Shown here one piece after another: positions 1 to 64,000 of a stretch of DNA of 64,000 nt. Made by a program: the position numbers and the translations under genes. The notes beneath the pieces were generated by a model that did not search any database, had not been told where the DNA came from, and worked only from the letters and a program-made list of their open reading frames with translations. The DNA comes from Ignavibacteriota bacterium. Its GTDB lineage: Bacteria; Bacteroidota; Ignavibacteria; UBA10030. Every line of letters begins with the position of its first letter. Position 1 is the first letter of the stretch. The stretch spans positions 11,566 through 75,565 of the forward strand of contig PLMK01000026.1 of the NCBI GenBank assembly GCA_003142475.1. The letters run 5' to 3'.

Positions 1-119
1 GAGGGAAATCCAGAAGCTGTAAAGAAACATTAGGGATTTAGATTTAAAGATCCTAGCGAACCGGAATCAATGATTTGGACGATAATTGAAATGCAGCTTT
101 GCACTAAACTTTCCATTTT

Positions 120-370
120 AATTTTCCGGTGTATAAAAAGAGGCATTGACGGCACCCAAAGGTTTTATTGCCACACCGAGCGTCTTACCACCCACCATGC
201 GTTGAAGAACAGGATTTAAAATTGTAATGAGATTTCTACCACCTTTTCCCTCAACCGCATATCTCCATTCGCGGCGATACGCGTACCCTTTTGTATAATG
301 GTCAAACCACTTTTATGGTCTCCTGGATAATAATCATCAAAGACCATGTCATCGCAGATCGCTGTTTTTT
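120..370 (-). pseudogene. Decayed coding remnant with frameshift; minus-strand peptides AICDDMVFDDYYPGDHKSGLTIIQKGTRIAANGDMRLR and GKGGRNLITILNPVLQRMVGGKTLGVAIKPLGAVNASFYTP
   Basis: Manual minus-strand translation gives protein-like segments in two different frames; no ORF of this length is in the ORF track. Faint resemblance to N-terminal segments of secreted Bacteroidetes glycoside hydrolases, from memory only. Confidence 0.4.
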
Positions 371-528
371 AATATTCTGCATCTTTAAATATGGAATATT
401 GTATCTGCCTAAAATGGTTGAGCATAAATAGGAGCTGTTCAAAAGAGTGAAATACGAAAACCAGTATAAAAGTAATTTATTACTTGATTCGAATGAAACA
501 TATTCTCATTTCTTTAGATAGTAGGTCG

Positions 529-2721
529 TTATTTTAGAAGAAGCATTTTTCTGTTTGCAACAAATGATCCTGTTTCCATCCGATAGAAATAGACCCCGGA
601 TGTTAAATGAGCTGCATTAAATTGAATTGAATAACTGCCGGCTTCCTTTTGTCCATCCAATACAACTGCAATTTCCTGACCAAGCAGGTTAAATATTGAA
701 AGCTTAACATGCGTTTGCGTGCTCAGGTCAAATCTGAATGTCGTCATAGGATTAAATGGATTGGGATAATTAGCATATAATTTCGTTTTCACAGGAACAA
801 GTCCGTTTTTCTCTTGTGCCACACCAGTTGTATTATTCATCAATTGATCCGGTGGTACGGTGCCCTCATCATAATAGTACCAAGTTGATCCGGATGATAA
901 GAGAGAATTTCCATTTTCATCCTGAAACGATGCATCGAATGACGTGCTGATGTTGGAAGAGCTTGCCGTATGTACTTCTATTCCGATATCATTAATTCCT
1001 TCCTGGAGTAAACGAATACCGGAAGCGCGTGTATAGGAAAAACTCTGACTAAAGAGTGATGATTGTAATGCCAGTAAATCGTAAGCCATTGGACCTGAAG
1101 ACATATTGATGATTTTAGATTGTACTCCATTTATATAGACTACCGCGCCATCGTTTCCTGAGATTGTTAGTGTATATGTTTTCGAAATAGAAAAACCGGA
1201 TATCGTAAATGAATTCTTGTAATACACAGTCTTCACTGTTCCCGTGTGAGTGGTTACCGATGTGTCTAATGCATTTCCTAACGGCGCTTTCCCAGACTTC
1301 CAGTGCATGTGATCATATGCTATGGAAGTCCAATGCACAACCGATTTTGTTGTATCCGCTGTAAACTGGATAATTGCAGAGGTATCCATCGCGTTACCAT
1401 AAATATCAATGCCTCGGATATAATATTTATACTGAACATCATTATGACATGGAAGTGTTACCGAATGAGTTCGTTTCCCGGTTGTAGTAAATGTTGTTTC
1501 CATTTGAGCGTACGGTTTATCCTGTGAGCTGTACTTCATAGTCGCATATGAATCCGTTGTGATATTTAATGTATATGATGTATCGTAAACAGTAAAAGGA
1601 GACTGCGGATACTGTGTAATTTTTGGCTTCACCGTTCCGTGATATGGCTGCCAAATATTCATGGTATCAATGGCATAAATCAACGTATCGCCGATTTTTT
1701 GATGTGTTGCGACAGACGGATGTCCTATATTGACATAGCCACCTTCGTAATACGGGAAGTATGCATAGTGAACGTTCGTATGCCCCATCGCATTTTCTTC
1801 CGTCACGACCTGTGAAATATTTGTTTTCAGCCAAGCAATATCATTCGCTGCTACCGCAACTATATTTGCCCCAGGATATTCGCCCATAACTGTTGCCATA
1901 AAATCATGATACTTCATTCGATACAGTTGTGCATCTTCATCCGGAATCGGAGCATTATAACCGTTCCAGCCGCTATAGTCATTCAGTCCTAAGCTAATAA
2001 CCACGAGGTTCGGAATCCATTGAAAAAAATTCCATTGAGGATCCGGAGTATAAAACAACGTCCTATTAAAATATGTTGGGAGGTTCTCGCTTTCGTTACC
2101 GTTATAATCGTGAACAAGTCCAATCCCACCTCGACTCGTCATTTGGTATTGCGCATTGTAGTGTCGCGCAATGATAGGACCAAAACCTAAATAAATATTT
2201 GAATAGGAATCATTAGGAGGCGCAGTATTATTATCGGTCCATTCATTGCCAGAAGCACATGTATAGGAGTCTCCAATAAATTCAATCCTTCTTGCCGGTT
2301 TTGGTGGCGGTGGTAGAAGGCTCCTGCCATTATCTATGATAAATCCATAAAATCCAAATTTCGTCCACGAATTTTCTCCCCGCACAGTAAGCAGAATAGT
2401 ATGTGTCCCGTCAGGCAATCCAGAGTGCAATATGTACGAATTAACACCTGCCAAGTTTCCATGAAACACTTGCATAAATATACTGTCGATGAAAACATTA
2501 TAATAGCTGAAATTATCGTCTGTTCTGATACCGATACTAGTCCCTTGGAAAACTGCATAGATATAAACTCCCGGCCAAGAATGAGTCGGACCCGCAGGAT
2601 CGGTCTTATCCCATCTGCCATAATACTGGATGCAGGTGTCGCTCGCAGGTATGATATTTTGGGTCAAAACAATCTTTGGAAGAAGAATAGCAAACAATAT
2701 GACAGAAAATATTTTTCGCAT
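529..2721 (-). CDS. Secreted CE2-type SGNH/GDSL carbohydrate esterase with T9SS C-terminal sorting domain
   Basis: Signal peptide; CE2-like N-terminal jelly-roll (IQYYGRWD...HSWPGVYIYAVFQGTSIGIR); GDS block (RRIEFIGDSYTCASGNEWT); NLVVISLGLNDYS; GHPSVATHQKIGD; C-terminal NYPNPFNPMTTFRF...GVYFYRMETGSFVANRKMLLLK. Confidence 0.85.
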   Translation of the reverse strand: MRKIFSVILFAILLPKIVLTQNIIPASDTCIQYYGRWDKTDPAGPTHSWPGVYIYAVFQGTSIGIRTDDNFSYYNVFIDSIFMQVFHGNLAGVNSYILHSGLPDGTHTILLTVRGENSWTKFGFYGFIIDNGRSLLPPPPKPARRIEFIGDSYTCASGNEWTDNNTAPPNDSYSNIYLGFGPIIARHYNAQYQMTSRGGIGLVHDYNGNESENLPTYFNRTLFYTPDPQWNFFQWIPNLVVISLGLNDYSGWNGYNAPIPDEDAQLYRMKYHDFMATVMGEYPGANIVAVAANDIAWLKTNISQVVTEENAMGHTNVHYAYFPYYEGGYVNIGHPSVATHQKIGDTLIYAIDTMNIWQPYHGTVKPKITQYPQSPFTVYDTSYTLNITTDSYATMKYSSQDKPYAQMETTFTTTGKRTHSVTLPCHNDVQYKYYIRGIDIYGNAMDTSAIIQFTADTTKSVVHWTSIAYDHMHWKSGKAPLGNALDTSVTTHTGTVKTVYYKNSFTISGFSISKTYTLTISGNDGAVVYINGVQSKIINMSSGPMAYDLLALQSSLFSQSFSYTRASGIRLLQEGINDIGIEVHTASSSNISTSFDASFQDENGNSLLSSGSTWYYYDEGTVPPDQLMNNTTGVAQEKNGLVPVKTKLYANYPNPFNPMTTFRFDLSTQTHVKLSIFNLLGQEIAVVLDGQKEAGSYSIQFNAAHLTSGVYFYRMETGSFVANRKMLLLK

Positions 2722-2784
2722 AGTAAATTCCCTTAGACAATAAAAAACTTAAATGAAGCGCTAAGCTGTAATGCTTGATTGACT

Positions 2785-3075
2785 TTCACTTTTTAAATAC
2801 TGGTGCAAAGATGAGCTGCATACTTTGTGTATATCCTTCCGACTTTGAACTTGCATAGTAGGCATCATCAAAAGGATGTTCCAACCAGATTTCGCATATT
2901 GTACTCCTTGATGCTCGAACATACTATTTGTTAGTCATGAAATCTTCAAGTGTTAGTACTCTGGGATAACCCTACAAAGCTCTCATTTGTTGCGGGGTGT
3001 GGTGTGTATCGACAATATTTTCCCCAATCATGAACCACGCGCACATAGGTTGGCGGGCTAAAATATCCGGAATCG
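2785..3075 (-). pseudogene. Decayed duplicate of esterase C-terminal fragment plus GH26 C-terminal fragment
   Basis: Closely similar to 7465-7525 plus 7731-7925 (e.g. 'ggatgttccaaccagatttcgcatattgtac...ttgatg', 'gtgttagtactctggga.aacc.tacaaagctctcatttgttgcgg.gtg'), with stops and frame disruptions. Confidence 0.8.
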
Positions 3076-3084
3076 GCGCTACAA

Positions 3085-3310
3085 TGGCCGTCCATAACTC
3101 CATTGTTCTCATTTCAGACTAATATAGCATTTTAAAAACAGGTATGCTCCTCAACAAAATATTTGCCTATCATCAACCACTAGGGACACTCGGGCTTTTA
3201 ATGACTTCGACTGGTGCTCGGCTTACCCAGAGGCAATAGGCAATATATATTGGATGCTGGGATTTGTAACCGAATCCCGACATTAAGCTTACGAAACCTT
3301 TGAACAAATT
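3085..3310 (+). pseudogene. Decayed duplicate fragment of the DUF6057-like gene
   Basis: Closely similar to 4637-4860 (e.g. 'ccattgttctcatttcaga.taatat.gca', 'gactggtgctcggctt.ccc', 'ttggatgctgggatt.gtaaccgaatccc.aca'), with in-frame stops and indels. Confidence 0.8.
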
Positions 3311-3655
3311 TATTTAACATCCTTAAATAACTAGTTGTTTATGACAGCATTAGTCACGCAGTGAGATACAGATACCGAACGAATTGCAAAAGAAATCTCT
3401 AACAGGATTGCCGATCTCTTGTTAGCTTCTTCGAGTCAAATCATCCTTGAAAGATGTTTCGGCAAGATCGATTTTCAAATACAACTTCTTGAAAAGCGAA
3501 GTGACACATTTCGTAACCATAACAACAGATGAACAAATATTCCTGCTGTATTCCATAAATATTCATATACTACAACGTTTCTTCATTCACACATTAATGA
3601 ATTTGTTATTGATCCCTATTTTAAATAAATTGCAGCTGTTCGCAAGTAAAGAAGT

Positions 3656-5506
3656 ATGAACCTGCATAACAAAAACCGCAAATTCGATAAAATATTTGTT
3701 TGGATTCAAGAATGCATTATTCTTTTAGCATGCTTCTTCTACTTGTATCTTTATGTCCATCCCGTACTTATTCTTGAAGCGCTCCCGCCTGTTTTTTTGT
3801 TAGATGCCAACTTTTTCAATGGATTCCTGCAAATTCCTGGTGGAATGATTGATTGGTTTTCGGCGTTCATCATGCAATTCTGGTTTTCTGATTTTGTGAT
3901 TGCGTTGTTCTTAACTTTCTGTTTTTGGATTATCACATACTTGACCAGAAAATGGATAGAGACACAGATGGAAGGCCGACCGATCCACACCATCCATCTC
4001 CTTCCGGCCGGTTTATTGCTTGTCCTCCAAAGCCAGTATTATTTTCCCTTCAGCATCACGATGGCATTGATTATCAATCTGACAATTTTGAATCTGTTCA
4101 TTCGATGGGCTCCAAAACAACAAGCTCTTCGGATGGCGTTAGGGTTGATCGTCTCTGTTTTCCTGTTTTGGGTTACTGGGGGCGCTTTCCTGATATTTAT
4201 GATTCTCTGCGGAGTGAGCGATCTTTTTTACAGAAAACAAATCGCCAATGGTCTTCTCTTATTCATACTTTCACCTGTTCTGCCATATGCGGCATCTGCA
4301 ACGATATTCCTTGTCCCACTTAAAGAAGCCTATCTTCACAACCTGGTTTTTGAAATCGTCACAAATTATTGGATCAACGCATACATCCTCCCTGTATTGT
4401 TTCTGGTGATCCTGATCATCATTTCGCTTGCGAAAATTCCTGTACTCCAGAAACTTTTTGGGAAAGTTTCTAAGCTTGCATTGATCTGGAAATGTGCCGT
4501 AGGGACACTCCTTCTTACCGGTGCAACATTGCTATGGGGACAAAAATCTTACAACAGAACCGCGCAATTTATCTTACAATTGAACCGGGATGTGAAAGAG
4601 AATCAATGGATGGGCGTGTTAGAATTGGCTAATCATTGGCCATCCGTGAAGCCATTGTTCTCATTTCAGACCAATATCGCATGTTATCAATCAGGAATAC
4701 TGCTCGACCGAATGTTTGCCTATCCGCAACCGCTCGGAACGCTCGGCCTATTAATGGACTTTGACTGGTGCTCGGCTTCCCCTGAGCCGACAAGTAATTT
4801 CTATTGGATGCTGGGATTGATAACCGAATCCCAACACTGGACTCACGAAGCATTTGAACAGAAGGGTTATACTCCAGGCCTTTTAAAAAGGCTTGGTATG
4901 ATTTATATGCTGAAGGGTGATAATGAAGCAGCTAAAAAATATTTTCTGAATTTAAAAAATGTTCCTTTTCATGAAAAAACCACTGAAGATCTCTTGCGGC
5001 TTAATGAAAATCCATCCGCATTAGCTCAAGACCCTGAGGTAAATTATATTCGATCTCTTATGCCGGTCAACAATATCGCATTAACAGGCAATTCATCTTT
5101 ATTACAATTGGAAATTCTATTGAATCGAAATCCAAAGAATAAAATGGCGTTCGAATATATGATTGCTTACCATTTATTGACTGGAAATTTGCTGGAACTG
5201 ATGAATCATATTCCGGATTTTAAGGCTCTTGGCTATACGCAGCTGCCCGTCCATGTTCAGGAAGCGATGCTAGTCGTTGCATCACAGACGCCAAATTTCA
5301 ATGTGAATATGTTATACTCGATGGTTTTCCGGAACACGTACGAACGTTTTGTCGCATACCAACAAATTCTTCAAAAATTTCAGGGGAACATAAGTGCCGC
5401 AAAACAGGAGTTACAGAACCAATTTGGTGATACCTATTGGTTTTATCTGATGTACGTCAGACCTGGCTCACGGCCACCTGAGGAGCAACATGAATATCCA
5501 CACTAA
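3656..5506 (+). CDS. DUF6057-like polytopic membrane protein (C-terminal soluble repeat-like region)
   Basis: 616 aa ORF; multiple hydrophobic TM segments in the N-terminal half; 'YLYLYVHPVLILEALPPVFLLDANFFNGFL..PGGMIDWFSAFIMQFW' resembles the DUF6057 family as I recall it; TPR-like C-terminus. Confidence 0.75.
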   Translation: MNLHNKNRKFDKIFVWIQECIILLACFFYLYLYVHPVLILEALPPVFLLDANFFNGFLQIPGGMIDWFSAFIMQFWFSDFVIALFLTFCFWIITYLTRKWIETQMEGRPIHTIHLLPAGLLLVLQSQYYFPFSITMALIINLTILNLFIRWAPKQQALRMALGLIVSVFLFWVTGGAFLIFMILCGVSDLFYRKQIANGLLLFILSPVLPYAASATIFLVPLKEAYLHNLVFEIVTNYWINAYILPVLFLVILIIISLAKIPVLQKLFGKVSKLALIWKCAVGTLLLTGATLLWGQKSYNRTAQFILQLNRDVKENQWMGVLELANHWPSVKPLFSFQTNIACYQSGILLDRMFAYPQPLGTLGLLMDFDWCSASPEPTSNFYWMLGLITESQHWTHEAFEQKGYTPGLLKRLGMIYMLKGDNEAAKKYFLNLKNVPFHEKTTEDLLRLNENPSALAQDPEVNYIRSLMPVNNIALTGNSSLLQLEILLNRNPKNKMAFEYMIAYHLLTGNLLELMNHIPDFKALGYTQLPVHVQEAMLVVASQTPNFNVNMLYSMVFRNTYERFVAYQQILQKFQGNISAAKQELQNQFGDTYWFYLMYVRPGSRPPEEQHEYPH

Positions 5507-7097
5507 TATCAAGGCGACAATTTTCTGGAGTTTGTTTGTTCTGGTTCTCGTTCTTTGCGCGGGTTGTTCGACACCGGAGAAGAGAGCAGACGTTCAATCT
5601 CTCGGCAGATCTGCGAGCCTTCGTCCGGATTACAACGGAATTGTCATCCCTCCGAATATCGCTCCAATGAATTTTTTCATTAAAGATGCCGGCGAAGAGT
5701 TTATTGTTCTCATTCATTCCAAACAGGGCGATCCCATTCGGATCCAAAGTGCTTCAGGGAATATCCAGATTCCAATGAATTCATGGAAACGCTTGCTCGC
5801 AGAAAATCCCGGTGAGCAATTGGTCTCTAACATTTTTGTGAAAAACCAAGCGGGTCAATGGTCCCGGTTCGACTCTGTGGTGAATCAAATCGCAAACGAG
5901 AACATCGACGGTTACCTTGCTTATAGGAAATTCGGACCATTGTTCAACCAATGGAAGAAGATGGGTATTTTTCAGCGCTCCCTTGAAAGTTATGACGAAA
6001 AACCGGTGATGTTCAACCAGCTGACAACTTCACAAAATTGCATGAACTGTCATAACTTCCTACAAAACAAAACGGACCGCTGGCTTATGCATATGCGTTT
6101 TGGTCCGGGAACATCCATGCTCCTGACGATTAATGGTGAAGTGAAAAAGATCGACACCCGGACTGCGTTTAACAAGGGACCCGGCGGATATCCTGCATGG
6201 CATCCTTCCGGCGATCTGATTGCGTTTTCGGTCGGTCCGCCGCTTCAGTTCTTCCACACAACAGGTGAAACCCGTGACGAGCTTGACCGCTCCCTGGACA
6301 TTATTCTCTATGATATTCGAACGAATACCGTGACCACCATCCCACAACTATCGAGCAAAGAGCGCGTCGAAGTATGGCCTGCCTGGACACCAGACGGCCG
6401 GTACCTCTATTTTTGCAGCGCCCCGAAAATTCAAACATTTTATACGAAAACCAAGACCGGCGAAGACACTTTGTTGTACGATAAAATTCAATATGATCTC
6501 ATGCGTATTTCGTACAATTATCAAAATGGAAGCTGGGGAGAACTTGAGACCGTTGTCTCTTCGAAAGAATTTGGCTTGAGTATTGCCGAGCCCAAGGTAT
6601 CGCCTGATGGTCGATTTCTTGTCTTCACCGCATCACAATATGGATCGTTCCCTATATTTCATTCCAGTGCCGATTTGTATTTGCTCAATTTAACAAATGG
6701 CCTGCGGGAGAAGTTAGCATTGAACAGTGATCGAGCCGAAGGATATCATTCCTGGTCAAGCAACAGCCGATGGCTTGTGTTTTCGAGCAAAAGAGAAGAC
6801 AGTCAGTTCACAAGATTGTATTTAAGCCATATTGATTCATTGGGAAAAGCATCCAAGGCGTTTATTCTGCCGCAGAAGGATCCTTTGTTTTACGACACAT
6901 ATCTAGAGATATACAATGTTCCTGAATTAATAAAAGAACCTGTCCGAGTAAGTCCGCAAGCCCTGGCTCAAGCGGCCTACTCCAATGCGAAAGCCGCGAA
7001 TTTAGATCCTAACGTGATCCAAAATATGAACGCCGATAAAACAAAGTCATCTCCAGGGATTCAAATTCCGCCTGCTAAAAACAAGCTTAGCCGCTAA
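5490..7097 (+). CDS. PD40/TolB-like beta-propeller lipoprotein with one c-type heme motif (CXXCH)
   Basis: Lipobox LCAGCS; CMNCH motif; repeated propeller blades (GGYPAWHPSGDLIAFSVG; VEVWPAWTPDGRYLYFCSAP; AEPKVSPDGRFLVFTAS; GYHSWSSNSRWLVFSSKR). Overlaps the upstream CDS by 17 nt. Confidence 0.8.
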   Translation: MNIHTNIKATIFWSLFVLVLVLCAGCSTPEKRADVQSLGRSASLRPDYNGIVIPPNIAPMNFFIKDAGEEFIVLIHSKQGDPIRIQSASGNIQIPMNSWKRLLAENPGEQLVSNIFVKNQAGQWSRFDSVVNQIANENIDGYLAYRKFGPLFNQWKKMGIFQRSLESYDEKPVMFNQLTTSQNCMNCHNFLQNKTDRWLMHMRFGPGTSMLLTINGEVKKIDTRTAFNKGPGGYPAWHPSGDLIAFSVGPPLQFFHTTGETRDELDRSLDIILYDIRTNTVTTIPQLSSKERVEVWPAWTPDGRYLYFCSAPKIQTFYTKTKTGEDTLLYDKIQYDLMRISYNYQNGSWGELETVVSSKEFGLSIAEPKVSPDGRFLVFTASQYGSFPIFHSSADLYLLNLTNGLREKLALNSDRAEGYHSWSSNSRWLVFSSKREDSQFTRLYLSHIDSLGKASKAFILPQKDPLFYDTYLEIYNVPELIKEPVRVSPQALAQAAYSNAKAANLDPNVIQNMNADKTKSSPGIQIPPAKNKLSR

Positions 7098-7179
7098 TTA
7101 CACGGAAATTAGATAATCAGTCGCTCAGTATAGTTGAAAGCGAAATTTATTAAGACACTGGTCGACATATTCTTTCTTT

Positions 7180-7262
7180 TTATACTGCTTGAAGATTTTT
7201 AAGTTCAACCGTGCTGGCCAAAATCATTTCTCCGCTGGCAGTATAAATCGTATCAACACTTA
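7180..7262 (-). pseudogene. Short coding remnant (...SVDTIYTASGEMILASTVELKNLQAV*)
   Basis: Minus-strand translation gives a protein-like tail ending in a stop, with no start and disrupted upstream sequence. Confidence 0.35.
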
Positions 7263-7464
7263 GATTGATTATTATAGGTCCATTGGTACTGATTCTGACC
7301 TGCCCTCAAATAAGTGATCCAATATGAACTTGGTAAAAAAGTATATTTTGTACTGCTCTCCACTTCATGACTCGTTAATCAAATAGATTTATTATAAGTC
7401 AAAATGAGCCGAGATGCGGGGCGCAAAACTTTTGTTATTCCAAAATAAGGAGAGTTTTAATATT

Positions 7465-7735
7465 ATTTTTTTAATAAAGGCGCGAAGATGAACTGCATAC
7501 CTCGTTTATATCCCTCCGGCTTTGAACTCGCATGGTAGGCATCATCAAGAAGCCGAATTTGTTTCCTTTTGATAGCTATAAGGCATATTAATGATCAATT
7601 CATAATCCTGACCTGTAATCTTTGAATGCACACCTTTGATTTCTGTGCCGCGCATTTCGAACCATCGGACACTATCCTTCGCCTGCTGTCCGCAAGCCGT
7701 CGAGCAACCGAGTAATGCAATAATTATTTAGGATG
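7465..7735 (-). pseudogene. Internally deleted secreted alpha/beta-hydrolase (esterase)-like lipoprotein
   Basis: Minus strand reads IIALLGCSTACGQQAKDSVRWFEMRGTEIKGVHSKITGQDYELIINMPYSYQKETNSAS* followed by DAYHASSKPEGYKRGMQFIFAPLLKK in another frame: N- and C-terminal esterase pieces with the middle missing. Confidence 0.65.
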
Positions 7736-7781
7736 TTCCAACCAGATTTCGCATATTGTACATCCTTGATGTTTCAACATA

Positions 7782-10139
7782 CTAATTGTTCGTGTCGAAA
7801 TCTTCATGTGTTAGTACTCTGGGACAACCATACAAAGCTCTCATTTGTTGCGGAGTGTTGTGTGTATCGACAAAATTTCCCCAAATCATGAACCACGCCC
7901 ACAGAGGTTGATGTGCCAAAATATCCGGAGTCGGCACTTCTCCTACTTCCCCTAAAGCAATCACTTTTCCTTGACCGAGATGAGCAAGGTCATCGTGATG
8001 ACTTTGTCTATAATCACTGTGATAGACATCTGTAGCCAGGACATCGACAAAGTCCAACCCCGGGAAATAATCTTCATACGCATATGCTTCATCATTGATG
8101 AGTTGACGCGGTCCATTTGTATTCCATACCCAAATTAAATTGTTGAGCTTATGGTAATGAACAAATCGATCAAACATCATCCTGTATAGTTTTGCAGATC
8201 CATTTTCACCCTTACGATTTCCCCACCAGAACCAAACGCCATTCAGTTCATGATATGGTCTCCACAAAACAGGCACACCTAAAATCTGCAATTCATTGAG
8301 ATATCGAGCTATACTATCCACACGGCTTATCCACTTTAAATTCAGTTTTGTACCTGGTGTTATTAATTCTTCCCATTCCTTATCCGTCATTTTAGCCTGC
8401 ACACTTTCTTTCCATCCGAACGGTGGATCATCTTGCGGCCTCCCAACATGCCACATTAAGGTGATAATATAGCCCTCTTTGAATTTCTTATATGCTGTCT
8501 GGATAAGTGTATCTGTGTATCCTTTATGAAAGTAACCTGCAAAATCGCAGCCCCATATTTCCGGCAATTTTCCAGTAAGTTCTTTGACACGGTTAGGATA
8601 AGTATCTATCCTCCCAACATAATTATGATGCCCGGCGATAATCTTCTTTCCCTGGAATGAATAAAGCTGATCTAGCAGTTTTTTCGCTTCCGGTGTCGCA
8701 TGGTCATTAACAGGTCCATAACGCGGATGTTCCGTGCGTAGTGTCTCATGATTTAACCGATTGATACAATTGATCATTGCGCGTGAAGTGTGGTACGTTC
8801 CCTTCCAGATCGATCCTTTAGGGCCTTTGGCTAATTCGGGTACGATGTCCGTCCCGCCCCAATACCAGCCGCCATGGACTTGATCGATCACGTATCGTTT
8901 GCAATATTCCCATTGCATAACAAATTTCTGATAATATTGTTCGGCATCATTGGGGAAGAGTTCAGACATCATCAGGAATGCATTCAGCGCTTCCACTTGT
9001 GGCCACCATTCTTTTGTGTTCCGAACAATCGTTGCGCCTTTCTCTCCGGGGAAATAATAACCTCCATCATAAATACCTCCGTGTTCCTTATCCCAGCCGA
9101 ATCGTAATGCATGATCGACCATCTTCTTCGCAATTTTGAGGGTGGCGGTATCGTTTTTGATTCCCAGTGCTTCTGATGCCTCCAACATGAGATATGCCGT
9201 TTCAACATCATGGCCAAATGAAACATGGTCATATTCATAATTTTTTTCTCGAGCAGTGGCAGAAGAATCCCTATAAGAAATAGGTGTCCAATCCCGTTGA
9301 AAAAACAAGGTCAAATATCCTTTATCCGTCGTAATAGTATCCCGCACGAGCCGAAGCATAGACGCTAATCGTTCTTTCAGTGTAGAATCCGGCCATACCT
9401 TATAAAGCTCGGTAAAACATTCAAGAATATGAATTGAAGAATTCTGATCCTTGGGCGGTGAAATTTTATATCTGCCTTGAAAACGAATATCTTCCTTTGG
9501 AGGCTGAAATGTTATTCCATCGGGGAATGGGGTTCCGTCCCTCGACATAAATTGAAAATATCCGCCGTACTTCGGATCATAACTATATTTATCCAGCCAC
9601 CTGAATGCATCCTGCGCCATTTTCAATGCGACAGTATCATGAGAAGTATTGAAATAGGCCGCTAATCCATAGATAGCAAATGCCTGCCCGTATGCGAGTT
9701 TCAGAATCTGGCCCTGTTCCTTTTTTGGCTCGCCGGTTCTTGTAACTAAATTATAGAACCCGCCATATTCTTTATCCCACATGGCATCTTTCAAATACTG
9801 AACACCATGCTTCGCCATATCCCGAAAGACATTATCTTTCTGATAGAACAGTGCAGCGTTGGATCCGGACCAGATGTGGCGCGCCTGCGTCACGATCATT
9901 TTATCCTGCGGACCTTCCACCCGTCCTTGATAATTGAGGTCGCTGAAGTAACCGCCGTAGACTGAGTCAATGCAGGTCGGATACCACTGCTTCAGTTCAT
10001 CGCGTAGAACAGTTTGCATCTCTGTTGAGATCCGGGACTTTTGATTGTCAAGGGAATCAATATTGCTCTGAGCACATCCGAAGGAAAATACCATGAAAAT
10101 CATGAGACTCCAAATCAAAGTATTTTTTATGTATCGCAT
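7782..10139 (-). CDS. Lipoprotein fusion: N-acylglucosamine/cellobiose (mannobiose) 2-epimerase-family domain plus GH26 endo-beta-mannanase
   Basis: Signal peptide/lipobox FSFGCAQ; AGE-family motifs (VTQARHIWS; DQNSSIHILE; DHVSFGHDVETAYLMLEAS; WKGTYHTSRAM); GH26 motifs (IIAGHHNYVGRID; ITLMWHVGRP; VLWRPYHELNGVWFWWG; VIALGEVG). Confidence 0.9.
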   Translation of the reverse strand: MRYIKNTLIWSLMIFMVFSFGCAQSNIDSLDNQKSRISTEMQTVLRDELKQWYPTCIDSVYGGYFSDLNYQGRVEGPQDKMIVTQARHIWSGSNAALFYQKDNVFRDMAKHGVQYLKDAMWDKEYGGFYNLVTRTGEPKKEQGQILKLAYGQAFAIYGLAAYFNTSHDTVALKMAQDAFRWLDKYSYDPKYGGYFQFMSRDGTPFPDGITFQPPKEDIRFQGRYKISPPKDQNSSIHILECFTELYKVWPDSTLKERLASMLRLVRDTITTDKGYLTLFFQRDWTPISYRDSSATAREKNYEYDHVSFGHDVETAYLMLEASEALGIKNDTATLKIAKKMVDHALRFGWDKEHGGIYDGGYYFPGEKGATIVRNTKEWWPQVEALNAFLMMSELFPNDAEQYYQKFVMQWEYCKRYVIDQVHGGWYWGGTDIVPELAKGPKGSIWKGTYHTSRAMINCINRLNHETLRTEHPRYGPVNDHATPEAKKLLDQLYSFQGKKIIAGHHNYVGRIDTYPNRVKELTGKLPEIWGCDFAGYFHKGYTDTLIQTAYKKFKEGYIITLMWHVGRPQDDPPFGWKESVQAKMTDKEWEELITPGTKLNLKWISRVDSIARYLNELQILGVPVLWRPYHELNGVWFWWGNRKGENGSAKLYRMMFDRFVHYHKLNNLIWVWNTNGPRQLINDEAYAYEDYFPGLDFVDVLATDVYHSDYRQSHHDDLAHLGQGKVIALGEVGEVPTPDILAHQPLWAWFMIWGNFVDTHNTPQQMRALYGCPRVLTHEDFDTNN

Positions 10140-10180
10140 AGAGTATCGCTTTCCATGTACGCCAATGGTGAGAAGCCCGT

Positions 10181-12658
10181 TTAACGTAAGAGCATCATTT
10201 TCTTTTGAGATATAAATGTTCCCGCTTCAAGGCGATAGAAATAAACACCTGATGCGAATTGGCCGGCATCGAACCGGACACGATATGTTCCGGCTGTCAT
10301 ATAGTTATCCGAAAGTGTCGCCACAGTTTGCCCCAACAGATTAAAGACAATCAACTTGACATTGGATGCCACAGGCAATGAGAACTTTATTGTTGTGGAT
10401 GGATTAAATGGATTCGGATAGTTCTGGCCTAAGTTGAAAGTAGCTGGAATTTGTTGGGCTTGGTCGTCGGTGATTCCTGTGACAAATGGCAAACCGTATA
10501 CCTCAAATTCCCAAAGCGAAAAACCCCATTGTGTTGCTCTGGCCATACCGTTCATGCGAATGTATCTGCCAGCTCCTGATAGATTTGTAAGAATTTCTGT
10601 GCCGCCAGGACTATTGGTTGAAAAATAGATTTGAGTCCAGGTGAGCGTATCATCTGAAACTTCGATCTTATACACTTTGCCGTAAGCGGTTTCCCACTTC
10701 AACACAACACGCTGAATACTAAACTTCTGGCCAAGGTCGACGCGTATCCATTGATTGTCAGACCATGCGCTGCTCCATCGAGTCCCGGAATTTCCATCTA
10801 CAGCTAATGCAGGATTCGCTGCAGTAGTAGGTGCACCATTAATAATTTCGCCGGAAGAAGCAGCTACAGGCCGGTTCAGTGCCCGATTGATCGAAAGTAC
10901 ATTTGTCAGACGTATGGTTACGAATGCTGTGTCAGTCACTTGACCGGTCGCAATGAGTTCAAATGTCGTATCTGCCAACAGCTTTACTTTCATTGAATCG
11001 CTTTGGGCTACTGGAACGCCGTTCAATGTTACGGATGAACCGTCGACGGTATGCCAAGCAATCATACTTGAATCTCCGCTAGCAACGGTTAATGGATTTG
11101 CAGTAAAAAAGACAATGCTGCCGGAGAGTAAAACGTTAACCGTGATTTGCACAGAGTCGACAACAACTCCGCGCGCGACGAGATTATAATTCGTCGTCAA
11201 GTCCGGCGCTACAGTTAACGTGTCACTACTGTTAACGCTTTTGCCGTTAAGTGTTACAATTGATCCTGAAGTCGTTTCCCAAGAAAGTAAACTGGATTTT
11301 CCCTTTTCAATCACTGTAGAAGTTGCAGTGAATAATGAAATCTTGCCGGTCGGAATCACAACAGCAACATCAGATTGATGATTATCCCACATCGATTGCA
11401 TACCAGCGAGCATATGCGCCTGACTGGAAATCTGTACATCCGTCCATGACCACGCAAGCGATCCTGCATAACCCAAATGATAGAGCGTATCATATAATGC
11501 TGATTGATCAATATTCACCGGATTCCCATGACCGGATTCCATTGCATACTCCGCAACAACAATGGGCTTGCCTGTTCCCCACTGAACTGCCAGCGCATTA
11601 AATGGTGAAGTGGAAATGGGCGTTGATGATGAATAATAATGAACAGAAAAGAAATCAAGTTTTCCCTTCGCATCACCACCTGCATTCACTAAACGATCGT
11701 CACGGTAATAGTTCATATTGGGCCCTGCTGCAATTTTCTCTATATGAAATAAAATCTCATCAGGGGTGAGATTCGATCGGTATATTTGCTTCAAGTCGGT
11801 GCCTATCTGTATTCTTTCAGCGGCCGTCAATTTTGAAAGTCCCGGTGTAACTTTCGCTAGCGTATTATCGGTAAGAGCGTAGAAACTCCAGGAGCCGTTG
11901 GTTACAAGGGCAGAGGTATCTGCGCAATGGATTGCGCCTGAGCAAAGGTTCACAAACCGCTGGATGGAAGACATGGGTACGTGGTTAACATCACCCCAAC
12001 CAAATTCATTGCTCATGCCTTCGGGTTCATTGAAGATCTCCCAGGCAATAATAGCCGGCTGATGTTTCAGTGAATCGACCATTGGTATGAGACAAGTATT
12101 AATATATCTGCGGGTGTAATTAGTATCGTTCAGAAGCAAAGTATTTCGATTAAGAACTGTAGTACTATTGGAAGATCTGAGCATATCAAACGACCACAAA
12201 CATAGGATGACACCCACTTTACGTTCCCAGGCAAGGTCGAGCACCTTTTGAATATCAGCGATGCACACCGCGCCCGGACCGATCACGAATCCCGAGTCGC
12301 TGCTAAATTGCGGCGTGTTCACTCCATTCGTATGGAGCCACCAACGCACCACATTGCCGCCTTGGTCATGCACCTGTTGAAAAATATTTGCAAACTGATT
12401 GAAATTCACAGTCCCCGGACCCAGGTCAGAAGCAAAGTTGACCCAGGCAAGATTTGCTCCGCTTAAAAATAATTGCTGATTATTAAAAGCAATCCGCTGC
12501 TTCGGCTGCGCAGAAACAGTTTGCGACAGAAGGAATAATCCAACACTCACTCCAACACACAGTGAAAAAAAATATTTAAGAGCCCCGCCCGAAATTCTTC
12601 CAGGATGTCCCATAGATAATAATTCTCGCTTTCTCTGAAGAGCAGCACCGTTTTTCAT
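10181..12658 (-). CDS. GH5-like beta-mannanase with Ig-like repeats, F5/8 type C (discoidin-like) module and T9SS sorting domain
   Basis: AWEIFNEPEG (acid/base) and IVVAEYAMES (nucleophile region); two Ig-like repeats with 'TLNG..V' cores; NRPVAASSGEIINGAPTTAANPALAVDGNSGTRWSSAWSDNQWIRVDLGQKFSIQRVVLKWE; CTD NYPNPFNPSTTIKFSLP...KKMMLLR. The true start may be internal (e.g. MGHPGR at about 12610). Confidence 0.85.
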   Translation of the reverse strand: MKNGAALQRKRELLSMGHPGRISGGALKYFFSLCVGVSVGLFLLSQTVSAQPKQRIAFNNQQLFLSGANLAWVNFASDLGPGTVNFNQFANIFQQVHDQGGNVVRWWLHTNGVNTPQFSSDSGFVIGPGAVCIADIQKVLDLAWERKVGVILCLWSFDMLRSSNSTTVLNRNTLLLNDTNYTRRYINTCLIPMVDSLKHQPAIIAWEIFNEPEGMSNEFGWGDVNHVPMSSIQRFVNLCSGAIHCADTSALVTNGSWSFYALTDNTLAKVTPGLSKLTAAERIQIGTDLKQIYRSNLTPDEILFHIEKIAAGPNMNYYRDDRLVNAGGDAKGKLDFFSVHYYSSSTPISTSPFNALAVQWGTGKPIVVAEYAMESGHGNPVNIDQSALYDTLYHLGYAGSLAWSWTDVQISSQAHMLAGMQSMWDNHQSDVAVVIPTGKISLFTATSTVIEKGKSSLLSWETTSGSIVTLNGKSVNSSDTLTVAPDLTTNYNLVARGVVVDSVQITVNVLLSGSIVFFTANPLTVASGDSSMIAWHTVDGSSVTLNGVPVAQSDSMKVKLLADTTFELIATGQVTDTAFVTIRLTNVLSINRALNRPVAASSGEIINGAPTTAANPALAVDGNSGTRWSSAWSDNQWIRVDLGQKFSIQRVVLKWETAYGKVYKIEVSDDTLTWTQIYFSTNSPGGTEILTNLSGAGRYIRMNGMARATQWGFSLWEFEVYGLPFVTGITDDQAQQIPATFNLGQNYPNPFNPSTTIKFSLPVASNVKLIVFNLLGQTVATLSDNYMTAGTYRVRFDAGQFASGVYFYRLEAGTFISQKKMMLLR

Positions 12659-14863
12659 TTAACGCACGAGCAGCATTTTCTTTTGAGAAATAATATTTCC
12701 CGCTTCTAGCCGATAGAAATATACTCCCGAAGCGCATCGGGCTGCATCGAATGTCACAGCATACGCCCCTGCTTCCATAAATTTATCGACAAGCGTTGCT
12801 ATTTTTTGACCCAGGAGATTATAGACCGTCAATTTAACAGTGGATGCTTTTGGTACTGAAAAATCTATAGTGGTAGACGGATTAAAGGGGTTGGGATAAT
12901 TCTGCTCAAGAGAAAATATTCCCGGATTTTGAGAAGTCGTCGTTACAGATGTTACGGCACTTGTCGGCAATGCGATGCAATCCAGATACATCCACCCCCA
13001 CCACATATGCATTTGAATTGTATTGGTACCTTGAGCCAAATTTACATTTATAATATTCTTGTACCACGTCGAATTCACAGGAGTTGTAAATGTCACAGTG
13101 TCGGCGCGAACACCATTGATATCGATGTATTGGGATTTTGGAGATCCATACGGCAGCGCATATTCGAATTCAAGAGGATAAGTTCCAGCCATCTGTACAT
13201 TATTGATGTACCAGGTTATTTTACTTGAAGTATCCGTTATAGCGACATATTTATTGTTACTTGCAGTATTATCGTTTTTTACAGCAAGTCCCGAACCTTG
13301 CAATGCGGCAAACTCCGCTTCAAATTTCGTCATAGGTGGTGTACCGATTGAAAGCAGAACCGTGTTTGATACTTTCTGATGACTGCCGCTGTTCGTCGCG
13401 ATTGCTGTTATAGTATAACTTCTCGGCGGAATGCTATTCCAACTCCAGCTGTAAAAGGATGTATCATGTGAAGTAGAATACGGAGTGAAAACTGCACCGA
13501 TTTTCGTCGTATCGGAATAGAAAACAACTGAAGAAATTGGCATGGTATCCGAGACTGTCACATAAAATGTTAAACTCGTACTATCGGGATAGCTTGCATT
13601 TGTTGGAGGATTTGTGATATTAATGGACGGCCAACTATATGTAATAACATTCACAGCAACATCAGATCGATGGTTATTCCACATCGATTGCATGCCTGCA
13701 AGCATGTGTGCCTGACTGGAGATCTGTACATCAGTCCAAGACCAGGCCATTGCACCGGCATAACCAAGATGATAAAGCGTATCGTACATCAGTGACGGAT
13801 CTATGCCCGGTGGAGCACCTTGGCTGCTTTCCATTGCAAATTCAGCTACAACAACAGGTTTAGAAAGTCCGAATGAAACCGGAGTATGAAGAAATGGAGA
13901 CGTCGAAAGTCCGGTAGAACCCGAATAATAATGTACAGAATAGAAATCGAGTGCTCCTTTTGAATCGCCGCCTGCAGCAATAAGACGATCATCGCGGTAA
14001 TAATTTAGGTTTGGTCCGCTAGCAATGTTATCCAAATGGGATATAATTTCATCTGGTGTAAGAGTCGATCTATATTTTTGTTGGAAGAAAGCAGCTATAT
14101 GTGTTTTTTCGGTGGTACTCAGCTTCGAGAGTTTCGTACTAGCCTTCGCAAGAGGATTGTCAGTCAGCGCATAAAAACTCCAACACCCATTCGTTACTTG
14201 CGCCGTGGAATCCTCTCTGTGAATGGCACCTGCACAGAGGTTCACAAATCGCTGGATGGAAGACATGGGAACATGCTGAACATCGCTCCATCCAAATTCA
14301 TTGCTCATTCCCTCCGGTTCGTTAAAAATTTCCCACGCAATAATAGCAGGATGATGTTTTAGAGAATCAACCATAGGAATAAGGCAATTATTAATATATC
14401 TGCGCGTATAATTCGTATCATTTAACAACAGAGTATTCCGATTGAGCACTGTTGAATCATTCGTAGTTTTCAACATATCAAATGACCAAAGACACAAATT
14501 AACACCGACGCCTCGTTCCCACGCAAGGTCGAGTACCTTTTTTATATCGGCGATACAGACTGCGCCGGGTCCGATTACATATCCTGAATCGCTGCTAAAT
14601 TGCGGAGTGTTCATACCATTGGTGTGCAGCCACCAGCGGACAGCATTTCCGCCGTGATTGTGAACCTGAAGCAAGATATCTGCAAACTGATTAAAATCTG
14701 TACTGCCAGGCCCCAGATCTGAAGCAAAGCTGACCCATGCAAGATTTGCTCCATTTAAAAATAATTGCTGATTGTTATATGCTATGCGTTTGGGTTGTGC
14801 GAATGCAGAGAGAGTGAGCAGGAATAATCCCGCGACTAGAACCAAGAATGTATGGTGACTCAT
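12659..14863 (-). CDS. GH5-like beta-mannanase with Ig-like domain, CBM35-like module and T9SS sorting domain
   Basis: Highly similar N-terminal catalytic domain to 10181-12658 (AWEIFNEPEGMSNEFGW; VVVAEFAMES); CBM35-like FEAEFAALQGSGLAVKNDNTASNNKYVAITD...WGWMYLDCIALP; CTD NYPNPFNPSTTIDFSVP. Confidence 0.85.
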   Translation of the reverse strand: MSHHTFLVLVAGLFLLTLSAFAQPKRIAYNNQQLFLNGANLAWVSFASDLGPGSTDFNQFADILLQVHNHGGNAVRWWLHTNGMNTPQFSSDSGYVIGPGAVCIADIKKVLDLAWERGVGVNLCLWSFDMLKTTNDSTVLNRNTLLLNDTNYTRRYINNCLIPMVDSLKHHPAIIAWEIFNEPEGMSNEFGWSDVQHVPMSSIQRFVNLCAGAIHREDSTAQVTNGCWSFYALTDNPLAKASTKLSKLSTTEKTHIAAFFQQKYRSTLTPDEIISHLDNIASGPNLNYYRDDRLIAAGGDSKGALDFYSVHYYSGSTGLSTSPFLHTPVSFGLSKPVVVAEFAMESSQGAPPGIDPSLMYDTLYHLGYAGAMAWSWTDVQISSQAHMLAGMQSMWNNHRSDVAVNVITYSWPSINITNPPTNASYPDSTSLTFYVTVSDTMPISSVVFYSDTTKIGAVFTPYSTSHDTSFYSWSWNSIPPRSYTITAIATNSGSHQKVSNTVLLSIGTPPMTKFEAEFAALQGSGLAVKNDNTASNNKYVAITDTSSKITWYINNVQMAGTYPLEFEYALPYGSPKSQYIDINGVRADTVTFTTPVNSTWYKNIINVNLAQGTNTIQMHMWWGWMYLDCIALPTSAVTSVTTTSQNPGIFSLEQNYPNPFNPSTTIDFSVPKASTVKLTVYNLLGQKIATLVDKFMEAGAYAVTFDAARCASGVYFYRLEAGNIISQKKMLLVR

Positions 14864-14910
14864 GGTGTGCTCCGTACGAATTGATGGAACTCAAATCTAT
14901 AAATGAATGA

Positions 14911-14955
14911 ATAAAAATGGCCGACAAGTATTTGTAGAAACTTGCCGGCCACTCA
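14911..14955 (-). terminator. Rho-independent terminator-like hairpin for the beta-helix gene
   Basis: tggccgacaagt / acttgccggcca stem (one mismatch) with a T run on the minus strand, just 3' of CDS 14987-17722. Confidence 0.7.
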
Positions 14956-14986
14956 AAAAAACGATTACTATTCTACAGCATACTGC

Positions 14987-17722
14987 TTATTTGAGAAGCA
15001 GCATCTTCTTCACTGAACTGAAGTTTCCGGCTTCTATGCGATAGAAATACACGCCCGATGCCAGTCTGCTTGCATCAAACACAACAGATTGCTGTCCTGC
15101 ATTCATACGAGTGTCAATCAATGTACGAACTTGTTGACCCAGGATGTTATACACGAGCAACTTCACATTGGAAGCCTTTGCTAATGAGAAGTTGATCGTT
15201 GTTGTTGGGTTGAACGGATTCGGATAGTTCTGCTCAAGCGCAAATGCGGTCGGCATCGATCCATTATTATTGACGCCTGCCTGGATATCCTGTTTTATTA
15301 ACTGGACATAGTCAACATTCACGCCGCCGCCGCTTAGCACTAACTTATGTGTACCTGCAGCTAACGTAAAGGTCGGTGATACAACATCATTACCCGTAGA
15401 ATCTAACTTCGTCGTACTACCAGTTTGATATTTGAACGGAAGATTTGCAGTCGCAAGAGTTGTGCCTGCTTCTGATATCACTATTGGTGCATTCGTGGTA
15501 GCAAGATTCTGCCCAAATATTCGAAGTTTGTATGTTCCACCGATATCTGCTTTAGCAGTAATAGTATCTTTCCCTGCAGTACCCAAAGATACGTATTGGA
15601 AGTTGGATGCAACCCAAGTAATACCTATAGCAGAAGCTGTCGCACTTGTCGATACAGCGGTTGCACCGGTTAATTTTATCGTATCTGTACCGGCTACATT
15701 ATATCTGGCGAGATCGACTTCGGCTATCTGTAGAGTGCCCCATCCACCGCTTTGAAACACACCGATTGTATTTGATCCCGCTGTTAAATCGAATGCCACT
15801 GTATTGCTCGAAGCATAAACGGTATTCGTTGGATCCATGGTCATCCATTGCCAGCCAGTGCTCGAGACACCTTTCGTCCATTGAATATTGCCATTAGATG
15901 CTGAGTTGGCACCATCACTAATTGGATCACCACCCCAACTATATGTATTTATATCACCGATTCGGCCACCATTAACCTGGAAATCCATTCCAATTGATCC
16001 AGTATTGCCTTGCATATTAATCTGCCATTTTGCTTGGTATTGTCCTGCCTTACCAGAAGGTACATTAAATGTCCACCCAAGCGTTCCCACATTGGCATAG
16101 TTCCAATAGATGAACCCTTGATTGGTTCCAACAGCAGAGGTACCACTTATTCCGCCATTCTCTGCTTCGATCTTTGCTTTGACCGAATCTATAACTACTT
16201 GACCGGCTAATTTTTCGATATCTGCAATATTCTTAGTTTGATTAGCTAAGAACGTTGCTTTTTGAGTTGGAAAATAGTTAAGATCACCGATAGGCAAACC
16301 ATCAGTGCCAGCAGTCATAAGTGTGGCATCGGTATACGCAAAGTTTTCCGGTAACGGCCACGTATCTAAAGCATAATCTGTCTGAGGATGGTAGAAGAAT
16401 GTGGTTGATGCCGCACTACCACGGACTTGCGTAATAAACTTCCACATCGAGTCCACCATTGTTGAAGGAGATGCGCTAATCGATGCTGGATATTCTCCCA
16501 CCTTTTTCCAGTCTGTATCATATAGATAATTAGGCATACCTGCTGGTAGTGCCGATAACCAGTTCGTATCTGAAACAAACATATGGCCATTACCGCCCGC
16601 AAGGCTATATGGAGTTAGATAATCGGCTTTAGAAACTGGATCAATAAACCATGCGCGTGTTATGCTATCAGGGCTTCCATATTTTGCTTTAATCAATGGA
16701 TCGAGATATGCATACTCCTTTGTAATAACAATTCTGCGCGCTTGTTCTGTACCATATATTGCAGGTAAGGTACCAATGCCAAATAAACCGCTGTATATCA
16801 TTCTCGCATCACGGCCGGCTGTTTGCATATCGGCATATCCTTCACCTTCCCACCATCCATTGATGATGAGATTGTTTGCAAAGTATGCATTTTGATACCA
16901 ATTACCTGAATTGGACATAACGCCTCGGCCTAAATTCACCACCGTATTGTGGTTATATCTTAAGTACTTTGCAGAACCACCTTCCATCTGGAACGTGGTA
17001 AATCCAACATTAAAGAATGTGTTATTTTCCATGATAACCGAGTCTTGATCCGCCCAAATAGAAATACCACGGCCAGACCATTGTTGTGTCGGTGGTTTTT
17101 CTTCTAAATTACGGAATTTACAGTTTCGAATATAACATTCGTTACCCGTTCCCGTGAAAACCACAAGTGAAAAATTACTGTGTTCAAACACACATCCGTC
17201 AATGATAAACCTGCAATTACTTCCACTAAACACGACAGGTTGATATGCACCCTGTCCGCCATTATCAGCATACATTCCGCTAATCCAAATGTTTTTTAAT
17301 GTTGTATTAGCTCCCGCTGCCAGGAGTGCTCCAGATGAACCCGTACCATCAGGGCGAGTGCCATTCATTTGAAGTACCGGTGGGTAGTGGCCTGCGGGGA
17401 TACTCGACATCGGATCTGCAACAATTACTAATGGAAAGCTATTACTGACTGCATCCACTTCCCAATATTGTCCATCCATTTTTAATTTGTAGACGCGGGT
17501 TGAACTCTTTCTTGCACCGCCTGCAACCGTATCGCTATTTATAGCGTCTCGAAGTGCGTTTACTCTTATATTGAAACCGGTTTGATAACATGCAACATCC
17601 ATAGTATCTCCCCTTATCACATTTGTGGTATCCGCCACTGTTTGCGCCCTAACTTGCCGGTAAGGTAAAACCAACACTCCAACAAGAAATATAAAGAGCG
17701 AAAAATTTAAAAAAGTTTTCAT
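14987..17722 (-). CDS. Secreted right-handed beta-helix (pectate-lyase-like fold) protein with carbohydrate-binding-like modules and T9SS sorting domain
   Basis: Signal peptide; beta-helix coils (TTLKNIWISGMYADNGGQ, CRFIIDGCVFEHSNFSLVVFTGTGNECYIRNCKFRN, DSVIMENNTFFNVGFTTFQMEG); two CBM-like 'KIEAENGG' / 'YKLRIFGQN' regions; CTD NYPNPFNPTTTINFSL. Confidence 0.75.
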   Translation of the reverse strand: MKTFLNFSLFIFLVGVLVLPYRQVRAQTVADTTNVIRGDTMDVACYQTGFNIRVNALRDAINSDTVAGGARKSSTRVYKLKMDGQYWEVDAVSNSFPLVIVADPMSSIPAGHYPPVLQMNGTRPDGTGSSGALLAAGANTTLKNIWISGMYADNGGQGAYQPVVFSGSNCRFIIDGCVFEHSNFSLVVFTGTGNECYIRNCKFRNLEEKPPTQQWSGRGISIWADQDSVIMENNTFFNVGFTTFQMEGGSAKYLRYNHNTVVNLGRGVMSNSGNWYQNAYFANNLIINGWWEGEGYADMQTAGRDARMIYSGLFGIGTLPAIYGTEQARRIVITKEYAYLDPLIKAKYGSPDSITRAWFIDPVSKADYLTPYSLAGGNGHMFVSDTNWLSALPAGMPNYLYDTDWKKVGEYPASISASPSTMVDSMWKFITQVRGSAASTTFFYHPQTDYALDTWPLPENFAYTDATLMTAGTDGLPIGDLNYFPTQKATFLANQTKNIADIEKLAGQVVIDSVKAKIEAENGGISGTSAVGTNQGFIYWNYANVGTLGWTFNVPSGKAGQYQAKWQINMQGNTGSIGMDFQVNGGRIGDINTYSWGGDPISDGANSASNGNIQWTKGVSSTGWQWMTMDPTNTVYASSNTVAFDLTAGSNTIGVFQSGGWGTLQIAEVDLARYNVAGTDTIKLTGATAVSTSATASAIGITWVASNFQYVSLGTAGKDTITAKADIGGTYKLRIFGQNLATTNAPIVISEAGTTLATANLPFKYQTGSTTKLDSTGNDVVSPTFTLAAGTHKLVLSGGGVNVDYVQLIKQDIQAGVNNNGSMPTAFALEQNYPNPFNPTTTINFSLAKASNVKLLVYNILGQQVRTLIDTRMNAGQQSVVFDASRLASGVYFYRIEAGNFSSVKKMLLLK

Positions 17723-17790
17723 AAAATAACTCCTATATGTTTGTGAAAGAATATAGTGATTTTATAACGCTACAACTGTCAAACTCATAC

Positions 17791-20700
17791 TTAAAAAGTA
17801 TACCGAAGACCAACATCAACAGTAGAGCCATAATAATAAGCATACGTTGGGTTTATAGTCCGTGTGCCGGCCAGATAACTTACATCATATGTGTTTGTTA
17901 AATTATTAAGATTTGCATAAAGCTGTAGAGAACTTCCAAACTTCTGTTGAATTGCAAGATCCCAGCGATCGTATGATCCTGTAAAAGAATCTAACAACGG
18001 AATCGCGCCGACACTGGATACTTTATCGGATTGGTAAAGATAGGAAGCACGTATCGAAAATCCTTTGTACTCATACCCCATTGTAGCATTTAAAATATGC
18101 GAGGGTTGATCCGGCATTCGTTGCGTCCTTGTCGTGGTAAGATATTGATGGACTGTAATCTTCCTCCTGTGTGTTGGATCCGTTGGATCATTTTCTTTTG
18201 TAATGAGTCCTGCATATTGCGGTACATCTACAGTAGAGTTTATGTACGTCCAGTTAATATTGAAGAGTAAACCCGTAAATGGCTGGGGGAGATACCAAAA
18301 ATTAGTCTGCCATTCAAATTCGACACCCCGGTACTGCGCCGGTGTTGGATTGTTCATCCAAGTATTAATCTTCTGACTGCCGGTAAGCCAATTTGGATTG
18401 GTAACATTCAATTGTGCATTGATCATTTTGTAGATCACCGTGTCTACACTGGTTATCCCCTGATACATAATCAAATTATCAATAGATTTATAAAATCCAG
18501 AAACGCCCACAAAACCGATATATTTATTAACAATGGAAAGCGCGGCATCAACATTCTTTGAACGTGAATCTTTTAATGATCCATTTGCGGCGACGATACT
18601 GGTACTATAATAATCAAGTGTTGTAATCGGCGCATACATACTGTAATCCGGACGGGTTACGGTTTCTGTTCCGGCAAGATGAATTCTCAGCCAATCAAAC
18701 GGCTGGATCTTTAAGTGAACCATCGGAAGCCAAAATGAATTTTCTCGGATATTTTCATTCGTAGAAAAGTCGCTCGGCAGAGATTCGGCTCCAGCGTTGT
18801 TCGATGCGCGAAAACTCTGTCCATGATATTTTGTATAATCTGCATCATAACGTACACCAGGAATGAGTGTAAGATATGGTCCAACTTTAATTTCGGCCAT
18901 AAGATATCCCGCCTGATATTGTTCGATACCATCATAGTCATACCCCATTGAACCTATGGATATTCTTTGCCAATCCCTGGAACCTAAAGTTTGAAGCACA
19001 CTCGTTAATTTATGCATAAGGCTTAAATCGGGAGATACCCCAAATCCATGATAAGTGCCATTTAAAAAATTCGAGGGGACAGTATATCCACGATCGAAAT
19101 TCCAAAGATTCCAAACTCCCGTACTTGCTATCGCTGTTGAATCTCTTGTTGTATTAAAATCATTAGGATATGCTTGAGACAATGCATGAACAAGGTCAGA
19201 ATTGACGCCAGTCCATCCGTTGCCGTATTGAAGATTATCATGGCCCCATTGCTCTTGATTAAAAGTTCTCGTGAGCCATCTAAATTTTCCGCCGGTTTTA
19301 ATATACCCATTAATATTATTGGTAACGGTAAAGGGAACTTGGAAATTAAACTGCGCGGTTTTTTGATTTTCAACAAGCCATGTGCTATAAACAAATATCG
19401 ATTTAAGGCCGGTTGTCGATGCGGTACCTGTGCTTGCCACAATGGGTGTCTTAAATGTGTCAACATACACTAAGGGAGTTGAAGCATATATTATATTTGT
19501 AGGTACACTAACACCCCCGTTTTCCTGTGAAAATTGCCATCGATAGTCATTAGGATCGTCTGTTTTTGATCCTGAAGCAGAAAAACTCACATCATATTTT
19601 AACCATCCGAAATCCTGCATTGTTCCAAAACTGCTTGTATAGATGGATGTAGTAGAGATATTATCATCTAACTCATAGTAACGGGTACCATGTCCATCTC
19701 CAGTATATAATTGATCGGACCTATAGGTTCCTTCCGTCTTCGCCTGATTATAAAAACCGTTAGCAGTGAGTTTACCGTATGGAATTTTATAATCCATTAA
19801 AAGGTTAGCGCCGAACCTTTTTTTAAAGCTTTCGTCTCTTCTTTGTGTATCTTTATAGTATGTAAAGTAATCAATATCGCCGAGTGCACCTGAATTAGAT
19901 CCCTGACGATACTCTGCATCGATTTTATCAGCATTACGATTATTTCGATCGGTATTTAAACCCAAAATAACACCAAGGTTATTATTGAAGAAACGGTCAC
20001 TTACACCAAAAACGCCGCTGTAGTTACCATAATATTTATTAAGGTTGCTATATCCACCCTGAAGAGTGGCGTTTGTCTGAAATTCTTCCGGAGCTTCTTT
20101 CAACCGTAAATCTACCGTCCCGCCGAGAGCATCGGCATCCATATCGGGAGTATTAGCTTTTTTAACTTCAATACCATCAAGAACGTTAGATGAGATGAGT
20201 GATAAATCAACGCTCCTATCATTATTGTTTGTTGCCGGTAGTGCGACACCATTCACTGTAACAGTATTATACTTTGGAGCCAACCCACGGATCGCTATGG
20301 AAGTAGCTTCACCATTATATCGATCAATCGAAATACCGGGTAAACGGCCTATTGACTCTGCAGCACTTGCATCCGGTAATTCCTTAATACGATCGGCGGC
20401 AACAATGTTGGATATTGTATTCGATGCTAATTGTTGGTTTATTGCGGCTTGTTGTCCCCTTGCTTGAGCAGTAACAATTACTTCTTCTCCTTCAATTGCT
20501 TGAGGCGATAGTCGAAATTCCTGTTCAAACACACCATCTTCAGGAATTGTCACCTGCACGGTAACAGGCTGATATCCAATGTAGGAAATCTTCAAGGTCT
20601 GCTGACCTGCCGGTACACCATAGATAGTAATCGAACCATCAACGTTTGCAGAAGCCCCCAGACTTGTATTGAGAACTACTATATTCGCTCCAATAAGTGG

Positions 20701-20841
20701 ATCGTTTGTTGTTTTGTCAAAAATATGTCCTTTGATAGAACCTGACCCGGCAGCGTATAAAGATTGAGAGGCTAACGAAAATGCTGCTACAAGTATAGCG
20801 CAAACAAGTGAAGTTCGAAAACGAGATGTACCAATAGACAT
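17791..20841 (-). CDS. TonB-dependent outer membrane receptor with carboxypeptidase-regulatory-like N-terminal domain
   Basis: GSIKGHIFDKTTNDPLIGANIVVLNTSLGASANVDGSITIYGVPAGQQTLKISYIGY; TonB-box-like EEVIVTAQ; plug motifs SIGRLPGISIDRYNGEATSIAIRGLAPKYNTVTVNG; C-terminal aromatic VDVGLRYTF. Confidence 0.92.
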   Translation of the reverse strand: MSIGTSRFRTSLVCAILVAAFSLASQSLYAAGSGSIKGHIFDKTTNDPLIGANIVVLNTSLGASANVDGSITIYGVPAGQQTLKISYIGYQPVTVQVTIPEDGVFEQEFRLSPQAIEGEEVIVTAQARGQQAAINQQLASNTISNIVAADRIKELPDASAAESIGRLPGISIDRYNGEATSIAIRGLAPKYNTVTVNGVALPATNNNDRSVDLSLISSNVLDGIEVKKANTPDMDADALGGTVDLRLKEAPEEFQTNATLQGGYSNLNKYYGNYSGVFGVSDRFFNNNLGVILGLNTDRNNRNADKIDAEYRQGSNSGALGDIDYFTYYKDTQRRDESFKKRFGANLLMDYKIPYGKLTANGFYNQAKTEGTYRSDQLYTGDGHGTRYYELDDNISTTSIYTSSFGTMQDFGWLKYDVSFSASGSKTDDPNDYRWQFSQENGGVSVPTNIIYASTPLVYVDTFKTPIVASTGTASTTGLKSIFVYSTWLVENQKTAQFNFQVPFTVTNNINGYIKTGGKFRWLTRTFNQEQWGHDNLQYGNGWTGVNSDLVHALSQAYPNDFNTTRDSTAIASTGVWNLWNFDRGYTVPSNFLNGTYHGFGVSPDLSLMHKLTSVLQTLGSRDWQRISIGSMGYDYDGIEQYQAGYLMAEIKVGPYLTLIPGVRYDADYTKYHGQSFRASNNAGAESLPSDFSTNENIRENSFWLPMVHLKIQPFDWLRIHLAGTETVTRPDYSMYAPITTLDYYSTSIVAANGSLKDSRSKNVDAALSIVNKYIGFVGVSGFYKSIDNLIMYQGITSVDTVIYKMINAQLNVTNPNWLTGSQKINTWMNNPTPAQYRGVEFEWQTNFWYLPQPFTGLLFNINWTYINSTVDVPQYAGLITKENDPTDPTHRRKITVHQYLTTTRTQRMPDQPSHILNATMGYEYKGFSIRASYLYQSDKVSSVGAIPLLDSFTGSYDRWDLAIQQKFGSSLQLYANLNNLTNTYDVSYLAGTRTINPTYAYYYGSTVDVGLRYTF

Positions 20842-21056
20842 TTTTTTCTCCTCTTGATATTCTTGAAGGTCGTTTGATTTTACAGAAGCGCCCTAAGTCA
20901 GAAACAATTGCCTGAAAAAAATATCATCTTCCTCAAGGTAACTTGTTTTCCTTATAAAAAAGTAAAATGCGGATTTTATGGCACCGATTCGATGGCTTGA
21001 ATGTAATAATTATGGTCTGTGAAAGCAACTAAAAAAACAAATAAACAATTTTTCCC

Positions 21057-21070
21057 TGCATACGTTTGCA
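21057..21070. promoter_or_regulatory. Candidate LacI-family operator TGCATACGTTTGCA
   Basis: Matches the generic LacI/GalR-type 14-mer TGNAANCGNTTNCA with one mismatch, centred on CG, about 215 bp upstream of the TonB receptor start. Confidence 0.4.
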
Positions 21071-21309
21071 TAATACGAGAAAAAAGGGGGATAGAATTAT
21101 ATTTTATAAATTATTTCTTACAATAGAGAAATCCTCCTCAGGAAGATTCACGATAGATTCATAAAATTCTTCAGCTAAGAAACGGAATGCTTGTGCTTCA
21201 ATGAAATCTTGATCTATTTTTTTTGCGCCAAAAAAATGCACCTCCAACAACAGAAAGTGGATTCCAATACTCGTTAGTTGTATCTCATGATCTATATGTA
21301 CTGTGCTCT

Positions 21310-22503
21310 CTATTTTATAAGCACAAGTTTTTTTGTTTGTATACTATTCTCTGCCTGCAATTGACAGAAGTATGTGCCACTCGGCATGCCAGAAGCATTC
21401 CATTCTATTGTGTACAAACCAGGGTGCTTATACTCTTTCACGAGTGTTACTATTTCACATCCCAAAGCATCGAAAATCTTTATTGTTATCAAGCCGGATT
21501 CTATTGTTTGATATTGAATGATGGTTGACGGATTAAATGGATTGGGATAGTTATCTAACAATTTAAAAATTTTTAAAGGTAAGGAACCCTGATCTTTTAC
21601 ACCGGTTGTTGTTGCCAATCGAATTCTATAAAGCGAGGAGCCTCCTGTAATATAGAGAGTTTTCCTATCAGCATCTCCCCAGGCACAATTGGAAGGACTG
21701 CCCGGTACACTGATTTTTCCCAACGATACTCCGGTTGGAGAAACAATCCATACTCCAGTAGGACCAGTACAATAGATATTCCCAGCAGTATCGACTTTCA
21801 TTCCATCATTATAACCCGACGCTGGAATCGCATAGAATTTTTTCTTGTTCGCAATAGTTGAATCATTAACAACATCCCACACATAGATGCTGTCTCTTGC
21901 AGATTCATCTACATATAACTTTTTTTCATCTGGGGAAAAACAAATTCCATTTGGCTTATTCAATGTACTATCTAATAATGATAAAGCACCTGAAGAATTT
22001 ATTCTGTAAATACCTTGAAAGGTTAACTCTTTTAATTGATGGAGAGGGATATTAAAATCCGGATCCGTAAAAAAAATGGACCCATCGGATTTTTTTACCA
22101 CGATATCATTCGGGCTGTTGAATTTCTTTCCGTTATATGTTGATGCAAGCGGAGTTATCGTGCCATCCGGTTCACGCCGTGCAACACGGCGTTTTGCCAT
22201 CTGTGTAAGTATGAGCCTACCCTGAAGATCCAGAGTCAATCCATTGGAGCTGTCGGATGGAAATAAAAATGGTGTTATACTGTCAACAGGCGACCATTGA
22301 TTGATTTTATTGGCTTGGATTTCGCTGAATACTATTCCAATGTTATCAATCCACACGGGACCTTCCGGTTGTTTTAGCCCGGTGGCCAGTGTTTCTAATA
22401 TTGCACCGGCAGGAATTGGAAATTGTGCAAAAACATTCGCAAACGAAAAGAATATGAGATAAAGGACAAGCATGTGTACTGAAATAGATTTTAAGTTGTT
22501 CAA
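21310..22503 (-). CDS. SMP-30/gluconolactonase-like beta-propeller with T9SS sorting domain
   Basis: EGPVWIDNIGIVFSEI; NGLTLDLQGRLILTQMAKRRVARREPDGTITPLAS; SPNDIVVKKSDGSIFFTDPDF; NGICFSPDEKKLYVDES; CTD NYPNPFNPSTIIQYQT...KKLVLIK. Confidence 0.88.
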   Translation of the reverse strand: MNNLKSISVHMLVLYLIFFSFANVFAQFPIPAGAILETLATGLKQPEGPVWIDNIGIVFSEIQANKINQWSPVDSITPFLFPSDSSNGLTLDLQGRLILTQMAKRRVARREPDGTITPLASTYNGKKFNSPNDIVVKKSDGSIFFTDPDFNIPLHQLKELTFQGIYRINSSGALSLLDSTLNKPNGICFSPDEKKLYVDESARDSIYVWDVVNDSTIANKKKFYAIPASGYNDGMKVDTAGNIYCTGPTGVWIVSPTGVSLGKISVPGSPSNCAWGDADRKTLYITGGSSLYRIRLATTTGVKDQGSLPLKIFKLLDNYPNPFNPSTIIQYQTIESGLITIKIFDALGCEIVTLVKEYKHPGLYTIEWNASGMPSGTYFCQLQAENSIQTKKLVLIK

Positions 22504-22535
22504 ATTTGCTCCGAATTAAGATGTATGAGAAAATA

Positions 22536-23528
22536 TTATTTTAATATTGTATCAATTGCCTTAAGCTCTTTCGAAGAAAACGCTGTGTTCTTGAGCGCTC
22601 CCACAGCATCATCAATTTGAGAAACACGGCTTGCTCCGATGAGGACTGATGTCATTTCTGGATGCCGCAGAACCCAAGCGAGCGCCATTTGCGCCATAGT
22701 TTGACCGCGCTGTTGAGCCAGAGTATTGAGTTGTCGAATCTTTGAAATTTTATCTTCAGTCACTTCTTCGCGTTTAAGAAATCCATGCGGCTTTGCTGCT
22801 CTGGAATCTTCCGGAATACCGTCAAGGTACTTACTCGTCAAGAGCCCCTGTGCCAATGGAGAAAAAGCAATACATCCAATTCCTTCTTTCTTTAATACAT
22901 TCAGCAATCCTTTTTCTACCCAACGATTAAACATACTATATTTGGCTTGATGAATAAGACAAGGAGTACCCAATGATCGCAATATCTTTGATGCTTTCAA
23001 TGTAAGCTCAGGTGGATAGTTGGAAATTCCTGCATATAATGCCTTACCGCTCGTAACAATTTGATGTAATGCCTGCATCGTTTCTTCAAGCGGTATTTCT
23101 GGATCTGGACGATGATGATAAAAAATATCAACGTACTCCAATCCCATCCTGCGCAGACTTTGATCCAAACTTGCAACCAAATATTTCCGCGATCCCCAGT
23201 CCCCATACGGGCCCTGCCACATTTGATACCCTGCCTTCGTCGAGAAAATAAGTTCATCACGGTATGAAGAGAAATCTTTCTTCAATATTTTCCCAAAGTT
23301 TTCCTCGGCTGATCCCGGAGGCGGACCGTAATTGTTCGCCAGGTCAAAATGTGTTATACCGAGATCAAACGCTCGCCGCATCATGGTACGTGCATTTTTA
23401 AAACTATCAACATTGCCAAAGTTATGCCATAAGCCAAGCGAAACAGTCGGCAATTTGAGCCCGCTTCGTCCGCATCGATTATATTGTATTGCATCATAAC
23501 GATTATTTTTGGGGGAATAGAATTGCAT
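22536..23528 (-). CDS. Aldo/keto reductase (YghZ/Gpr-like)
   Basis: YNRCGRSGLKLPTVSLGLWHNFG; HFDLANNYGPPPGSAEENFG; STKAGYQMWQGPYGDWGSRKYL; DIFYHHRPDPEIPLEETM; AFSPLAQGLLTSKYL. Confidence 0.92.
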   Translation of the reverse strand: MQFYSPKNNRYDAIQYNRCGRSGLKLPTVSLGLWHNFGNVDSFKNARTMMRRAFDLGITHFDLANNYGPPPGSAEENFGKILKKDFSSYRDELIFSTKAGYQMWQGPYGDWGSRKYLVASLDQSLRRMGLEYVDIFYHHRPDPEIPLEETMQALHQIVTSGKALYAGISNYPPELTLKASKILRSLGTPCLIHQAKYSMFNRWVEKGLLNVLKKEGIGCIAFSPLAQGLLTSKYLDGIPEDSRAAKPHGFLKREEVTEDKISKIRQLNTLAQQRGQTMAQMALAWVLRHPEMTSVLIGASRVSQIDDAVGALKNTAFSSKELKAIDTILK

Positions 23529-23915
23529 GGTTTACTCCACTTATTAAAGTGACAATCCAAAAATACTTTTACGAGAGCAGTTTATTTCGTTCTTCAGTTC
23601 TTCAATAAAAGACGCTATTTTGACAACACACTTTTCCCTTCATAACTCTTCAAAAGAAGTATAAGATTATTCTCGCATGGAAACAAGATAGAAAGCTATT
23701 TCAAAAAAGATATTCCCCAAGGTTATTTTTACTTTGCCCTTCGTCATCGATCAATGAACAAAGATAAAAAGGCATCTCATTGAAATATTAATAACTCAAC
23801 AGAAGAGAGATGATTGCAGCAAGAAAATGGCATCGATATTCGTTCGATTGTTTATAGCATCATTTATTCTTAATTTCTATAATAAATTTCTACTAAAATA
23901 ATCCGAACCAAATAT

Positions 23916-25142
23916 ATGCTCTATATAATACTATCAGCAATGAAGGAAAAAGCAATGACGAGAACAGAATTTGATCAAAAGGTACAGCGGTTATCAAAAG
24001 ACCATGAAACTTTTCTTTCTACAAAGAATGTAAAAGTGGAAAGGGGAAACGGTATCTACCAACGATATGTCAATCCGGTTGTAACGGCCGCGCATACTCC
24101 TCTTTTCTGGCGATACGATCTGAACTATAAAACCAATCCATTTTTGATGGAAAGAATAAGTGTCAACGGCACATTTAATTCTGGTGCAATCGAACATAAC
24201 GGAAAAATTCTTTTATTGGTTCGCGTAGAAGGAACAGATCGAAAATCTTTCTTTGCCGTTGCAGAATCTCAAAATGGTATAGATAACTTTCGTTTCTGGG
24301 ATTACCCGATTCAACTCGCAGAAACATCTGATGCCGATATCAATGTGTACGATATGCGTCTTGTGAAACATGAGGACGGATGGATTTACGGTTTATTCTG
24401 CACAGAGCGAAAAGACCCCAACGTTCCCCGAACCGATACGTCTTCTGCTATTGCACAATGCGGTATAGTGAGAACAAAAAATCTATTAGAATGGGAACGG
24501 TTACCGGATTTAGTAACAAAATCACCACAGCAAAGAAATGTTGTTCTTCATCCTGAGTTTGTTCATGGAAAGTATGCATTTTATACACGGCCGCAGGATG
24601 GTTTTATCGAGGCAGGATCCGGTGGCGGTATCGGGTGGGGACTATCTGAAAAAATCGAAAATGCAGTAATCGACAATGAAACGATCATCGATGATCGCGC
24701 TTACCATACTATCAAAGAAGTGAAGAACGGTTTGGGCCCCGCACCGATTAAAACAGCAAAAGGATGGCTCCAGCTTGCGCACGGTGTTAGAAACACGGCT
24801 GCAGGATTGCGTTACGTTTTATATATGTTTCTTACTGATTTAAAAGATCCAACTAAAGTTCTTGCAAGGCCGGGCGGATATTTCCTAGCCCCTGATGGTA
24901 TAGAGCGTGTCGGTGATGTATCTAATGTCGTCTTTAGTAATGGATGGGTACTGCGGGCGAATGGTGAAGTACTCATTTATTACGGTTCATCAGATACAAG
25001 AATGCATGTCGCAGTATCGACCGTCGATCAACTTCTTGATTACGTTCTTCATACACCTGAGGATGGATTACGGACAGGCATAAGTGTTCAACAGAGAATT
25101 CAATTAATAAAAAAGAATCTCGAATTGCTTGGTCGTAAGTAG
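23916..25142 (+). CDS. GH130 phosphorylase (4-O-beta-D-mannosyl-D-glucose phosphorylase-like)
   Basis: [93 protein letters not shown]. The start may be the internal ATG at 23940 or 23955. Confidence 0.88.
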
Positions 25143-25208
25143 TTATTTTGTTTGTCTCTTTAATAAAATCCTGCCAATGTAAACAATATTTCATTGGTGG
25201 GATATTCT

Positions 25209-26594
25209 TTAATTGGGAAGCAATTCTGCGGTTTTATGCCAATAGTCGATAAACTTGTTCACTTCTTTACTGGCATCTCCTTGAAGGATAGTAGTACAAT
25301 TCATCAAAGTTCGCCCAGTATGATATGTGCATTTCCACATATGACTTTTAGGACCAGTTCGAAAATGCGGTTCTTTATCAATGCCGCCTTCAAACCAATC
25401 TCCACCTTTTGCGTCAATGATATAGGATTGTACATACTCCCATTGACGGAGAAAATATTCGTAATAACGAGCCTCCTTCGGAAATATTTTAGAAAATAGA
25501 AGTAACGCATTTAATGCTTCTGCTTGTGCCCACCAATTTTTCGTGTCTTTCACTATCCTGCACTTGTCTTCCCCTTTAAAATAATATCCGCCGTCATAAA
25601 ATCCGCCAACTTTTTCATCCCATCCATACTTCATCGCATGGTCAAGCATTTTTTTTGCGATGGTGAGCGTACGGAGATCATTATCCGACTGCAACGCATA
25701 GGAAGCTTCCAGCATGAGGAATGCAGTTTCATAATCATGACCAAACGAAACATGATCCAACCCGAAATTTGCTTCACGCTCTTCTTGGGAACTATCGCGG
25801 AACGACACAGGTGTCCAATCATTATGGAAGAATAATTGCAGATAACCTTGAGGAGCCACTTGTATATCGCGGATAAGTTCGAGAAGCGCCTGAAGACGCG
25901 TGCGAACCAAGGGATCCTTCCATACATGATAGAGTTCGGTGAGTGCCTCTAACAAGTGAATTGAGGAATTTTGATCCTTAAATCCAAGCTCATTTCCGTC
26001 AGAAGCAATCGTTTTATACTCCGAGGAGCGATCAAACGGATTCCCGTTACGCATTATGAATTGAAAGTACCCTTTACCTTTCCGATCATATGAATGCTCT
26101 TCAATCCAGCGAAAGACTTTCTGCGCGAATTCTAAAACCTCCGGATCATGAGTTTGTCCATACAGAGCGGCAAGAGCATACACCGCAAAGGCGTTTCCAT
26201 ACGCACGCTTTTCATCCCGCCATCCGTTCACATCCGACATCCCGCCGTCACGACTCCGAATTTGGAAAAAGCCACCATATTTCTCATCCCACATTTTATT
26301 CTTTAAAAATGGAAAGCCATGGCGTGCCATGTCTTCATATTCCTTAACTCCACCGAAATATTGACTTGCCTTGGAGAGTGTCCAGATATGCCGTGCTTGC
26401 GAGACAATCATCTTCTCCTGCTGCGGCATAACTTTCCAATCGTGAGATATGTTTGTAAAATAACCTCCGCATTCTTTATCAAGTACCAACGGATACCAAC
26501 GTTTCAGTATTCCGTTCATAAATGCTTCCTGCATTTTTTTAATCAGTGCTGATTCTTTTTCCATATTGACTTCTTTCTCGAATTTTTTTTGCAT
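25209..26594 (-). CDS. AGE-family cellobiose/mannobiose 2-epimerase (cytoplasmic)
   Basis: No signal peptide; motifs VSQARHIWTLS, DQNSSIHLLEAL, DHVSFGHDYETAFLMLEAS, WKCTYHTGRTLMNC; paralogous to the N-terminal half of 7782-10139. The start may be 26564. Confidence 0.88.
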   Translation of the reverse strand: MQKKFEKEVNMEKESALIKKMQEAFMNGILKRWYPLVLDKECGGYFTNISHDWKVMPQQEKMIVSQARHIWTLSKASQYFGGVKEYEDMARHGFPFLKNKMWDEKYGGFFQIRSRDGGMSDVNGWRDEKRAYGNAFAVYALAALYGQTHDPEVLEFAQKVFRWIEEHSYDRKGKGYFQFIMRNGNPFDRSSEYKTIASDGNELGFKDQNSSIHLLEALTELYHVWKDPLVRTRLQALLELIRDIQVAPQGYLQLFFHNDWTPVSFRDSSQEEREANFGLDHVSFGHDYETAFLMLEASYALQSDNDLRTLTIAKKMLDHAMKYGWDEKVGGFYDGGYYFKGEDKCRIVKDTKNWWAQAEALNALLLFSKIFPKEARYYEYFLRQWEYVQSYIIDAKGGDWFEGGIDKEPHFRTGPKSHMWKCTYHTGRTLMNCTTILQGDASKEVNKFIDYWHKTAELLPN

Positions 26595-26724
26595 TCACTA
26601 ACTCTCGACAAGGATTACTCTAAATTATTTAATAATTGATTTGCCGTACTTTTATAAATAAATATTCTTTAGAAAAGGAGGAGTAGAGAGCAAAAGCCTT
26701 ATCGTCAAAATTCCTTGCGTATCG

Positions 26725-27867
26725 TTACTCTTTATCGCCAAATATTTTTAACTGATCCATTGCATGAATTAATTGATCGGAAATTTTCCGGTGTGTCTCC
26801 ACCGTTGGGTGACCATTGGCAACATAACCATCCGGGAAATCATCAAAGTGAGTATAGTAAATATCTTTATTCCCGTTCTGGCGTTCCTCATCCACAATTT
26901 GTTGCACATTCTTCTGAATCCATTCCGGATATGCCGCAACGGCAAGAATGGTAACTCCTGGATAGATCGTACGGACAGTTGTGATAAAATCATGGTACTC
27001 TTTTCGGAAGACAGCAGATTTTTCTTCTGTCACCGTACCGTCTTTTTCTTTGAGGCCGGAATGGTCGTTCAAACCTAAACAGATCACTACAAGATTGGGA
27101 ATCCACTGTTTGAAATCCCACTTTGGTTCAGGCGCCTCCATCAGTGCACGGTTAAATAATTTTGGTATCGTTGCATCGACTTTCCCCTGCCAGTCACATA
27201 CCATTCCGGCGCCTGAACGGCAAGTGGTTTGGTATTGTGCGTTATAATGTCGGGCTACGATTGCTGCGAATCCTTTATCAATATTGGTAACGGGGAATCG
27301 TCCTTCCCAAGGCAATTCTTGGACCGTTGCTTCATTGCTCTCAGCAGCTGTGAACGAATCCCCAATGAATTCAATTTTTCGTATTGGTTTTGCCGACGGG
27401 CGAAGAAGCTCCGCACTTTCATCGAGTAAGAGACCTGATATTGAGAATACCGCATCAAACATAATATTTCGTTTACTGAATAAAAGAGTATGGCGTGTAT
27501 TTGCTAAACTATCAGAAAGTATATAATCTGCTTCACCTCTTATTGTTGCATGAAGAACCTTAAGAAATTTGCCGTCAATATAAACGTTGTAATAATTGAT
27601 ACTGTCTGTCATGCGGATTCCGACGCTTGTTCCGCTAAACTCAGCAAAAAGATATACTCCAGGCCATGAATGCCGTGGATGAAGCGAGTCAGTCATATCC
27701 CATCTGCCATAATATTGAATGAAGGGATTATTCGCAGGAATAAATTGTTTTGAAAATGACATCGTACTGGCTCCCAGAACGAGAAATATAAAAATAATAG
27801 ACAGAGATCGATAGACATACTTCATACACCTATTCGCTTTCTTCATCTTTGATGATTGCGGTTTCAT
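26725..27867 (-). CDS. CE2-type SGNH/GDSL acetyl esterase (no T9SS tail)
   Basis: NPFIQYYGRWDMTDSLHPRHSWPGVYLFAEFSGTSVGIR; RKIEFIGDSFTAAES; NLVVICLGLNDHSG; GHPTVETHRKISDQ. Confidence 0.85.
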   Translation of the reverse strand: MKPQSSKMKKANRCMKYVYRSLSIIFIFLVLGASTMSFSKQFIPANNPFIQYYGRWDMTDSLHPRHSWPGVYLFAEFSGTSVGIRMTDSINYYNVYIDGKFLKVLHATIRGEADYILSDSLANTRHTLLFSKRNIMFDAVFSISGLLLDESAELLRPSAKPIRKIEFIGDSFTAAESNEATVQELPWEGRFPVTNIDKGFAAIVARHYNAQYQTTCRSGAGMVCDWQGKVDATIPKLFNRALMEAPEPKWDFKQWIPNLVVICLGLNDHSGLKEKDGTVTEEKSAVFRKEYHDFITTVRTIYPGVTILAVAAYPEWIQKNVQQIVDEERQNGNKDIYYTHFDDFPDGYVANGHPTVETHRKISDQLIHAMDQLKIFGDKE

Positions 27868-30518
27868 TTACTATAGCTATCCACCAAGCTCATAATTTTC
27901 AATGATCGTTCAAATTCTTCTTGTTGAATCTGTGTTCGTATTTTTATTGTCCGCGGGATTTCTGGAAGCAAATCAAAATAGTTTTCGTCAAAAAATCCTT
28001 TATTGTCACTGCAAGCAAGACAAACATTTTTTGCCAGCGTATTTGCAATCAATTCTATCGAAAATCCTGAATTAATCTTTGTGATTTTTTTAAAAAATTT
28101 TGGGTGTTCGAGATCCAGGTCTTTAGGAGATGTAAAATAGAATATGCTTTCCCCAAGAAGTATATCTCCTTTTTTCAAATCACATACAAATACGAGGTGC
28201 GATTTATCGAGATTGGATACGAGTTGACTCATAGAAAAAACCGCGACAATTTCTGCTTGGTTCGGTTTAAGAACTATCGGTACTGATTGTTGAAACACGA
28301 CCTTACCGTCAAAATCCATAACAGTAGCTTCAAGCACTGCATCTCTTTCCTCTCTGCTATCCGATACAATATAAACCTTAACATCATTCTCCGAGATAAT
28401 AGGTGAGATTAAAATCGGTGCATAGGAATGTTTTGCAAAATAATGAAGCGCCTTCCATCGTCCATAATAATCGATACTCGACCATGATGCAACTGGCCAG
28501 CAATCATCGATTTGCCAATACAGACTCCCCATGCAAAACGGCATGGCACGGCGATGTGCTTCCATCGCTACCTTCACACCTTCTGCCTGCAAAACTTGAC
28601 TCACATATACATAAGATTCAAAATCTTTTGGTGTACGATACCATCGATCCATATACCATTGAATCAACCGATTTCCATATTCCTTATCGCGTCGCTCGTC
28701 TGCCATACAGCGTTGATGCGAAAGCATGACTTCTGAATGAAGCGTTCTATCTTCCGGTTTTGCATATTGAGCTATCGTGGATAATTCCGGATAAGATTGA
28801 AATCCGTACTCGCTTATAAATCGCGCAAGATGAGAAGTATAATTTTCGAAAGGTTCTTTCCCATGCCATACTCCCCAATAATGAATATCGCCGTCGTTTG
28901 CCAAGATATTCCTAAATCCTGCACTCGGGCTTGTCGGATGATAGTATCGAGTCGAGTCTGCTTCACGAATAGCGGAAGGAATTACTTCGTAAAATAATTT
29001 TTCCGCATTCTGTTGAAAGACACGCTGGAATTTCTTATTGTTTTTTTCTTTCCATCCCCATTGTTCCCATCCAACTTCGTTTTCATTATTACCGCAATAC
29101 ATTGCTATGCACGCATGATTACGGATACGAGTAATGTTGTCAACGACTTCCTGCCGGACATTTTCTAAAAATTCAGTGTCACCCGGATACATAGCACATG
29201 CAAAAATCATTTCCTGCCAGATAAGAATTCCATACCGGTCACACAACTCATAGAACTGATTGTCTTCATAAATTCCGCCTCCCCATACACGAAGCATGTT
29301 CATGTTCGCTTCTGCCGCTGAGCGAACAATATGTTCACATCGTTCTTTTGTCACCCTGTTTTGGAAATTGTCTTGGGGAATATAGTTTGATCCCTTCATA
29401 AACACGGGAATCCCATTGAGACGAACCATCATGCTTGTGCCAAGCGAATCTTTTTCCCGAACAATTTTGACAGATCGAATGCCGATTTTTGTCGAGTAGA
29501 CATCCTGACAGCCAGAATCCTCCTTGACATAAAGTTGATAATTGTAAAGTTTTTGCGCGCCTAATCCATTTGTCCACCAGAGCTGCGGATTGGAAAAGTA
29601 GCTGTTGAGCTTTATTTTATTAATCCCCCGTTTGAGATTAATCGTCTCTGTTAATACATCTAAGCTATCAAGAAATAAAGAAGCAGAGACCGTTTGTTCC
29701 TTTGTGGATTGAATATTGATTATCGAAATAATATCGGCACCTGACGATGAGACATTTTTTTGCTGGATATGAACATCTCGTATCTTGAACTTACTCCACG
29801 CTTCCACATACATCGGACGCCATATACCACAAGTGATCAAACGAGGGCCCCAATCCCATCCGTAATGAAACTGAGCTTTGCGGGAATACATGGCAATCTT
29901 GACATCCGCCTGATCATTATTAGCACAAGCCTGAAGTTCAAAAGGAGCTGCTTTGTATTTCGGTAGATTTTCATCAAAAATATTTTTGAATCGAACAATA
30001 ATATGATTTCCATGTTCGAGCAATATTTCCCGACAGTTGATTCGCCATGTGCGGAACATGTTGTTCGCTTTCAGAATAGGCGAATTATTTAGAGTCACTT
30101 CGGCATACGTGTCTAGCCCATCGAAAACAAGCTCGATGGATTCTTTGTTTAAAATTTCTGCTGGCACATCAAATGTTGTTTCATAGATCCAATTCTTCTC
30201 ACCAATCCATTGCAGCGACTGTTCGTTTGTTCCAATGAATGGATCTGGTATCAAATTATTCTTCATAAGATCGGTATGAACACAACCCGGTACTTCTGCA
30301 GGATACCATCGTTCGGTATTCTCCTGTCTAAATTTCCAGTTATCACAAATCTCAATCTTCATCGTTCGATTACTGTCCGCAGAAAATGTATTTTGAATAA
30401 TGAGTATTCCCGCCAAGCAGGAATAAATTACGAGTTTTTTCATTGCATACAATTTTCGTTTTCGAACTCTTGATTGTTTATCATAAGGCTCTGCTTCACT
30501 CATGGTTTTAAGACCCAA
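27864..30518 (-). CDS. GH2 beta-mannosidase
   Basis: DNWKFRQENTERWYPAEVPGCVHTDLM; LVFDGLDTYAEVTLN; MLRVWGGGIYEDNQFYELCDRYGILIWQEM; YCGNNENEVGWEQWGW; FISEYGFQSYPE. The likely start is MKKLVIYSC at 30443. Overlaps the downstream CE2 gene by 4 nt (ATGA). Confidence 0.92.
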   Translation of the reverse strand: MGLKTMSEAEPYDKQSRVRKRKLYAMKKLVIYSCLAGILIIQNTFSADSNRTMKIEICDNWKFRQENTERWYPAEVPGCVHTDLMKNNLIPDPFIGTNEQSLQWIGEKNWIYETTFDVPAEILNKESIELVFDGLDTYAEVTLNNSPILKANNMFRTWRINCREILLEHGNHIIVRFKNIFDENLPKYKAAPFELQACANNDQADVKIAMYSRKAQFHYGWDWGPRLITCGIWRPMYVEAWSKFKIRDVHIQQKNVSSSGADIISIINIQSTKEQTVSASLFLDSLDVLTETINLKRGINKIKLNSYFSNPQLWWTNGLGAQKLYNYQLYVKEDSGCQDVYSTKIGIRSVKIVREKDSLGTSMMVRLNGIPVFMKGSNYIPQDNFQNRVTKERCEHIVRSAAEANMNMLRVWGGGIYEDNQFYELCDRYGILIWQEMIFACAMYPGDTEFLENVRQEVVDNITRIRNHACIAMYCGNNENEVGWEQWGWKEKNNKKFQRVFQQNAEKLFYEVIPSAIREADSTRYYHPTSPSAGFRNILANDGDIHYWGVWHGKEPFENYTSHLARFISEYGFQSYPELSTIAQYAKPEDRTLHSEVMLSHQRCMADERRDKEYGNRLIQWYMDRWYRTPKDFESYVYVSQVLQAEGVKVAMEAHRRAMPFCMGSLYWQIDDCWPVASWSSIDYYGRWKALHYFAKHSYAPILISPIISENDVKVYIVSDSREERDAVLEATVMDFDGKVVFQQSVPIVLKPNQAEIVAVFSMSQLVSNLDKSHLVFVCDLKKGDILLGESIFYFTSPKDLDLEHPKFFKKITKINSGFSIELIANTLAKNVCLACSDNKGFFDENYFDLLPEIPRTIKIRTQIQQEEFERSLKIMSLVDSYSK

Positions 30519-30612
30519 ATAACAATTATTTTAACTAGCGCAAAAAACAAATTATCATTTAGCACTGATTTTAATCCGAATTATATAAACTGCTAAATAT
30601 GGGACTGTTAAA

Positions 30613-31584
30613 TTACTTTTTCAGCAATTCTTTCCATATAAGTGCGGCAGCTCCCAGAATTGCTGCATTTCCCTTCGGCAAACCCGACGGTAATAACCGC
30701 ACTTTGTTTTTAAAGATACCGAGAAGAAATTCTTCCATATATTTCTTTGTTGGGATAAAAATAAAATCTCCCGCTGCCGCCAATCCTCCGAAAAGAATAA
30801 TTGCTTCCGGACTTGTATGAGCAATAGAATCTGCAAGTTTCAATCCGAGATATTTCCCTGTCAAATCGAATGCTTCTAATGCGAGTTTATCTCCATGCTG
30901 TGCTGCTTCGAAAATGTGTTTCGATGTAATACTTTGCGGATTCATTTCGCGTAGTTCACTTGGCGGCGTAGGTGCTTTGAGAAGCTCTTCTACCGTCCGG
31001 CAAATTCCGCTTGCTGATGCATACGTTTCCAAGCATCCGCGTCGCCCGCAACCGCACTTGCGCCCATTCGGATCAACAATGGTATGACCGATCTCTCCGG
31101 CAAAACCATCATGGCCGTAAATAAGTTCTCCATTTGCTACGATCCCGCTGCCCAGACCGGTTCCCAGTGTAATCTCAATAAAATCTTTCATTCCTTTAGC
31201 TGCTCCAAACAACTGTTCGCCCAGTGCAGCGGCATTTGCATCATTAGTGAGTGCTATGGGAATGGAATACCAGCGGCGCATCGTCATAACAACATCGACA
31301 TATTTCCAGCTCAAATTTGGAGGTTGCTCGATGGTACCTTTATAGTAATTGGCATTGGGAGCTCCCAGACCAATACCAATAAGATTCAGTTGATCTTTTT
31401 GGGTCGTAAAGAGTTTCGTTGCTTCTATATGAAGCCGTTCAAAAAATTCATCGGCCGGCCGCTGTGCTTCCGTCAACATTTCCCCCTCAGCGAGAAGATT
31501 TCCAGTCTTATCGACATAGCCAAATTTTGTATTGGTACCTCCGATATCAACACCAAGCACTACTTCTTTCTGATTCATATTCAT
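30613..31584 (-). CDS. ROK-family sugar kinase (glucokinase-like)
   Basis: VLGVDIGGTNTKFGYVD; TNDANAAALGEQLFGAAKGMKDFIEITLGTGLGSGIV; GHTIVDPNGRKCGCGRRGCLETYASASGI. Confidence 0.92.
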   Translation of the reverse strand: MNMNQKEVVLGVDIGGTNTKFGYVDKTGNLLAEGEMLTEAQRPADEFFERLHIEATKLFTTQKDQLNLIGIGLGAPNANYYKGTIEQPPNLSWKYVDVVMTMRRWYSIPIALTNDANAAALGEQLFGAAKGMKDFIEITLGTGLGSGIVANGELIYGHDGFAGEIGHTIVDPNGRKCGCGRRGCLETYASASGICRTVEELLKAPTPPSELREMNPQSITSKHIFEAAQHGDKLALEAFDLTGKYLGLKLADSIAHTSPEAIILFGGLAAAGDFIFIPTKKYMEEFLLGIFKNKVRLLPSGLPKGNAAILGAAALIWKELLKK

Positions 31585-33032
31585 CCTTTATTATATGCAG
31601 GAATATGTCCCTTGAGTCCATAGAACGCTAGATAGATATAACAAATAATCGGTATAAAAAAAGACGCATGATAACCACCCATCATGTCGGCAAACCAACC
31701 CTGGAAAAGTGGGACAAGTGCGCCGCCAAGGATCATCATGACGAGAAGTGACGAACCCTGCGACGTATGCTGGCCCAGGTCTTTGATAGCGAGAGTGAAG
31801 ATATTAGACCACATAATGGAGTTGAACAGGCCGATGGCGATTACCGTCCAGAGCGCAACATTTCCTCCGGTAAATGTCGCCACACCTAGCAAGCAGATGA
31901 TAATGAGTGAAAAAATAAATAGTGTTCTGGCAGCGCGCGATTTTCCAAGAATGAATCCGATGAATTGAATTGCCATGAATCCAAGGTACGGCAACGTTGA
32001 GATTATAGAGAATTTTCCCCCGCTTTGAGTACTCTCTAAGAGAACAATTCCGGAGATAAGACCATAAATGACAAATGCTGACACTGCCATTTTCAAGTAC
32101 ATTTCCCCCACACTCTTATTATCACCAAGTGAAATCGAACCAAGGAACCGTCCAATCATAAGCCCGCCCCAGTAATATGCCAGGAATGATTTAGCATTCA
32201 TTTCCGCCAGTCCAGCCACTTCTTTTGCATAGTTGATAAAAAGACTTCCGATACTCACTTCTGCACCAACGTAAACGAAAATCGCGATCATACCAAGCAC
32301 GAGATGGGGATACCTGAGCGCTCCGATTCCTTTTTCGATTTTTTCGGTGCTGATGAATTGCGGCAGGTGGGTAAATTTAACGACGATAGCCAGTATGATA
32401 AAAATTGCTGCGAATACAAGATAGGGTAATTGAACACCCATTGCGGTCATTGGCAATCCTTGATCAGTCAGAACTTGTTGACCGGTGGCATTTAGCAATG
32501 GAGTACCTATTCTTGCAAAGAAGTGAAATACAAGATACCCACCGACGATAGGTGCTATTGTAGTACCCAGAGAGTTCCACGCTTGTGCGAGGTTGAGACG
32601 GCTCGATGCTGTCTCCGACTTACCGAGAAGTGCAACATAAGGATTAGCCGCTATCTGCAGCAAGGTAAATCCGATCCCGAGAATGAAGAGTAACCCGAGA
32701 AATAGGCCGTATACTTTTATATCCGCCGCAGGATAAAATCCGGCACAAGCAGCGGCTGAGATCAGGAGACCAAGAATAATACCGTTCTTATATCCCATTT
32801 TACTCATGGGGTCTCCCCAGAGTGCCGAAATAATGAAATAAATGACCGATCCAATAAAATATGCACCAAAGAAAGTGAATTGTACATACATCGACTGGTA
32901 GCGATTAAGCTCGAACATTTTTTTAAGGAAAGGAATAAGAATATCGTTGAGAACCGTGATAAATCCCCACATAAAGAAAAGTGATGTAAGAACTACTAAT
33001 GCTGTAGTATACTTTTGAGATTGTTCGGTCAT
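31581..33032 (-). CDS. Sugar MFS transporter (FucP/glucose-galactose family)
   Basis: FFMWGFITVLNDILIPFLKKMFELNRYQSMYVQFTFFGAYFIGSVIYF; LLFILGIGFTLLQIAANPYVALLG; RLNLAQAWNSLGTTIAPIVGGYL. Overlaps the ROK kinase by 4 nt. Confidence 0.93.
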   Translation of the reverse strand: MTEQSQKYTTALVVLTSLFFMWGFITVLNDILIPFLKKMFELNRYQSMYVQFTFFGAYFIGSVIYFIISALWGDPMSKMGYKNGIILGLLISAAACAGFYPAADIKVYGLFLGLLFILGIGFTLLQIAANPYVALLGKSETASSRLNLAQAWNSLGTTIAPIVGGYLVFHFFARIGTPLLNATGQQVLTDQGLPMTAMGVQLPYLVFAAIFIILAIVVKFTHLPQFISTEKIEKGIGALRYPHLVLGMIAIFVYVGAEVSIGSLFINYAKEVAGLAEMNAKSFLAYYWGGLMIGRFLGSISLGDNKSVGEMYLKMAVSAFVIYGLISGIVLLESTQSGGKFSIISTLPYLGFMAIQFIGFILGKSRAARTLFIFSLIIICLLGVATFTGGNVALWTVIAIGLFNSIMWSNIFTLAIKDLGQHTSQGSSLLVMMILGGALVPLFQGWFADMMGGYHASFFIPIICYIYLAFYGLKGHIPAYNKG

Positions 33033-33359
33033 CGTTTACTTACCCAAAAAGTCATTTAATACATTTTCGTTCAATCTATATTGTCTTAATTAAAAATAGT
33101 ATTCAAACAATAAATGGATTTTCCCCAAAAATCCAGTCCAAGCGGAAATGTAAACTAACTATATTATAGTGACAAGCATTTTACCATCAATAAGCAATCA
33201 TGTCATATCTAAGAAAATCGATAAAATATAAGAATCAAAATAAAGGATAAACACTTATTCAAATAGCAATTCTCCATTTTTGTTCGGATATTTTATTTAA
33301 TTGAATAATTAATTTGCGTACAATTTTTTATTTGAGCAGTTGTTATATTATTACAATCT

Positions 33360-34889
33360 ATGATCTACTGTTTATCCGATCTCCTCTTGCTACACCGCGA
33401 TGACCGAGCATCGCACATTGCGATAATCGATGGTCCACGCCGTCTCACATACATACAATTGATTCATCAGACAGAACAATTTGCAGCAATCTTACAAGCC
33501 CGTGGCGTGCAACGAGGTGACCATATTGCTGTTTATTTACAGCGCTCCATTGAGTCTGTGGTTGCACTCTTTGCAGTGTGGTCTCTTGGCGGTGTTGTCG
33601 TCATTATCAACGATGTGCTGAAGAATCGGCAGGTCAACTACATAATCGATCATTCGGAAGCTTCGTTTCTCATTACAGAGAACCGTCTTCGTGCGTCTCT
33701 AACTGAAATTCTATTGAGCGCCGATAGCATCATTACAATTGATACTGAACTAGATGCTCACAAAGATTTTACTCCCACACATGTTATCGGTGTGGATCTT
33801 GCGCTTATTATCTACACTTCAGGATCCACAGGCATGCCTAAAGGGATAATGCTTTCGCATGACAATCTGCTCTCTGGCGCTCGTATTATTTCCGATTATC
33901 TTCATATCACACAGGACGACATCATCATAAGCCTTCTACCATTTAGCTTCGATTATGGACTCAACCAGCTGTTGACAACATTGCTTGTAGGTGGAACATT
34001 AGTGATTCAACGTTCTGTGCTGCCCGCAGACATCTGTAATACTTTACAACTTGAGCGAGTCACAGGAATGGGAGCTGTACCAATGTTATGGCAGCAATTA
34101 GCAGGAAACCGATCGCCGTTTATAAAAACGCAATTCCCGTATCTTCATTATATTACGAACACCGGCGGACGTATGCCGGAAAACATCACAAAACTTTTTC
34201 GTCAAATTCATCCGCACCTACAGATCTATTTGATGTTTGGATTAACAGAAGCATTCCGTTCGACATATCTTCCTCCTGATCAAGTTGATGTGCGTCCGAA
34301 TTCTATCGGGAAAGCTATTCCGAATGTTGAACTTCTGGTACTTAATGAGCGAGGTGAAATTTGCAAACCAGGAGAAGAAGGAGAACTTGTCCACCGCGGG
34401 GCAAATATTGCATTGGGATATTGGAAAGATCCGGAAAACACTGCAAAGCGATTTCGACCGGCTCCCTTCCAGCAAGGAAAAGGAGGACAACCCGAGATTG
34501 CGGTCTACTCTGGGGATTATGTAAAAACAGATGAAGAAGGATATATATACTTTATTGGCCGCAAAGATCAGATGATTAAATCGCACGGCATGCGTGTCAG
34601 TCCAGAAGAAATTGAGGATTGTATCTTTGCATCAAAGATGGTTGCTCATGTAATTGCATTCGCAATTCCTTTCGATGATGTGAACAGTACTATCATCATT
34701 GCTCTTGTACCTTCCAATATAGGATCGTTTTCAGAAAAGGAACTGCGGCTCTATTGTAAATCGCAACTGCCAGAATATTTGAGACCTGATGTTTTTTGGC
34801 AGTTAGAAAGTTTTCCGCTTACTTCATCCGGAAAACCTGATCGTGTTCGGTTGCGGGAAATGTACAAGGAGCATAGTAACGAACATTGA
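33360..34889 (+). CDS. AMP-dependent acyl/amino-acyl-CoA or ACP ligase
   Basis: LIIYTSGSTGMPKGIMLSHDNLLSGARII; MFGLTEAFRSTYLPPDQ; YSGDYVKTDEEGYIYFIGRKDQMIKSHGMRVSPEEIE; TSSGKPDR. Confidence 0.92.
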   Translation: MIYCLSDLLLLHRDDRASHIAIIDGPRRLTYIQLIHQTEQFAAILQARGVQRGDHIAVYLQRSIESVVALFAVWSLGGVVVIINDVLKNRQVNYIIDHSEASFLITENRLRASLTEILLSADSIITIDTELDAHKDFTPTHVIGVDLALIIYTSGSTGMPKGIMLSHDNLLSGARIISDYLHITQDDIIISLLPFSFDYGLNQLLTTLLVGGTLVIQRSVLPADICNTLQLERVTGMGAVPMLWQQLAGNRSPFIKTQFPYLHYITNTGGRMPENITKLFRQIHPHLQIYLMFGLTEAFRSTYLPPDQVDVRPNSIGKAIPNVELLVLNERGEICKPGEEGELVHRGANIALGYWKDPENTAKRFRPAPFQQGKGGQPEIAVYSGDYVKTDEEGYIYFIGRKDQMIKSHGMRVSPEEIEDCIFASKMVAHVIAFAIPFDDVNSTIIIALVPSNIGSFSEKELRLYCKSQLPEYLRPDVFWQLESFPLTSSGKPDRVRLREMYKEHSNEH

Positions 34890-34945
34890 AAGGTATTATC
34901 AGAATCCTATTCGGAATATTGTTCTCGAGATAAAAGGAAAAAGGT

Positions 34946-35845
34946 TTGAGATTAAATCCGCTCTATAATGCACTCTTAAATCGCTTAACAGCTTTATGGG
35001 TTGCACAACCAGACAAACCAGAGGAAACCCCCGAATCAACTTTGAAAGCACTCTATTTTTGCGCTGCAGGTATTCCTATTTCGGTCCAGAAAGCATCACG
35101 TGAAACCATTCCAGAGTTGGACGACAATGCACAGAAACGACTTAAGATTCTTATCGAAAAACGTCTAAGTGGTGTACCTCTTGCTCATATCACTGGACGC
35201 CAACAATTTCTGGACATGGAATTACTGGCAGGACCTGAAGCCCTGATCCCACGGATTGAGACTGAGATTCTCGGCCGTGCAGCACTTGCGATTGCAAAAT
35301 CCCTCGCGGATAAGAGAGGCACTATCACTATTATGGATGTGTGCACTGGATCGGGAAACGTTGCACTCGGAATCGCTGTCAACGAATCTCGATCAAGGGT
35401 TCTTGGATCGGACTTTTCCGAAGAAGCGATTATGCTTGCACGTCAGAATGCACAACATTTGAATTTGGATAAACGAGTCGAATTCAGACAGAGCGACCTA
35501 TTTGCGGCATTTGAATCAGATGAGTTTTACAAGAAGATGGATCTCATCACCTGCAACCCTCCATACATTCCATCGACGAAGGTCGGCAGTATGGATCCAG
35601 AAATTTCACAAAATGAACCTCGACTGGCTTTTGATGGAGGCTCACTGGGAATTACAATCCTCGCGCGATTAATTAGAGAATCTCCAAAATACCTCAAACC
35701 AAACTCCTATCTTTGTTTCGAAGTCGGACTTGGGCAAGGGAAGGCTATGGAGCAAAGACTCAAGAAGGAGAATATCTATAGCAGCATTCAATCTTATGTT
35801 GACAACGCCGACCAAGTGCGAGCCTTGTCTGCACAAGTCGCGTAG
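34946..35845 (+). CDS. PrmC/HemK-like SAM-dependent N-methyltransferase (TTG start)
   Basis: LSGVPLAHITGRQQFLDMELLAGPEALIPRIETEIL; TIMDVCTGSGNVALGIA; DLITCNPPYIPSTKV. Confidence 0.85.
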   Translation: MRLNPLYNALLNRLTALWVAQPDKPEETPESTLKALYFCAAGIPISVQKASRETIPELDDNAQKRLKILIEKRLSGVPLAHITGRQQFLDMELLAGPEALIPRIETEILGRAALAIAKSLADKRGTITIMDVCTGSGNVALGIAVNESRSRVLGSDFSEEAIMLARQNAQHLNLDKRVEFRQSDLFAAFESDEFYKKMDLITCNPPYIPSTKVGSMDPEISQNEPRLAFDGGSLGITILARLIRESPKYLKPNSYLCFEVGLGQGKAMEQRLKKENIYSSIQSYVDNADQVRALSAQVA

Positions 35846-36123
35846 TCTAAACGATTGCCTCAATGTTGTAATATCATATTAATTCAGTTTATTAAGTTAA
35901 TTCTTTCTAACAGTTCATGAAAGTGTCCTACTTCTTGTTTTAATAGCTAAACGCTCTCAACATCTTATCAAATTCAAAACCATATCCATGATTCTGTGAG
36001 GGCTTTCATTATGATGATCCTGAGATACACAAAACAGAATCCCATTGTTGATCGTTTATTGACTAATAGCGAAAGTTTGATTAGGTTTTTTTTAGCAGCC
36101 TTTTGGATATATAGATAAATCGA

Positions 36124-37203
36124 ATGATAAAATTAGAGAAAAAGCATTTAGTTATACTTATTTTTTTATGGCTTGGGATCGCTCTTTTCCTTACTCTTTG
36201 GCCATTCGATTTATTGCGTAAAAATGTTGTTACTGCCACTCCAGCCGGGGGCTTTCATTTTGAGTCTCCTTCCATTATATATCTTAGTCGGCTTCCCATA
36301 AAAATTAGAGGACTAAAAAAGTTCTCTATTATAATGGAAGTGAAATCAGATATTACATTAGTAGACATTGACGGCATCATCTTTGGCAATTGCATTGACT
36401 ACGATAATCAGAATTTTCTCATGGTACAGGTGCACGAAGCTGTTGAATTTATCATAAACGTCAACGGCATTTCTCAAGAAATATTCGTTGGAGGAATTTT
36501 CGACAAAGACAATACTGTCTGGATTGAAATCATCTATGATGGGAACAAGCTTACCTTCCTTAAGAACGGATCAGTAAAAAACGTTGTCACAATAGGAAAC
36601 CTTGATTTTTCTCACTGGAATAGTTCCTACCCATTCGTTTTTGCAAATGGAGGCGATGGTATGAACCCCTGGTCTGGTACCATCTTTTCGTTTGACCTTT
36701 TTGACAGTGTTATTACAATATCTAATCGTCAACAACTTGAGATGATAAGGGATCAGGTATCACCTCTTATCAGTCTGTCTGCTCATCAAGAACGAATAGG
36801 ACAATATAAATTACAAGAAGATGTTTCTACACCATCTATCGTCATACCAACAAGATTCAATCCTCCAGGAAAAAGTTTATTGATCAGCCTTTTTAATTTC
36901 ACTGAGTGGCGGCATATAAGCTATATAGATTTTTTTCTCAACATTTTGTTTTTTATTCCATTCGGATTGCTCCTGCGACTCCTTCTAGAAAAATTTACCA
37001 ACCGTTATTACTTGAGCTTCTTCATCACAATCATGACTGGATTATTTCTTACAATAACGATCGAAACATTACAATCTTTTCTTCCCGTTAGATATACCAG
37101 CATTCTGGATGTTTTGAGTAATACTCTTGGCACGATTGCAGGCGCGATGATTATTACATTTTCATGGGTTCGACAATTATTAAATTTGCAAAGGCAAAAA
37201 TAG
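36124..37203 (+). CDS. VanZ-family membrane protein with inserted LamG/concanavalin-A-like extracytoplasmic domain
   Basis: N-terminal TM followed by WPFD; beta-rich middle (IIFGNCIDYDNQNFLMVQVHEAVEFIINVNG..., VWIEIIYDGNKLTFLKNG); C-terminal VanZ-like TMs (IDFFLNILFFIPFGLLLRLLL; ETLQSFLPVRYTSILDVLSNTLGTIAGAMI). Confidence 0.8.
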   Translation: MIKLEKKHLVILIFLWLGIALFLTLWPFDLLRKNVVTATPAGGFHFESPSIIYLSRLPIKIRGLKKFSIIMEVKSDITLVDIDGIIFGNCIDYDNQNFLMVQVHEAVEFIINVNGISQEIFVGGIFDKDNTVWIEIIYDGNKLTFLKNGSVKNVVTIGNLDFSHWNSSYPFVFANGGDGMNPWSGTIFSFDLFDSVITISNRQQLEMIRDQVSPLISLSAHQERIGQYKLQEDVSTPSIVIPTRFNPPGKSLLISLFNFTEWRHISYIDFFLNILFFIPFGLLLRLLLEKFTNRYYLSFFITIMTGLFLTITIETLQSFLPVRYTSILDVLSNTLGTIAGAMIITFSWVRQLLNLQRQK

Positions 37204-37204
37204 T

Positions 37205-38224
37205 ATGAGTAAACCTCAAAATTGGCTAAAGATCGAGACAACTTCCGAAATAGAGAAAATTGTAAAAGTCATTCATCATCAAGTAAAAACTGTTCTTCGA
37301 AAAAAGGGCGCTGTCATTGCCGTGTCTGGCGGAATTGATAGTTCTGTTTGTGCAGCATTATGTACAAAAGCATTAGGGAAAGAAAATATACTGGCTCTCT
37401 CACTGCCTGAGCGTGACTCTTCTTCTGATTCGATAAGACTTGGACAACAACTGGCCGAATTACTTGAAATTAAATTATACAAGGAAGATATTACTCCTAT
37501 TCTCAAGGGAGCTAAGTGCTATGAGCTTCAACTCGAAGCGATACGTCAGATATTCCCTGAGTATGGAGAAGGTTGGAAATTAAAAGTTACACTTCCATCT
37601 ATCCTCGAAAATGATCGATTGAATTTATCACACCTCACAGTCCAGGGGCCAACAGGTATTCAGAAGTCATCACGAATGCCTTTTCATGCATATCTTCAGC
37701 TCATTGCAGCAACAAATTTAAAACAGCGTACACGGAAAATGACGGAATACCTGTATGCGGATCGATTTAATTATGCTGTCTGCGGAACACCAAACCGCCT
37801 TGAATATGACCAAGGATTTTTTGTAAAGCTGGGCGATGGCAGTGCTGATTTTAAACCTATAGCTCATCTCTACAAATCTCAAGTTTATCAACTCGCAGAG
37901 GCACTTGGTATCCCCGAAGAGATCCGTAAACGACAGCCGACCACAGAAACATTCTCACTTCCGCAAACTCAAGAGGAATTTTATTTCTCTCTTCCGTACG
38001 AACAGATGGATATTTGTCTTTATGGATTCAATCACAATATTCCTTCTTCTGAAACAGCCCAGGCGGCACAACTTACTTCAGAACAAGTGGAGCGAGTATA
38101 TAAAGACATAGAAAAAAAGCGCCGAATAACATTAGGGCTGCATCTTCCGCCTCTCTTGATCGAAAGCGTAGATGAGATCAATGATCTCATTCAATCAGCC
38201 ATTCGTCAATCAAAGGAAGTGTAA
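37205..38224 (+). CDS. NadE-like (NAD synthase family) ATP-pyrophosphatase / amidotransferase paralogue lacking a glutaminase domain
   Basis: PP-loop IAVSGGIDSSVCAALC; GTPNRLEYDQGFFVKLGDGSADFKPIAHLYKSQVYQLAEALGIPEEI. Confidence 0.85.
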   Translation: MSKPQNWLKIETTSEIEKIVKVIHHQVKTVLRKKGAVIAVSGGIDSSVCAALCTKALGKENILALSLPERDSSSDSIRLGQQLAELLEIKLYKEDITPILKGAKCYELQLEAIRQIFPEYGEGWKLKVTLPSILENDRLNLSHLTVQGPTGIQKSSRMPFHAYLQLIAATNLKQRTRKMTEYLYADRFNYAVCGTPNRLEYDQGFFVKLGDGSADFKPIAHLYKSQVYQLAEALGIPEEIRKRQPTTETFSLPQTQEEFYFSLPYEQMDICLYGFNHNIPSSETAQAAQLTSEQVERVYKDIEKKRRITLGLHLPPLLIESVDEINDLIQSAIRQSKEV

Positions 38225-38229
38225 CTCCG

Positions 38230-40266
38230 ATGTGTGGAATTGCTGGATATGTTAATCTCGCTGATCGTAAAGACTCGCCAACTGTCGAGTTATTACAATC
38301 GATGATCGGTGCTATTCGCTACCGCGGTCCGGACGAGTATGGACTATATAGAGATAATTATGCCGGCTTGGTTCATGCACGTCTTTCTATCATCGACCTC
38401 CAGACAGGTCAACAACCAATGTCCAATGAAGATCGCACACTTTGGATTGTCTTCAATGGAGAGATCTTCAATTTTATTGAATTGAAAGTTGAGCTTGAGA
38501 AATTGGGCCATCGTTTTCAAACCCATTCGGACACTGAAATCATTCTCCATGCATTTGAATCTTGGGGTGTTGATTGTTTTTCCCGTTTTAACGGCCAATG
38601 GGCACTTGCTTTATGGAACACACAAACACGCAATCTTATATTATCTCGTGATCGAATCGGTGTACGTCCATTATTCATTCATGAAAACAACAGGAGAGTT
38701 ATTTTTGGAAGTGAAATCAAAGCTTTATTTGCCGATCCCTCAGTTACGCGCGCTATCAATCCACAAGGACTTGATCAAACGTTTACCTATTGGGCATCAA
38801 TAGCTCCGGTAACTGTGTTTGAAGGAATTGAAGAACTACCTCCAGCTTCTTTTCGTTTGTATGGACCAAATGGAGAAAAGAAGGAAAAGTTATATTGGAG
38901 TCCATCGTATCCTGAAGCGCCAAGGAGTTGGGAACATGGTTCTATTTTCCCGACGCTCGCCGATGCTACAGAACTTCTGCGTGAAAAATTAGAGCAGGCA
39001 ACAAAATTGCGAATGCTGCGTTCAGATGTACCGGTAGGAAGTTATTTGTCTGGCGGATTAGATAGTTCTGTAATTGCCCAGTTAGGTCGACGTGCAAAAG
39101 AAGGCCGATTTGAAACTTTTTCTATTCGATTCGATGATATTGAATTCGATGAGACTAAGTACCAAAGGATGATGGCCGCTACTTTGAACAGCTCTCATAG
39201 AGAAATCATTGTAACAAGGAAAGATATCGCACAAGTTTTTCCAGACGTCATTCAGCATACTGAACGACCAATACTCAGGACAGCTCCCGCTCCTTTGTTC
39301 CTTCTTTCCAAAGCCGTACGTGAATCTGGAATTAAAGCGGTTTTAACCGGTGAAGGAGCAGATGAAATGTTAGCCGGCTATGATATTTTCAGAGAAGCGA
39401 AGATTCGTCAATTCTGGTCTCACCAGCCGAATTCGAAAGTCAGGCCTTTACTGTTTGACCGGATCTATCCTTACCTGGCGCGGTCACCGCAGCGTACACG
39501 AGGAATGGCATTTGAATTCTGGAAAAAAGGGCTTGAACATGCAGGTTCACCCGGATTTTCCCATGAACCGCGATGGCAAACTACATCTTCGTTAAAAAAA
39601 TTCTTGTCTAAAGATTTTTTGGGTTCCCTTGAAAAAAATCCTTCTCCTTCTGCATTAGATAATCTACCCGCTGCTTTTAACAAATGGGATCCTCTTACAC
39701 AAGCTCAATATCTTGAAATAACAACATTGCTTTCAACATACCTGATTTCCTCCCAAGGAGATCGCATGCTGATGGCTCATTCAGTCGAAGGTCGTTTCCC
39801 TTTTCTCGATGCTGATGTAATGGAATTCTGTAACGGACTTCCGGCAGAATATAAGCTGGCTTTTCTTGAAGAGAAACGTATCCTAAAAAAGGTAGCAGAC
39901 GGATTGATACCAGAATCGATTATTCACCGCAAGAAGCAACCGTACCGTGCACCGGATGCAGCAAGTTTTCTCGGTCAGGACGCACCCGCATATATTCAAG
40001 AGCTGTTCTCGGATCGTAAGCTCAAAACGAATGGAGTTTTCAATCCACAAGTAGTTCAAGGTTTATATGAAAAATGTATTTCGAAGCGCGACAAAGTCCA
40101 TGAACCCGGTTTGTTCAGTAATACAGACAATATGGCTTTTGTAGGAATCCTATCCACTCAGCTTGTTGTTCAACAGTTTATTGAAACATCTGAACTAAGC
40201 TGTGGAACGAATATTCAATTCAAAACATTTATCGATCACACTCAACATCCATCACCAGCACGTTAA
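38230..40266 (+). CDS. Asparagine synthase (glutamine-hydrolysing)-like amidotransferase
   Basis: MCGIAGYVN Ntn nucleophile; RYRGPDEYGLY; RLSIIDLQTGQQPMSNED; VFNGEIFNFIELK; SYLSGGLDSSVIAQL; LTGEGADEMLAGYDIF; EGRFPFLDADVMEF. Confidence 0.93.
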   Translation: MCGIAGYVNLADRKDSPTVELLQSMIGAIRYRGPDEYGLYRDNYAGLVHARLSIIDLQTGQQPMSNEDRTLWIVFNGEIFNFIELKVELEKLGHRFQTHSDTEIILHAFESWGVDCFSRFNGQWALALWNTQTRNLILSRDRIGVRPLFIHENNRRVIFGSEIKALFADPSVTRAINPQGLDQTFTYWASIAPVTVFEGIEELPPASFRLYGPNGEKKEKLYWSPSYPEAPRSWEHGSIFPTLADATELLREKLEQATKLRMLRSDVPVGSYLSGGLDSSVIAQLGRRAKEGRFETFSIRFDDIEFDETKYQRMMAATLNSSHREIIVTRKDIAQVFPDVIQHTERPILRTAPAPLFLLSKAVRESGIKAVLTGEGADEMLAGYDIFREAKIRQFWSHQPNSKVRPLLFDRIYPYLARSPQRTRGMAFEFWKKGLEHAGSPGFSHEPRWQTTSSLKKFLSKDFLGSLEKNPSPSALDNLPAAFNKWDPLTQAQYLEITTLLSTYLISSQGDRMLMAHSVEGRFPFLDADVMEFCNGLPAEYKLAFLEEKRILKKVADGLIPESIIHRKKQPYRAPDAASFLGQDAPAYIQELFSDRKLKTNGVFNPQVVQGLYEKCISKRDKVHEPGLFSNTDNMAFVGILSTQLVVQQFIETSELSCGTNIQFKTFIDHTQHPSPAR

Positions 40267-40277
40267 AGGATATTTCA

Positions 40278-40535
40278 ATGGTTGACCAACAAAACATTCA
40301 GAACACTGTGAGAGATTTCATCCAGAAGAATTTTATATTCGACACTTCCAATGCACTTGCGGACGATGAATCGCTGCTAGGCACGGGAGTTATTGATTCA
40401 ACGGGAGTACTAGAACTTATCGGGTATTTAGAGGAAAAATTTCAAATGACATTCGAGGACAGTGAATTAGTTAGCGAGAATTTCGATTCAATTTTGAAAA
40501 TAACTGCTTTCCTGCAAAAGAAACTTGAAAAATAA
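40278..40535 (+). CDS. Acyl carrier protein
   Basis: 85 aa acidic; DESLLGTGVIDSTGVLELIGYLEEKFQMTFEDSEL with phosphopantetheine-type DS motif. Confidence 0.9.
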   Translation: MVDQQNIQNTVRDFIQKNFIFDTSNALADDESLLGTGVIDSTGVLELIGYLEEKFQMTFEDSELVSENFDSILKITAFLQKKLEK

Positions 40536-40640
40536 TTGAGTATTTTTTTCTTTTGGAAAAATCCTCAGGAATTAATCGAAGAAATCCTTTTATTTCCTAT
40601 GAGGCAATTAGATAGAAGCCGAATGCCTATCTGTACATAT

Positions 40641-40675
40641 GAAAGCCCAATCACTCGATCGGGCTTTCTTCTCTT
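40641..40675 (+). terminator. Rho-independent terminator-like hairpin at the end of the ACP cluster
   Basis: gaaagccc...gggctttc stem followed by a T-rich tract (ttctctttcc). Confidence 0.6.
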
Positions 40676-40719
40676 TCCAAGTGCGGCTCTATTTCAACCT
40701 CACCATGTATTCTGGTTCA

Positions 40720-41574
40720 TTATTCTGTGACGATAACCAGATGGCTGTCACGCCAAAATATTTCCGGTTTTGTGATTGTCAATAGAGTGCGTTTATCCGG
40801 CTTCTCCTCTTTTGTATATGAGGCAGTATCTCTTACCGGAACAATCTCCTTGATAGTACCGATAACCTCAATCAACATATCCTTTGTTTTATCAAGCGAA
40901 GTGAATTCTCCGTCGTTATATGTATTTGTAAGGACCGTCGTTGTACCAAGCAATCCCCACAATATTCCGCCCTCACTGGAAACGATTTTCTTCTCTTCCA
41001 GTTCACTCTTTTTACCTGCTACATAATATACTTTATTCATCTGCTTCGTTTGATTTTCAATAGTTTCGTCGCGTACAGTGATGGTTTTGATTTTTGAAGC
41101 TATATCGCCTTCGAGATTCTGCACCTGAGTCCGCATACTATCAATGGTTTTCTCCCGTTCTTCGAGAGATTTCTTCAAATCATCAACAAGCAGGCTCAAT
41201 CCCGTATACTGGGTCTTTTGTTCTGCAAGTTTTCGCTGAAGGTTTGCAATCTTTTTTCGATTTTCGGTGATTATCGAAGAAATATTTGATATCCGATCCA
41301 TAATCTGCGTTTTTATATCTGCCTGGGAGAGCATTTTACCATTTTCGACTGTGGGAGTCTTCTGCACGATATTCTTTTGCATTGCCCAGGTGCTCTCGAG
41401 TTTGTTATGAATATCGTTGATCGTTGAAGTGACTTCTTCAACAAACTTGTCTTTCGAGGCAATTTCCTCCTTCAATTGTGTAATTTGTTTCTCCATCTCA
41501 ATTTGCTCTTGCGATTTTCCACAGCCCGCAATGATAAATGAGAAGAAGACAAGAAAAGCAATTGTTGTTCTCAT
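40720..41574 (-). CDS. Coiled-coil lipoprotein of unknown function
   Basis: Start reassigned to MRTTIAFLVFFSFIIAGCGKSQEQ (signal peptide plus lipobox), shorter than ORF-track 40720..41766; long heptad-rich region; C-terminal globular segment. Confidence 0.75.
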   Translation of the reverse strand: MRTTIAFLVFFSFIIAGCGKSQEQIEMEKQITQLKEEIASKDKFVEEVTSTINDIHNKLESTWAMQKNIVQKTPTVENGKMLSQADIKTQIMDRISNISSIITENRKKIANLQRKLAEQKTQYTGLSLLVDDLKKSLEEREKTIDSMRTQVQNLEGDIASKIKTITVRDETIENQTKQMNKVYYVAGKKSELEEKKIVSSEGGILWGLLGTTTVLTNTYNDGEFTSLDKTKDMLIEVIGTIKEIVPVRDTASYTKEEKPDKRTLLTITKPEIFWRDSHLVIVTE

Positions 41575-41770
41575 AATCGTTTTAATCCCTTCGATTGATG
41601 TTGTTGGTGGATGATTTAATTGGACAATAAGGATGAACTCTGTTTCAGGAACAATACTTGAACTAAAATAAGAATATTTTTTTAGAATTACTATATTTGA
41701 GCTCACACCTGATTTCCTCTCTATTAAACAAATAATCCTAAAAAATAGTTCACATCGGGTGGTCACTCTG

Positions 41771-42274
41771 TCACATCTGTTCTATCTGACGTAAATGATG
41801 CTGTATATGTCCCAGATAATCCACAACAACGTATTCGATTGTCACTGATTCGCCTAAACCGATTGTGCATGATATCTGTAAACATTCGGCTGGCATTTGG
41901 TCAATAATGCGGGCAAGGTGGAAATTGTAAGACTTCCAGAAAAGCAGCAAATCTTTCCACGTACGTGAATTGTACTTCTGTATATTCACCCACTCTTTTT
42001 GTTCATATGGAAGGAAATTCGTGTCTTTCGAATATTGTACACGGACGAAGCGTTGATGGTTATTGGCGGCAGAATCTATCAGGTGCCCGAGAATTTCCTT
42101 CCGCGACCATTTGCCTGGCAAGGGTTTATGAGATGATTTTACTTCATCCATAGTATCATAACGATCTGCAAAGTTTTCCACGGTTTTTCTAATTCCATGA
42201 GCAATCTTTCCCAGAATAGCGATTGGATCTTCAAGTGAATCAACGAACCGTTCGATCGGATATTTTGTTTTCAT
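41771..42274 (-). CDS. DinB-family / damage-inducible-like four-helix protein
   Basis: KPLPGKWSRKEILGHLIDSAANNHQRFVR; VVDYLGHIQHHLRQIEQM (DinB-like metal-binding His positions). Confidence 0.85.
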   Translation of the reverse strand: MKTKYPIERFVDSLEDPIAILGKIAHGIRKTVENFADRYDTMDEVKSSHKPLPGKWSRKEILGHLIDSAANNHQRFVRVQYSKDTNFLPYEQKEWVNIQKYNSRTWKDLLLFWKSYNFHLARIIDQMPAECLQISCTIGLGESVTIEYVVVDYLGHIQHHLRQIEQM

Positions 42275-42324
42275 AAAACCTTACAAAAAAAGTGGATAAA
42301 TATTATGCAGTCAGTGAATAGTCC

Positions 42325-42546
42325 CTAATTTTTCTTACTGTTGGCTTCCTTCACCGACCTTAGCTTCATCAAAGCGGCGTATTGATCGGCATAATCAGTA
42401 AGTATTTCCTCGAATATACCCATATTTGTTTTCACATTCTGCATCGCTCGCCTCTCCAAATACGTACGGCATGAAAATTAAACCTGAGCATCGAGTGATA
42501 TTACATAACAACATAGTGCGAGTACGATAATAGCAATTCTTTTCAT
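42325..42546 (-). pseudogene. Truncated small secreted protein remnant (MKRIAIIVLALCCYVISLDAQV* ... QNVKTNMGIFEEILTDYADQYAALMKLRSVKEANSKKN*)
   Basis: Signal-peptide start runs into a stop after 22 codons; a protein-like C-terminal segment follows in the minus direction. Confidence 0.45.
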
Positions 42547-42686
42547 GCTATTATCTCCATAGATATAAGTAATAGCTAGTCTGTGATATTTCCTATAAAC
42601 TCTTGATTAAATCCGATTCAATATGATCATCTAATCTAATCCGCGGCAAAGTTAGACGCGTATCTTATGTTGTGTTTAATGATAGC

Positions 42687-43592
42687 TTATTTTTTCTTTA
42701 TGAATGTATTATTCTGGTATTCCCGAAATGCAATTTCCAGTTCTTTTTGTGTATTCATCACAATAGGGCCGTACCATGCAATCGGCTCACCGATCGGTTT
42801 TCCGGATATCAGGAGAAATCTGACTGCTTGTTCTTCCGTCTGAACCGAAACTTCATCACCATCATCAAACAACACAAGCGTTCCATTGGAAGCATACGGC
42901 TCGCGCGTGATATCAAAATAATTTTCACCGTCCTCTTCATAGGAAAACGGTGTTCTCTCCCTGCACAGAAAGCCTTGCCCATCAATGACATAAGCGAAAA
43001 CCGTATACCTTTTTTTTGTTGCATGGACAAATTCCGAATGTCCTGGTACTGTAATATCGAGATACTCAGGATCAACAACAATATCCTTCACAGGCCCATT
43101 TATATTCTTGTAGGAACCACACACGAGTTTTATTTTCGTTCCGTTTTCCAGAACAATTTCTGGAATGTCAGACTGTTTGACTTCCTGATACCGCGGGTCC
43201 ATCATTTTGCGAGAAGCAGGAAGATTTGCCCAGAGCTGAAACCCATACATCGCGCCATGCTCATCGCCCTTTGGCATTTCCTGATGAATGATACCGCTTC
43301 CTGCCGTCATCCATTGAACATCACCCGAAGAAATGATTCCGCTGTTTTCCATACTATCTTTATGTTCAACAGTTCCCTTGAGCACATACGTGATCGTTTC
43401 AATTCCCCGATGCGGATGCCATGGAAATCCTTTGATGTAATCTGCCGGATGATCTGACCGGAAATCATCCAGAAGAAGGAAGGGATCGAATTGAGGCACT
43501 TCTTTATTTCCCATCGCTCGCTTGAGACGGACACCTGCCCCTTCAAGAACTGGCTGGCTTTTGAAAACCTTTTTTATTTTTCTTGTTTCCAT
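42687..43592 (-). CDS. Pirin family protein
   Basis: FDPFLLLDDFRSDHPADYIKGFPWHPHRGIETITYVLKGTVEHKDSMENSGIISSGDVQWMTAGSGIIHQEMP. Confidence 0.95.
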   Translation of the reverse strand: METRKIKKVFKSQPVLEGAGVRLKRAMGNKEVPQFDPFLLLDDFRSDHPADYIKGFPWHPHRGIETITYVLKGTVEHKDSMENSGIISSGDVQWMTAGSGIIHQEMPKGDEHGAMYGFQLWANLPASRKMMDPRYQEVKQSDIPEIVLENGTKIKLVCGSYKNINGPVKDIVVDPEYLDITVPGHSEFVHATKKRYTVFAYVIDGQGFLCRERTPFSYEEDGENYFDITREPYASNGTLVLFDDGDEVSVQTEEQAVRFLLISGKPIGEPIAWYGPIVMNTQKELEIAFREYQNNTFIKKK

Positions 43593-43669
43593 GATGCACC
43601 TCCGTTAAAATACATGGTTATTCTCATGGCTTTTATATCTTCACGTAGGGCGTGTTTAATTGAATGTCC

Positions 43670-45334
43670 CTACTTCAATTCTGCTGTTGCTAAAAATTTT
43701 GGCGGTTTGCGCGAGTGCGACGCTTGCTCAAAAGCGTACGCAAACTTAAGAAGCGTTGGCTCGCTCCATGCACGGCCAAAGAACGAAATTCCTACGGGCA
43801 ATCCAAAAACAAATCCTGCTGGGACAGTAATGCTCGGATACCCCGCAACTGCTGCCATGGTTGAACTGCCGCCAATAAAATGATCACTATCGATCAAGTC
43901 GGTGAGCCAAGCAGGACTATCGGTCGGTGCGATAAGCGCGTCCAATTTAAATTTCTTCATCGTCGCGTCGATTCCTTCTTTACGCGACATCCGACGGCAC
44001 AACTTTAATGCATCGATGTATTCTCTGCTTGTCAGCGGACCCTTTGCTTCCGCCTTCAGAAAAAGCTCCTGGCTAAAATACGGCATTTCCGATTTAGCAT
44101 TTTTCTCGTTGTACTCAATAAGCTCTTTCAATGAACGAACGGGTGCGCTTGCACCAAGGCGTGTAAAGTAAGCATTCATGTTTGCCTTGAGTTCGTACAT
44201 CAAGACGGTCATTTCAGCATCGTCAAATTTTCCTATTGTTGGAATATCTGCAGGATCAACTAGCGTCGCTCCCTGCTGTTTGAGAACATTCAGCGCATCG
44301 TTGATGACTTTATCGACGCCAGGATGGAAGCCAAAGTACTTTCGCACTACGCCAATTCTTGCTTCCATCAAACCCTTTGGGTTGAGGTACTGAGTATAAT
44401 CGGTCGAAGACTTTCCACGACTGTCACTGGTTACCTTATCTTCTGCATCGATGCCCACAAGAGCACTAAGAACAATCGCTGCATCGCGCACCGTACGTGC
44501 CATAGGTCCGGGGGTATCCTGCGTATGAGAAATCGGGATCACACCGATCCGGCTGATAAGTCCAACCGTAGGTTTGATACCCACAATTCCGTTGATCGAT
44601 GACGGACTGACAATGGAGCCGTCCGTTTCTGTGCCCACTGCAATTACACAAAGATTGGCTGAAACAGCCGCCGCCGATCCGGAACTGGAACCTGATGTGT
44701 TCCGATCCAGTGCATATGGATTCTTCGTCAGCCCGCCCCTGCCGCTCCATCCGCTGGTGGAACGATTCGAGCGGATGTTCGCCCATTCGCTCAGGTTTGT
44801 TTTACCCAAGATTACTGCTCCTGCTTTGCGTAATTGCTGCACAAGGAATGCGTCTTTCGGCGGCTTTGCTCCCACCAACGCAAGAGAGCCGGCGGTCGTT
44901 GCCATCCGGTCCGCTGTGTCGATGTTGTCTTTGATTAATATAGGAATTCCATGAAGCGGACTGCGAGCGCCTTTCTCTTTTCGCTCCTTGTCAAGTGCAT
45001 CGGCAATGGCAAGCGCGTCGGGATTCAACTCGATCACACTGTGGAGTGTTGGACCTTGCCAGTCAATTGCTTCTATGCGTTCCAAATATTTTTCCGCGAT
45101 AGATCGTGCAGTGTATTTGCCTGAAGCCATCCCTTCCGCAAGTTCGCTGATGCTCGTCTCTTCCAATTCAAATTGTCCGATGTCAAAGTGAAGCGCAGGA
45201 GAGGCAACAGCTTTTTCCGTGAGTGATAGAGATGGGAGTGCAACGGCAGCTAATCCTCCCAACAAACCCGATTTTACAAAACCTCTTCGAGACAGATTGC
45301 CATCGCTATTTTTGGATTCTTTACTGTGATCCAT
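43670..45334 (-). CDS. Amidase signature family protein with Tat-like signal
   Basis: NLSRRGFVKSGLLGGLAAVALPS; PLHGIPILIKDNIDTADRMATTAGSLAL; GRGGLTKNPYALDRNTSGSSSGSAAAVSANLCVIAVGTETDGSIVSPS. Confidence 0.94.
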   Translation of the reverse strand: MDHSKESKNSDGNLSRRGFVKSGLLGGLAAVALPSLSLTEKAVASPALHFDIGQFELEETSISELAEGMASGKYTARSIAEKYLERIEAIDWQGPTLHSVIELNPDALAIADALDKERKEKGARSPLHGIPILIKDNIDTADRMATTAGSLALVGAKPPKDAFLVQQLRKAGAVILGKTNLSEWANIRSNRSTSGWSGRGGLTKNPYALDRNTSGSSSGSAAAVSANLCVIAVGTETDGSIVSPSSINGIVGIKPTVGLISRIGVIPISHTQDTPGPMARTVRDAAIVLSALVGIDAEDKVTSDSRGKSSTDYTQYLNPKGLMEARIGVVRKYFGFHPGVDKVINDALNVLKQQGATLVDPADIPTIGKFDDAEMTVLMYELKANMNAYFTRLGASAPVRSLKELIEYNEKNAKSEMPYFSQELFLKAEAKGPLTSREYIDALKLCRRMSRKEGIDATMKKFKLDALIAPTDSPAWLTDLIDSDHFIGGSSTMAAVAGYPSITVPAGFVFGLPVGISFFGRAWSEPTLLKFAYAFEQASHSRKPPKFLATAELK

Positions 45335-45428
45335 AGCTTCTACCTCCTTGGAGAGTAAACTATATCATTTTCCGTAAAAGTGCATCGATCTTTATTGCTT
45401 CGTCTAACTTTATATTCGGATAGGCCAG

Positions 45429-46547
45429 CTACCAATTCATTCTCAGTCTGATAGCTGGAGTGACAATATCTGTCATTTTACTCGCTCCATAAATGTTTGG
45501 GTGTATATCGCATCCCCAATCGGAATTCGTTAGAGCACTTTTCCTAATTTCTATGAAGAAGACATCATTGTATCTTCCTCTTATTTTCTTTTGTTGATCA
45601 ACAATCTCTTTTACATATGTTACACATGGTTCTTCAATCATCGGTCCGCATACACAAAAGATTGTAACCCCTGAATAGAGATATCGTATCCGTTCAAGTA
45701 ATTGGGTGTAAGCACTTTGGAATATCACCTTATCTGGATGAGGGAGAGTTGAAAAATCATTTGTCCCAAGATTAATGACGACAGCCTGAGGAACCCATGC
45801 TTTAAAATTCCATTTTTTTGTTGAATTAAAGAAGCATGTACGATCATATAACGATGGCATCGGATCTATCGATGTCTTGTTGCTATCGCCAAAATTTCTC
45901 ACGACTCCACGTCCGGAATATGAAATAATGTGGTATTCTGCGTTTAAAGCTCTCGCAGTCATCGAAGCGTACGACATACATGCATTTTCTGTTTCAGGGC
46001 TGAATATACAATCTGAGCTGGCTCCCTCAACGCCATATCCAGAAGTAATTGAATTACCAATGAACTCAATTCGGCGGGATGGCCGAATATCGGGTGGGAG
46101 AAGACTTTTTCCTTTGTCAAGGATAAATCCCATAAACGTACCTTTGCCAACGAGAGGTTCTGTTCTTTTTTGAATCATAATGCTGTGTGGAATTGAGTCG
46201 GACAATCCATTTGCCACCTCATATACTTTCGCTGTATCTGTCTTAAGTAAACGCGGCGCATAATTATCAACGATGATCGCATACTCATTTTTTTGATCAT
46301 TCAATCGAATGGAGCAACGAGTCCCTCTGAAACGTGCTTTGATATACACTCCAGCCCAATCGAAAGCAACACATTTGGGATTAGTAAAATCGAAGCGCCC
46401 CGTATATTGTATGTATGAACTGTCAGCATCTATAATACCAGAGCTGATTGGTTCTTGTCTCGTAAGAAAAGCACAACAAGCATTAAAGAGGAACACAAGA
46501 ATGCCACAAGAAATTGCATGAAGGAAAATCGACCATTTTGTTTTCAT
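45429..46547 (-). CDS. CE2-type SGNH/GDSL esterase, lipoprotein-like
   Basis: FLFNACCAF lipobox-like; SSYIQYTGRFDFTNPKCVAFDWAGVYIKARFRGTRCSIRL; RRIEFIGNSITSGYG; AVVINLGTNDFS; CDIHPNIYGASKM. Confidence 0.82.
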   Translation of the reverse strand: MKTKWSIFLHAISCGILVFLFNACCAFLTRQEPISSGIIDADSSYIQYTGRFDFTNPKCVAFDWAGVYIKARFRGTRCSIRLNDQKNEYAIIVDNYAPRLLKTDTAKVYEVANGLSDSIPHSIMIQKRTEPLVGKGTFMGFILDKGKSLLPPDIRPSRRIEFIGNSITSGYGVEGASSDCIFSPETENACMSYASMTARALNAEYHIISYSGRGVVRNFGDSNKTSIDPMPSLYDRTCFFNSTKKWNFKAWVPQAVVINLGTNDFSTLPHPDKVIFQSAYTQLLERIRYLYSGVTIFCVCGPMIEEPCVTYVKEIVDQQKKIRGRYNDVFFIEIRKSALTNSDWGCDIHPNIYGASKMTDIVTPAIRLRMNW

Positions 46548-46591
46548 AAGAAATGCCTCTATTACGCTGAGTAATTATTATTTAGTATTCT

Positions 46592-46966
46592 TTATATCTT
46601 TGCTCCGATTGGAGTAGTGAAATATTCGTCTGCAATATCGCCGGTATTGCGGGTTGCCTGAGGTTCAAAAATGAGCACTTCGACTTCTTTATCCGCAACC
46701 GTACGATGTTCGATGCCATGAAGCACTACGATCAATTCACTTTGTTTTAATTCCACAATATGATCACGAAACTCAACTCGAAAACTGCCGCGCCAGACAA
46801 GGAAGAGTTCATCTTCGATGTCGTGATGATGCCAAACAAATTCACCTTTGAACTTTACGAGCTTCACTTCTTGATCATTGAGTTCCGCAATAATCTTCGG
46901 ACGCCAATACTCGGAGAACAATGCAAATTCCTTGTCGATCTCGATTTTTTCTATTGGATTTTTCAT
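46592..46966 (-). CDS. Cupin-domain protein
   Basis: KFKGEFVWHHHDIEDELFLVWRGSFRVEFRDHIVELKQSELIVVLHGIEHRTVADKEVEVLIFEP. Confidence 0.9.
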   Translation of the reverse strand: MKNPIEKIEIDKEFALFSEYWRPKIIAELNDQEVKLVKFKGEFVWHHHDIEDELFLVWRGSFRVEFRDHIVELKQSELIVVLHGIEHRTVADKEVEVLIFEPQATRNTGDIADEYFTTPIGAKI

Positions 46967-47105
46967 CTTATTCAGATTAGATACCCTTTTTCTCTTTTTG
47001 CATAAATCTACTTCATCGTCAATATAGAAGCAAGGAACTGCAGGATGGTTGGTTCAGAATTTTTTTTACAATAAATATATCATATTCCAAAGTTAAACGT
47101 ACAGC

Positions 47106-47408
47106 TTAACTTTCTTTATTTGATTTCCATTTCTTGCGCGTCAGGGATACTCCGCCAAATCCGCTTATGATAGCAACGTAGAAACCGAAATCATACCAAA
47201 ATCCTGTATTATTCACTTCATAAATCCTGACAGAAGAATTAAAGAAACTAATAATCAGAGATATCGGTGCAATCCAGCCATGCCATATTCCAAAAAGCAA
47301 TCCTGCTGGGTCATCTTTGTGGAACTCTCCACCACCCGGTACACACGCAACCATCGTCACAACAATGAGTCCGATGAGTATAAAAAGAACGAAAGTACTT
47401 CTCTTCAT
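47106..47408 (-). CDS. Small conserved-looking membrane lipoprotein of unknown function
   Basis: Lipobox-like MVACVPGGGEFHKDDPAGLLFGIWHGWIAPISLIISFF; C-terminal TM FYVAIISGFGGVSLTRKKWK. Confidence 0.7.
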   Translation of the reverse strand: MKRSTFVLFILIGLIVVTMVACVPGGGEFHKDDPAGLLFGIWHGWIAPISLIISFFNSSVRIYEVNNTGFWYDFGFYVAIISGFGGVSLTRKKWKSNKES

Positions 47409-47750
47409 AATACCTCCATCTTTAAAAATGACTTAATGAAATTTCTTGGGGGTCTTGCTAATTTAGTTATTATTACATGTTAAGAAGTTAATTAAACCTC
47501 ATCAAGATTACAACGGCGGGCGCTTGAAAACGATGAAACAAACATGGAACAAATATGTGCTCCGATTATGGGTTTAAATCGGAACGTTAATCCTATACAT
47601 TAGAGATTGATAGAACGGCAGCACTATTGATTCAGTTCGATTCATGCGTATGTGGACTCAAAGCAGGAACAATAATGCACATGGTGTGTGGAGTTATTGA
47701 CAGCGGGAATAAAAGTCAAGTTGTATGCAAAATAGATATGATAACGTAAA

Positions 47751-48509
47751 TTATGAATTCTTTTGGGAAGACTTCTGCAAATGATGCATCGTGTAGTATG
47801 CACCGCCTAGAAAAAGTCCGATGAGCGGTACAATCAAGCCGCATGCAATCCAATCCCCATGAGGGGTCTCTGGTGTCAGCCGGATAGCAACGTACGATGG
47901 TAAGCCGCCTAACCAGAATGTCGCTATGAATGTCACAATACGGTTCTTCCGTGACAATCCATGATAGAAAAATAGACTTGCTACAAGTCCATCTAAGAAC
48001 GGTAAATGCTTCGATTCATTCTGGCTCCATGTATTCCATAACCATATTAAGTACATCGCAATAACTGTGCAGACAATACAATACCACCCAAGAAAGAGAA
48101 TCCAGTAGATGTCGGTTGGTGTTCTATCGGCACTACTAAGCTGTGCAAGATGAATTCTGTGTAAACACAATACTCCTACTACCCAAGCTGCTAAAAGCGC
48201 CATCGCAATGCGGGACCGCTCTACTGAATGGCCATGAAGTGCAGTTTTAAGATTACGATATCGCTGAACGAGCCGCGGACACAATTCACGTTTACTCAAA
48301 TATGCTTCAAGCAATCGTATAAAATAAAGTACAAGCCAAATACAAACGACTGATGCCGCGAGAGTTCCCAACACCCATAAAGATCGATGAGCAAAGAACA
48401 CAATTAATCCGATAAGAATCATAAGTACTTGAATTTCTTCTCTATAGTACCATGTAAACGAGAATGACTGCTGGTCATCAGTCGATTTCGTTGTTGGATT
48501 TTCATTCAT
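47751..48509 (-). CDS. Polytopic membrane protein, unknown function
   Basis: 252 aa with several TM segments; 4 nt overlap with the upstream ORF. Confidence 0.7.
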   Translation of the reverse strand: MNENPTTKSTDDQQSFSFTWYYREEIQVLMILIGLIVFFAHRSLWVLGTLAASVVCIWLVLYFIRLLEAYLSKRELCPRLVQRYRNLKTALHGHSVERSRIAMALLAAWVVGVLCLHRIHLAQLSSADRTPTDIYWILFLGWYCIVCTVIAMYLIWLWNTWSQNESKHLPFLDGLVASLFFYHGLSRKNRIVTFIATFWLGGLPSYVAIRLTPETPHGDWIACGLIVPLIGLFLGGAYYTMHHLQKSSQKNS

Positions 48510-49510
48510 ACTTGAGCACCATGATTGAAGGCAACCGCTGCAATTTCGGATAGTTTTCGTGGATTGAAATAAGAGCCTTCTAATTTATGTAATTCAGAGA
48601 CAAGCATTCCTACTTTCATAAAGGGATAGAACACTTCCGTACTATCTTTGTTAATACGTTTAGCTCTACACATGAGAAAGTAACTTTCGAAGAACGAGGC
48701 ATATGGTTTTAGCCATGGCTCCGAGTCAATCGATTGCAAAAAATCATATATCTGACGATTAAATCGCAGAACATTCATCTCGTCTTCAAATTGTGATTCA
48801 TTGAATTCTGGAAAGTCGATAAAAAGGGAAAGTCGTTTTCGATTCGGTTCAATTCGCACCTCTTCAACTTTTTCATAGAATAGATGGGGCGAATGTATCT
48901 TCATTTGCGTGCGCCAAATTTCGCTAATGTCTATTGTTGTTCCTTCCCGCAGAAGAGTGAGTTGAGCATCCAATTCTTTTCCCTTGCTCAAGTTCGCCTG
49001 TAGGCGTGCTCGCTGGAGTGATTCAAGACCATTTCCAGCAACAGGATGAATCCGCCGCTTTTGCCGTTGCTGCATCAAAGAAATCACATCCAGCCGGCGT
49101 TGTCCGGACCGGCGAAATTGAATCGCCTCTTTCAAATAATCTTGAGTATCGTCAAGACCAAATTCTGATCTTGATCGGAGAAAAAAATTAGCACCAAAAC
49201 CTGTGAGCAAGGTAGAAAAAATAATTGCCCAGACATCGGTTGTATTACGTGTGGAGAGGAATTCAAAAAGCGTCAATATCATACCCAAAAACCATAATAA
49301 AATTGAAAATAGAAATAGCCATGAGGCAATACCAGCGATTATAGATTCGACAAAAGAGATTGGTCTATCGATCCAGATAAGTGTGAACCGTCGCAACAGG
49401 AGCCACGTAAGGATAAAACCAGCAAGCGCTATGACTAAGATTACGTACACAATAATGCCACGAAATGATGACGATTCAGTTTGAGAACTGCGGTAAGCTT
49501 CCACGGACAT
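48506..49510 (-). CDS. Membrane-anchored protein with cytoplasmic-like C-terminal region, unknown function
   Basis: 334 aa; three or four N-terminal TMs, then a long charged region. Confidence 0.7.
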   Translation of the reverse strand: MSVEAYRSSQTESSSFRGIIVYVILVIALAGFILTWLLLRRFTLIWIDRPISFVESIIAGIASWLFLFSILLWFLGMILTLFEFLSTRNTTDVWAIIFSTLLTGFGANFFLRSRSEFGLDDTQDYLKEAIQFRRSGQRRLDVISLMQQRQKRRIHPVAGNGLESLQRARLQANLSKGKELDAQLTLLREGTTIDISEIWRTQMKIHSPHLFYEKVEEVRIEPNRKRLSLFIDFPEFNESQFEDEMNVLRFNRQIYDFLQSIDSEPWLKPYASFFESYFLMCRAKRINKDSTEVFYPFMKVGMLVSELHKLEGSYFNPRKLSEIAAVAFNHGAQV

Positions 49511-49626
49511 CCCCTCCGCCGGGGAGAATATTCCATTGCAGAAGAACAGATTCGTGTATCACGACAGATACAGACAAGTTGACTATCCGCGAAGATCTGC
49601 GTTTGTTTCTTGTATTCAAGAACATA

Positions 49627-49965
49627 TTATTTAAAACTTGCAACAGCGCGATCTACCGTTTCGTATGTCTTAAATACTTTAACTAATTGAGTAATTGCAA
49701 ACAGGCTTTCTACTTTCTCTGTAATATTTGCCAGACGCAAATCGCCGGATTTGTTTCGGACAGAAGTCAATGCAGCAATAAGTGTTCCCAAACCGGAACT
49801 ACTAATCCATCGCACACCTTTCATGTCCACTACAACCTTGGTAAAACCTTCCTGCAGCAAGCTGTAGATTTTATCCCGCAAGTTTTCTGTGTCCGGTTCG
49901 CCAACCAGGTTTCCTTTTAAACTGATAACCGCAACAGTCCCGTGCATTTTTTCTTTAATCGTCAT
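49627..49965 (-). CDS. STAS-domain anti-sigma factor antagonist
   Basis: VAVISLKGNLVGEPDTENLRDKIYSLLQEGFTKVVVDMKGVRWISSSGLGTLIAALTSVRNKSGDLRLANI. Confidence 0.93.
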   Translation of the reverse strand: MTIKEKMHGTVAVISLKGNLVGEPDTENLRDKIYSLLQEGFTKVVVDMKGVRWISSSGLGTLIAALTSVRNKSGDLRLANITEKVESLFAITQLVKVFKTYETVDRAVASFK

Positions 49966-50220
49966 AGCAATATCCTCGTTTAATACAAATGATTCTTAAA
50001 TCAAATGACCCTTTAGTAGAATGATACGTCCTTTTTGATGGAATGTCAACGCTGATATGTTCATCAAAACGGCAATTAATAAATCCTATTAGAAAACTTA
50101 CACGGAGTATTAACTCCTAGGTTGTGAAATATTGTATAACCTCGTGGTAACCAAAGTATTTCCTAACGAGATAAACCGGCATTATAACGGCACTTATAAG
50201 TGTAATAACAGCGGCTATGA

Positions 50221-53200
50221 CTATACCACTAATTTTTCTAAAAAGGCTCTTACTGAATTCAATCGCTCCTTTTGATTCTCGCCAAGTTTAATTCTCGCGG
50301 CTAATTTTAATTGTTTGTTATCTTGCTTCAAGTGTGGATGGAATTGTTTCAGTTCGTGAATACGCCCCATAATTTTCTGGAATGGTGCATCATTGTCTTC
50401 ATAAAAAGCTTTTTCTTCCGGTGGGGGGAAATGCAATACGAGAACATTACCTTCAAATTCCACTTTGATAAAACCTATCTTCGCTGCAATCACTTTTAGT
50501 TCGATTTGCTGAAATAAGTGTTCCACTTCTTCCGGATATTCGCCGAACCTGTCTTTCAATTCCGCGCGCATCATATTGATTTCCTCTAATGATTCGCATC
50601 TGTATAAATGGCGGTATACATCCAATCGCTCTGTATCGTGTTCGATGTATATGTCTGGAATGAGTGCTTCGATGTCGGTTTCGATGACTGTCTCTACTTT
50701 TATCTTTTTTTCATTTCCATTCTTCTCTTCTTCTACAAGCTCATTAAATTCTTCTTCCTTCAACTCTGCAACAGCTTCCTCCACGACGCGTTGGTACATT
50801 TCAAATCCCATCTCTAAAATAAATCCTGATTGTTCACCGCCAAGCAAATTACCTGCACCGCGGATTTCCAAATCTCGCATTGCAAGATTGAACCCGGATC
50901 CAAGCTCGGTGAATTCCTGAATTGCCTGCAATCGGCGCAATGTCACACGCGGCAGGACGGAAAGTGGTGGTGTAAGAAGGTACGCGTATGCTTGAATGTT
51001 TGATCGCCCAACACGACCACGCAATTGGTACAACTCCGCCAACCCAAAACGATCTGCACGATTAATAATAATCGTATTGACACTCGGAATATCAATGCCG
51101 GATTCGATAATTTTAGTGCACAGCAGAACATCGAACTTCTTCTCCAAGAAGTCCATCATTGCTTTTTCTAATTCGTGCCCTTTCATCTGTCCGTGCGCAA
51201 CATGAAAACGAGCTTTCGGTATGTGTTCTTCCAGCATCGTCCGAATGAGATCGATGTTTTGTACGCGATCGTGGACAAAGTACACTTGCCCGCCGCGATG
51301 CAGTTCTTTCATAATCACTTCATGGATCAGTTGAAGATCAAACTGTGCGATTTCAGTTTGAATAGGAATACGGTTTCGCGGTGGTGTATTAATAAGTGAT
51401 AAATCGCGCGCACCCATTAGCGAGAATTGCAATGTACGCGGGATTGGTGTCGCTGTTAAAGTTAATGTATCGACACTTGCGCGAAGCTGACGTAATTTTT
51501 CTTTCGACGCTACGCCGAAACGCTGTTCCTCGTCGATAATCAACAAACCAAGATCCTTAAACACAACATCCTTAGACAGCAATCGATGTGTGCCTATGAG
51601 AATATCTACCCTACCTTCTTTAAGACCTTCTAGAACTTCTTTTTGTTCGTTCTTTGGGCGAAACCGAGTGAGGGATTCCACGCGCACTGAGTATCGTCCA
51701 ATACGATCGAGGAAAGTGTGAAAGTGCTGGTGCGCTAGAATCGTCGTCGGCACAAGCACAGCAACCTGTTTGCCGTTCATCACAGCTTTAAACGCCGCGC
51801 GTACAGCGACTTCTGTTTTGCCAAATCCTACATCACCACAAATAAGCCGATCCATCGGTGCCTGCTGTTCCATATCTTGCTTTACGTCCATCGTGGACTT
51901 TGCCTGATCAGGTGTGTCTTCATAGAGGAACGAAGCTTCCATTTCTTTCTGCCAATGTGTATCAGATGTAAATGCAAAGCCCCGCTCATGCTTACGCCGC
52001 GCATACAATTTGATGAGATCGCGGGCAATATCCTTAATTTTCTTCCGCGCGCGGGACTTCAGCCGATCCCAATCTGAACCACCAAGTTTGCTGAGCTTTG
52101 GCGTATGTCCTTCCTGCGATGAATATTTTTGCACACGGTCGATGAAATTGAGGTGAACATAGAGCGCGTCGTTTTCTTCATACACAAGTTTTATGACTTC
52201 TGCTTCGACACCGCGCACTTTTATCTTTTGCAATCCAACAAACCTCCCGATACCGTAATCCTGATGTACAACAAAATCTCCGCGTTTGAGCTGCTGGAGT
52301 TCCTTTTGTGTAAAGCCCTTAAATTTTTTCCGTTTTGTAGTACCACGTTGTTTTAGTCTGCCGAATATTTCGTGCTCGGTGAAAATCGCAATGTTAGCTG
52401 GAGGATAGATGAAACCGAAATGAAGTGCCTCGGGAAGAAACTGATAAGTGATTGAAGATGAGAGATTTGAGATTTGAGATTGGGTAATTAGGTAAACATT
52501 ATCTTCATTTTGATTTTTATTTTTCTCAACATCCTCCCACATCGGAAAATGGTCTTCCGATTCCCGATTTATAGTTTCCAATATATGACTACTGGATTCT
52601 AACTCATCAGGTGCAGTCAGTTCCTCTTCGATCAATCCATCTAGACGTTCACTTTCCTCCTTTGTATCACACGCAATATAAACCGAGTGACCTTGATTGG
52701 AGAATTTGCGAATTTGTTCAATCAATCGCTTGATGCTGCCTGCAATTGGAGGTTGTGGATAACTCTGAAAATCTATTCGAATTTTGGATTGTGAATTTTG
52801 TATTACAGTATGATCAAATCTTGCAAAACCATTCGCACTCTTTTCAATCATTTTCCAATTCAGAATATTTGAATATCCTTCTTTCTGCAGTTCTTCAATT
52901 TCTTTTTCAATTAGTAATGGTTCATCAAAAAAAAGAAGAGCATCGCTTGATAGATACTCAAATACAGATACTCGCGTTTCTTTTTCATCTATGGAATCTG
53001 ATATCTGTGATAAATCAGCGGCATTAGTGTGATCATTAAAGAGATTTGCTACCACATTTGCTGTTTGTAATTCGCGGATAGAACGCTGAGAAAGCACATC
53101 GAACTCTCGGATAGATTCCACAGTGTCCCCCCAGAATTCGAAACGGATTGGATTATCACCGATAAACGGAAAAATATCGAGGATCCCTCCACGTACGGCA

Positions 53201-53724
53201 AAGTCACCATACTCCTCAACAAAATCTTTCTTCACAAAGCTCATTGTCACGAGTTTCTGAATCAATTCTTCAAACGGATATTCTTTGTTGACCTCTAACT
53301 CAATTGCACGTTCGGCAAATTGTTTTACTGGTGGAAGTTTCATTGTCAACGCTTCTGCAGAGGCAACGACAACCACACACTCTGAGCGCGAAAGCGCTCG
53401 GAGCGTTTCCATTTGTGCTATAGGCGCACTCATATCAAGATTCATTGCGGCATGTGTAGGTTCTGCAACATACAAACACACTTTATTATCACCAAGAAGA
53501 GTTGCGCAATCGTCGCGGAATTGTTCTGCACGGTCTCTATCCGCTGCCACAAGCAATATTTGTGTCTTCTGGAACTCAAAGATATACGCTGCAGCAAACG
53601 CAATCAACGAGCCGCTGATTCCTTGTAGTTGAACTAGACTTTTTGGCTGAAGCGAATTCATCGTAGCTTTCAATTGCCGGAATGGTTCGCTATCGGTTAC
53701 TCGCTTTTTAATTTGTTCAATCAC
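50221..53724 (-). CDS. mfd: Transcription-repair coupling factor
   Basis: RGDFVVHQDYGIGRFVGLQKI; QAPMDRLICGDVGFGKTEVAVRAAFKAVMNGKQVAVLVPTTILAHQHF; LTLTATPIPRTLQFSLMGARDLSLINTPPRNR; RADRFGLAELYQLRGRVGRS. Confidence 0.97.
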   Translation of the reverse strand: MIEQIKKRVTDSEPFRQLKATMNSLQPKSLVQLQGISGSLIAFAAAYIFEFQKTQILLVAADRDRAEQFRDDCATLLGDNKVCLYVAEPTHAAMNLDMSAPIAQMETLRALSRSECVVVVASAEALTMKLPPVKQFAERAIELEVNKEYPFEELIQKLVTMSFVKKDFVEEYGDFAVRGGILDIFPFIGDNPIRFEFWGDTVESIREFDVLSQRSIRELQTANVVANLFNDHTNAADLSQISDSIDEKETRVSVFEYLSSDALLFFDEPLLIEKEIEELQKEGYSNILNWKMIEKSANGFARFDHTVIQNSQSKIRIDFQSYPQPPIAGSIKRLIEQIRKFSNQGHSVYIACDTKEESERLDGLIEEELTAPDELESSSHILETINRESEDHFPMWEDVEKNKNQNEDNVYLITQSQISNLSSSITYQFLPEALHFGFIYPPANIAIFTEHEIFGRLKQRGTTKRKKFKGFTQKELQQLKRGDFVVHQDYGIGRFVGLQKIKVRGVEAEVIKLVYEENDALYVHLNFIDRVQKYSSQEGHTPKLSKLGGSDWDRLKSRARKKIKDIARDLIKLYARRKHERGFAFTSDTHWQKEMEASFLYEDTPDQAKSTMDVKQDMEQQAPMDRLICGDVGFGKTEVAVRAAFKAVMNGKQVAVLVPTTILAHQHFHTFLDRIGRYSVRVESLTRFRPKNEQKEVLEGLKEGRVDILIGTHRLLSKDVVFKDLGLLIIDEEQRFGVASKEKLRQLRASVDTLTLTATPIPRTLQFSLMGARDLSLINTPPRNRIPIQTEIAQFDLQLIHEVIMKELHRGGQVYFVHDRVQNIDLIRTMLEEHIPKARFHVAHGQMKGHELEKAMMDFLEKKFDVLLCTKIIESGIDIPSVNTIIINRADRFGLAELYQLRGRVGRSNIQAYAYLLTPPLSVLPRVTLRRLQAIQEFTELGSGFNLAMRDLEIRGAGNLLGGEQSGFILEMGFEMYQRVVEEAVAELKEEEFNELVEEEKNGNEKKIKVETVIETDIEALIPDIYIEHDTERLDVYRHLYRCESLEEINMMRAELKDRFGEYPEEVEHLFQQIELKVIAAKIGFIKVEFEGNVLVLHFPPPEEKAFYEDNDAPFQKIMGRIHELKQFHPHLKQDNKQLKLAARIKLGENQKERLNSVRAFLEKLVV

Positions 53725-53938
53725 ACGTAGAGCTTTCAGTTATCAGTAATTGATAATAAGTAACAATAGTTGTGGGTCTCATTGTTCAATATTTATTGCT
53801 AGTTCTTTTTTTGTTGTCTAATTTCGATTTTTGTTGTTCCAGAAAACACTTCACCCCGACCATCTCAGAATTTCTGGACAATCAGGGTAAATAAAAGCTA
53901 ACGAAAAGTCGGGGGATATTCAAACAGTACAATAAAAA

Positions 53939-53975
53939 AGCCGTCCTTCCCAACGTCTGTCGGATTAGAACGGCT
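53939..53975 (-). terminator. Rho-independent terminator-like hairpin 3' of the Cys-rich gene
   Basis: agccgt...acggct stem followed on the minus strand by TTTTTTATT. Confidence 0.6.
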
Positions 53976-53998
53976 CCATCTTTAACGGTTGAAAATGA

Positions 53999-54373
53999 TT
54001 ATTTCTTTTCCTCTATCTTCACATCTTTCATCTTCTTTTCCATGTGTTTCTTCATATTGTGCCTATCACACTTTGCAGTGCTGTCTTTTGGGCAGGTTCC
54101 TTTGCCTTCTTTTTCACACTTCTCTTTGCATGCTTTCTTGCATTCAGCACACTTCGCACAGCACTTACCGTCACACTTTTCGCCTGTACATTTATCACAG
54201 CATTTCTTGTCCTTGCAGCATTCCATCTTTTCTGCACATTCTTTTTTATCTAAATTCTTTTTGACCTTTACAACTTTTTCAACCTTCTTCTCCACAGGTT
54301 TATCCTGTGCAAACATTGTTTGCGATACTACAACAGCAAGAATCAACGTTAGAACAAATACTAATTTCTTCAT
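53999..54373 (-). CDS. Small secreted Lys/Cys-rich protein (15 Cys; possible metal binding)
   Basis: Signal peptide MKKLVFVLTLILAVVVSQTMFAQ; KKECAEKMECCKDKKCCDKCTGEKCDGKCCAKCAECKKACKEKCEKEGKGTCPKD. Start reassigned to the internal Met. Confidence 0.75.
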   Translation of the reverse strand: MKKLVFVLTLILAVVVSQTMFAQDKPVEKKVEKVVKVKKNLDKKECAEKMECCKDKKCCDKCTGEKCDGKCCAKCAECKKACKEKCEKEGKGTCPKDSTAKCDRHNMKKHMEKKMKDVKIEEKK

Positions 54374-54778
54374 AAGAAATTCCTTATTGTTTAACAAATC
54401 ATTAGAAAATGAATAAAAACTTTGCGGTTCTGACTGTTTTTGTGCTAAGTTAACCTTCCTTCCGCTTGGTATTAATATAGAATAAAAACGTATAATCTAC
54501 AAAGCGATTAAATAATGAATTTTGTCTTACTTTTTTGTAGATTTCAACCAAATAAATATGCAAACTATATATATGTGCAAGAATAACCAGTGTTATAGGT
54601 CTTTTTCTTTTTAGCTTGGCGATATAGTATTCAAGTCTTTTATCTGTTGTATAAAGTTTAGCGAGACAAGTACGAGATAAGTTCCTATCTCCCGTCTAAT
54701 TAGCTTCATTAGTCTGGGAATGCAGTTAATTAGAAATACAAAAATAGCATTCAGACTATATACTTTGAAAGTAATCAT

Positions 54779-55489
54779 ATGCCAGCTACTGATTTATCAA
54801 ATGTATTGAGAATTCGGTACAAATTTCAATTTAAAAACGGAAAAGAGAAGCAGTTTGATGTACTGCTTAATGAGCAGACTCTTCAAGTAATTCAAAGTTC
54901 GCATGTACGCAATCCCGAATGGACCAAGCTTAATTATAACCAATGCGAAAACTGTCCGCTGAAGGAAGATGTAGAATATTGTCCAGTAGCTGTGAACATA
55001 GCGCATCTCATTGACGAATTCAAGTTATCAACTTCATACGATAAAACGCGGGTAGTAGTGGAAACGCCGGAACGCACATTCGCACAGGATACGACGGTAC
55101 AAAGCGGTCTCAGCGCCATTCTCGGCATTTATATGACTACGAGCGGTTGTCCCATACTCGATTTTCTCCGACCAATGGTACGTTTTCATCTTCCATTCGC
55201 AACGGCGGATGAAACTGTCTTTCGCGCTGTGTCGATGTACTTGGTAGCGCAATACTTTCGTGAACGCAGAGGACTTGAACCGAATTGGAATTTAGAAGGA
55301 CTTGTGAATATTTATAAAGAGGTTGGAACTGTGAACAAAGGTATGTGGAAACGGCTCTCCAAAGCTTCCGGTTTTGATGCTAATGTGAATGCACTGATAG
55401 TACTAAGCGCATTGGGCGATGCTTTGCGTTTCTCACTTAAGATAGACTTAGAAAATTTATCTCCAATATTTACAAAATACATGGGGTAA
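54779..55489 (+). CDS. Conserved protein of unknown function (DUF6901-like), Cys cluster near N-terminus
   Basis: YKFQFKNGKEKQFDVLLNEQTLQ...CENCPLKEDVEYCPVAVNIAHLIDEF...TSGCPILDFLRPMVRFHLPFATADETVFRAVSMYLVAQYF; family name from memory. Confidence 0.7.
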   Translation: MPATDLSNVLRIRYKFQFKNGKEKQFDVLLNEQTLQVIQSSHVRNPEWTKLNYNQCENCPLKEDVEYCPVAVNIAHLIDEFKLSTSYDKTRVVVETPERTFAQDTTVQSGLSAILGIYMTTSGCPILDFLRPMVRFHLPFATADETVFRAVSMYLVAQYFRERRGLEPNWNLEGLVNIYKEVGTVNKGMWKRLSKASGFDANVNALIVLSALGDALRFSLKIDLENLSPIFTKYMG

Positions 55490-55795
55490 AAATTTATATT
55501 TTAGAGATTATGGTGATTAATTAAAAGACATCCTGTCTTACACTTCATTTAAGCAATTCATCTACTTAAAGACTCACTTGCTCGTTTTGCTATTTAATAA
55601 AGAATGATCATTCTACTATGCAATATCCCTGAATTATTTGCGACAAAGTGTAAAATTCATAAATAGTCATAAGGAAGCATTGCATCTTGAAAATCTTTAT
55701 ATATATTTGCACATACTAAAACATAGAATTTTATTTGTATTGAATTAATTTATTTTGAATAGCAATCTCTCTTCTGTCACTAAAGGAGGTCTTAA

Positions 55796-56839
55796 ATGAA
55801 ATCCATTATACGATACATTTTTGTAGTTATATGCGTTAGTATGCTTGTCAGTGGCTTTGCTCAATCCCAAAGTTTATTAGAACAGTTGCAGAGAACGACT
55901 CAGGATGGTCTTCAAGGTTACTTATCTCCGATTCTTTCAGGTTGGGCTGCAGACTTTAATTCAGGATTCTATCATTCTGCTGATCTTCATGACGTTCTTG
56001 GGTTTGATGTTGGCGTAAAAGTCAGTGCAGCATTGATCAGAGATGCTGATAAAACATTCTCACTCACAATGCCTAATTCATTAACAATTCCTTATGGCAA
56101 TGGCAATATAACTTTGCAGGCCGGAATAGATTATGACAAGAATTACACGCTTCCAACCGCCGTCGGCAATAAAGGCGATGAAGTAGATTTAACAGCATAT
56201 GGCTTAGAAAAATATAAGAACATTAAAGTTATTTATAGCAATGGAGCTTCTACAGGCGGAGCAAAGATACCATTAATGATTCTTCCAGGCGGGTTCAATA
56301 TTTCTGCAGTGCCAATGATTATGCCGCAACTCAATCTCGGTTTGCCTTTTGGCCTTGAATTTATGTTGCGTTATGCACCCAAGATAAAAGCAGGAGATTT
56401 CGGTAAGGTAAGTCTTACTGGTTTTGGATTACGTTATGATATCGATCAATGGCTGCCTATGTTACCGCTTGATGTTGCAGTTCATTTCATGACGCAAAAA
56501 TTCAATCTATCGAGCACGGACATAAATGGACAAGACCAGGATTTTCTTGATGCTTCCGCTACTTCCTTCGGTCTAGAGGTAAGCAAAAGATTTCTTATTT
56601 TTACATTGTACGGTGGATTCGATATTCAAAAATCGTCCTTCACAGTAAGCAATATACAACTTACCGCTCAACCAGGAACACCAAGTTACACCTTTCCAGG
56701 TTTCACTATTGATGGTGTTAATAAATCACGTGGCGTTGTGGGTGTAAGATTATTGCTAGCAATTGTGAACGTTCACGCAGAATACAGCATAGCCAAACAG
56801 CCAATGCTTGCGGCAGGTCTTGGTATTTCGATCCGTTAA
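55796..56839 (+). CDS. Outer-membrane beta-barrel-like protein (DUF6588-like)
   Basis: Signal peptide; alternating beta strands; ends in a barrel-like strand (AAGLGISIR); family assignment tentative. Confidence 0.65.
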   Translation: MKSIIRYIFVVICVSMLVSGFAQSQSLLEQLQRTTQDGLQGYLSPILSGWAADFNSGFYHSADLHDVLGFDVGVKVSAALIRDADKTFSLTMPNSLTIPYGNGNITLQAGIDYDKNYTLPTAVGNKGDEVDLTAYGLEKYKNIKVIYSNGASTGGAKIPLMILPGGFNISAVPMIMPQLNLGLPFGLEFMLRYAPKIKAGDFGKVSLTGFGLRYDIDQWLPMLPLDVAVHFMTQKFNLSSTDINGQDQDFLDASATSFGLEVSKRFLIFTLYGGFDIQKSSFTVSNIQLTAQPGTPSYTFPGFTIDGVNKSRGVVGVRLLLAIVNVHAEYSIAKQPMLAAGLGISIR

Positions 56840-56862
56840 AAAGGATGTTGTTAAGTTTTGTA

Positions 56863-56898
56863 AAAGCTGGTCCTGCATAAGAATCAGCTTTTTTTTTC
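56863..56898 (+). terminator. Terminator-like hairpin 1 after the OMP gene
   Basis: aaagctg...cagcttt followed by a T run (ttttttttt). Confidence 0.75.
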
Positions 56899-56899
56899 G

Positions 56900-56940
56900 C
56901 CGCCAGTAAGCTCAGCAGGTAATCCTGGCGGTTTTTCTTT
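56900..56940 (+). terminator. Terminator-like hairpin 2
   Basis: ccgccag...ctggcgg followed by tttttcttt. Confidence 0.7.
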
Positions 56941-56964
56941 CTCAGAAAATTTCCGTATCTTGTT

Positions 56965-57002
56965 AATGCCTCAGGTAGTAAGAGACTGAGGCATTTTTAT
57001 TT
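56965..57002 (+). terminator. Terminator-like hairpin 3, directly upstream of typA
   Basis: Perfect 9 bp stem aatgcctca / tgaggcatt followed by ttttattta. Confidence 0.7.
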
Positions 57003-57047
57003 ATCACGGTCGGATAACATCTCGGCCTACGTTTATTGAAAGGCACA

Positions 57048-58898
57048 ATGCAAGAAGTCACACATATACGAAACATTGCAATCATTGCACACGTTGATCA
57101 CGGCAAGACAACACTTGTAGATTTTATGCTTCGACAAACAGGGACATTCCGCGCCAACCAAGATATGGGCACACGCGTAATGGATTCCAACGATTTAGAG
57201 CGCGAACGCGGGATTACTATATTAGCAAAGAATACAGCTGTAATGTACAAAGATCCGAACTCAGGCGAAGTCTATAAAATTAATATTGTGGATACACCAG
57301 GCCATTCTGATTTTGCCGGTGAAGTAGAACGCACATTAAAAATGGTAGATGGCGTCGTCTTACTTGTGGATGCCGCTGAAGGTCCTTTGCCCGGAACAAA
57401 GTTTGTACTTAAAAAATCGCTCGATCTCAACCTGCGTCCTATTGTCGTTATAAACAAAATTGACCGCAAGGATGCACGAGCACATAAAGTATTGGATGAA
57501 GTGTTCGAACTTTTCTTGTCACTCGGCGCACACGATCAACAGCTAGATTTTCCAACGATTTACTGCATTGCAAAGCAAGGAATCGCAAAGAACGAATTAG
57601 AAGATGAAAGCACAAATCTTGAACCACTTTTTAAAGCAATTATAAAATATGTTCCATCCCCCACCGGCGATACACAAGGACCATTCCAAATGCTGGTAAC
57701 AACAATCGATTACAACGATTATTTGGGACGTCTTGGAATTGGAAGAGTTTCGCGAGGAAAAATTCGGCTCGGTTCTCCGATGAAAATTGTTCACCGCGAT
57801 GGTGTTGTAGAAGACGCGCGTGTAACAAAAATTTATACTTTTCATGGATTAAAACGCACTGAAGTGGAAGAAGCTGGGACAGGTGAAATTATAGCAGTTG
57901 CTGGTATGGAAGACGTCGATATCGGTGAAACGATTGCCGACGCTTCCGACCCAACGCCGTTGTCTTTTGTTGCTATTGAAGAGCCAACGCTCTCAATGAA
58001 TTTTATAGTCAACAACTCACCATTTGCCGGATTGGATGGTAAGTATGTTACGACACGCCATCTTGGTGATCGTTTGGCACGCGAACTTCGTTCCAACGTC
58101 AGTTTGCGTGTGGAATTGACAGATTCACCGGATGTATTCAAAGTGAGCGGCAGAGGCGAACTGCATCTCGGTATTCTCATTGAAACCATGCGGCGTGAAG
58201 GATATGAATTTCAGGTCTCACGCCCTGAAGTAATACTCAAACGTATTGCTGATGTCGTTTGCGAACCGATTGAGCATGTCATCATCGATGTACCCGATGA
58301 ACACGTCGGTGTAGTGATCGAAAATCTTGGAAAGCGCAAAGGCGAAATGCGGCAAATGATGCAAAGCCAAGGCAACACGCGATTAGAATTCCTTGCACCT
58401 TCGCGCGGCCTGATTGGATTCCGTTCGGAATTGATGACGCAAACCAAGGGCACCGGTATTATACATCATATTTTTCATGGCTACGAGCCGTTCAAAGGAG
58501 AGCTGTCCCATCGAACACGCGGTGCATTGATAGCGCTGGAAGATGGAGATTCAGTTGCATACGGTATGTGGAAACTGCAGGAACGTTCTACGTTCTTCAT
58601 CGCACCTGGTGTGCAGGTATATGCCGGTATGATTGTAGGTGAAAATTCTCGCGAGTACGATATGGTGGTCAATGTCTGCAAGACAAAACAATTGACAAAT
58701 ATGCGTGCTTCTGGTTCGGATGAAGCCGTTCGTCTGGAGCCACCACGGAATCTTACACTTGAACAAGCAATTGAATGGATTGGCGAAGATGAATATGTGG
58801 AAGTGACACCTAAGTCTATGCGTCTGCGTAAGAAATATTTGGATCATAATGAACGCAACCGTATGTCAAAAAAGAAAGCAGAAGTTGTAGAAGACTAG
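57048..58898 (+). CDS. typA: Ribosome-associated GTPase TypA/BipA
   Basis: IRNIAIIAHVDHGKTTLVDFMLRQTGTFR; RVMDSNDLERERGITILAKNTAV; VDTPGHSDFAGEVERTLKMVDGVVLLVDAAEGPLPGTKFVL. ATG at 57048 preferred over TTG at 57036. Confidence 0.96.
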   Translation: MQEVTHIRNIAIIAHVDHGKTTLVDFMLRQTGTFRANQDMGTRVMDSNDLERERGITILAKNTAVMYKDPNSGEVYKINIVDTPGHSDFAGEVERTLKMVDGVVLLVDAAEGPLPGTKFVLKKSLDLNLRPIVVINKIDRKDARAHKVLDEVFELFLSLGAHDQQLDFPTIYCIAKQGIAKNELEDESTNLEPLFKAIIKYVPSPTGDTQGPFQMLVTTIDYNDYLGRLGIGRVSRGKIRLGSPMKIVHRDGVVEDARVTKIYTFHGLKRTEVEEAGTGEIIAVAGMEDVDIGETIADASDPTPLSFVAIEEPTLSMNFIVNNSPFAGLDGKYVTTRHLGDRLARELRSNVSLRVELTDSPDVFKVSGRGELHLGILIETMRREGYEFQVSRPEVILKRIADVVCEPIEHVIIDVPDEHVGVVIENLGKRKGEMRQMMQSQGNTRLEFLAPSRGLIGFRSELMTQTKGTGIIHHIFHGYEPFKGELSHRTRGALIALEDGDSVAYGMWKLQERSTFFIAPGVQVYAGMIVGENSREYDMVVNVCKTKQLTNMRASGSDEAVRLEPPRNLTLEQAIEWIGEDEYVEVTPKSMRLRKKYLDHNERNRMSKKKAEVVED

Positions 58899-58993
58899 AT
58901 TATTTTTACGGTTGGCCAAACGACTCTTTAGCAGCTTTTTCTTTTACCATATAATCCACCCTGAATTCTGTATTGTGAATTAGCACCGCTAAA

Positions 58994-60181
58994 ATGTTTT
59001 CATCTCGCACAAACTGGAATACAAACTTAAATCGGCTTGCTGGTTTGATTGTAGAAAAACAGCTGCGTGGAGAATCAATCCTTGATCTGTCCGAATCAAA
59101 TCCTACGCGCTGTGGTTTTTCTTATCCGAAACAAGAGATTATTTCTTCTCTTACCGACGAGTCGGTTCTGTTGTATCAACCAGAGCCGCGTGGTTTTCAT
59201 AGTGCACGCACAGCGATAGCAGATTATTATAGAGCACTCCATGTCTCAGTAACTCCAGATCAAATTGTCCTTACTGCAAGTACAAGCGAAGCATACTCTT
59301 TTCTCTTTAAACTAATCTGCAACACTAACGAGGAAGTGATAGTCCCTCAACCAAGCTATCCGTTATTGGATTTTCTTTGCCAGATTAACGATGTTAAACT
59401 TCTACAGTATCGTTTGGCGTACGATGGTGAGTGGCATATTGACTTCGAATCGCTTCAATCTGCATTCACGAGCCGCACACGTGCCATTATTCTCGTTCAT
59501 CCGAATAACCCAACCGGTTCATATCTAAAGCAAAATGAATTCGAACGGGTATGTGCGCTTGCCGCTGAACACAATTGTGCTATCATTGCTGATGAAGTTT
59601 TTCAACCATACTCATTTTCCCATGACACGCGCCGTGCCAGTATTTTGGCGTCACAATCTTCCGTGCTTTTATTCTCGTTAAATGGCATATCGAAACTTTT
59701 AGGACTTCCACAACTTAAACTCTCTTGGATAGTCGTCAGCGGTCATCCTAAGCAAATTACAAAAGCACTTAACCGGCTCGACATCATCGCGGATACATTT
59801 CTATCCGTCAACACACCAATACAAACGGCAATTCCAAAACTTCTATGCTTTGCTTCAGATATCGAAAATCAAATTCGCTTGAGGGTTCAAACTAACTATA
59901 AGTTGTTGCAGAAAATATTTGCAGGCTCAAACACCTCCATATTTCAAATAGAGGGTGGATGGTATGCAATCCTTCAGCTTCCGCAGATTCACAGTGACGA
60001 TCAGTGGGCAGAAGAAATCTTTACACATCAAAATGTCATCGTACAACCTGGACATTATTATGGCATTGAACAGAAGTCGTGTATTGTACTCAGCCTTCTT
60101 CCTATTTTAGATATATTTGAGAATGCTGTAATAAAAATGCATAAATTTATCGAAAAAAACTCATCGTATAAAAACAACTAA
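58994..60181 (+). CDS. PLP-dependent class I/II aminotransferase
   Basis: LDLSESNPTRCGF; VLTASTSEAYSFLFKLIC; ILVHPNNPTGSYL; NCAIIADEVFQPYSF; FSLNGISKLLGLPQLKLSWIVVSG. Confidence 0.93.
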   Translation: MFSSRTNWNTNLNRLAGLIVEKQLRGESILDLSESNPTRCGFSYPKQEIISSLTDESVLLYQPEPRGFHSARTAIADYYRALHVSVTPDQIVLTASTSEAYSFLFKLICNTNEEVIVPQPSYPLLDFLCQINDVKLLQYRLAYDGEWHIDFESLQSAFTSRTRAIILVHPNNPTGSYLKQNEFERVCALAAEHNCAIIADEVFQPYSFSHDTRRASILASQSSVLLFSLNGISKLLGLPQLKLSWIVVSGHPKQITKALNRLDIIADTFLSVNTPIQTAIPKLLCFASDIENQIRLRVQTNYKLLQKIFAGSNTSIFQIEGGWYAILQLPQIHSDDQWAEEIFTHQNVIVQPGHYYGIEQKSCIVLSLLPILDIFENAVIKMHKFIEKNSSYKNN

Positions 60182-60322
60182 ATTTCCTCATGTTATTACG
60201 GGAATATTTAGTTATACTTTCCAAATAATCGCATTGCTTTTTTTTCACTAATAGTTATACTAGATCCACTTAATCCACGTGCAGTTCTATATTCAAATCA
60301 TCCACCAAAAGGAGACCTAGTT

Positions 60323-60688
60323 ATGAAAAAACTGATGATGATTCTTATGCTTGTTGTTGCTGTAGTATTATCGCAGGCAACGTTTGCACAGGATACATCT
60401 GCTGTGAAGAAGGCAGCAAAGAAAGAAGCTAAAGCCGAGAAAGTAAAAGACGCAGTAAAAGCAAATGATGAAGCTGTTGGTAAGACCAATGACGGGAAAG
60501 TAGTGTTCGCAGGATCCAAGGGCGGGCATTATTACTTGAACGATAAGGGCGATAAAACATACGTAAAAGATTTTGTGGGTGCTAAGATTATCGGCCAGAC
60601 TAAAGATGGAAAATCTATATACGAAGGTCCGCGCGGTGGTCATTACTATTACAATGACAAAGGCGACAAAGTGTATGTGAAGAAGTAA
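60323..60688 (+). CDS. Small secreted Lys/Ala-rich protein with two PBCV-type basic-adaptor-like repeats
   Basis: Signal peptide MKKLMMILMLVVAVVLSQATFAQ; repeats VFAGSKGGHYYLNDKGDKTYVKDF and IYEGPRGGHYYYNDKGDKVYVKK. Confidence 0.8.
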   Translation: MKKLMMILMLVVAVVLSQATFAQDTSAVKKAAKKEAKAEKVKDAVKANDEAVGKTNDGKVVFAGSKGGHYYLNDKGDKTYVKDFVGAKIIGQTKDGKSIYEGPRGGHYYYNDKGDKVYVKK

Positions 60689-60795
60689 TAGCTATCTTTT
60701 TCTTAGTTTTTCTATAACCAAAGAAAAGATATCCACCAAAAAGGTGCATATTTCGACTCAAGAAACAATGCATTTTTAAGCCGGCAATTACTATG

Positions 60796-60828
60796 AAAGC
60801 GAGGGGTTTTTTACTCTCGCTTTTTTGT
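60796..60828 (+). terminator. Rho-independent terminator-like hairpin
   Basis: aaagcgag...ctcgcttt stem followed by tttt; 3' of the PBCV-adaptor-like CDS. Confidence 0.75.
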
Positions 60829-60923
60829 TCCATCGCTATTTATTTACTTCCGGGCACATTTAGTTGACTCTTTTCCCAAATTCGTCTACTTTCGTATAGG
60901 AAATATCATAAGGAGAAATTCTC

Positions 60924-62321
60924 ATGTCGTCGACAATATTATCTCCCGAAGAGCGGAACTCTCGGGTTTCTGCTCTTTTGCACCAGGTGGACGAAGATGT
61001 AAAATCACAAAAACTTGATGCGGCACTAGATAAAATCCGTAAGGTCTATGAGTTCGATATAAAAAATATCTACGCACGTGCATATGAAGAGCGTATTCTT
61101 ATTATGATGATGGAAAAAGAGCGAGCAACTAACATACGTGAAGCAAAGCAGCAAGCGGCAGAACAGGTGGATCAAGAGGTTAAGAAGCGACTTAAGGATT
61201 TCTATAAACAACAAGAACTTGAGTCACAGAAACGCAAACAAGAAGAGAAGACAGAACAAGTTCTGGAAAACCGTGCGCGCCAGGCTTCCGTAAGCGAAGT
61301 GCAGGAGGTGGCACACAAGGATATTACCGCTATTGAAAAAGATACTGCGCGGAAAATTGAAGACCTTGAAAGAAGATTGATCGCTCAATTTCAGCAGACG
61401 ATGCCAGGCATCTCTTCTATCGGTACGACAGCCAGTGTTGATAGTATCCGAGCAGAGTACGAAGCAAAACTTCAACAATATAAAATTGCCGAAGAAGAAC
61501 GGAAAAAAATTCAGGACGAAGCGTTCCTCAAAATGAAAGAGGAACAGAAGCGTGCAGAAGATAAGTTGATGCATCAGATGGAAGAAGAGCGAGAAGCGCT
61601 GTTAGAGCACGAGCGTGAAAAAACGAAACAGCAAGAACTTGATTCTTACCGAACACTAATGAAATTAATGATGCAATTAGCTGTTCCCGCGGAAGTGCAG
61701 TCTTCGCTATTGCAATCGCTTAAAATATCATTCTCCATCAGCGATACTGAACACATGGAAACAGAACGCTCGGTACAGGTAAGCGCCTACGTTGATGCGG
61801 TAAGCAAACTCTGGCAAAGTGGTAATCCTCCCGATGAAGATTTGATGCATCTCAAAAATCTCCAGCAATTTTTCAAAATATCAGATGACGAACATGTTTC
61901 TATTACAAAACGCGTCAAGAAAGAATTAGGCATGCCAGACGAGACAGCCATTATTGTTGTTATCGATGATGATCCATCTATCCGTAAATATGTAGATCAC
62001 ATTCTCAAGAAAACATACAAAACTGTGATCACCGCAGCAACTGCAGAGACAGCTCTACCGGAGATTCAGAAAATAGCACCGTCCCTCATTATTAGCGATG
62101 TCAATCTGGGTGTTGGCATGATGAGCGGCTTTTCCTTTTATGAAAAAATTGTTGCCGGTACATATGGTGAAAAATTGAAGTCAGTCGCGTTCGTATTAAT
62201 GAGTTCCCTGGAAGACGACTTCTTTGTGCGAAGTGCTAAACAAATGGGCGTTAAAGCGTACCTCGCAAAACCATTTACGCGTGAATCATTAGAAGCAATT
62301 GTAAAAAACGCACTTGCCTGA
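60924..62321 (+). CDS. Long coiled-coil protein with C-terminal response-regulator receiver domain
   Basis: Heptad-rich Glu/Lys/Gln helix over about 200 aa; C-terminal IVVIDDDPSIRKYVDHILKKTYKTVITAATAETALPEIQKIAPSLIISDVNLG...VLMSSLED...KAYLAKPFTRESL. Confidence 0.88.
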   Translation: MSSTILSPEERNSRVSALLHQVDEDVKSQKLDAALDKIRKVYEFDIKNIYARAYEERILIMMMEKERATNIREAKQQAAEQVDQEVKKRLKDFYKQQELESQKRKQEEKTEQVLENRARQASVSEVQEVAHKDITAIEKDTARKIEDLERRLIAQFQQTMPGISSIGTTASVDSIRAEYEAKLQQYKIAEEERKKIQDEAFLKMKEEQKRAEDKLMHQMEEEREALLEHEREKTKQQELDSYRTLMKLMMQLAVPAEVQSSLLQSLKISFSISDTEHMETERSVQVSAYVDAVSKLWQSGNPPDEDLMHLKNLQQFFKISDDEHVSITKRVKKELGMPDETAIIVVIDDDPSIRKYVDHILKKTYKTVITAATAETALPEIQKIAPSLIISDVNLGVGMMSGFSFYEKIVAGTYGEKLKSVAFVLMSSLEDDFFVRSAKQMGVKAYLAKPFTRESLEAIVKNALA

Positions 62322-62339
62322 TGCAAAGCGCTTAATTAC

Positions 62340-64000
62340 ATGAATATTCTCCATGTCCTCTCTCAGTTCGAGGTAACTGGGGCAGAGGTGTATGCAGTTA
62401 CGCTTGCTTCGGCACAACGACGTCTCGGACACTCAGTCACACTAGTTTCTGATACACTTCACATCCCGTTCGATGGCAGTTTCATTACACAACCAATCGA
62501 GAAAAGATCATACCTTCAGCGATTTCGGAACATCACATTTCTTATTCGTTTGATTCGAGAAAAAAACATTCACATTGTGCACGGGCATTCAAGAGCGGCA
62601 TGCTGGGTGTGCAACCTTGCAACACTCTTCACCAACATACCGTTTGTTTCTACAATACATGGGCGTCAGCATTTGCATACGAGCAGTAAAATTTGGAGCG
62701 TATATGGGACAAATATCATTGCCGTAAGTAAAAGCTTGAGAGAACATCTTATTCACGAGCTTAATCTTGACCCTAAACACATTACGACAATTCCCAATGG
62801 ATTTGAAACACAACGTTGGATTAGCGCAGCGTTGACTCAATCAGACTTAAATGTTTTCGGCGTGCCTCCAGGAATTCCAATTCTTCTCTTTGTAGGAAGA
62901 TTCTCGGGTCCAAAGGGCGATATTGTGAGATTTCTTATCTCCGAAGTCTATCCTGAATTGGTGAAGAAAATACCTTGCTCTTTGCAAATTATCGGTGGAT
63001 TGAATGTTCCAGTAGATATTCCAAAGCATGTTCAACAAATACAGAAACATTTTGGCAAGACCAGTGTTGTACTCAGAGAATTCCAAAGAGATCTTATTCC
63101 TTTTCTACATGCTGCGAATGTTGTCATTGGATCTGGGCGCGTTGTAATGGAATCGCTTATGATAGGCAAGCCTACTATTGCATTTGGCGAAAGTGATTAC
63201 GAAGGATTAGTTACACCGGAAAATTACGAAACAGTGCGACAAACAAATTTTGGCGATACTGGAATTCGGCAGATAATGAATACTAAATTAGTTGTGGATG
63301 ATCTGATTGCGATTCTCAACAAATCACAGACGGCAATAGATTCACAGATATTACAGAAACGCGTACAAGATATTTGTGATATCAATATTGTGGAACGAAA
63401 GATAAACGCTGTGTATCAATCTGCTATTGCCGCAGTAAAATCTCCCCTAACTATTCCTGTATTAATGTATCATCGCGTTGTACCGGAAGCACCAAATAAT
63501 TCAAGTCATGGCATTTGGGTCACATTACACTCTTTTGAACAAAATCTTATTTCACTTAAACAACGTGGTTATTCACCGATCACATTTGAACAGTATCAGC
63601 TTTTTCTTGATGGTAAATTCATATTACCGAAGAAGCCCATCATCTTAACATTCGACGATGGATATGAAGATAACTATACCTGCGCATTTCCGTTGTTGAA
63701 GAAATATGGATTTTCAGCCGTCATCTTTCTTGTTACCGACGCAATGCGGCGGACTAATTTTTGGGATGCTGACGAACCAGAGGTATTATTAATGAATGAG
63801 AAACAAATACGCGAAATGTCAGCAGCAGGCATCGAGTTTGGCTCGCACACCGTTATACATACCAATCTTTCTAAATGTTCACGAGAACAAATCAGAAAAG
63901 AACTTGTTGAATCAAAACAGATGATCGAACAACTGACGGGAAAAGAAGTTGTTTCTATTGCGTATCCATACGGCGCCGTCAATGAAACAATCAAATCTAT
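62340..64000 (+). CDS. Glycosyltransferase family 4-like plus NodB polysaccharide deacetylase fusion (3' end beyond window)
   Basis: Manual translation from ATG 62340 is open to the edge: MNILHVLSQFEVTGAEVYAVTLASAQRRLGHSVTLVSDT...IAVSKSLREHLIHELNLDPKHITTIPNGFE...LLFVGRFSGPKGD...VVIGSGRVVMESLMIGKPTIAFGE, then IPVLMYHRVVPEAPNN...KPIILTFDDGYEDNYTCAFPLLKKYGFSAVIFLVTD...GIEFGSHTVIHTNLS. Absent from the ORF track, presumably because no stop lies in the window. Confidence 0.88.
   Translation, partial: MNILHVLSQFEVTGAEVYAVTLASAQRRLGHSVTLVSDTLHIPFDGSFITQPIEKRSYLQRFRNITFLIRLIREKNIHIVHGHSRAACWVCNLATLFTNIPFVSTIHGRQHLHTSSKIWSVYGTNIIAVSKSLREHLIHELNLDPKHITTIPNGFETQRWISAALTQSDLNVFGVPPGIPILLFVGRFSGPKGDIVRFLISEVYPELVKKIPCSLQIIGGLNVPVDIPKHVQQIQKHFGKTSVVLREFQRDLIPFLHAANVVIGSGRVVMESLMIGKPTIAFGESDYEGLVTPENYETVRQTNFGDTGIRQIMNTKLVVDDLIAILNKSQTAIDSQILQKRVQDICDINIVERKINAVYQSAIAAVKSPLTIPVLMYHRVVPEAPNNSSHGIWVTLHSFEQNLISLKQRGYSPITFEQYQLFLDGKFILPKKPIILTFDDGYEDNYTCAFPLLKKYGFSAVIFLVTDAMRRTNFWDADEPEVLLMNEKQIREMSAAGIEFGSHTVIHTNLSKCSREQIRKELVESKQMIEQLTGKEVVSIAYPYGAVNETIKS

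Follow-up and report, generated by a model that had tools for sequence, protein, structure and literature searches.

A putatively exported fusion of an AGE-family 2-epimerase with a GH26 domain in a β-mannan gene cluster of an Ignavibacteriota bacterium

In published mannan pathways, mannobiose is epimerized in the cytoplasm, and the resulting mannosyl-glucose is then phosphorolyzed (PMC6385246, PMC12704710, PMC13276840). The stretch of Ignavibacteriota DNA analyzed here (64,000 nucleotides; the window) contains a gene in which an AGE-family 2-epimerase is joined to a GH26 glycoside hydrolase behind an apparent export signal. A first-pass annotation of this gene, made from the sequence, had proposed that the GH26 part releases mannobiose, which the epimerase then converts to mannosyl-glucose before uptake. 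The locus raises the question of what an epimerase might do outside the cytoplasm, and in which order the two halves of such a protein would act.

The fusion gene and its export signal

The gene (7782–10139, minus strand) runs from ATG to stop without internal stop codons and encodes 785 residues. Pfam searches placed GlcNAc_2-epim (PF07221; 141 bits, cut-off 23.4) and Glyco_hydro_26 (PF02156; 161 bits, cut-off 20.2) in this one open reading frame, in agreement with the single polypeptide read by the first-pass annotation. The AGE domain, delimited by PF07221, the structure 3wkf and an AF2 model, spans residues about 36–466 (8742–10034, minus strand); the GH26 domain, delimited by PF02156, the structure 6q75 and the catalytic residues E631 and E731, spans residues about 471–785 (7785–8729, minus strand). 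A linker is practically absent, as similarity to solved structures extends to about residue 465 for AGE and resumes at about residue 472 for GH26.

Among 98 genomes searched from the window's order, eight from three families carry intact fusions, including that of the window (G000, G030, G043, G044, G058, G063, G069 and G080), and three further copies that are broken or cut by a contig end (G059, G060 and G064). The seven other full-length fusions are 60–69% identical to that of the window, and a Bacteroidetes MAG (L004, isolate UBA10030) also carries the fusion. Because seven other genomes of three families keep the gene intact, an assembly or frameshift artefact joining two ORFs, which the first-pass annotation had considered as a reason to discard its reading, can be excluded. 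An 875-residue open frame in G524, examined as an independent second fusion, was rejected, as it consists of two genes a few bases apart with their own signals. The AGE-GH26 fusion is a new architecture and a new compartment for known families; no description of it, or of an exported AGE, was found in the largely open-access literature searched.

The N-terminus of the window's protein (10074–10139, minus strand) contains a signal peptide with a hydrophobic core and the lipobox MRYIKNTLIWSLMIFMVFSFG/C22, conforming to the PROSITE PS51257-type pattern with the Cys at positions 15–35. A strict lipobox is present in only two of ten fusion copies, the window's and one other, while the remaining copies start with other hydrophobic signal sequences, the hydrophobic stretch being weakest in L086. 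Thus, the lipoprotein-like, exported protein of the first-pass annotation holds for the window copy, with its signal and Cys22, but the lipobox is not a family-wide trait; across the fusions, the signs of conservation concern export rather than lipidation. Judging from N-terminal pattern and conservation, we infer that the fusion acts beyond the inner membrane. A periplasmic location is the most likely, since its closest GH26 relative has been placed there and a TonB-dependent receptor is encoded in the same gene run.

A mannan cluster with a second, cytoplasmic epimerase

Upstream of the fusion gene lie two genes for predicted T9SS-secreted, GH5 mannanase-like proteins (10181–12658 and 12659–14863, both minus strand), tandem paralogues that are 60% identical and differ in their accessory modules (F5/8 C in the former, CBM35 in the latter); the best PDB matches of the CBM35-containing protein are the animal β-mannanases 2c0h and 3vup. 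They are followed by genes for a T9SS-secreted right-handed β-helix protein (14987–17722, minus strand) and the TonB-dependent outer-membrane receptor (17791–20841, minus strand), both of which recur as neighbors of exported AGE genes in several relatives. Further along, the cluster encodes a GH130_1-type 4-O-β-mannosyl-glucose phosphorylase (MGP) without a signal (23916–25142, plus strand; 586 bits to 3was), an exported CE2-type esterase (26725–27867, minus strand), a GH2 enzyme with mannosidase-type Ig domains and a signal peptide (27864–30518, minus strand), a ROK-family sugar kinase (30613–31584, minus strand) and a gluP-type MFS sugar permease scoring above the NCBIfam cut-off (31581–33032, minus strand). 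The gene run holds two CE2 esterases in all. A decayed partial copy of the 3' end of the fusion gene and its downstream flank is found at 2790–3080 (minus strand), just upstream of a CE2 gene (529–2721); it comprises roughly the final 49 codons of GH26, interrupted by one TAG, and 209 bp and 82 bp of it are 88% and 84% identical, respectively, to stretches within 7467–7937.

The combination of GH26, AGE and GH130_1 in one locus is shared with mannan pathways of the Bacteroides fragilis/ovatus type, whose epimerase is described as cytoplasmic; to these, the window adds an exported epimerase fused to GH26. A bifunctional GH26/GH5_4 protein of Segatella copri (PMC12704710) is likewise an exported mannan enzyme with two catalytic domains, but both are hydrolases and an epimerase is not included.

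The window also encodes a cytoplasmic counterpart of the exported epimerase (25209–26594, minus strand). As the first-pass annotation had pointed out, this paralogue retains the catalytic residues of the fusion's AGE half. It lacks a hydrophobic N-terminus. In a wider AGE tree that included cellobiose 2-epimerases (CEs) and the Runella epimerase, built with a quick method, the fusion's AGE half falls into a clade whose members are exported throughout Bacteroidota; the tree requires two switches between exported and cytoplasmic forms, and a 28-row cytoplasmic clade with the window's paralogue is nested within the exported AGEs.

The two halves and their order of action

The catalytic set of Rhodothermus marinus cellobiose 2-epimerase (RmCE) is fully kept in the AGE half (R87, Y150, N233, H237, H310, E313, W379, E383, W445 and H450) and invariant in 10 of 10 aligned fusion copies, ruling out a dead AGE domain; in particular, the His and Arg residues whose substitution would have weighed against the first-pass annotation (R87, H237, H310 and H450) are unchanged. 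In the GH26 half, both catalytic motifs noted by that annotation are indeed present, with their glutamates (E631 in RPYHE, E731 in GEVG).

The closest solved structure of the GH26 half is GH26A of Muricauda sp. MAR_2010_75 (6q75; 390 bits, 50% identity), an extracytoplasmic enzyme that shares the catalytic motifs but stands alone, whereas the window's GH26 is the C-terminal half of a fusion. Tree and alignment place the GH26 half in the Muricauda GH26A clade, including an insertion after strand β6 (NGPRQLINDEAYAY, residues 675–688; 8076–8117, minus strand) that is matched in 6q75 and in all fusions and absent from PaMan26A (3zm8). Muricauda GH26A is periplasmic, was inactive on the tested mannans and manno-oligosaccharides and has subsite +2 blocked by a loop; its authors proposed a reducing-end exo enzyme for manno-gluco-oligosaccharides (PMC9860051). 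By alignment, the conserved insertion is a candidate for this loop, and subsite +2 is probably blocked in the fusion as well. The notion of a GH26 mannanase releasing mannobiose is therefore doubtful for an enzyme of this type.

Because the same two enzymes are fused or adjacent in many related bacteria, we suggest that AGE and GH26 probably cooperate beyond the inner membrane, with the reducing ends of mannan fragments as their target. Our preferred reading, held tentatively and at slightly less than even confidence, is an exported two-domain enzyme of a β-mannan/glucomannan cluster that first epimerizes and then clips the reducing ends of imported oligosaccharides. Imported manno- and glucomanno-oligosaccharides would be acted on in the periplasm, where the AGE half would first turn the mannose at the reducing end into glucose. 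The GH26 half would then cut the last linkage, with mannose at subsite −1 and the new reducing-end sugar at +1. Leftover disaccharides would pass to the cytoplasmic AGE and MGP, and monosaccharides to the MFS permease and the ROK kinase. We favor this order because AGE, by turning a mannose end into a glucose end, would supply the very substrate proposed for Muricauda GH26A. It is consistent with the conservation of the fusion and of its AGE active site, with the traits of Muricauda GH26A and the retention of the 6q75 insertion in the fusions, and with a cluster encoding MGP, GH5 mannanases and CE2. On the other hand, Muricauda GH26A did act on bloom mannan: bloom polysaccharide lost its LM21 mannan epitope upon treatment (PMC9860051), a result not readily expected of an enzyme with purely exo action at the reducing end.

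The reverse order of the first-pass annotation, in which GH26 makes mannobiose, AGE converts it to mannosyl-glucose outside the cytoplasm and the product is taken up and phosphorolyzed by cytoplasmic MGP, appears to us rather unlikely. It draws support from the MGP gene in the cluster, from the intact AGE site and from the precedent of Bacteroides ovatus, B. cellulosilyticus and Segatella copri, whose periplasmic GH26 enzymes yield mannobiose (PMC13276840, PMC12704710). However, the GH26 half is of the Muricauda GH26A kind, akin to an enzyme inactive on the tested oligosaccharides and with subsite +2 blocked; moreover, a cytoplasmic AGE already lies beside MGP, so that a further, exported enzyme for this reaction would be superfluous. 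Export, intact sites and a link between the halves thus stand from the earlier proposal, while we favor epimerization before cleavage over its order of reactions.

The AGE half may epimerize either an oligosaccharide end or a free monosaccharide. RmCE is its closest solved structure (3wkf; E=1e-41), at about 26% identity in structural alignment, a much weaker match than that of the GH26 half to 6q75. Structure prediction, which the first-pass annotation had put forward as a check, returned an AGE-family fold for this half, with TM scores of 0.86–0.89 to CE and to the Runella epimerase; the GH26 half was modeled poorly (pLDDT mostly under 50), since only two fusion sequences were usable. With RmCE (3wkf, 9l8i) and Segatella copri EpiA, the AGE half shares the (α/α)6 fold, all catalytic residues and the mannan-locus context; it differs from these enzymes in being exported, in being fused to GH26 and in its α7-α8 loop (residues 285–306; 9222–9287, minus strand). 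This loop, a marker of the clade, has 22 residues, compared to seven in RmCE and 5zig and 30 in the mannose/glucose 2-epimerase of Runella slithyformis (8h1k–8h1n), with which the AGE half has the fold, the catalytic residues and a long α7-α8 loop in common. At 172 bits, the AGE half stays far below the cut-off of 800 of the NCBIfam EpiA equivalog, and on this score is classed as an EpiA relative, not as an EpiA equivalog.

These similarities invite another explanation, in which the AGE half would function as a mannose/glucose 2-epimerase. In that case, GH26 would free mannose as a reducing-end exo enzyme, AGE would interconvert it with glucose and a gluP-type permease would import the products. 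The Runella enzyme is the best Foldseek match of the AGE model, on a par with CE, the loop is clearly longer than that of CEs, and a gluP-type MFS permease is encoded in the cluster. The long α7-α8 loop of the Runella enzyme reportedly excludes disaccharides, and we take a Trp/Asp motif in this loop and an Asp at the position of RmCE N196 to be markers of mannose 2-epimerases. Yet the loop Trp is absent from the loop of this clade, and the N196 position is occupied by the CE-type Asn233. In addition, both in the window and in G080, a cytoplasmic member with the same loop is a neighbor of MGP, a position at which one would expect a mannobiose epimerase; this speaks for disaccharide activity in the clade. 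We therefore consider this explanation unlikely. By the markers compared, the AGE half is neither a standard CE nor of the Runella type, and its earlier description as a cellobiose/mannobiose 2-epimerase needs qualification in view of the loop.

Unfused pairs and other partners in relatives

In 17 genomes, an exported AGE and a GH26A are encoded by unfused genes no more than about 3 kb apart, that is, in G134, in eight genomes of family f23 and at 8 of the 11 GH26A loci examined in family f31. Among the 299 genomes of f23, 20 carry an exported AGE, 28 a GH26A and 18 both; GH26A thus occurs in 18 of 20 genomes with an exported AGE, compared to 28 of all 299 (Fisher p=7e-20, without correction for relatedness), and in 8 of the 18 the two genes are arranged in tandem or convergently within about 3 kb. 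This co-occurrence argues for a working link between the two halves, as the first-pass annotation had supposed, although it is partly explained by both being mannan-locus genes. At three f31 loci (L184, L185 and L189), an additional RmCE-type epimerase without a signal lies next to GH130, so that exported and cytoplasmic epimerases coexist.

GH9 is a frequent third partner. In the window's order, it lies next to the exported AGE or the fusion in 10 genomes, and it likewise adjoins the exported AGE at most f31 and f23 loci read; at the same 8 of 11 GH26A loci of f31, exported AGE and GH9 stand in a row, and in G474 (L124:3032–6898) a single 1289-residue ORF joins an exported GH9 to an AGE of the same clade. 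In the preferred reading, GH9 would make the same cut as GH26 where glucose is penultimate. A more general proposal, which we regard as possible but doubtful, is a conserved extracytoplasmic system in which AGE resets each reducing-end mannose of (gluco)manno-oligosaccharides to glucose, which is then taken off by GH26A or GH9, both with a preference for glucose at +1; mixed chains would thereby be degraded stepwise from the reducing end. If so, GH26A would act where mannose is penultimate and GH9 where glucose is, and the inactivity of Muricauda GH26A on ordinary manno-oligosaccharides would be explained. The proposal bears on the substrate of a GH26A type whose crystal structure is solved but for which all oligosaccharides assayed stayed uncut. 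The pairing of the exported AGE clade with GH26A, fused or adjacent, across distant Bacteroidota implies that a step preceding uptake has been overlooked. Against epimerization before cleavage, no GH9 of this type turned up in the genome to which the window belongs, and several relatives retain an exported AGE while lacking GH26; consequently, neither GH26 nor GH9 is obligatory for the exported AGE.

That the two domains merely share a secretion and anchoring unit, with independent activities, would agree with the persistence of the exported AGE after several losses of the GH26 half and with its fusion to GH9, but it is quite improbable, given that the same two enzymes are repeatedly paired in three arrangements (fused, tandem and convergent) in distant families.

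The fused GH26 halves form one clade (support 98/95), with the standalone GH26A of G134 as its sister (100/98). In G134, the GH26A gene immediately follows a gene for an exported AGE, in the same orientation and in the order seen in the fusion. Standalone AGEs from G027, G061, G062, G065 and G070 nest among the fusions in the AGE tree, pointing to repeated loss of the GH26 half. The simplest history is therefore one fusion of neighboring genes followed by several such losses.

Other contexts of AGE genes were also encountered. On a plasmid of Spirosoma oryzicola (L089:12028–14674), an exported AGE of this clade lies beside a DUF1343 gene. Since this copy stands outside a mannan locus, which also tells against tying exported AGEs to mannan cleavage, some of them may serve other sugars. 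In G322 (L125:7920–10454), an 845-residue ORF combines an exported AGE with a C-terminal domain that, judged by eye, resembles CE2. A plasmid of Pontibacter sp. G13 (L088:11881–14237) carries separate, adjacent genes for a GH26-like protein and an AGE, the latter without a signal.

Follow-up and report, generated by a model that had tools for sequence, protein, structure and literature searches.

A conserved gene module linking a NadE-like enzyme to AsnB, a carrier protein and an AMP-forming ligase: a candidate carboxamide-forming pathway

We analysed a window of 64,000 nucleotides from the 3.58-Mb genome of an Ignavibacteriota bacterium, in which six genes follow one another on the forward strand. 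They encode an AMP-forming acyl/aminoacyl ligase (33360..34889), a paralogue of the PrmC/HemK methyltransferase family (34946..35845), a membrane protein joining a weak LamG-like region to VanZ (PF04892; 36124..37203), a NadE-like protein predicted to be an ammonia-dependent amide ligase (37205..38224), an AsnB-family glutamine amidotransferase/synthetase (38230..40266) and a stand-alone acyl/aminoacyl carrier protein (ACP; 40278..40535). All six open reading frames were found where the earlier note had placed them, and Pfam and NCBIfam family scans agreed with the families it had named, including a NadE without glutaminase domain and an AsnB with the N-terminal Cys2. The intergenic gaps are 56, 278, 1, 5 and 11 nt, so that the last four genes are tightly packed, as had been claimed, while the ligase and PrmC-like genes are set more loosely; the LamG-VanZ, NadE-like, AsnB and ACP genes look like a single transcription unit. 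No multi-domain NRPS or PKS synthase is encoded in the cluster, where carrier chemistry consists of the stand-alone ligase and ACP alone, and an NRPS system is thereby ruled out.

The six genes are flanked by a mannan-utilisation locus upstream and by unrelated genes downstream. The mannan locus (22536-33032) encodes a GH2 beta-mannosidase, a GH130 mannooligosaccharide phosphorylase, a GlcNAc 2-epimerase-like protein, a CE2 esterase, a ROK kinase and a FucP-like transporter. Three further proteins of the window (10181-12658, 14987-17722 and 21310-22503) carry a C-terminal Por_Secre_tail domain, suggesting that the organism probably uses a T9SS. On the reverse strand, a coiled-coil lipoprotein (40720-41766) matches the NCBIfam 'Cbp1 family collagen-binding adhesin' above its cut-off (134 bits), in an apparently environmental bacterium, and two overlapping adjacent reading frames of 252 and 334 aa (47751-49510) have no Pfam match.

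We found that four of the six genes travel together. Scanning 84,980 species genomes, we obtained more than 570 relatives and studied the best 80, counting a gene as a partner when it lay no more than 6 kb from the NadE-like one; the partners mostly share its strand. Among the 50 loci with at least 6 kb of sequence on both sides, AsnB was present in 49, the ligase in 46, the ACP in 43 and all three in 42, although the 80 loci are the closest relatives, many of them from rhizobia, and 42 of 50 is not an unbiased rate. This linkage, observed in loci that span several phyla, is far beyond chance and rules out a fortuitous assembly of genes; it also bears out the co-occurrence of NadE, AsnB, ACP and ligase genes anticipated earlier. 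The set remains together in different orders, namely NadE-AsnB-ACP-ligase, AsnB-ACP-ligase-NadE and NadE-AsnB-ligase-PrmC-ACP, and in the legume symbiont Sinorhizobium meliloti, a model organism, it forms a tight asnB-ACP-ligase-nadE operon on pSymB, with the nadE-like gene at 1,450,582-1,451,586 (strain 1021). We conclude that the NadE-like, AsnB, ACP and AMP-ligase genes constitute a conserved four-gene module. Within the phylum, NadE proteins of the NF002048 subfamily were detected in 12 of 297 genomes, representing 11 of 140 genera, and a sampled genome of the same genus lacks one. Such a patchy distribution suggests that the module is mobile and has probably spread horizontally. Neither a transporter nor a resistance gene recurs throughout the loci.

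The NadE-like protein contains PF02540, has no glutaminase domain and scores 486.6 bits against NF002048 (cut-off 313). It cannot be regarded as the housekeeping NAD synthase, since a canonical NadE (263 bits) is encoded on another contig (C66) in a housekeeping-type neighbourhood; the objection that it might be the only NAD synthase of the genome thus falls away. A strong separate NAD synthase match was likewise present in nearly all of the 15 other carriers searched; in two genomes (G300 and G308) the additional matches were weaker and to longer proteins. The structure model (pLDDT 90) found only NAD/NMN synthetases as best PDB matches, and the fold, the SGGxDS motif and the ATP-site residues are those of NadE (NF002048/PRK00876; PDB 2e18 and 1nsy; the Francisella NMN synthetase 3fiu). 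The ATP site is invariant in the family (SGGxDS, R175, R177, T195, E200 and K224), with the PP-loop of the window protein reading SGGIDSS at residues 41-47, and the C-terminal K305-R306 pair is retained. The family differs from NadE in its substrate loop, where the canonical PSADLWxGQTDE (PSADLWEGQTDE) is absent and PTT(D/E)TxSxxQxQEEFYF stands in its place, a replacement (PTTETFSLPQTQEEFYF) that is near-invariant within the family. It differs also in an insertion of about 50 residues predicted to form three strands (125-129, 143-147 and 153-157), and in being an extra gene beside the canonical copy with AsnB, ACP and ligase as constant partners.

Judging from its fold, the NadE-like enzyme likely performs an ATP-driven amidation of a carboxylate with ammonia, and its altered loop suggests that the substrate is probably other than deamido-NAD. 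Of the residues that database annotation gives as deamido-NAD contacts, several are conserved, so that binding of a deamido-NAD-like nucleotide may be retained, and a nucleotide-linked carboxylate is quite possible as the substrate. We regard this family as separate and probably repurposed, and the database name 'NAD(+) synthase' for the NF002048/PRK00876 subfamily as a probable over-annotation.

The AsnB protein possesses Cys2, an Asn_synthase domain and the SGGLDSS and GEGADE motifs. It passes TIGR01536 (506 bits, cut-off 267) and falls below both the XrtA/PEP-CTERM amidotransferase family TIGR03108 (410 bits, cut-off 817) and the N-acetylglutaminylglutamine amidotransferase family (371 bits, cut-off 570), the latter score leading us to reject an N-acetylglutaminylglutamine amide system. 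As the sole AsnB-type enzyme of its genome, it may have a side role in asparagine synthesis. In a rapidly built tree, some of whose branches are long, the NadE-linked AsnBs formed their own clade (SH-aLRT 100), distinct from the AsnBs encoded in module-free sister genomes; the latter are only about 26-35% identical to the window protein and lie among glycan genes where their neighbours were read.

The ligase comprises an AMP-binding and a C-terminal domain, with its catalytic Lys in TSSGKPDR and an FD motif within FSFDYG. In amino-acid adenylating domains such as GrsA and DltA, the Asp of this motif binds the amino group of the substrate. It is common to 37 of 61 close ligase copies, with S, C, T or G in the remaining 24. 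The ligase is also the least conserved partner (about 30-36% identity to most others), and the loaded acid may consequently vary between loci. The ACP was recognised as a carrier protein by NCBIfam only, with no match in Pfam; its phosphopantetheine motif (D40-S41-T42-G43) is intact, each residue being shared by 90% or more of 53 homologues.

The two remaining genes of the cluster are accessories. The PrmC-like protein scores 206.5 bits against TIGR03534 (cut-off 199.1) and has the NPPY signature as CNPPY. A housekeeping PrmC (272 bits) is encoded on contig C11 in a housekeeping-type neighbourhood, and such a pair of cluster and housekeeping copies was present in all 12 carrier genomes compared, including that of the window. 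In a tree with 12 housekeeping PrmCs and two PrmBs, the cluster copies, that of S. meliloti among them, formed one clade (branch support 100/99), which, together with the C11 copy, rules out that the window protein is the housekeeping PrmC. Counting the window, some 19 of 81 loci have a PrmC-like gene, making PrmC a frequent accessory of the module and not part of its core. The LamG-VanZ protein has a hydrophobic N-terminal segment and a C-terminal VanZ domain. The LamG-like domain ascribed to it is weak in the window copy (14.8 bits, below the cut-off) and clear in a homologue encoded just upstream of the NadE-like gene in genome G244 (Laminin_G_3, 46.3 bits; locus L008). Although the earlier note had counted this gene in the set, it precedes NadE in the window and in two other loci (that of G244 and L027) and is missing from a sister locus (L019) whose NadE is 81% identical; it is thus a lineage-specific accessory.

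A further partner is a two-domain GNAT-like family, undescribed and with a weak Acetyltransf_9 match, that recurs next to the module. In S. meliloti its gene overlaps a PrmC-like gene as a pair about 10 kb from the operon, and in G244 it adjoins an AsnB gene located on a separate contig, the product of which still falls inside the NadE-linked clade. Among 23 Bacteroidota genomes searched, the family was found in two module carriers only and is absent from the genome of the window. It accompanies the PrmC-like or AsnB genes of the module even when they are detached from NadE (L174, 25385-27330; L195, 6062-9405).

Ligase, AsnB and ACP sets had been connected with exosortase and EPS regions, and this connection holds in part for relatives of the module but not for the genome studied here. 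The exosortase XrtW adjoins the module in a Nitrospira locus (L092), and EPS/O-antigen-type clusters, as judged from the reading frames, surround it in six loci (L110, L111, L112, L113, L115 and L116); in some relatives it stands beside serine-acetyltransferase-like and GDSL-type genes. Among 124 flanking proteins from 14 loci, FemAB-type GNAT (7) and GT4 (5) were the commonest Pfam families, these being raw counts without a random control. No LPS-type gene lies within 10 kb of the S. meliloti operon. We found no exosortase (PF09721) anywhere in the genome of the window, ruling out a full exosortase system there and with it an adjacent one that would explain the set, and 11 of the phylum's 12 module carriers likewise showed none. 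Nevertheless, the neighbourhoods of the relatives suggest that the set is related to the exosortase-associated ligase and amidotransferase families despite scores below their cut-offs: TIGR03098 is the nearest curated family of the ligase, yet at 552 bits (cut-off 592), and TIGR03108 the nearest specialised family of AsnB. Compared with the exosortase A set, which keeps similar gene company in some relatives, the window adds the NadE-like and PrmC-like genes.

Other known systems resemble the module in part. AsnB-type genes have been described in EPS clusters (PMC3684757, PMC4784049), and in Porphyromonas gingivalis a WbpS-type AsnB uronamide synthase amidates a surface sugar, the T9SS linking sugar, with an amino-acid transferase present alongside (PMC7468200). 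Despite the shared enzyme family, the pathway as published lists neither a NadE-like gene nor genes for an ACP or a ligase (PMC7468200), and AsnBs of sister genomes with glycosyltransferase neighbours are not members of the NadE-linked clade. D-alanylation by DltA and DltC, an envelope decoration, likewise pairs an amino-acid ligase with a stand-alone carrier protein; however, the window proteins score far below the cut-offs (182.7 against 559.85 and 24.1 against 68 bits), which excludes this identity, DltB and DltD are not alongside, and the amide-forming enzymes are extra. No paper describing the NadE-AsnB-ACP-ligase gene set was found in the literature searched, in keeping with the proposal of an undescribed biosynthetic system.

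The co-occurrence of the genes, the canonical NadE elsewhere and the lack of an exosortase support a dedicated biosynthetic module. Our preferred reading, held tentatively and with somewhat less than even confidence, is a horizontally spread carrier-protein pathway making carboxamides for an envelope glycan or a related metabolite. The gene content, its conservation, the paralogy, the intact ATP sites and the serine motif of the carrier are observed, and from these we infer the substrates, step order, N-methylation and destination as follows. The ligase would adenylate a carboxylic acid, here probably an amino acid, and load it on the carrier protein. The AsnB-type enzyme would activate a carboxylate with ATP and convert it into a carboxamide, using glutamine as its ammonia source; the NadE-like enzyme would do likewise with ammonia that is free or supplied by AsnB. 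In a subset of genomes, including that of the window, the PrmC-type enzyme may add a methyl group to the amide nitrogen or to a related one; the two-domain GNAT of other lineages may transfer the group held by the carrier. The product would most likely decorate an envelope glycan or glycolipid or serve as one of its building blocks. Pointing to the envelope are the EPS/O-antigen-type surroundings of relatives, the FemAB-type GNAT and GT4 neighbours, XrtW in L092 and the closeness of the ligase to the exosortase-associated family. Of the scheme put forward before, with ACP loading, amidation and possible N-methylation coupled to the envelope, the carrier module with two amide-forming enzymes is supported, while N-methylation and the product are proposals.

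Against an envelope destination, the module borders mannan utilisation and not polysaccharide synthesis in the window. The product might instead be a free small molecule, an amidated and perhaps N-methylated peptide-like metabolite or osmolyte resembling N-acetylglutaminylglutamine amide, in which case LamG-VanZ, FemAB and exosortase genes would be nearby by coincidence. We consider this rather unlikely. Polysaccharide genes neither adjoin the module in the window nor lie close by in S. meliloti, the compact core has a patchy distribution (12 of 297 genomes, 11 of 140 genera), and AsnB is somewhat similar to the N-acetylglutaminylglutamine amidotransferase family; yet that similarity stays below the cut-off (371 against 570), transporter and resistance genes are not among the constant members, and locations in EPS and exosortase regions recur in unrelated phyla.

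A remnant or variant of the exosortase/PEP-CTERM EPS set (TIGR03098, TIGR03108 and ACP) that has lost its exosortase appears improbable: intact, conserved reading frames without decay, scores under the curated cut-offs (592 and 817) and a single exosortase-bearing genome among the 12 phylum carriers weigh against it, even though TIGR03098 is the best match of the ligase (552), TIGR03108 is among the best of AsnB (410) and XrtW directly adjoins the module in Nitrospira. That the window simply holds a true second NAD synthase and an ordinary asparagine synthetase, with no shared product, is very improbable. In its favour, the NadE-like enzyme retains the catalytic ATP residues as well as the KR pair at its C terminus, and AsnB is the sole copy in its genome and passes TIGR01536 (506 against 267); but the linkage to ACP and ligase crosses phyla, a canonical NadE is also encoded here and in almost every carrier examined, the substrate-loop motif has been swapped for a different invariant one, and the AsnBs form a separate clade.

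Returning to the dedicated carrier-protein pathway, we may propose, as a possibility on the unlikely side, a bolder version, an undescribed pathway found across phyla. In it, a NAD synthase put to another purpose would act with a dedicated AsnB to yield a doubly amidated, optionally PrmC-N-methylated carrier-bound acyl or aminoacyl unit, a novel type of building block for the envelope or for a small molecule, with a role of NadE outside NAD synthesis. The S. meliloti 1021 operon on pSymB opens the pathway to experimental test. Altogether, these findings suggest that hundreds of genomes contain a gene that is labelled NAD(+) synthase but probably has another identity, linked as it is to genes for AsnB, a carrier protein and a ligase. 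If true, the NadE fold would have found a new use, which may offer a handle on the unexplained ligase, ACP and amidotransferase genes of EPS and exosortase regions.
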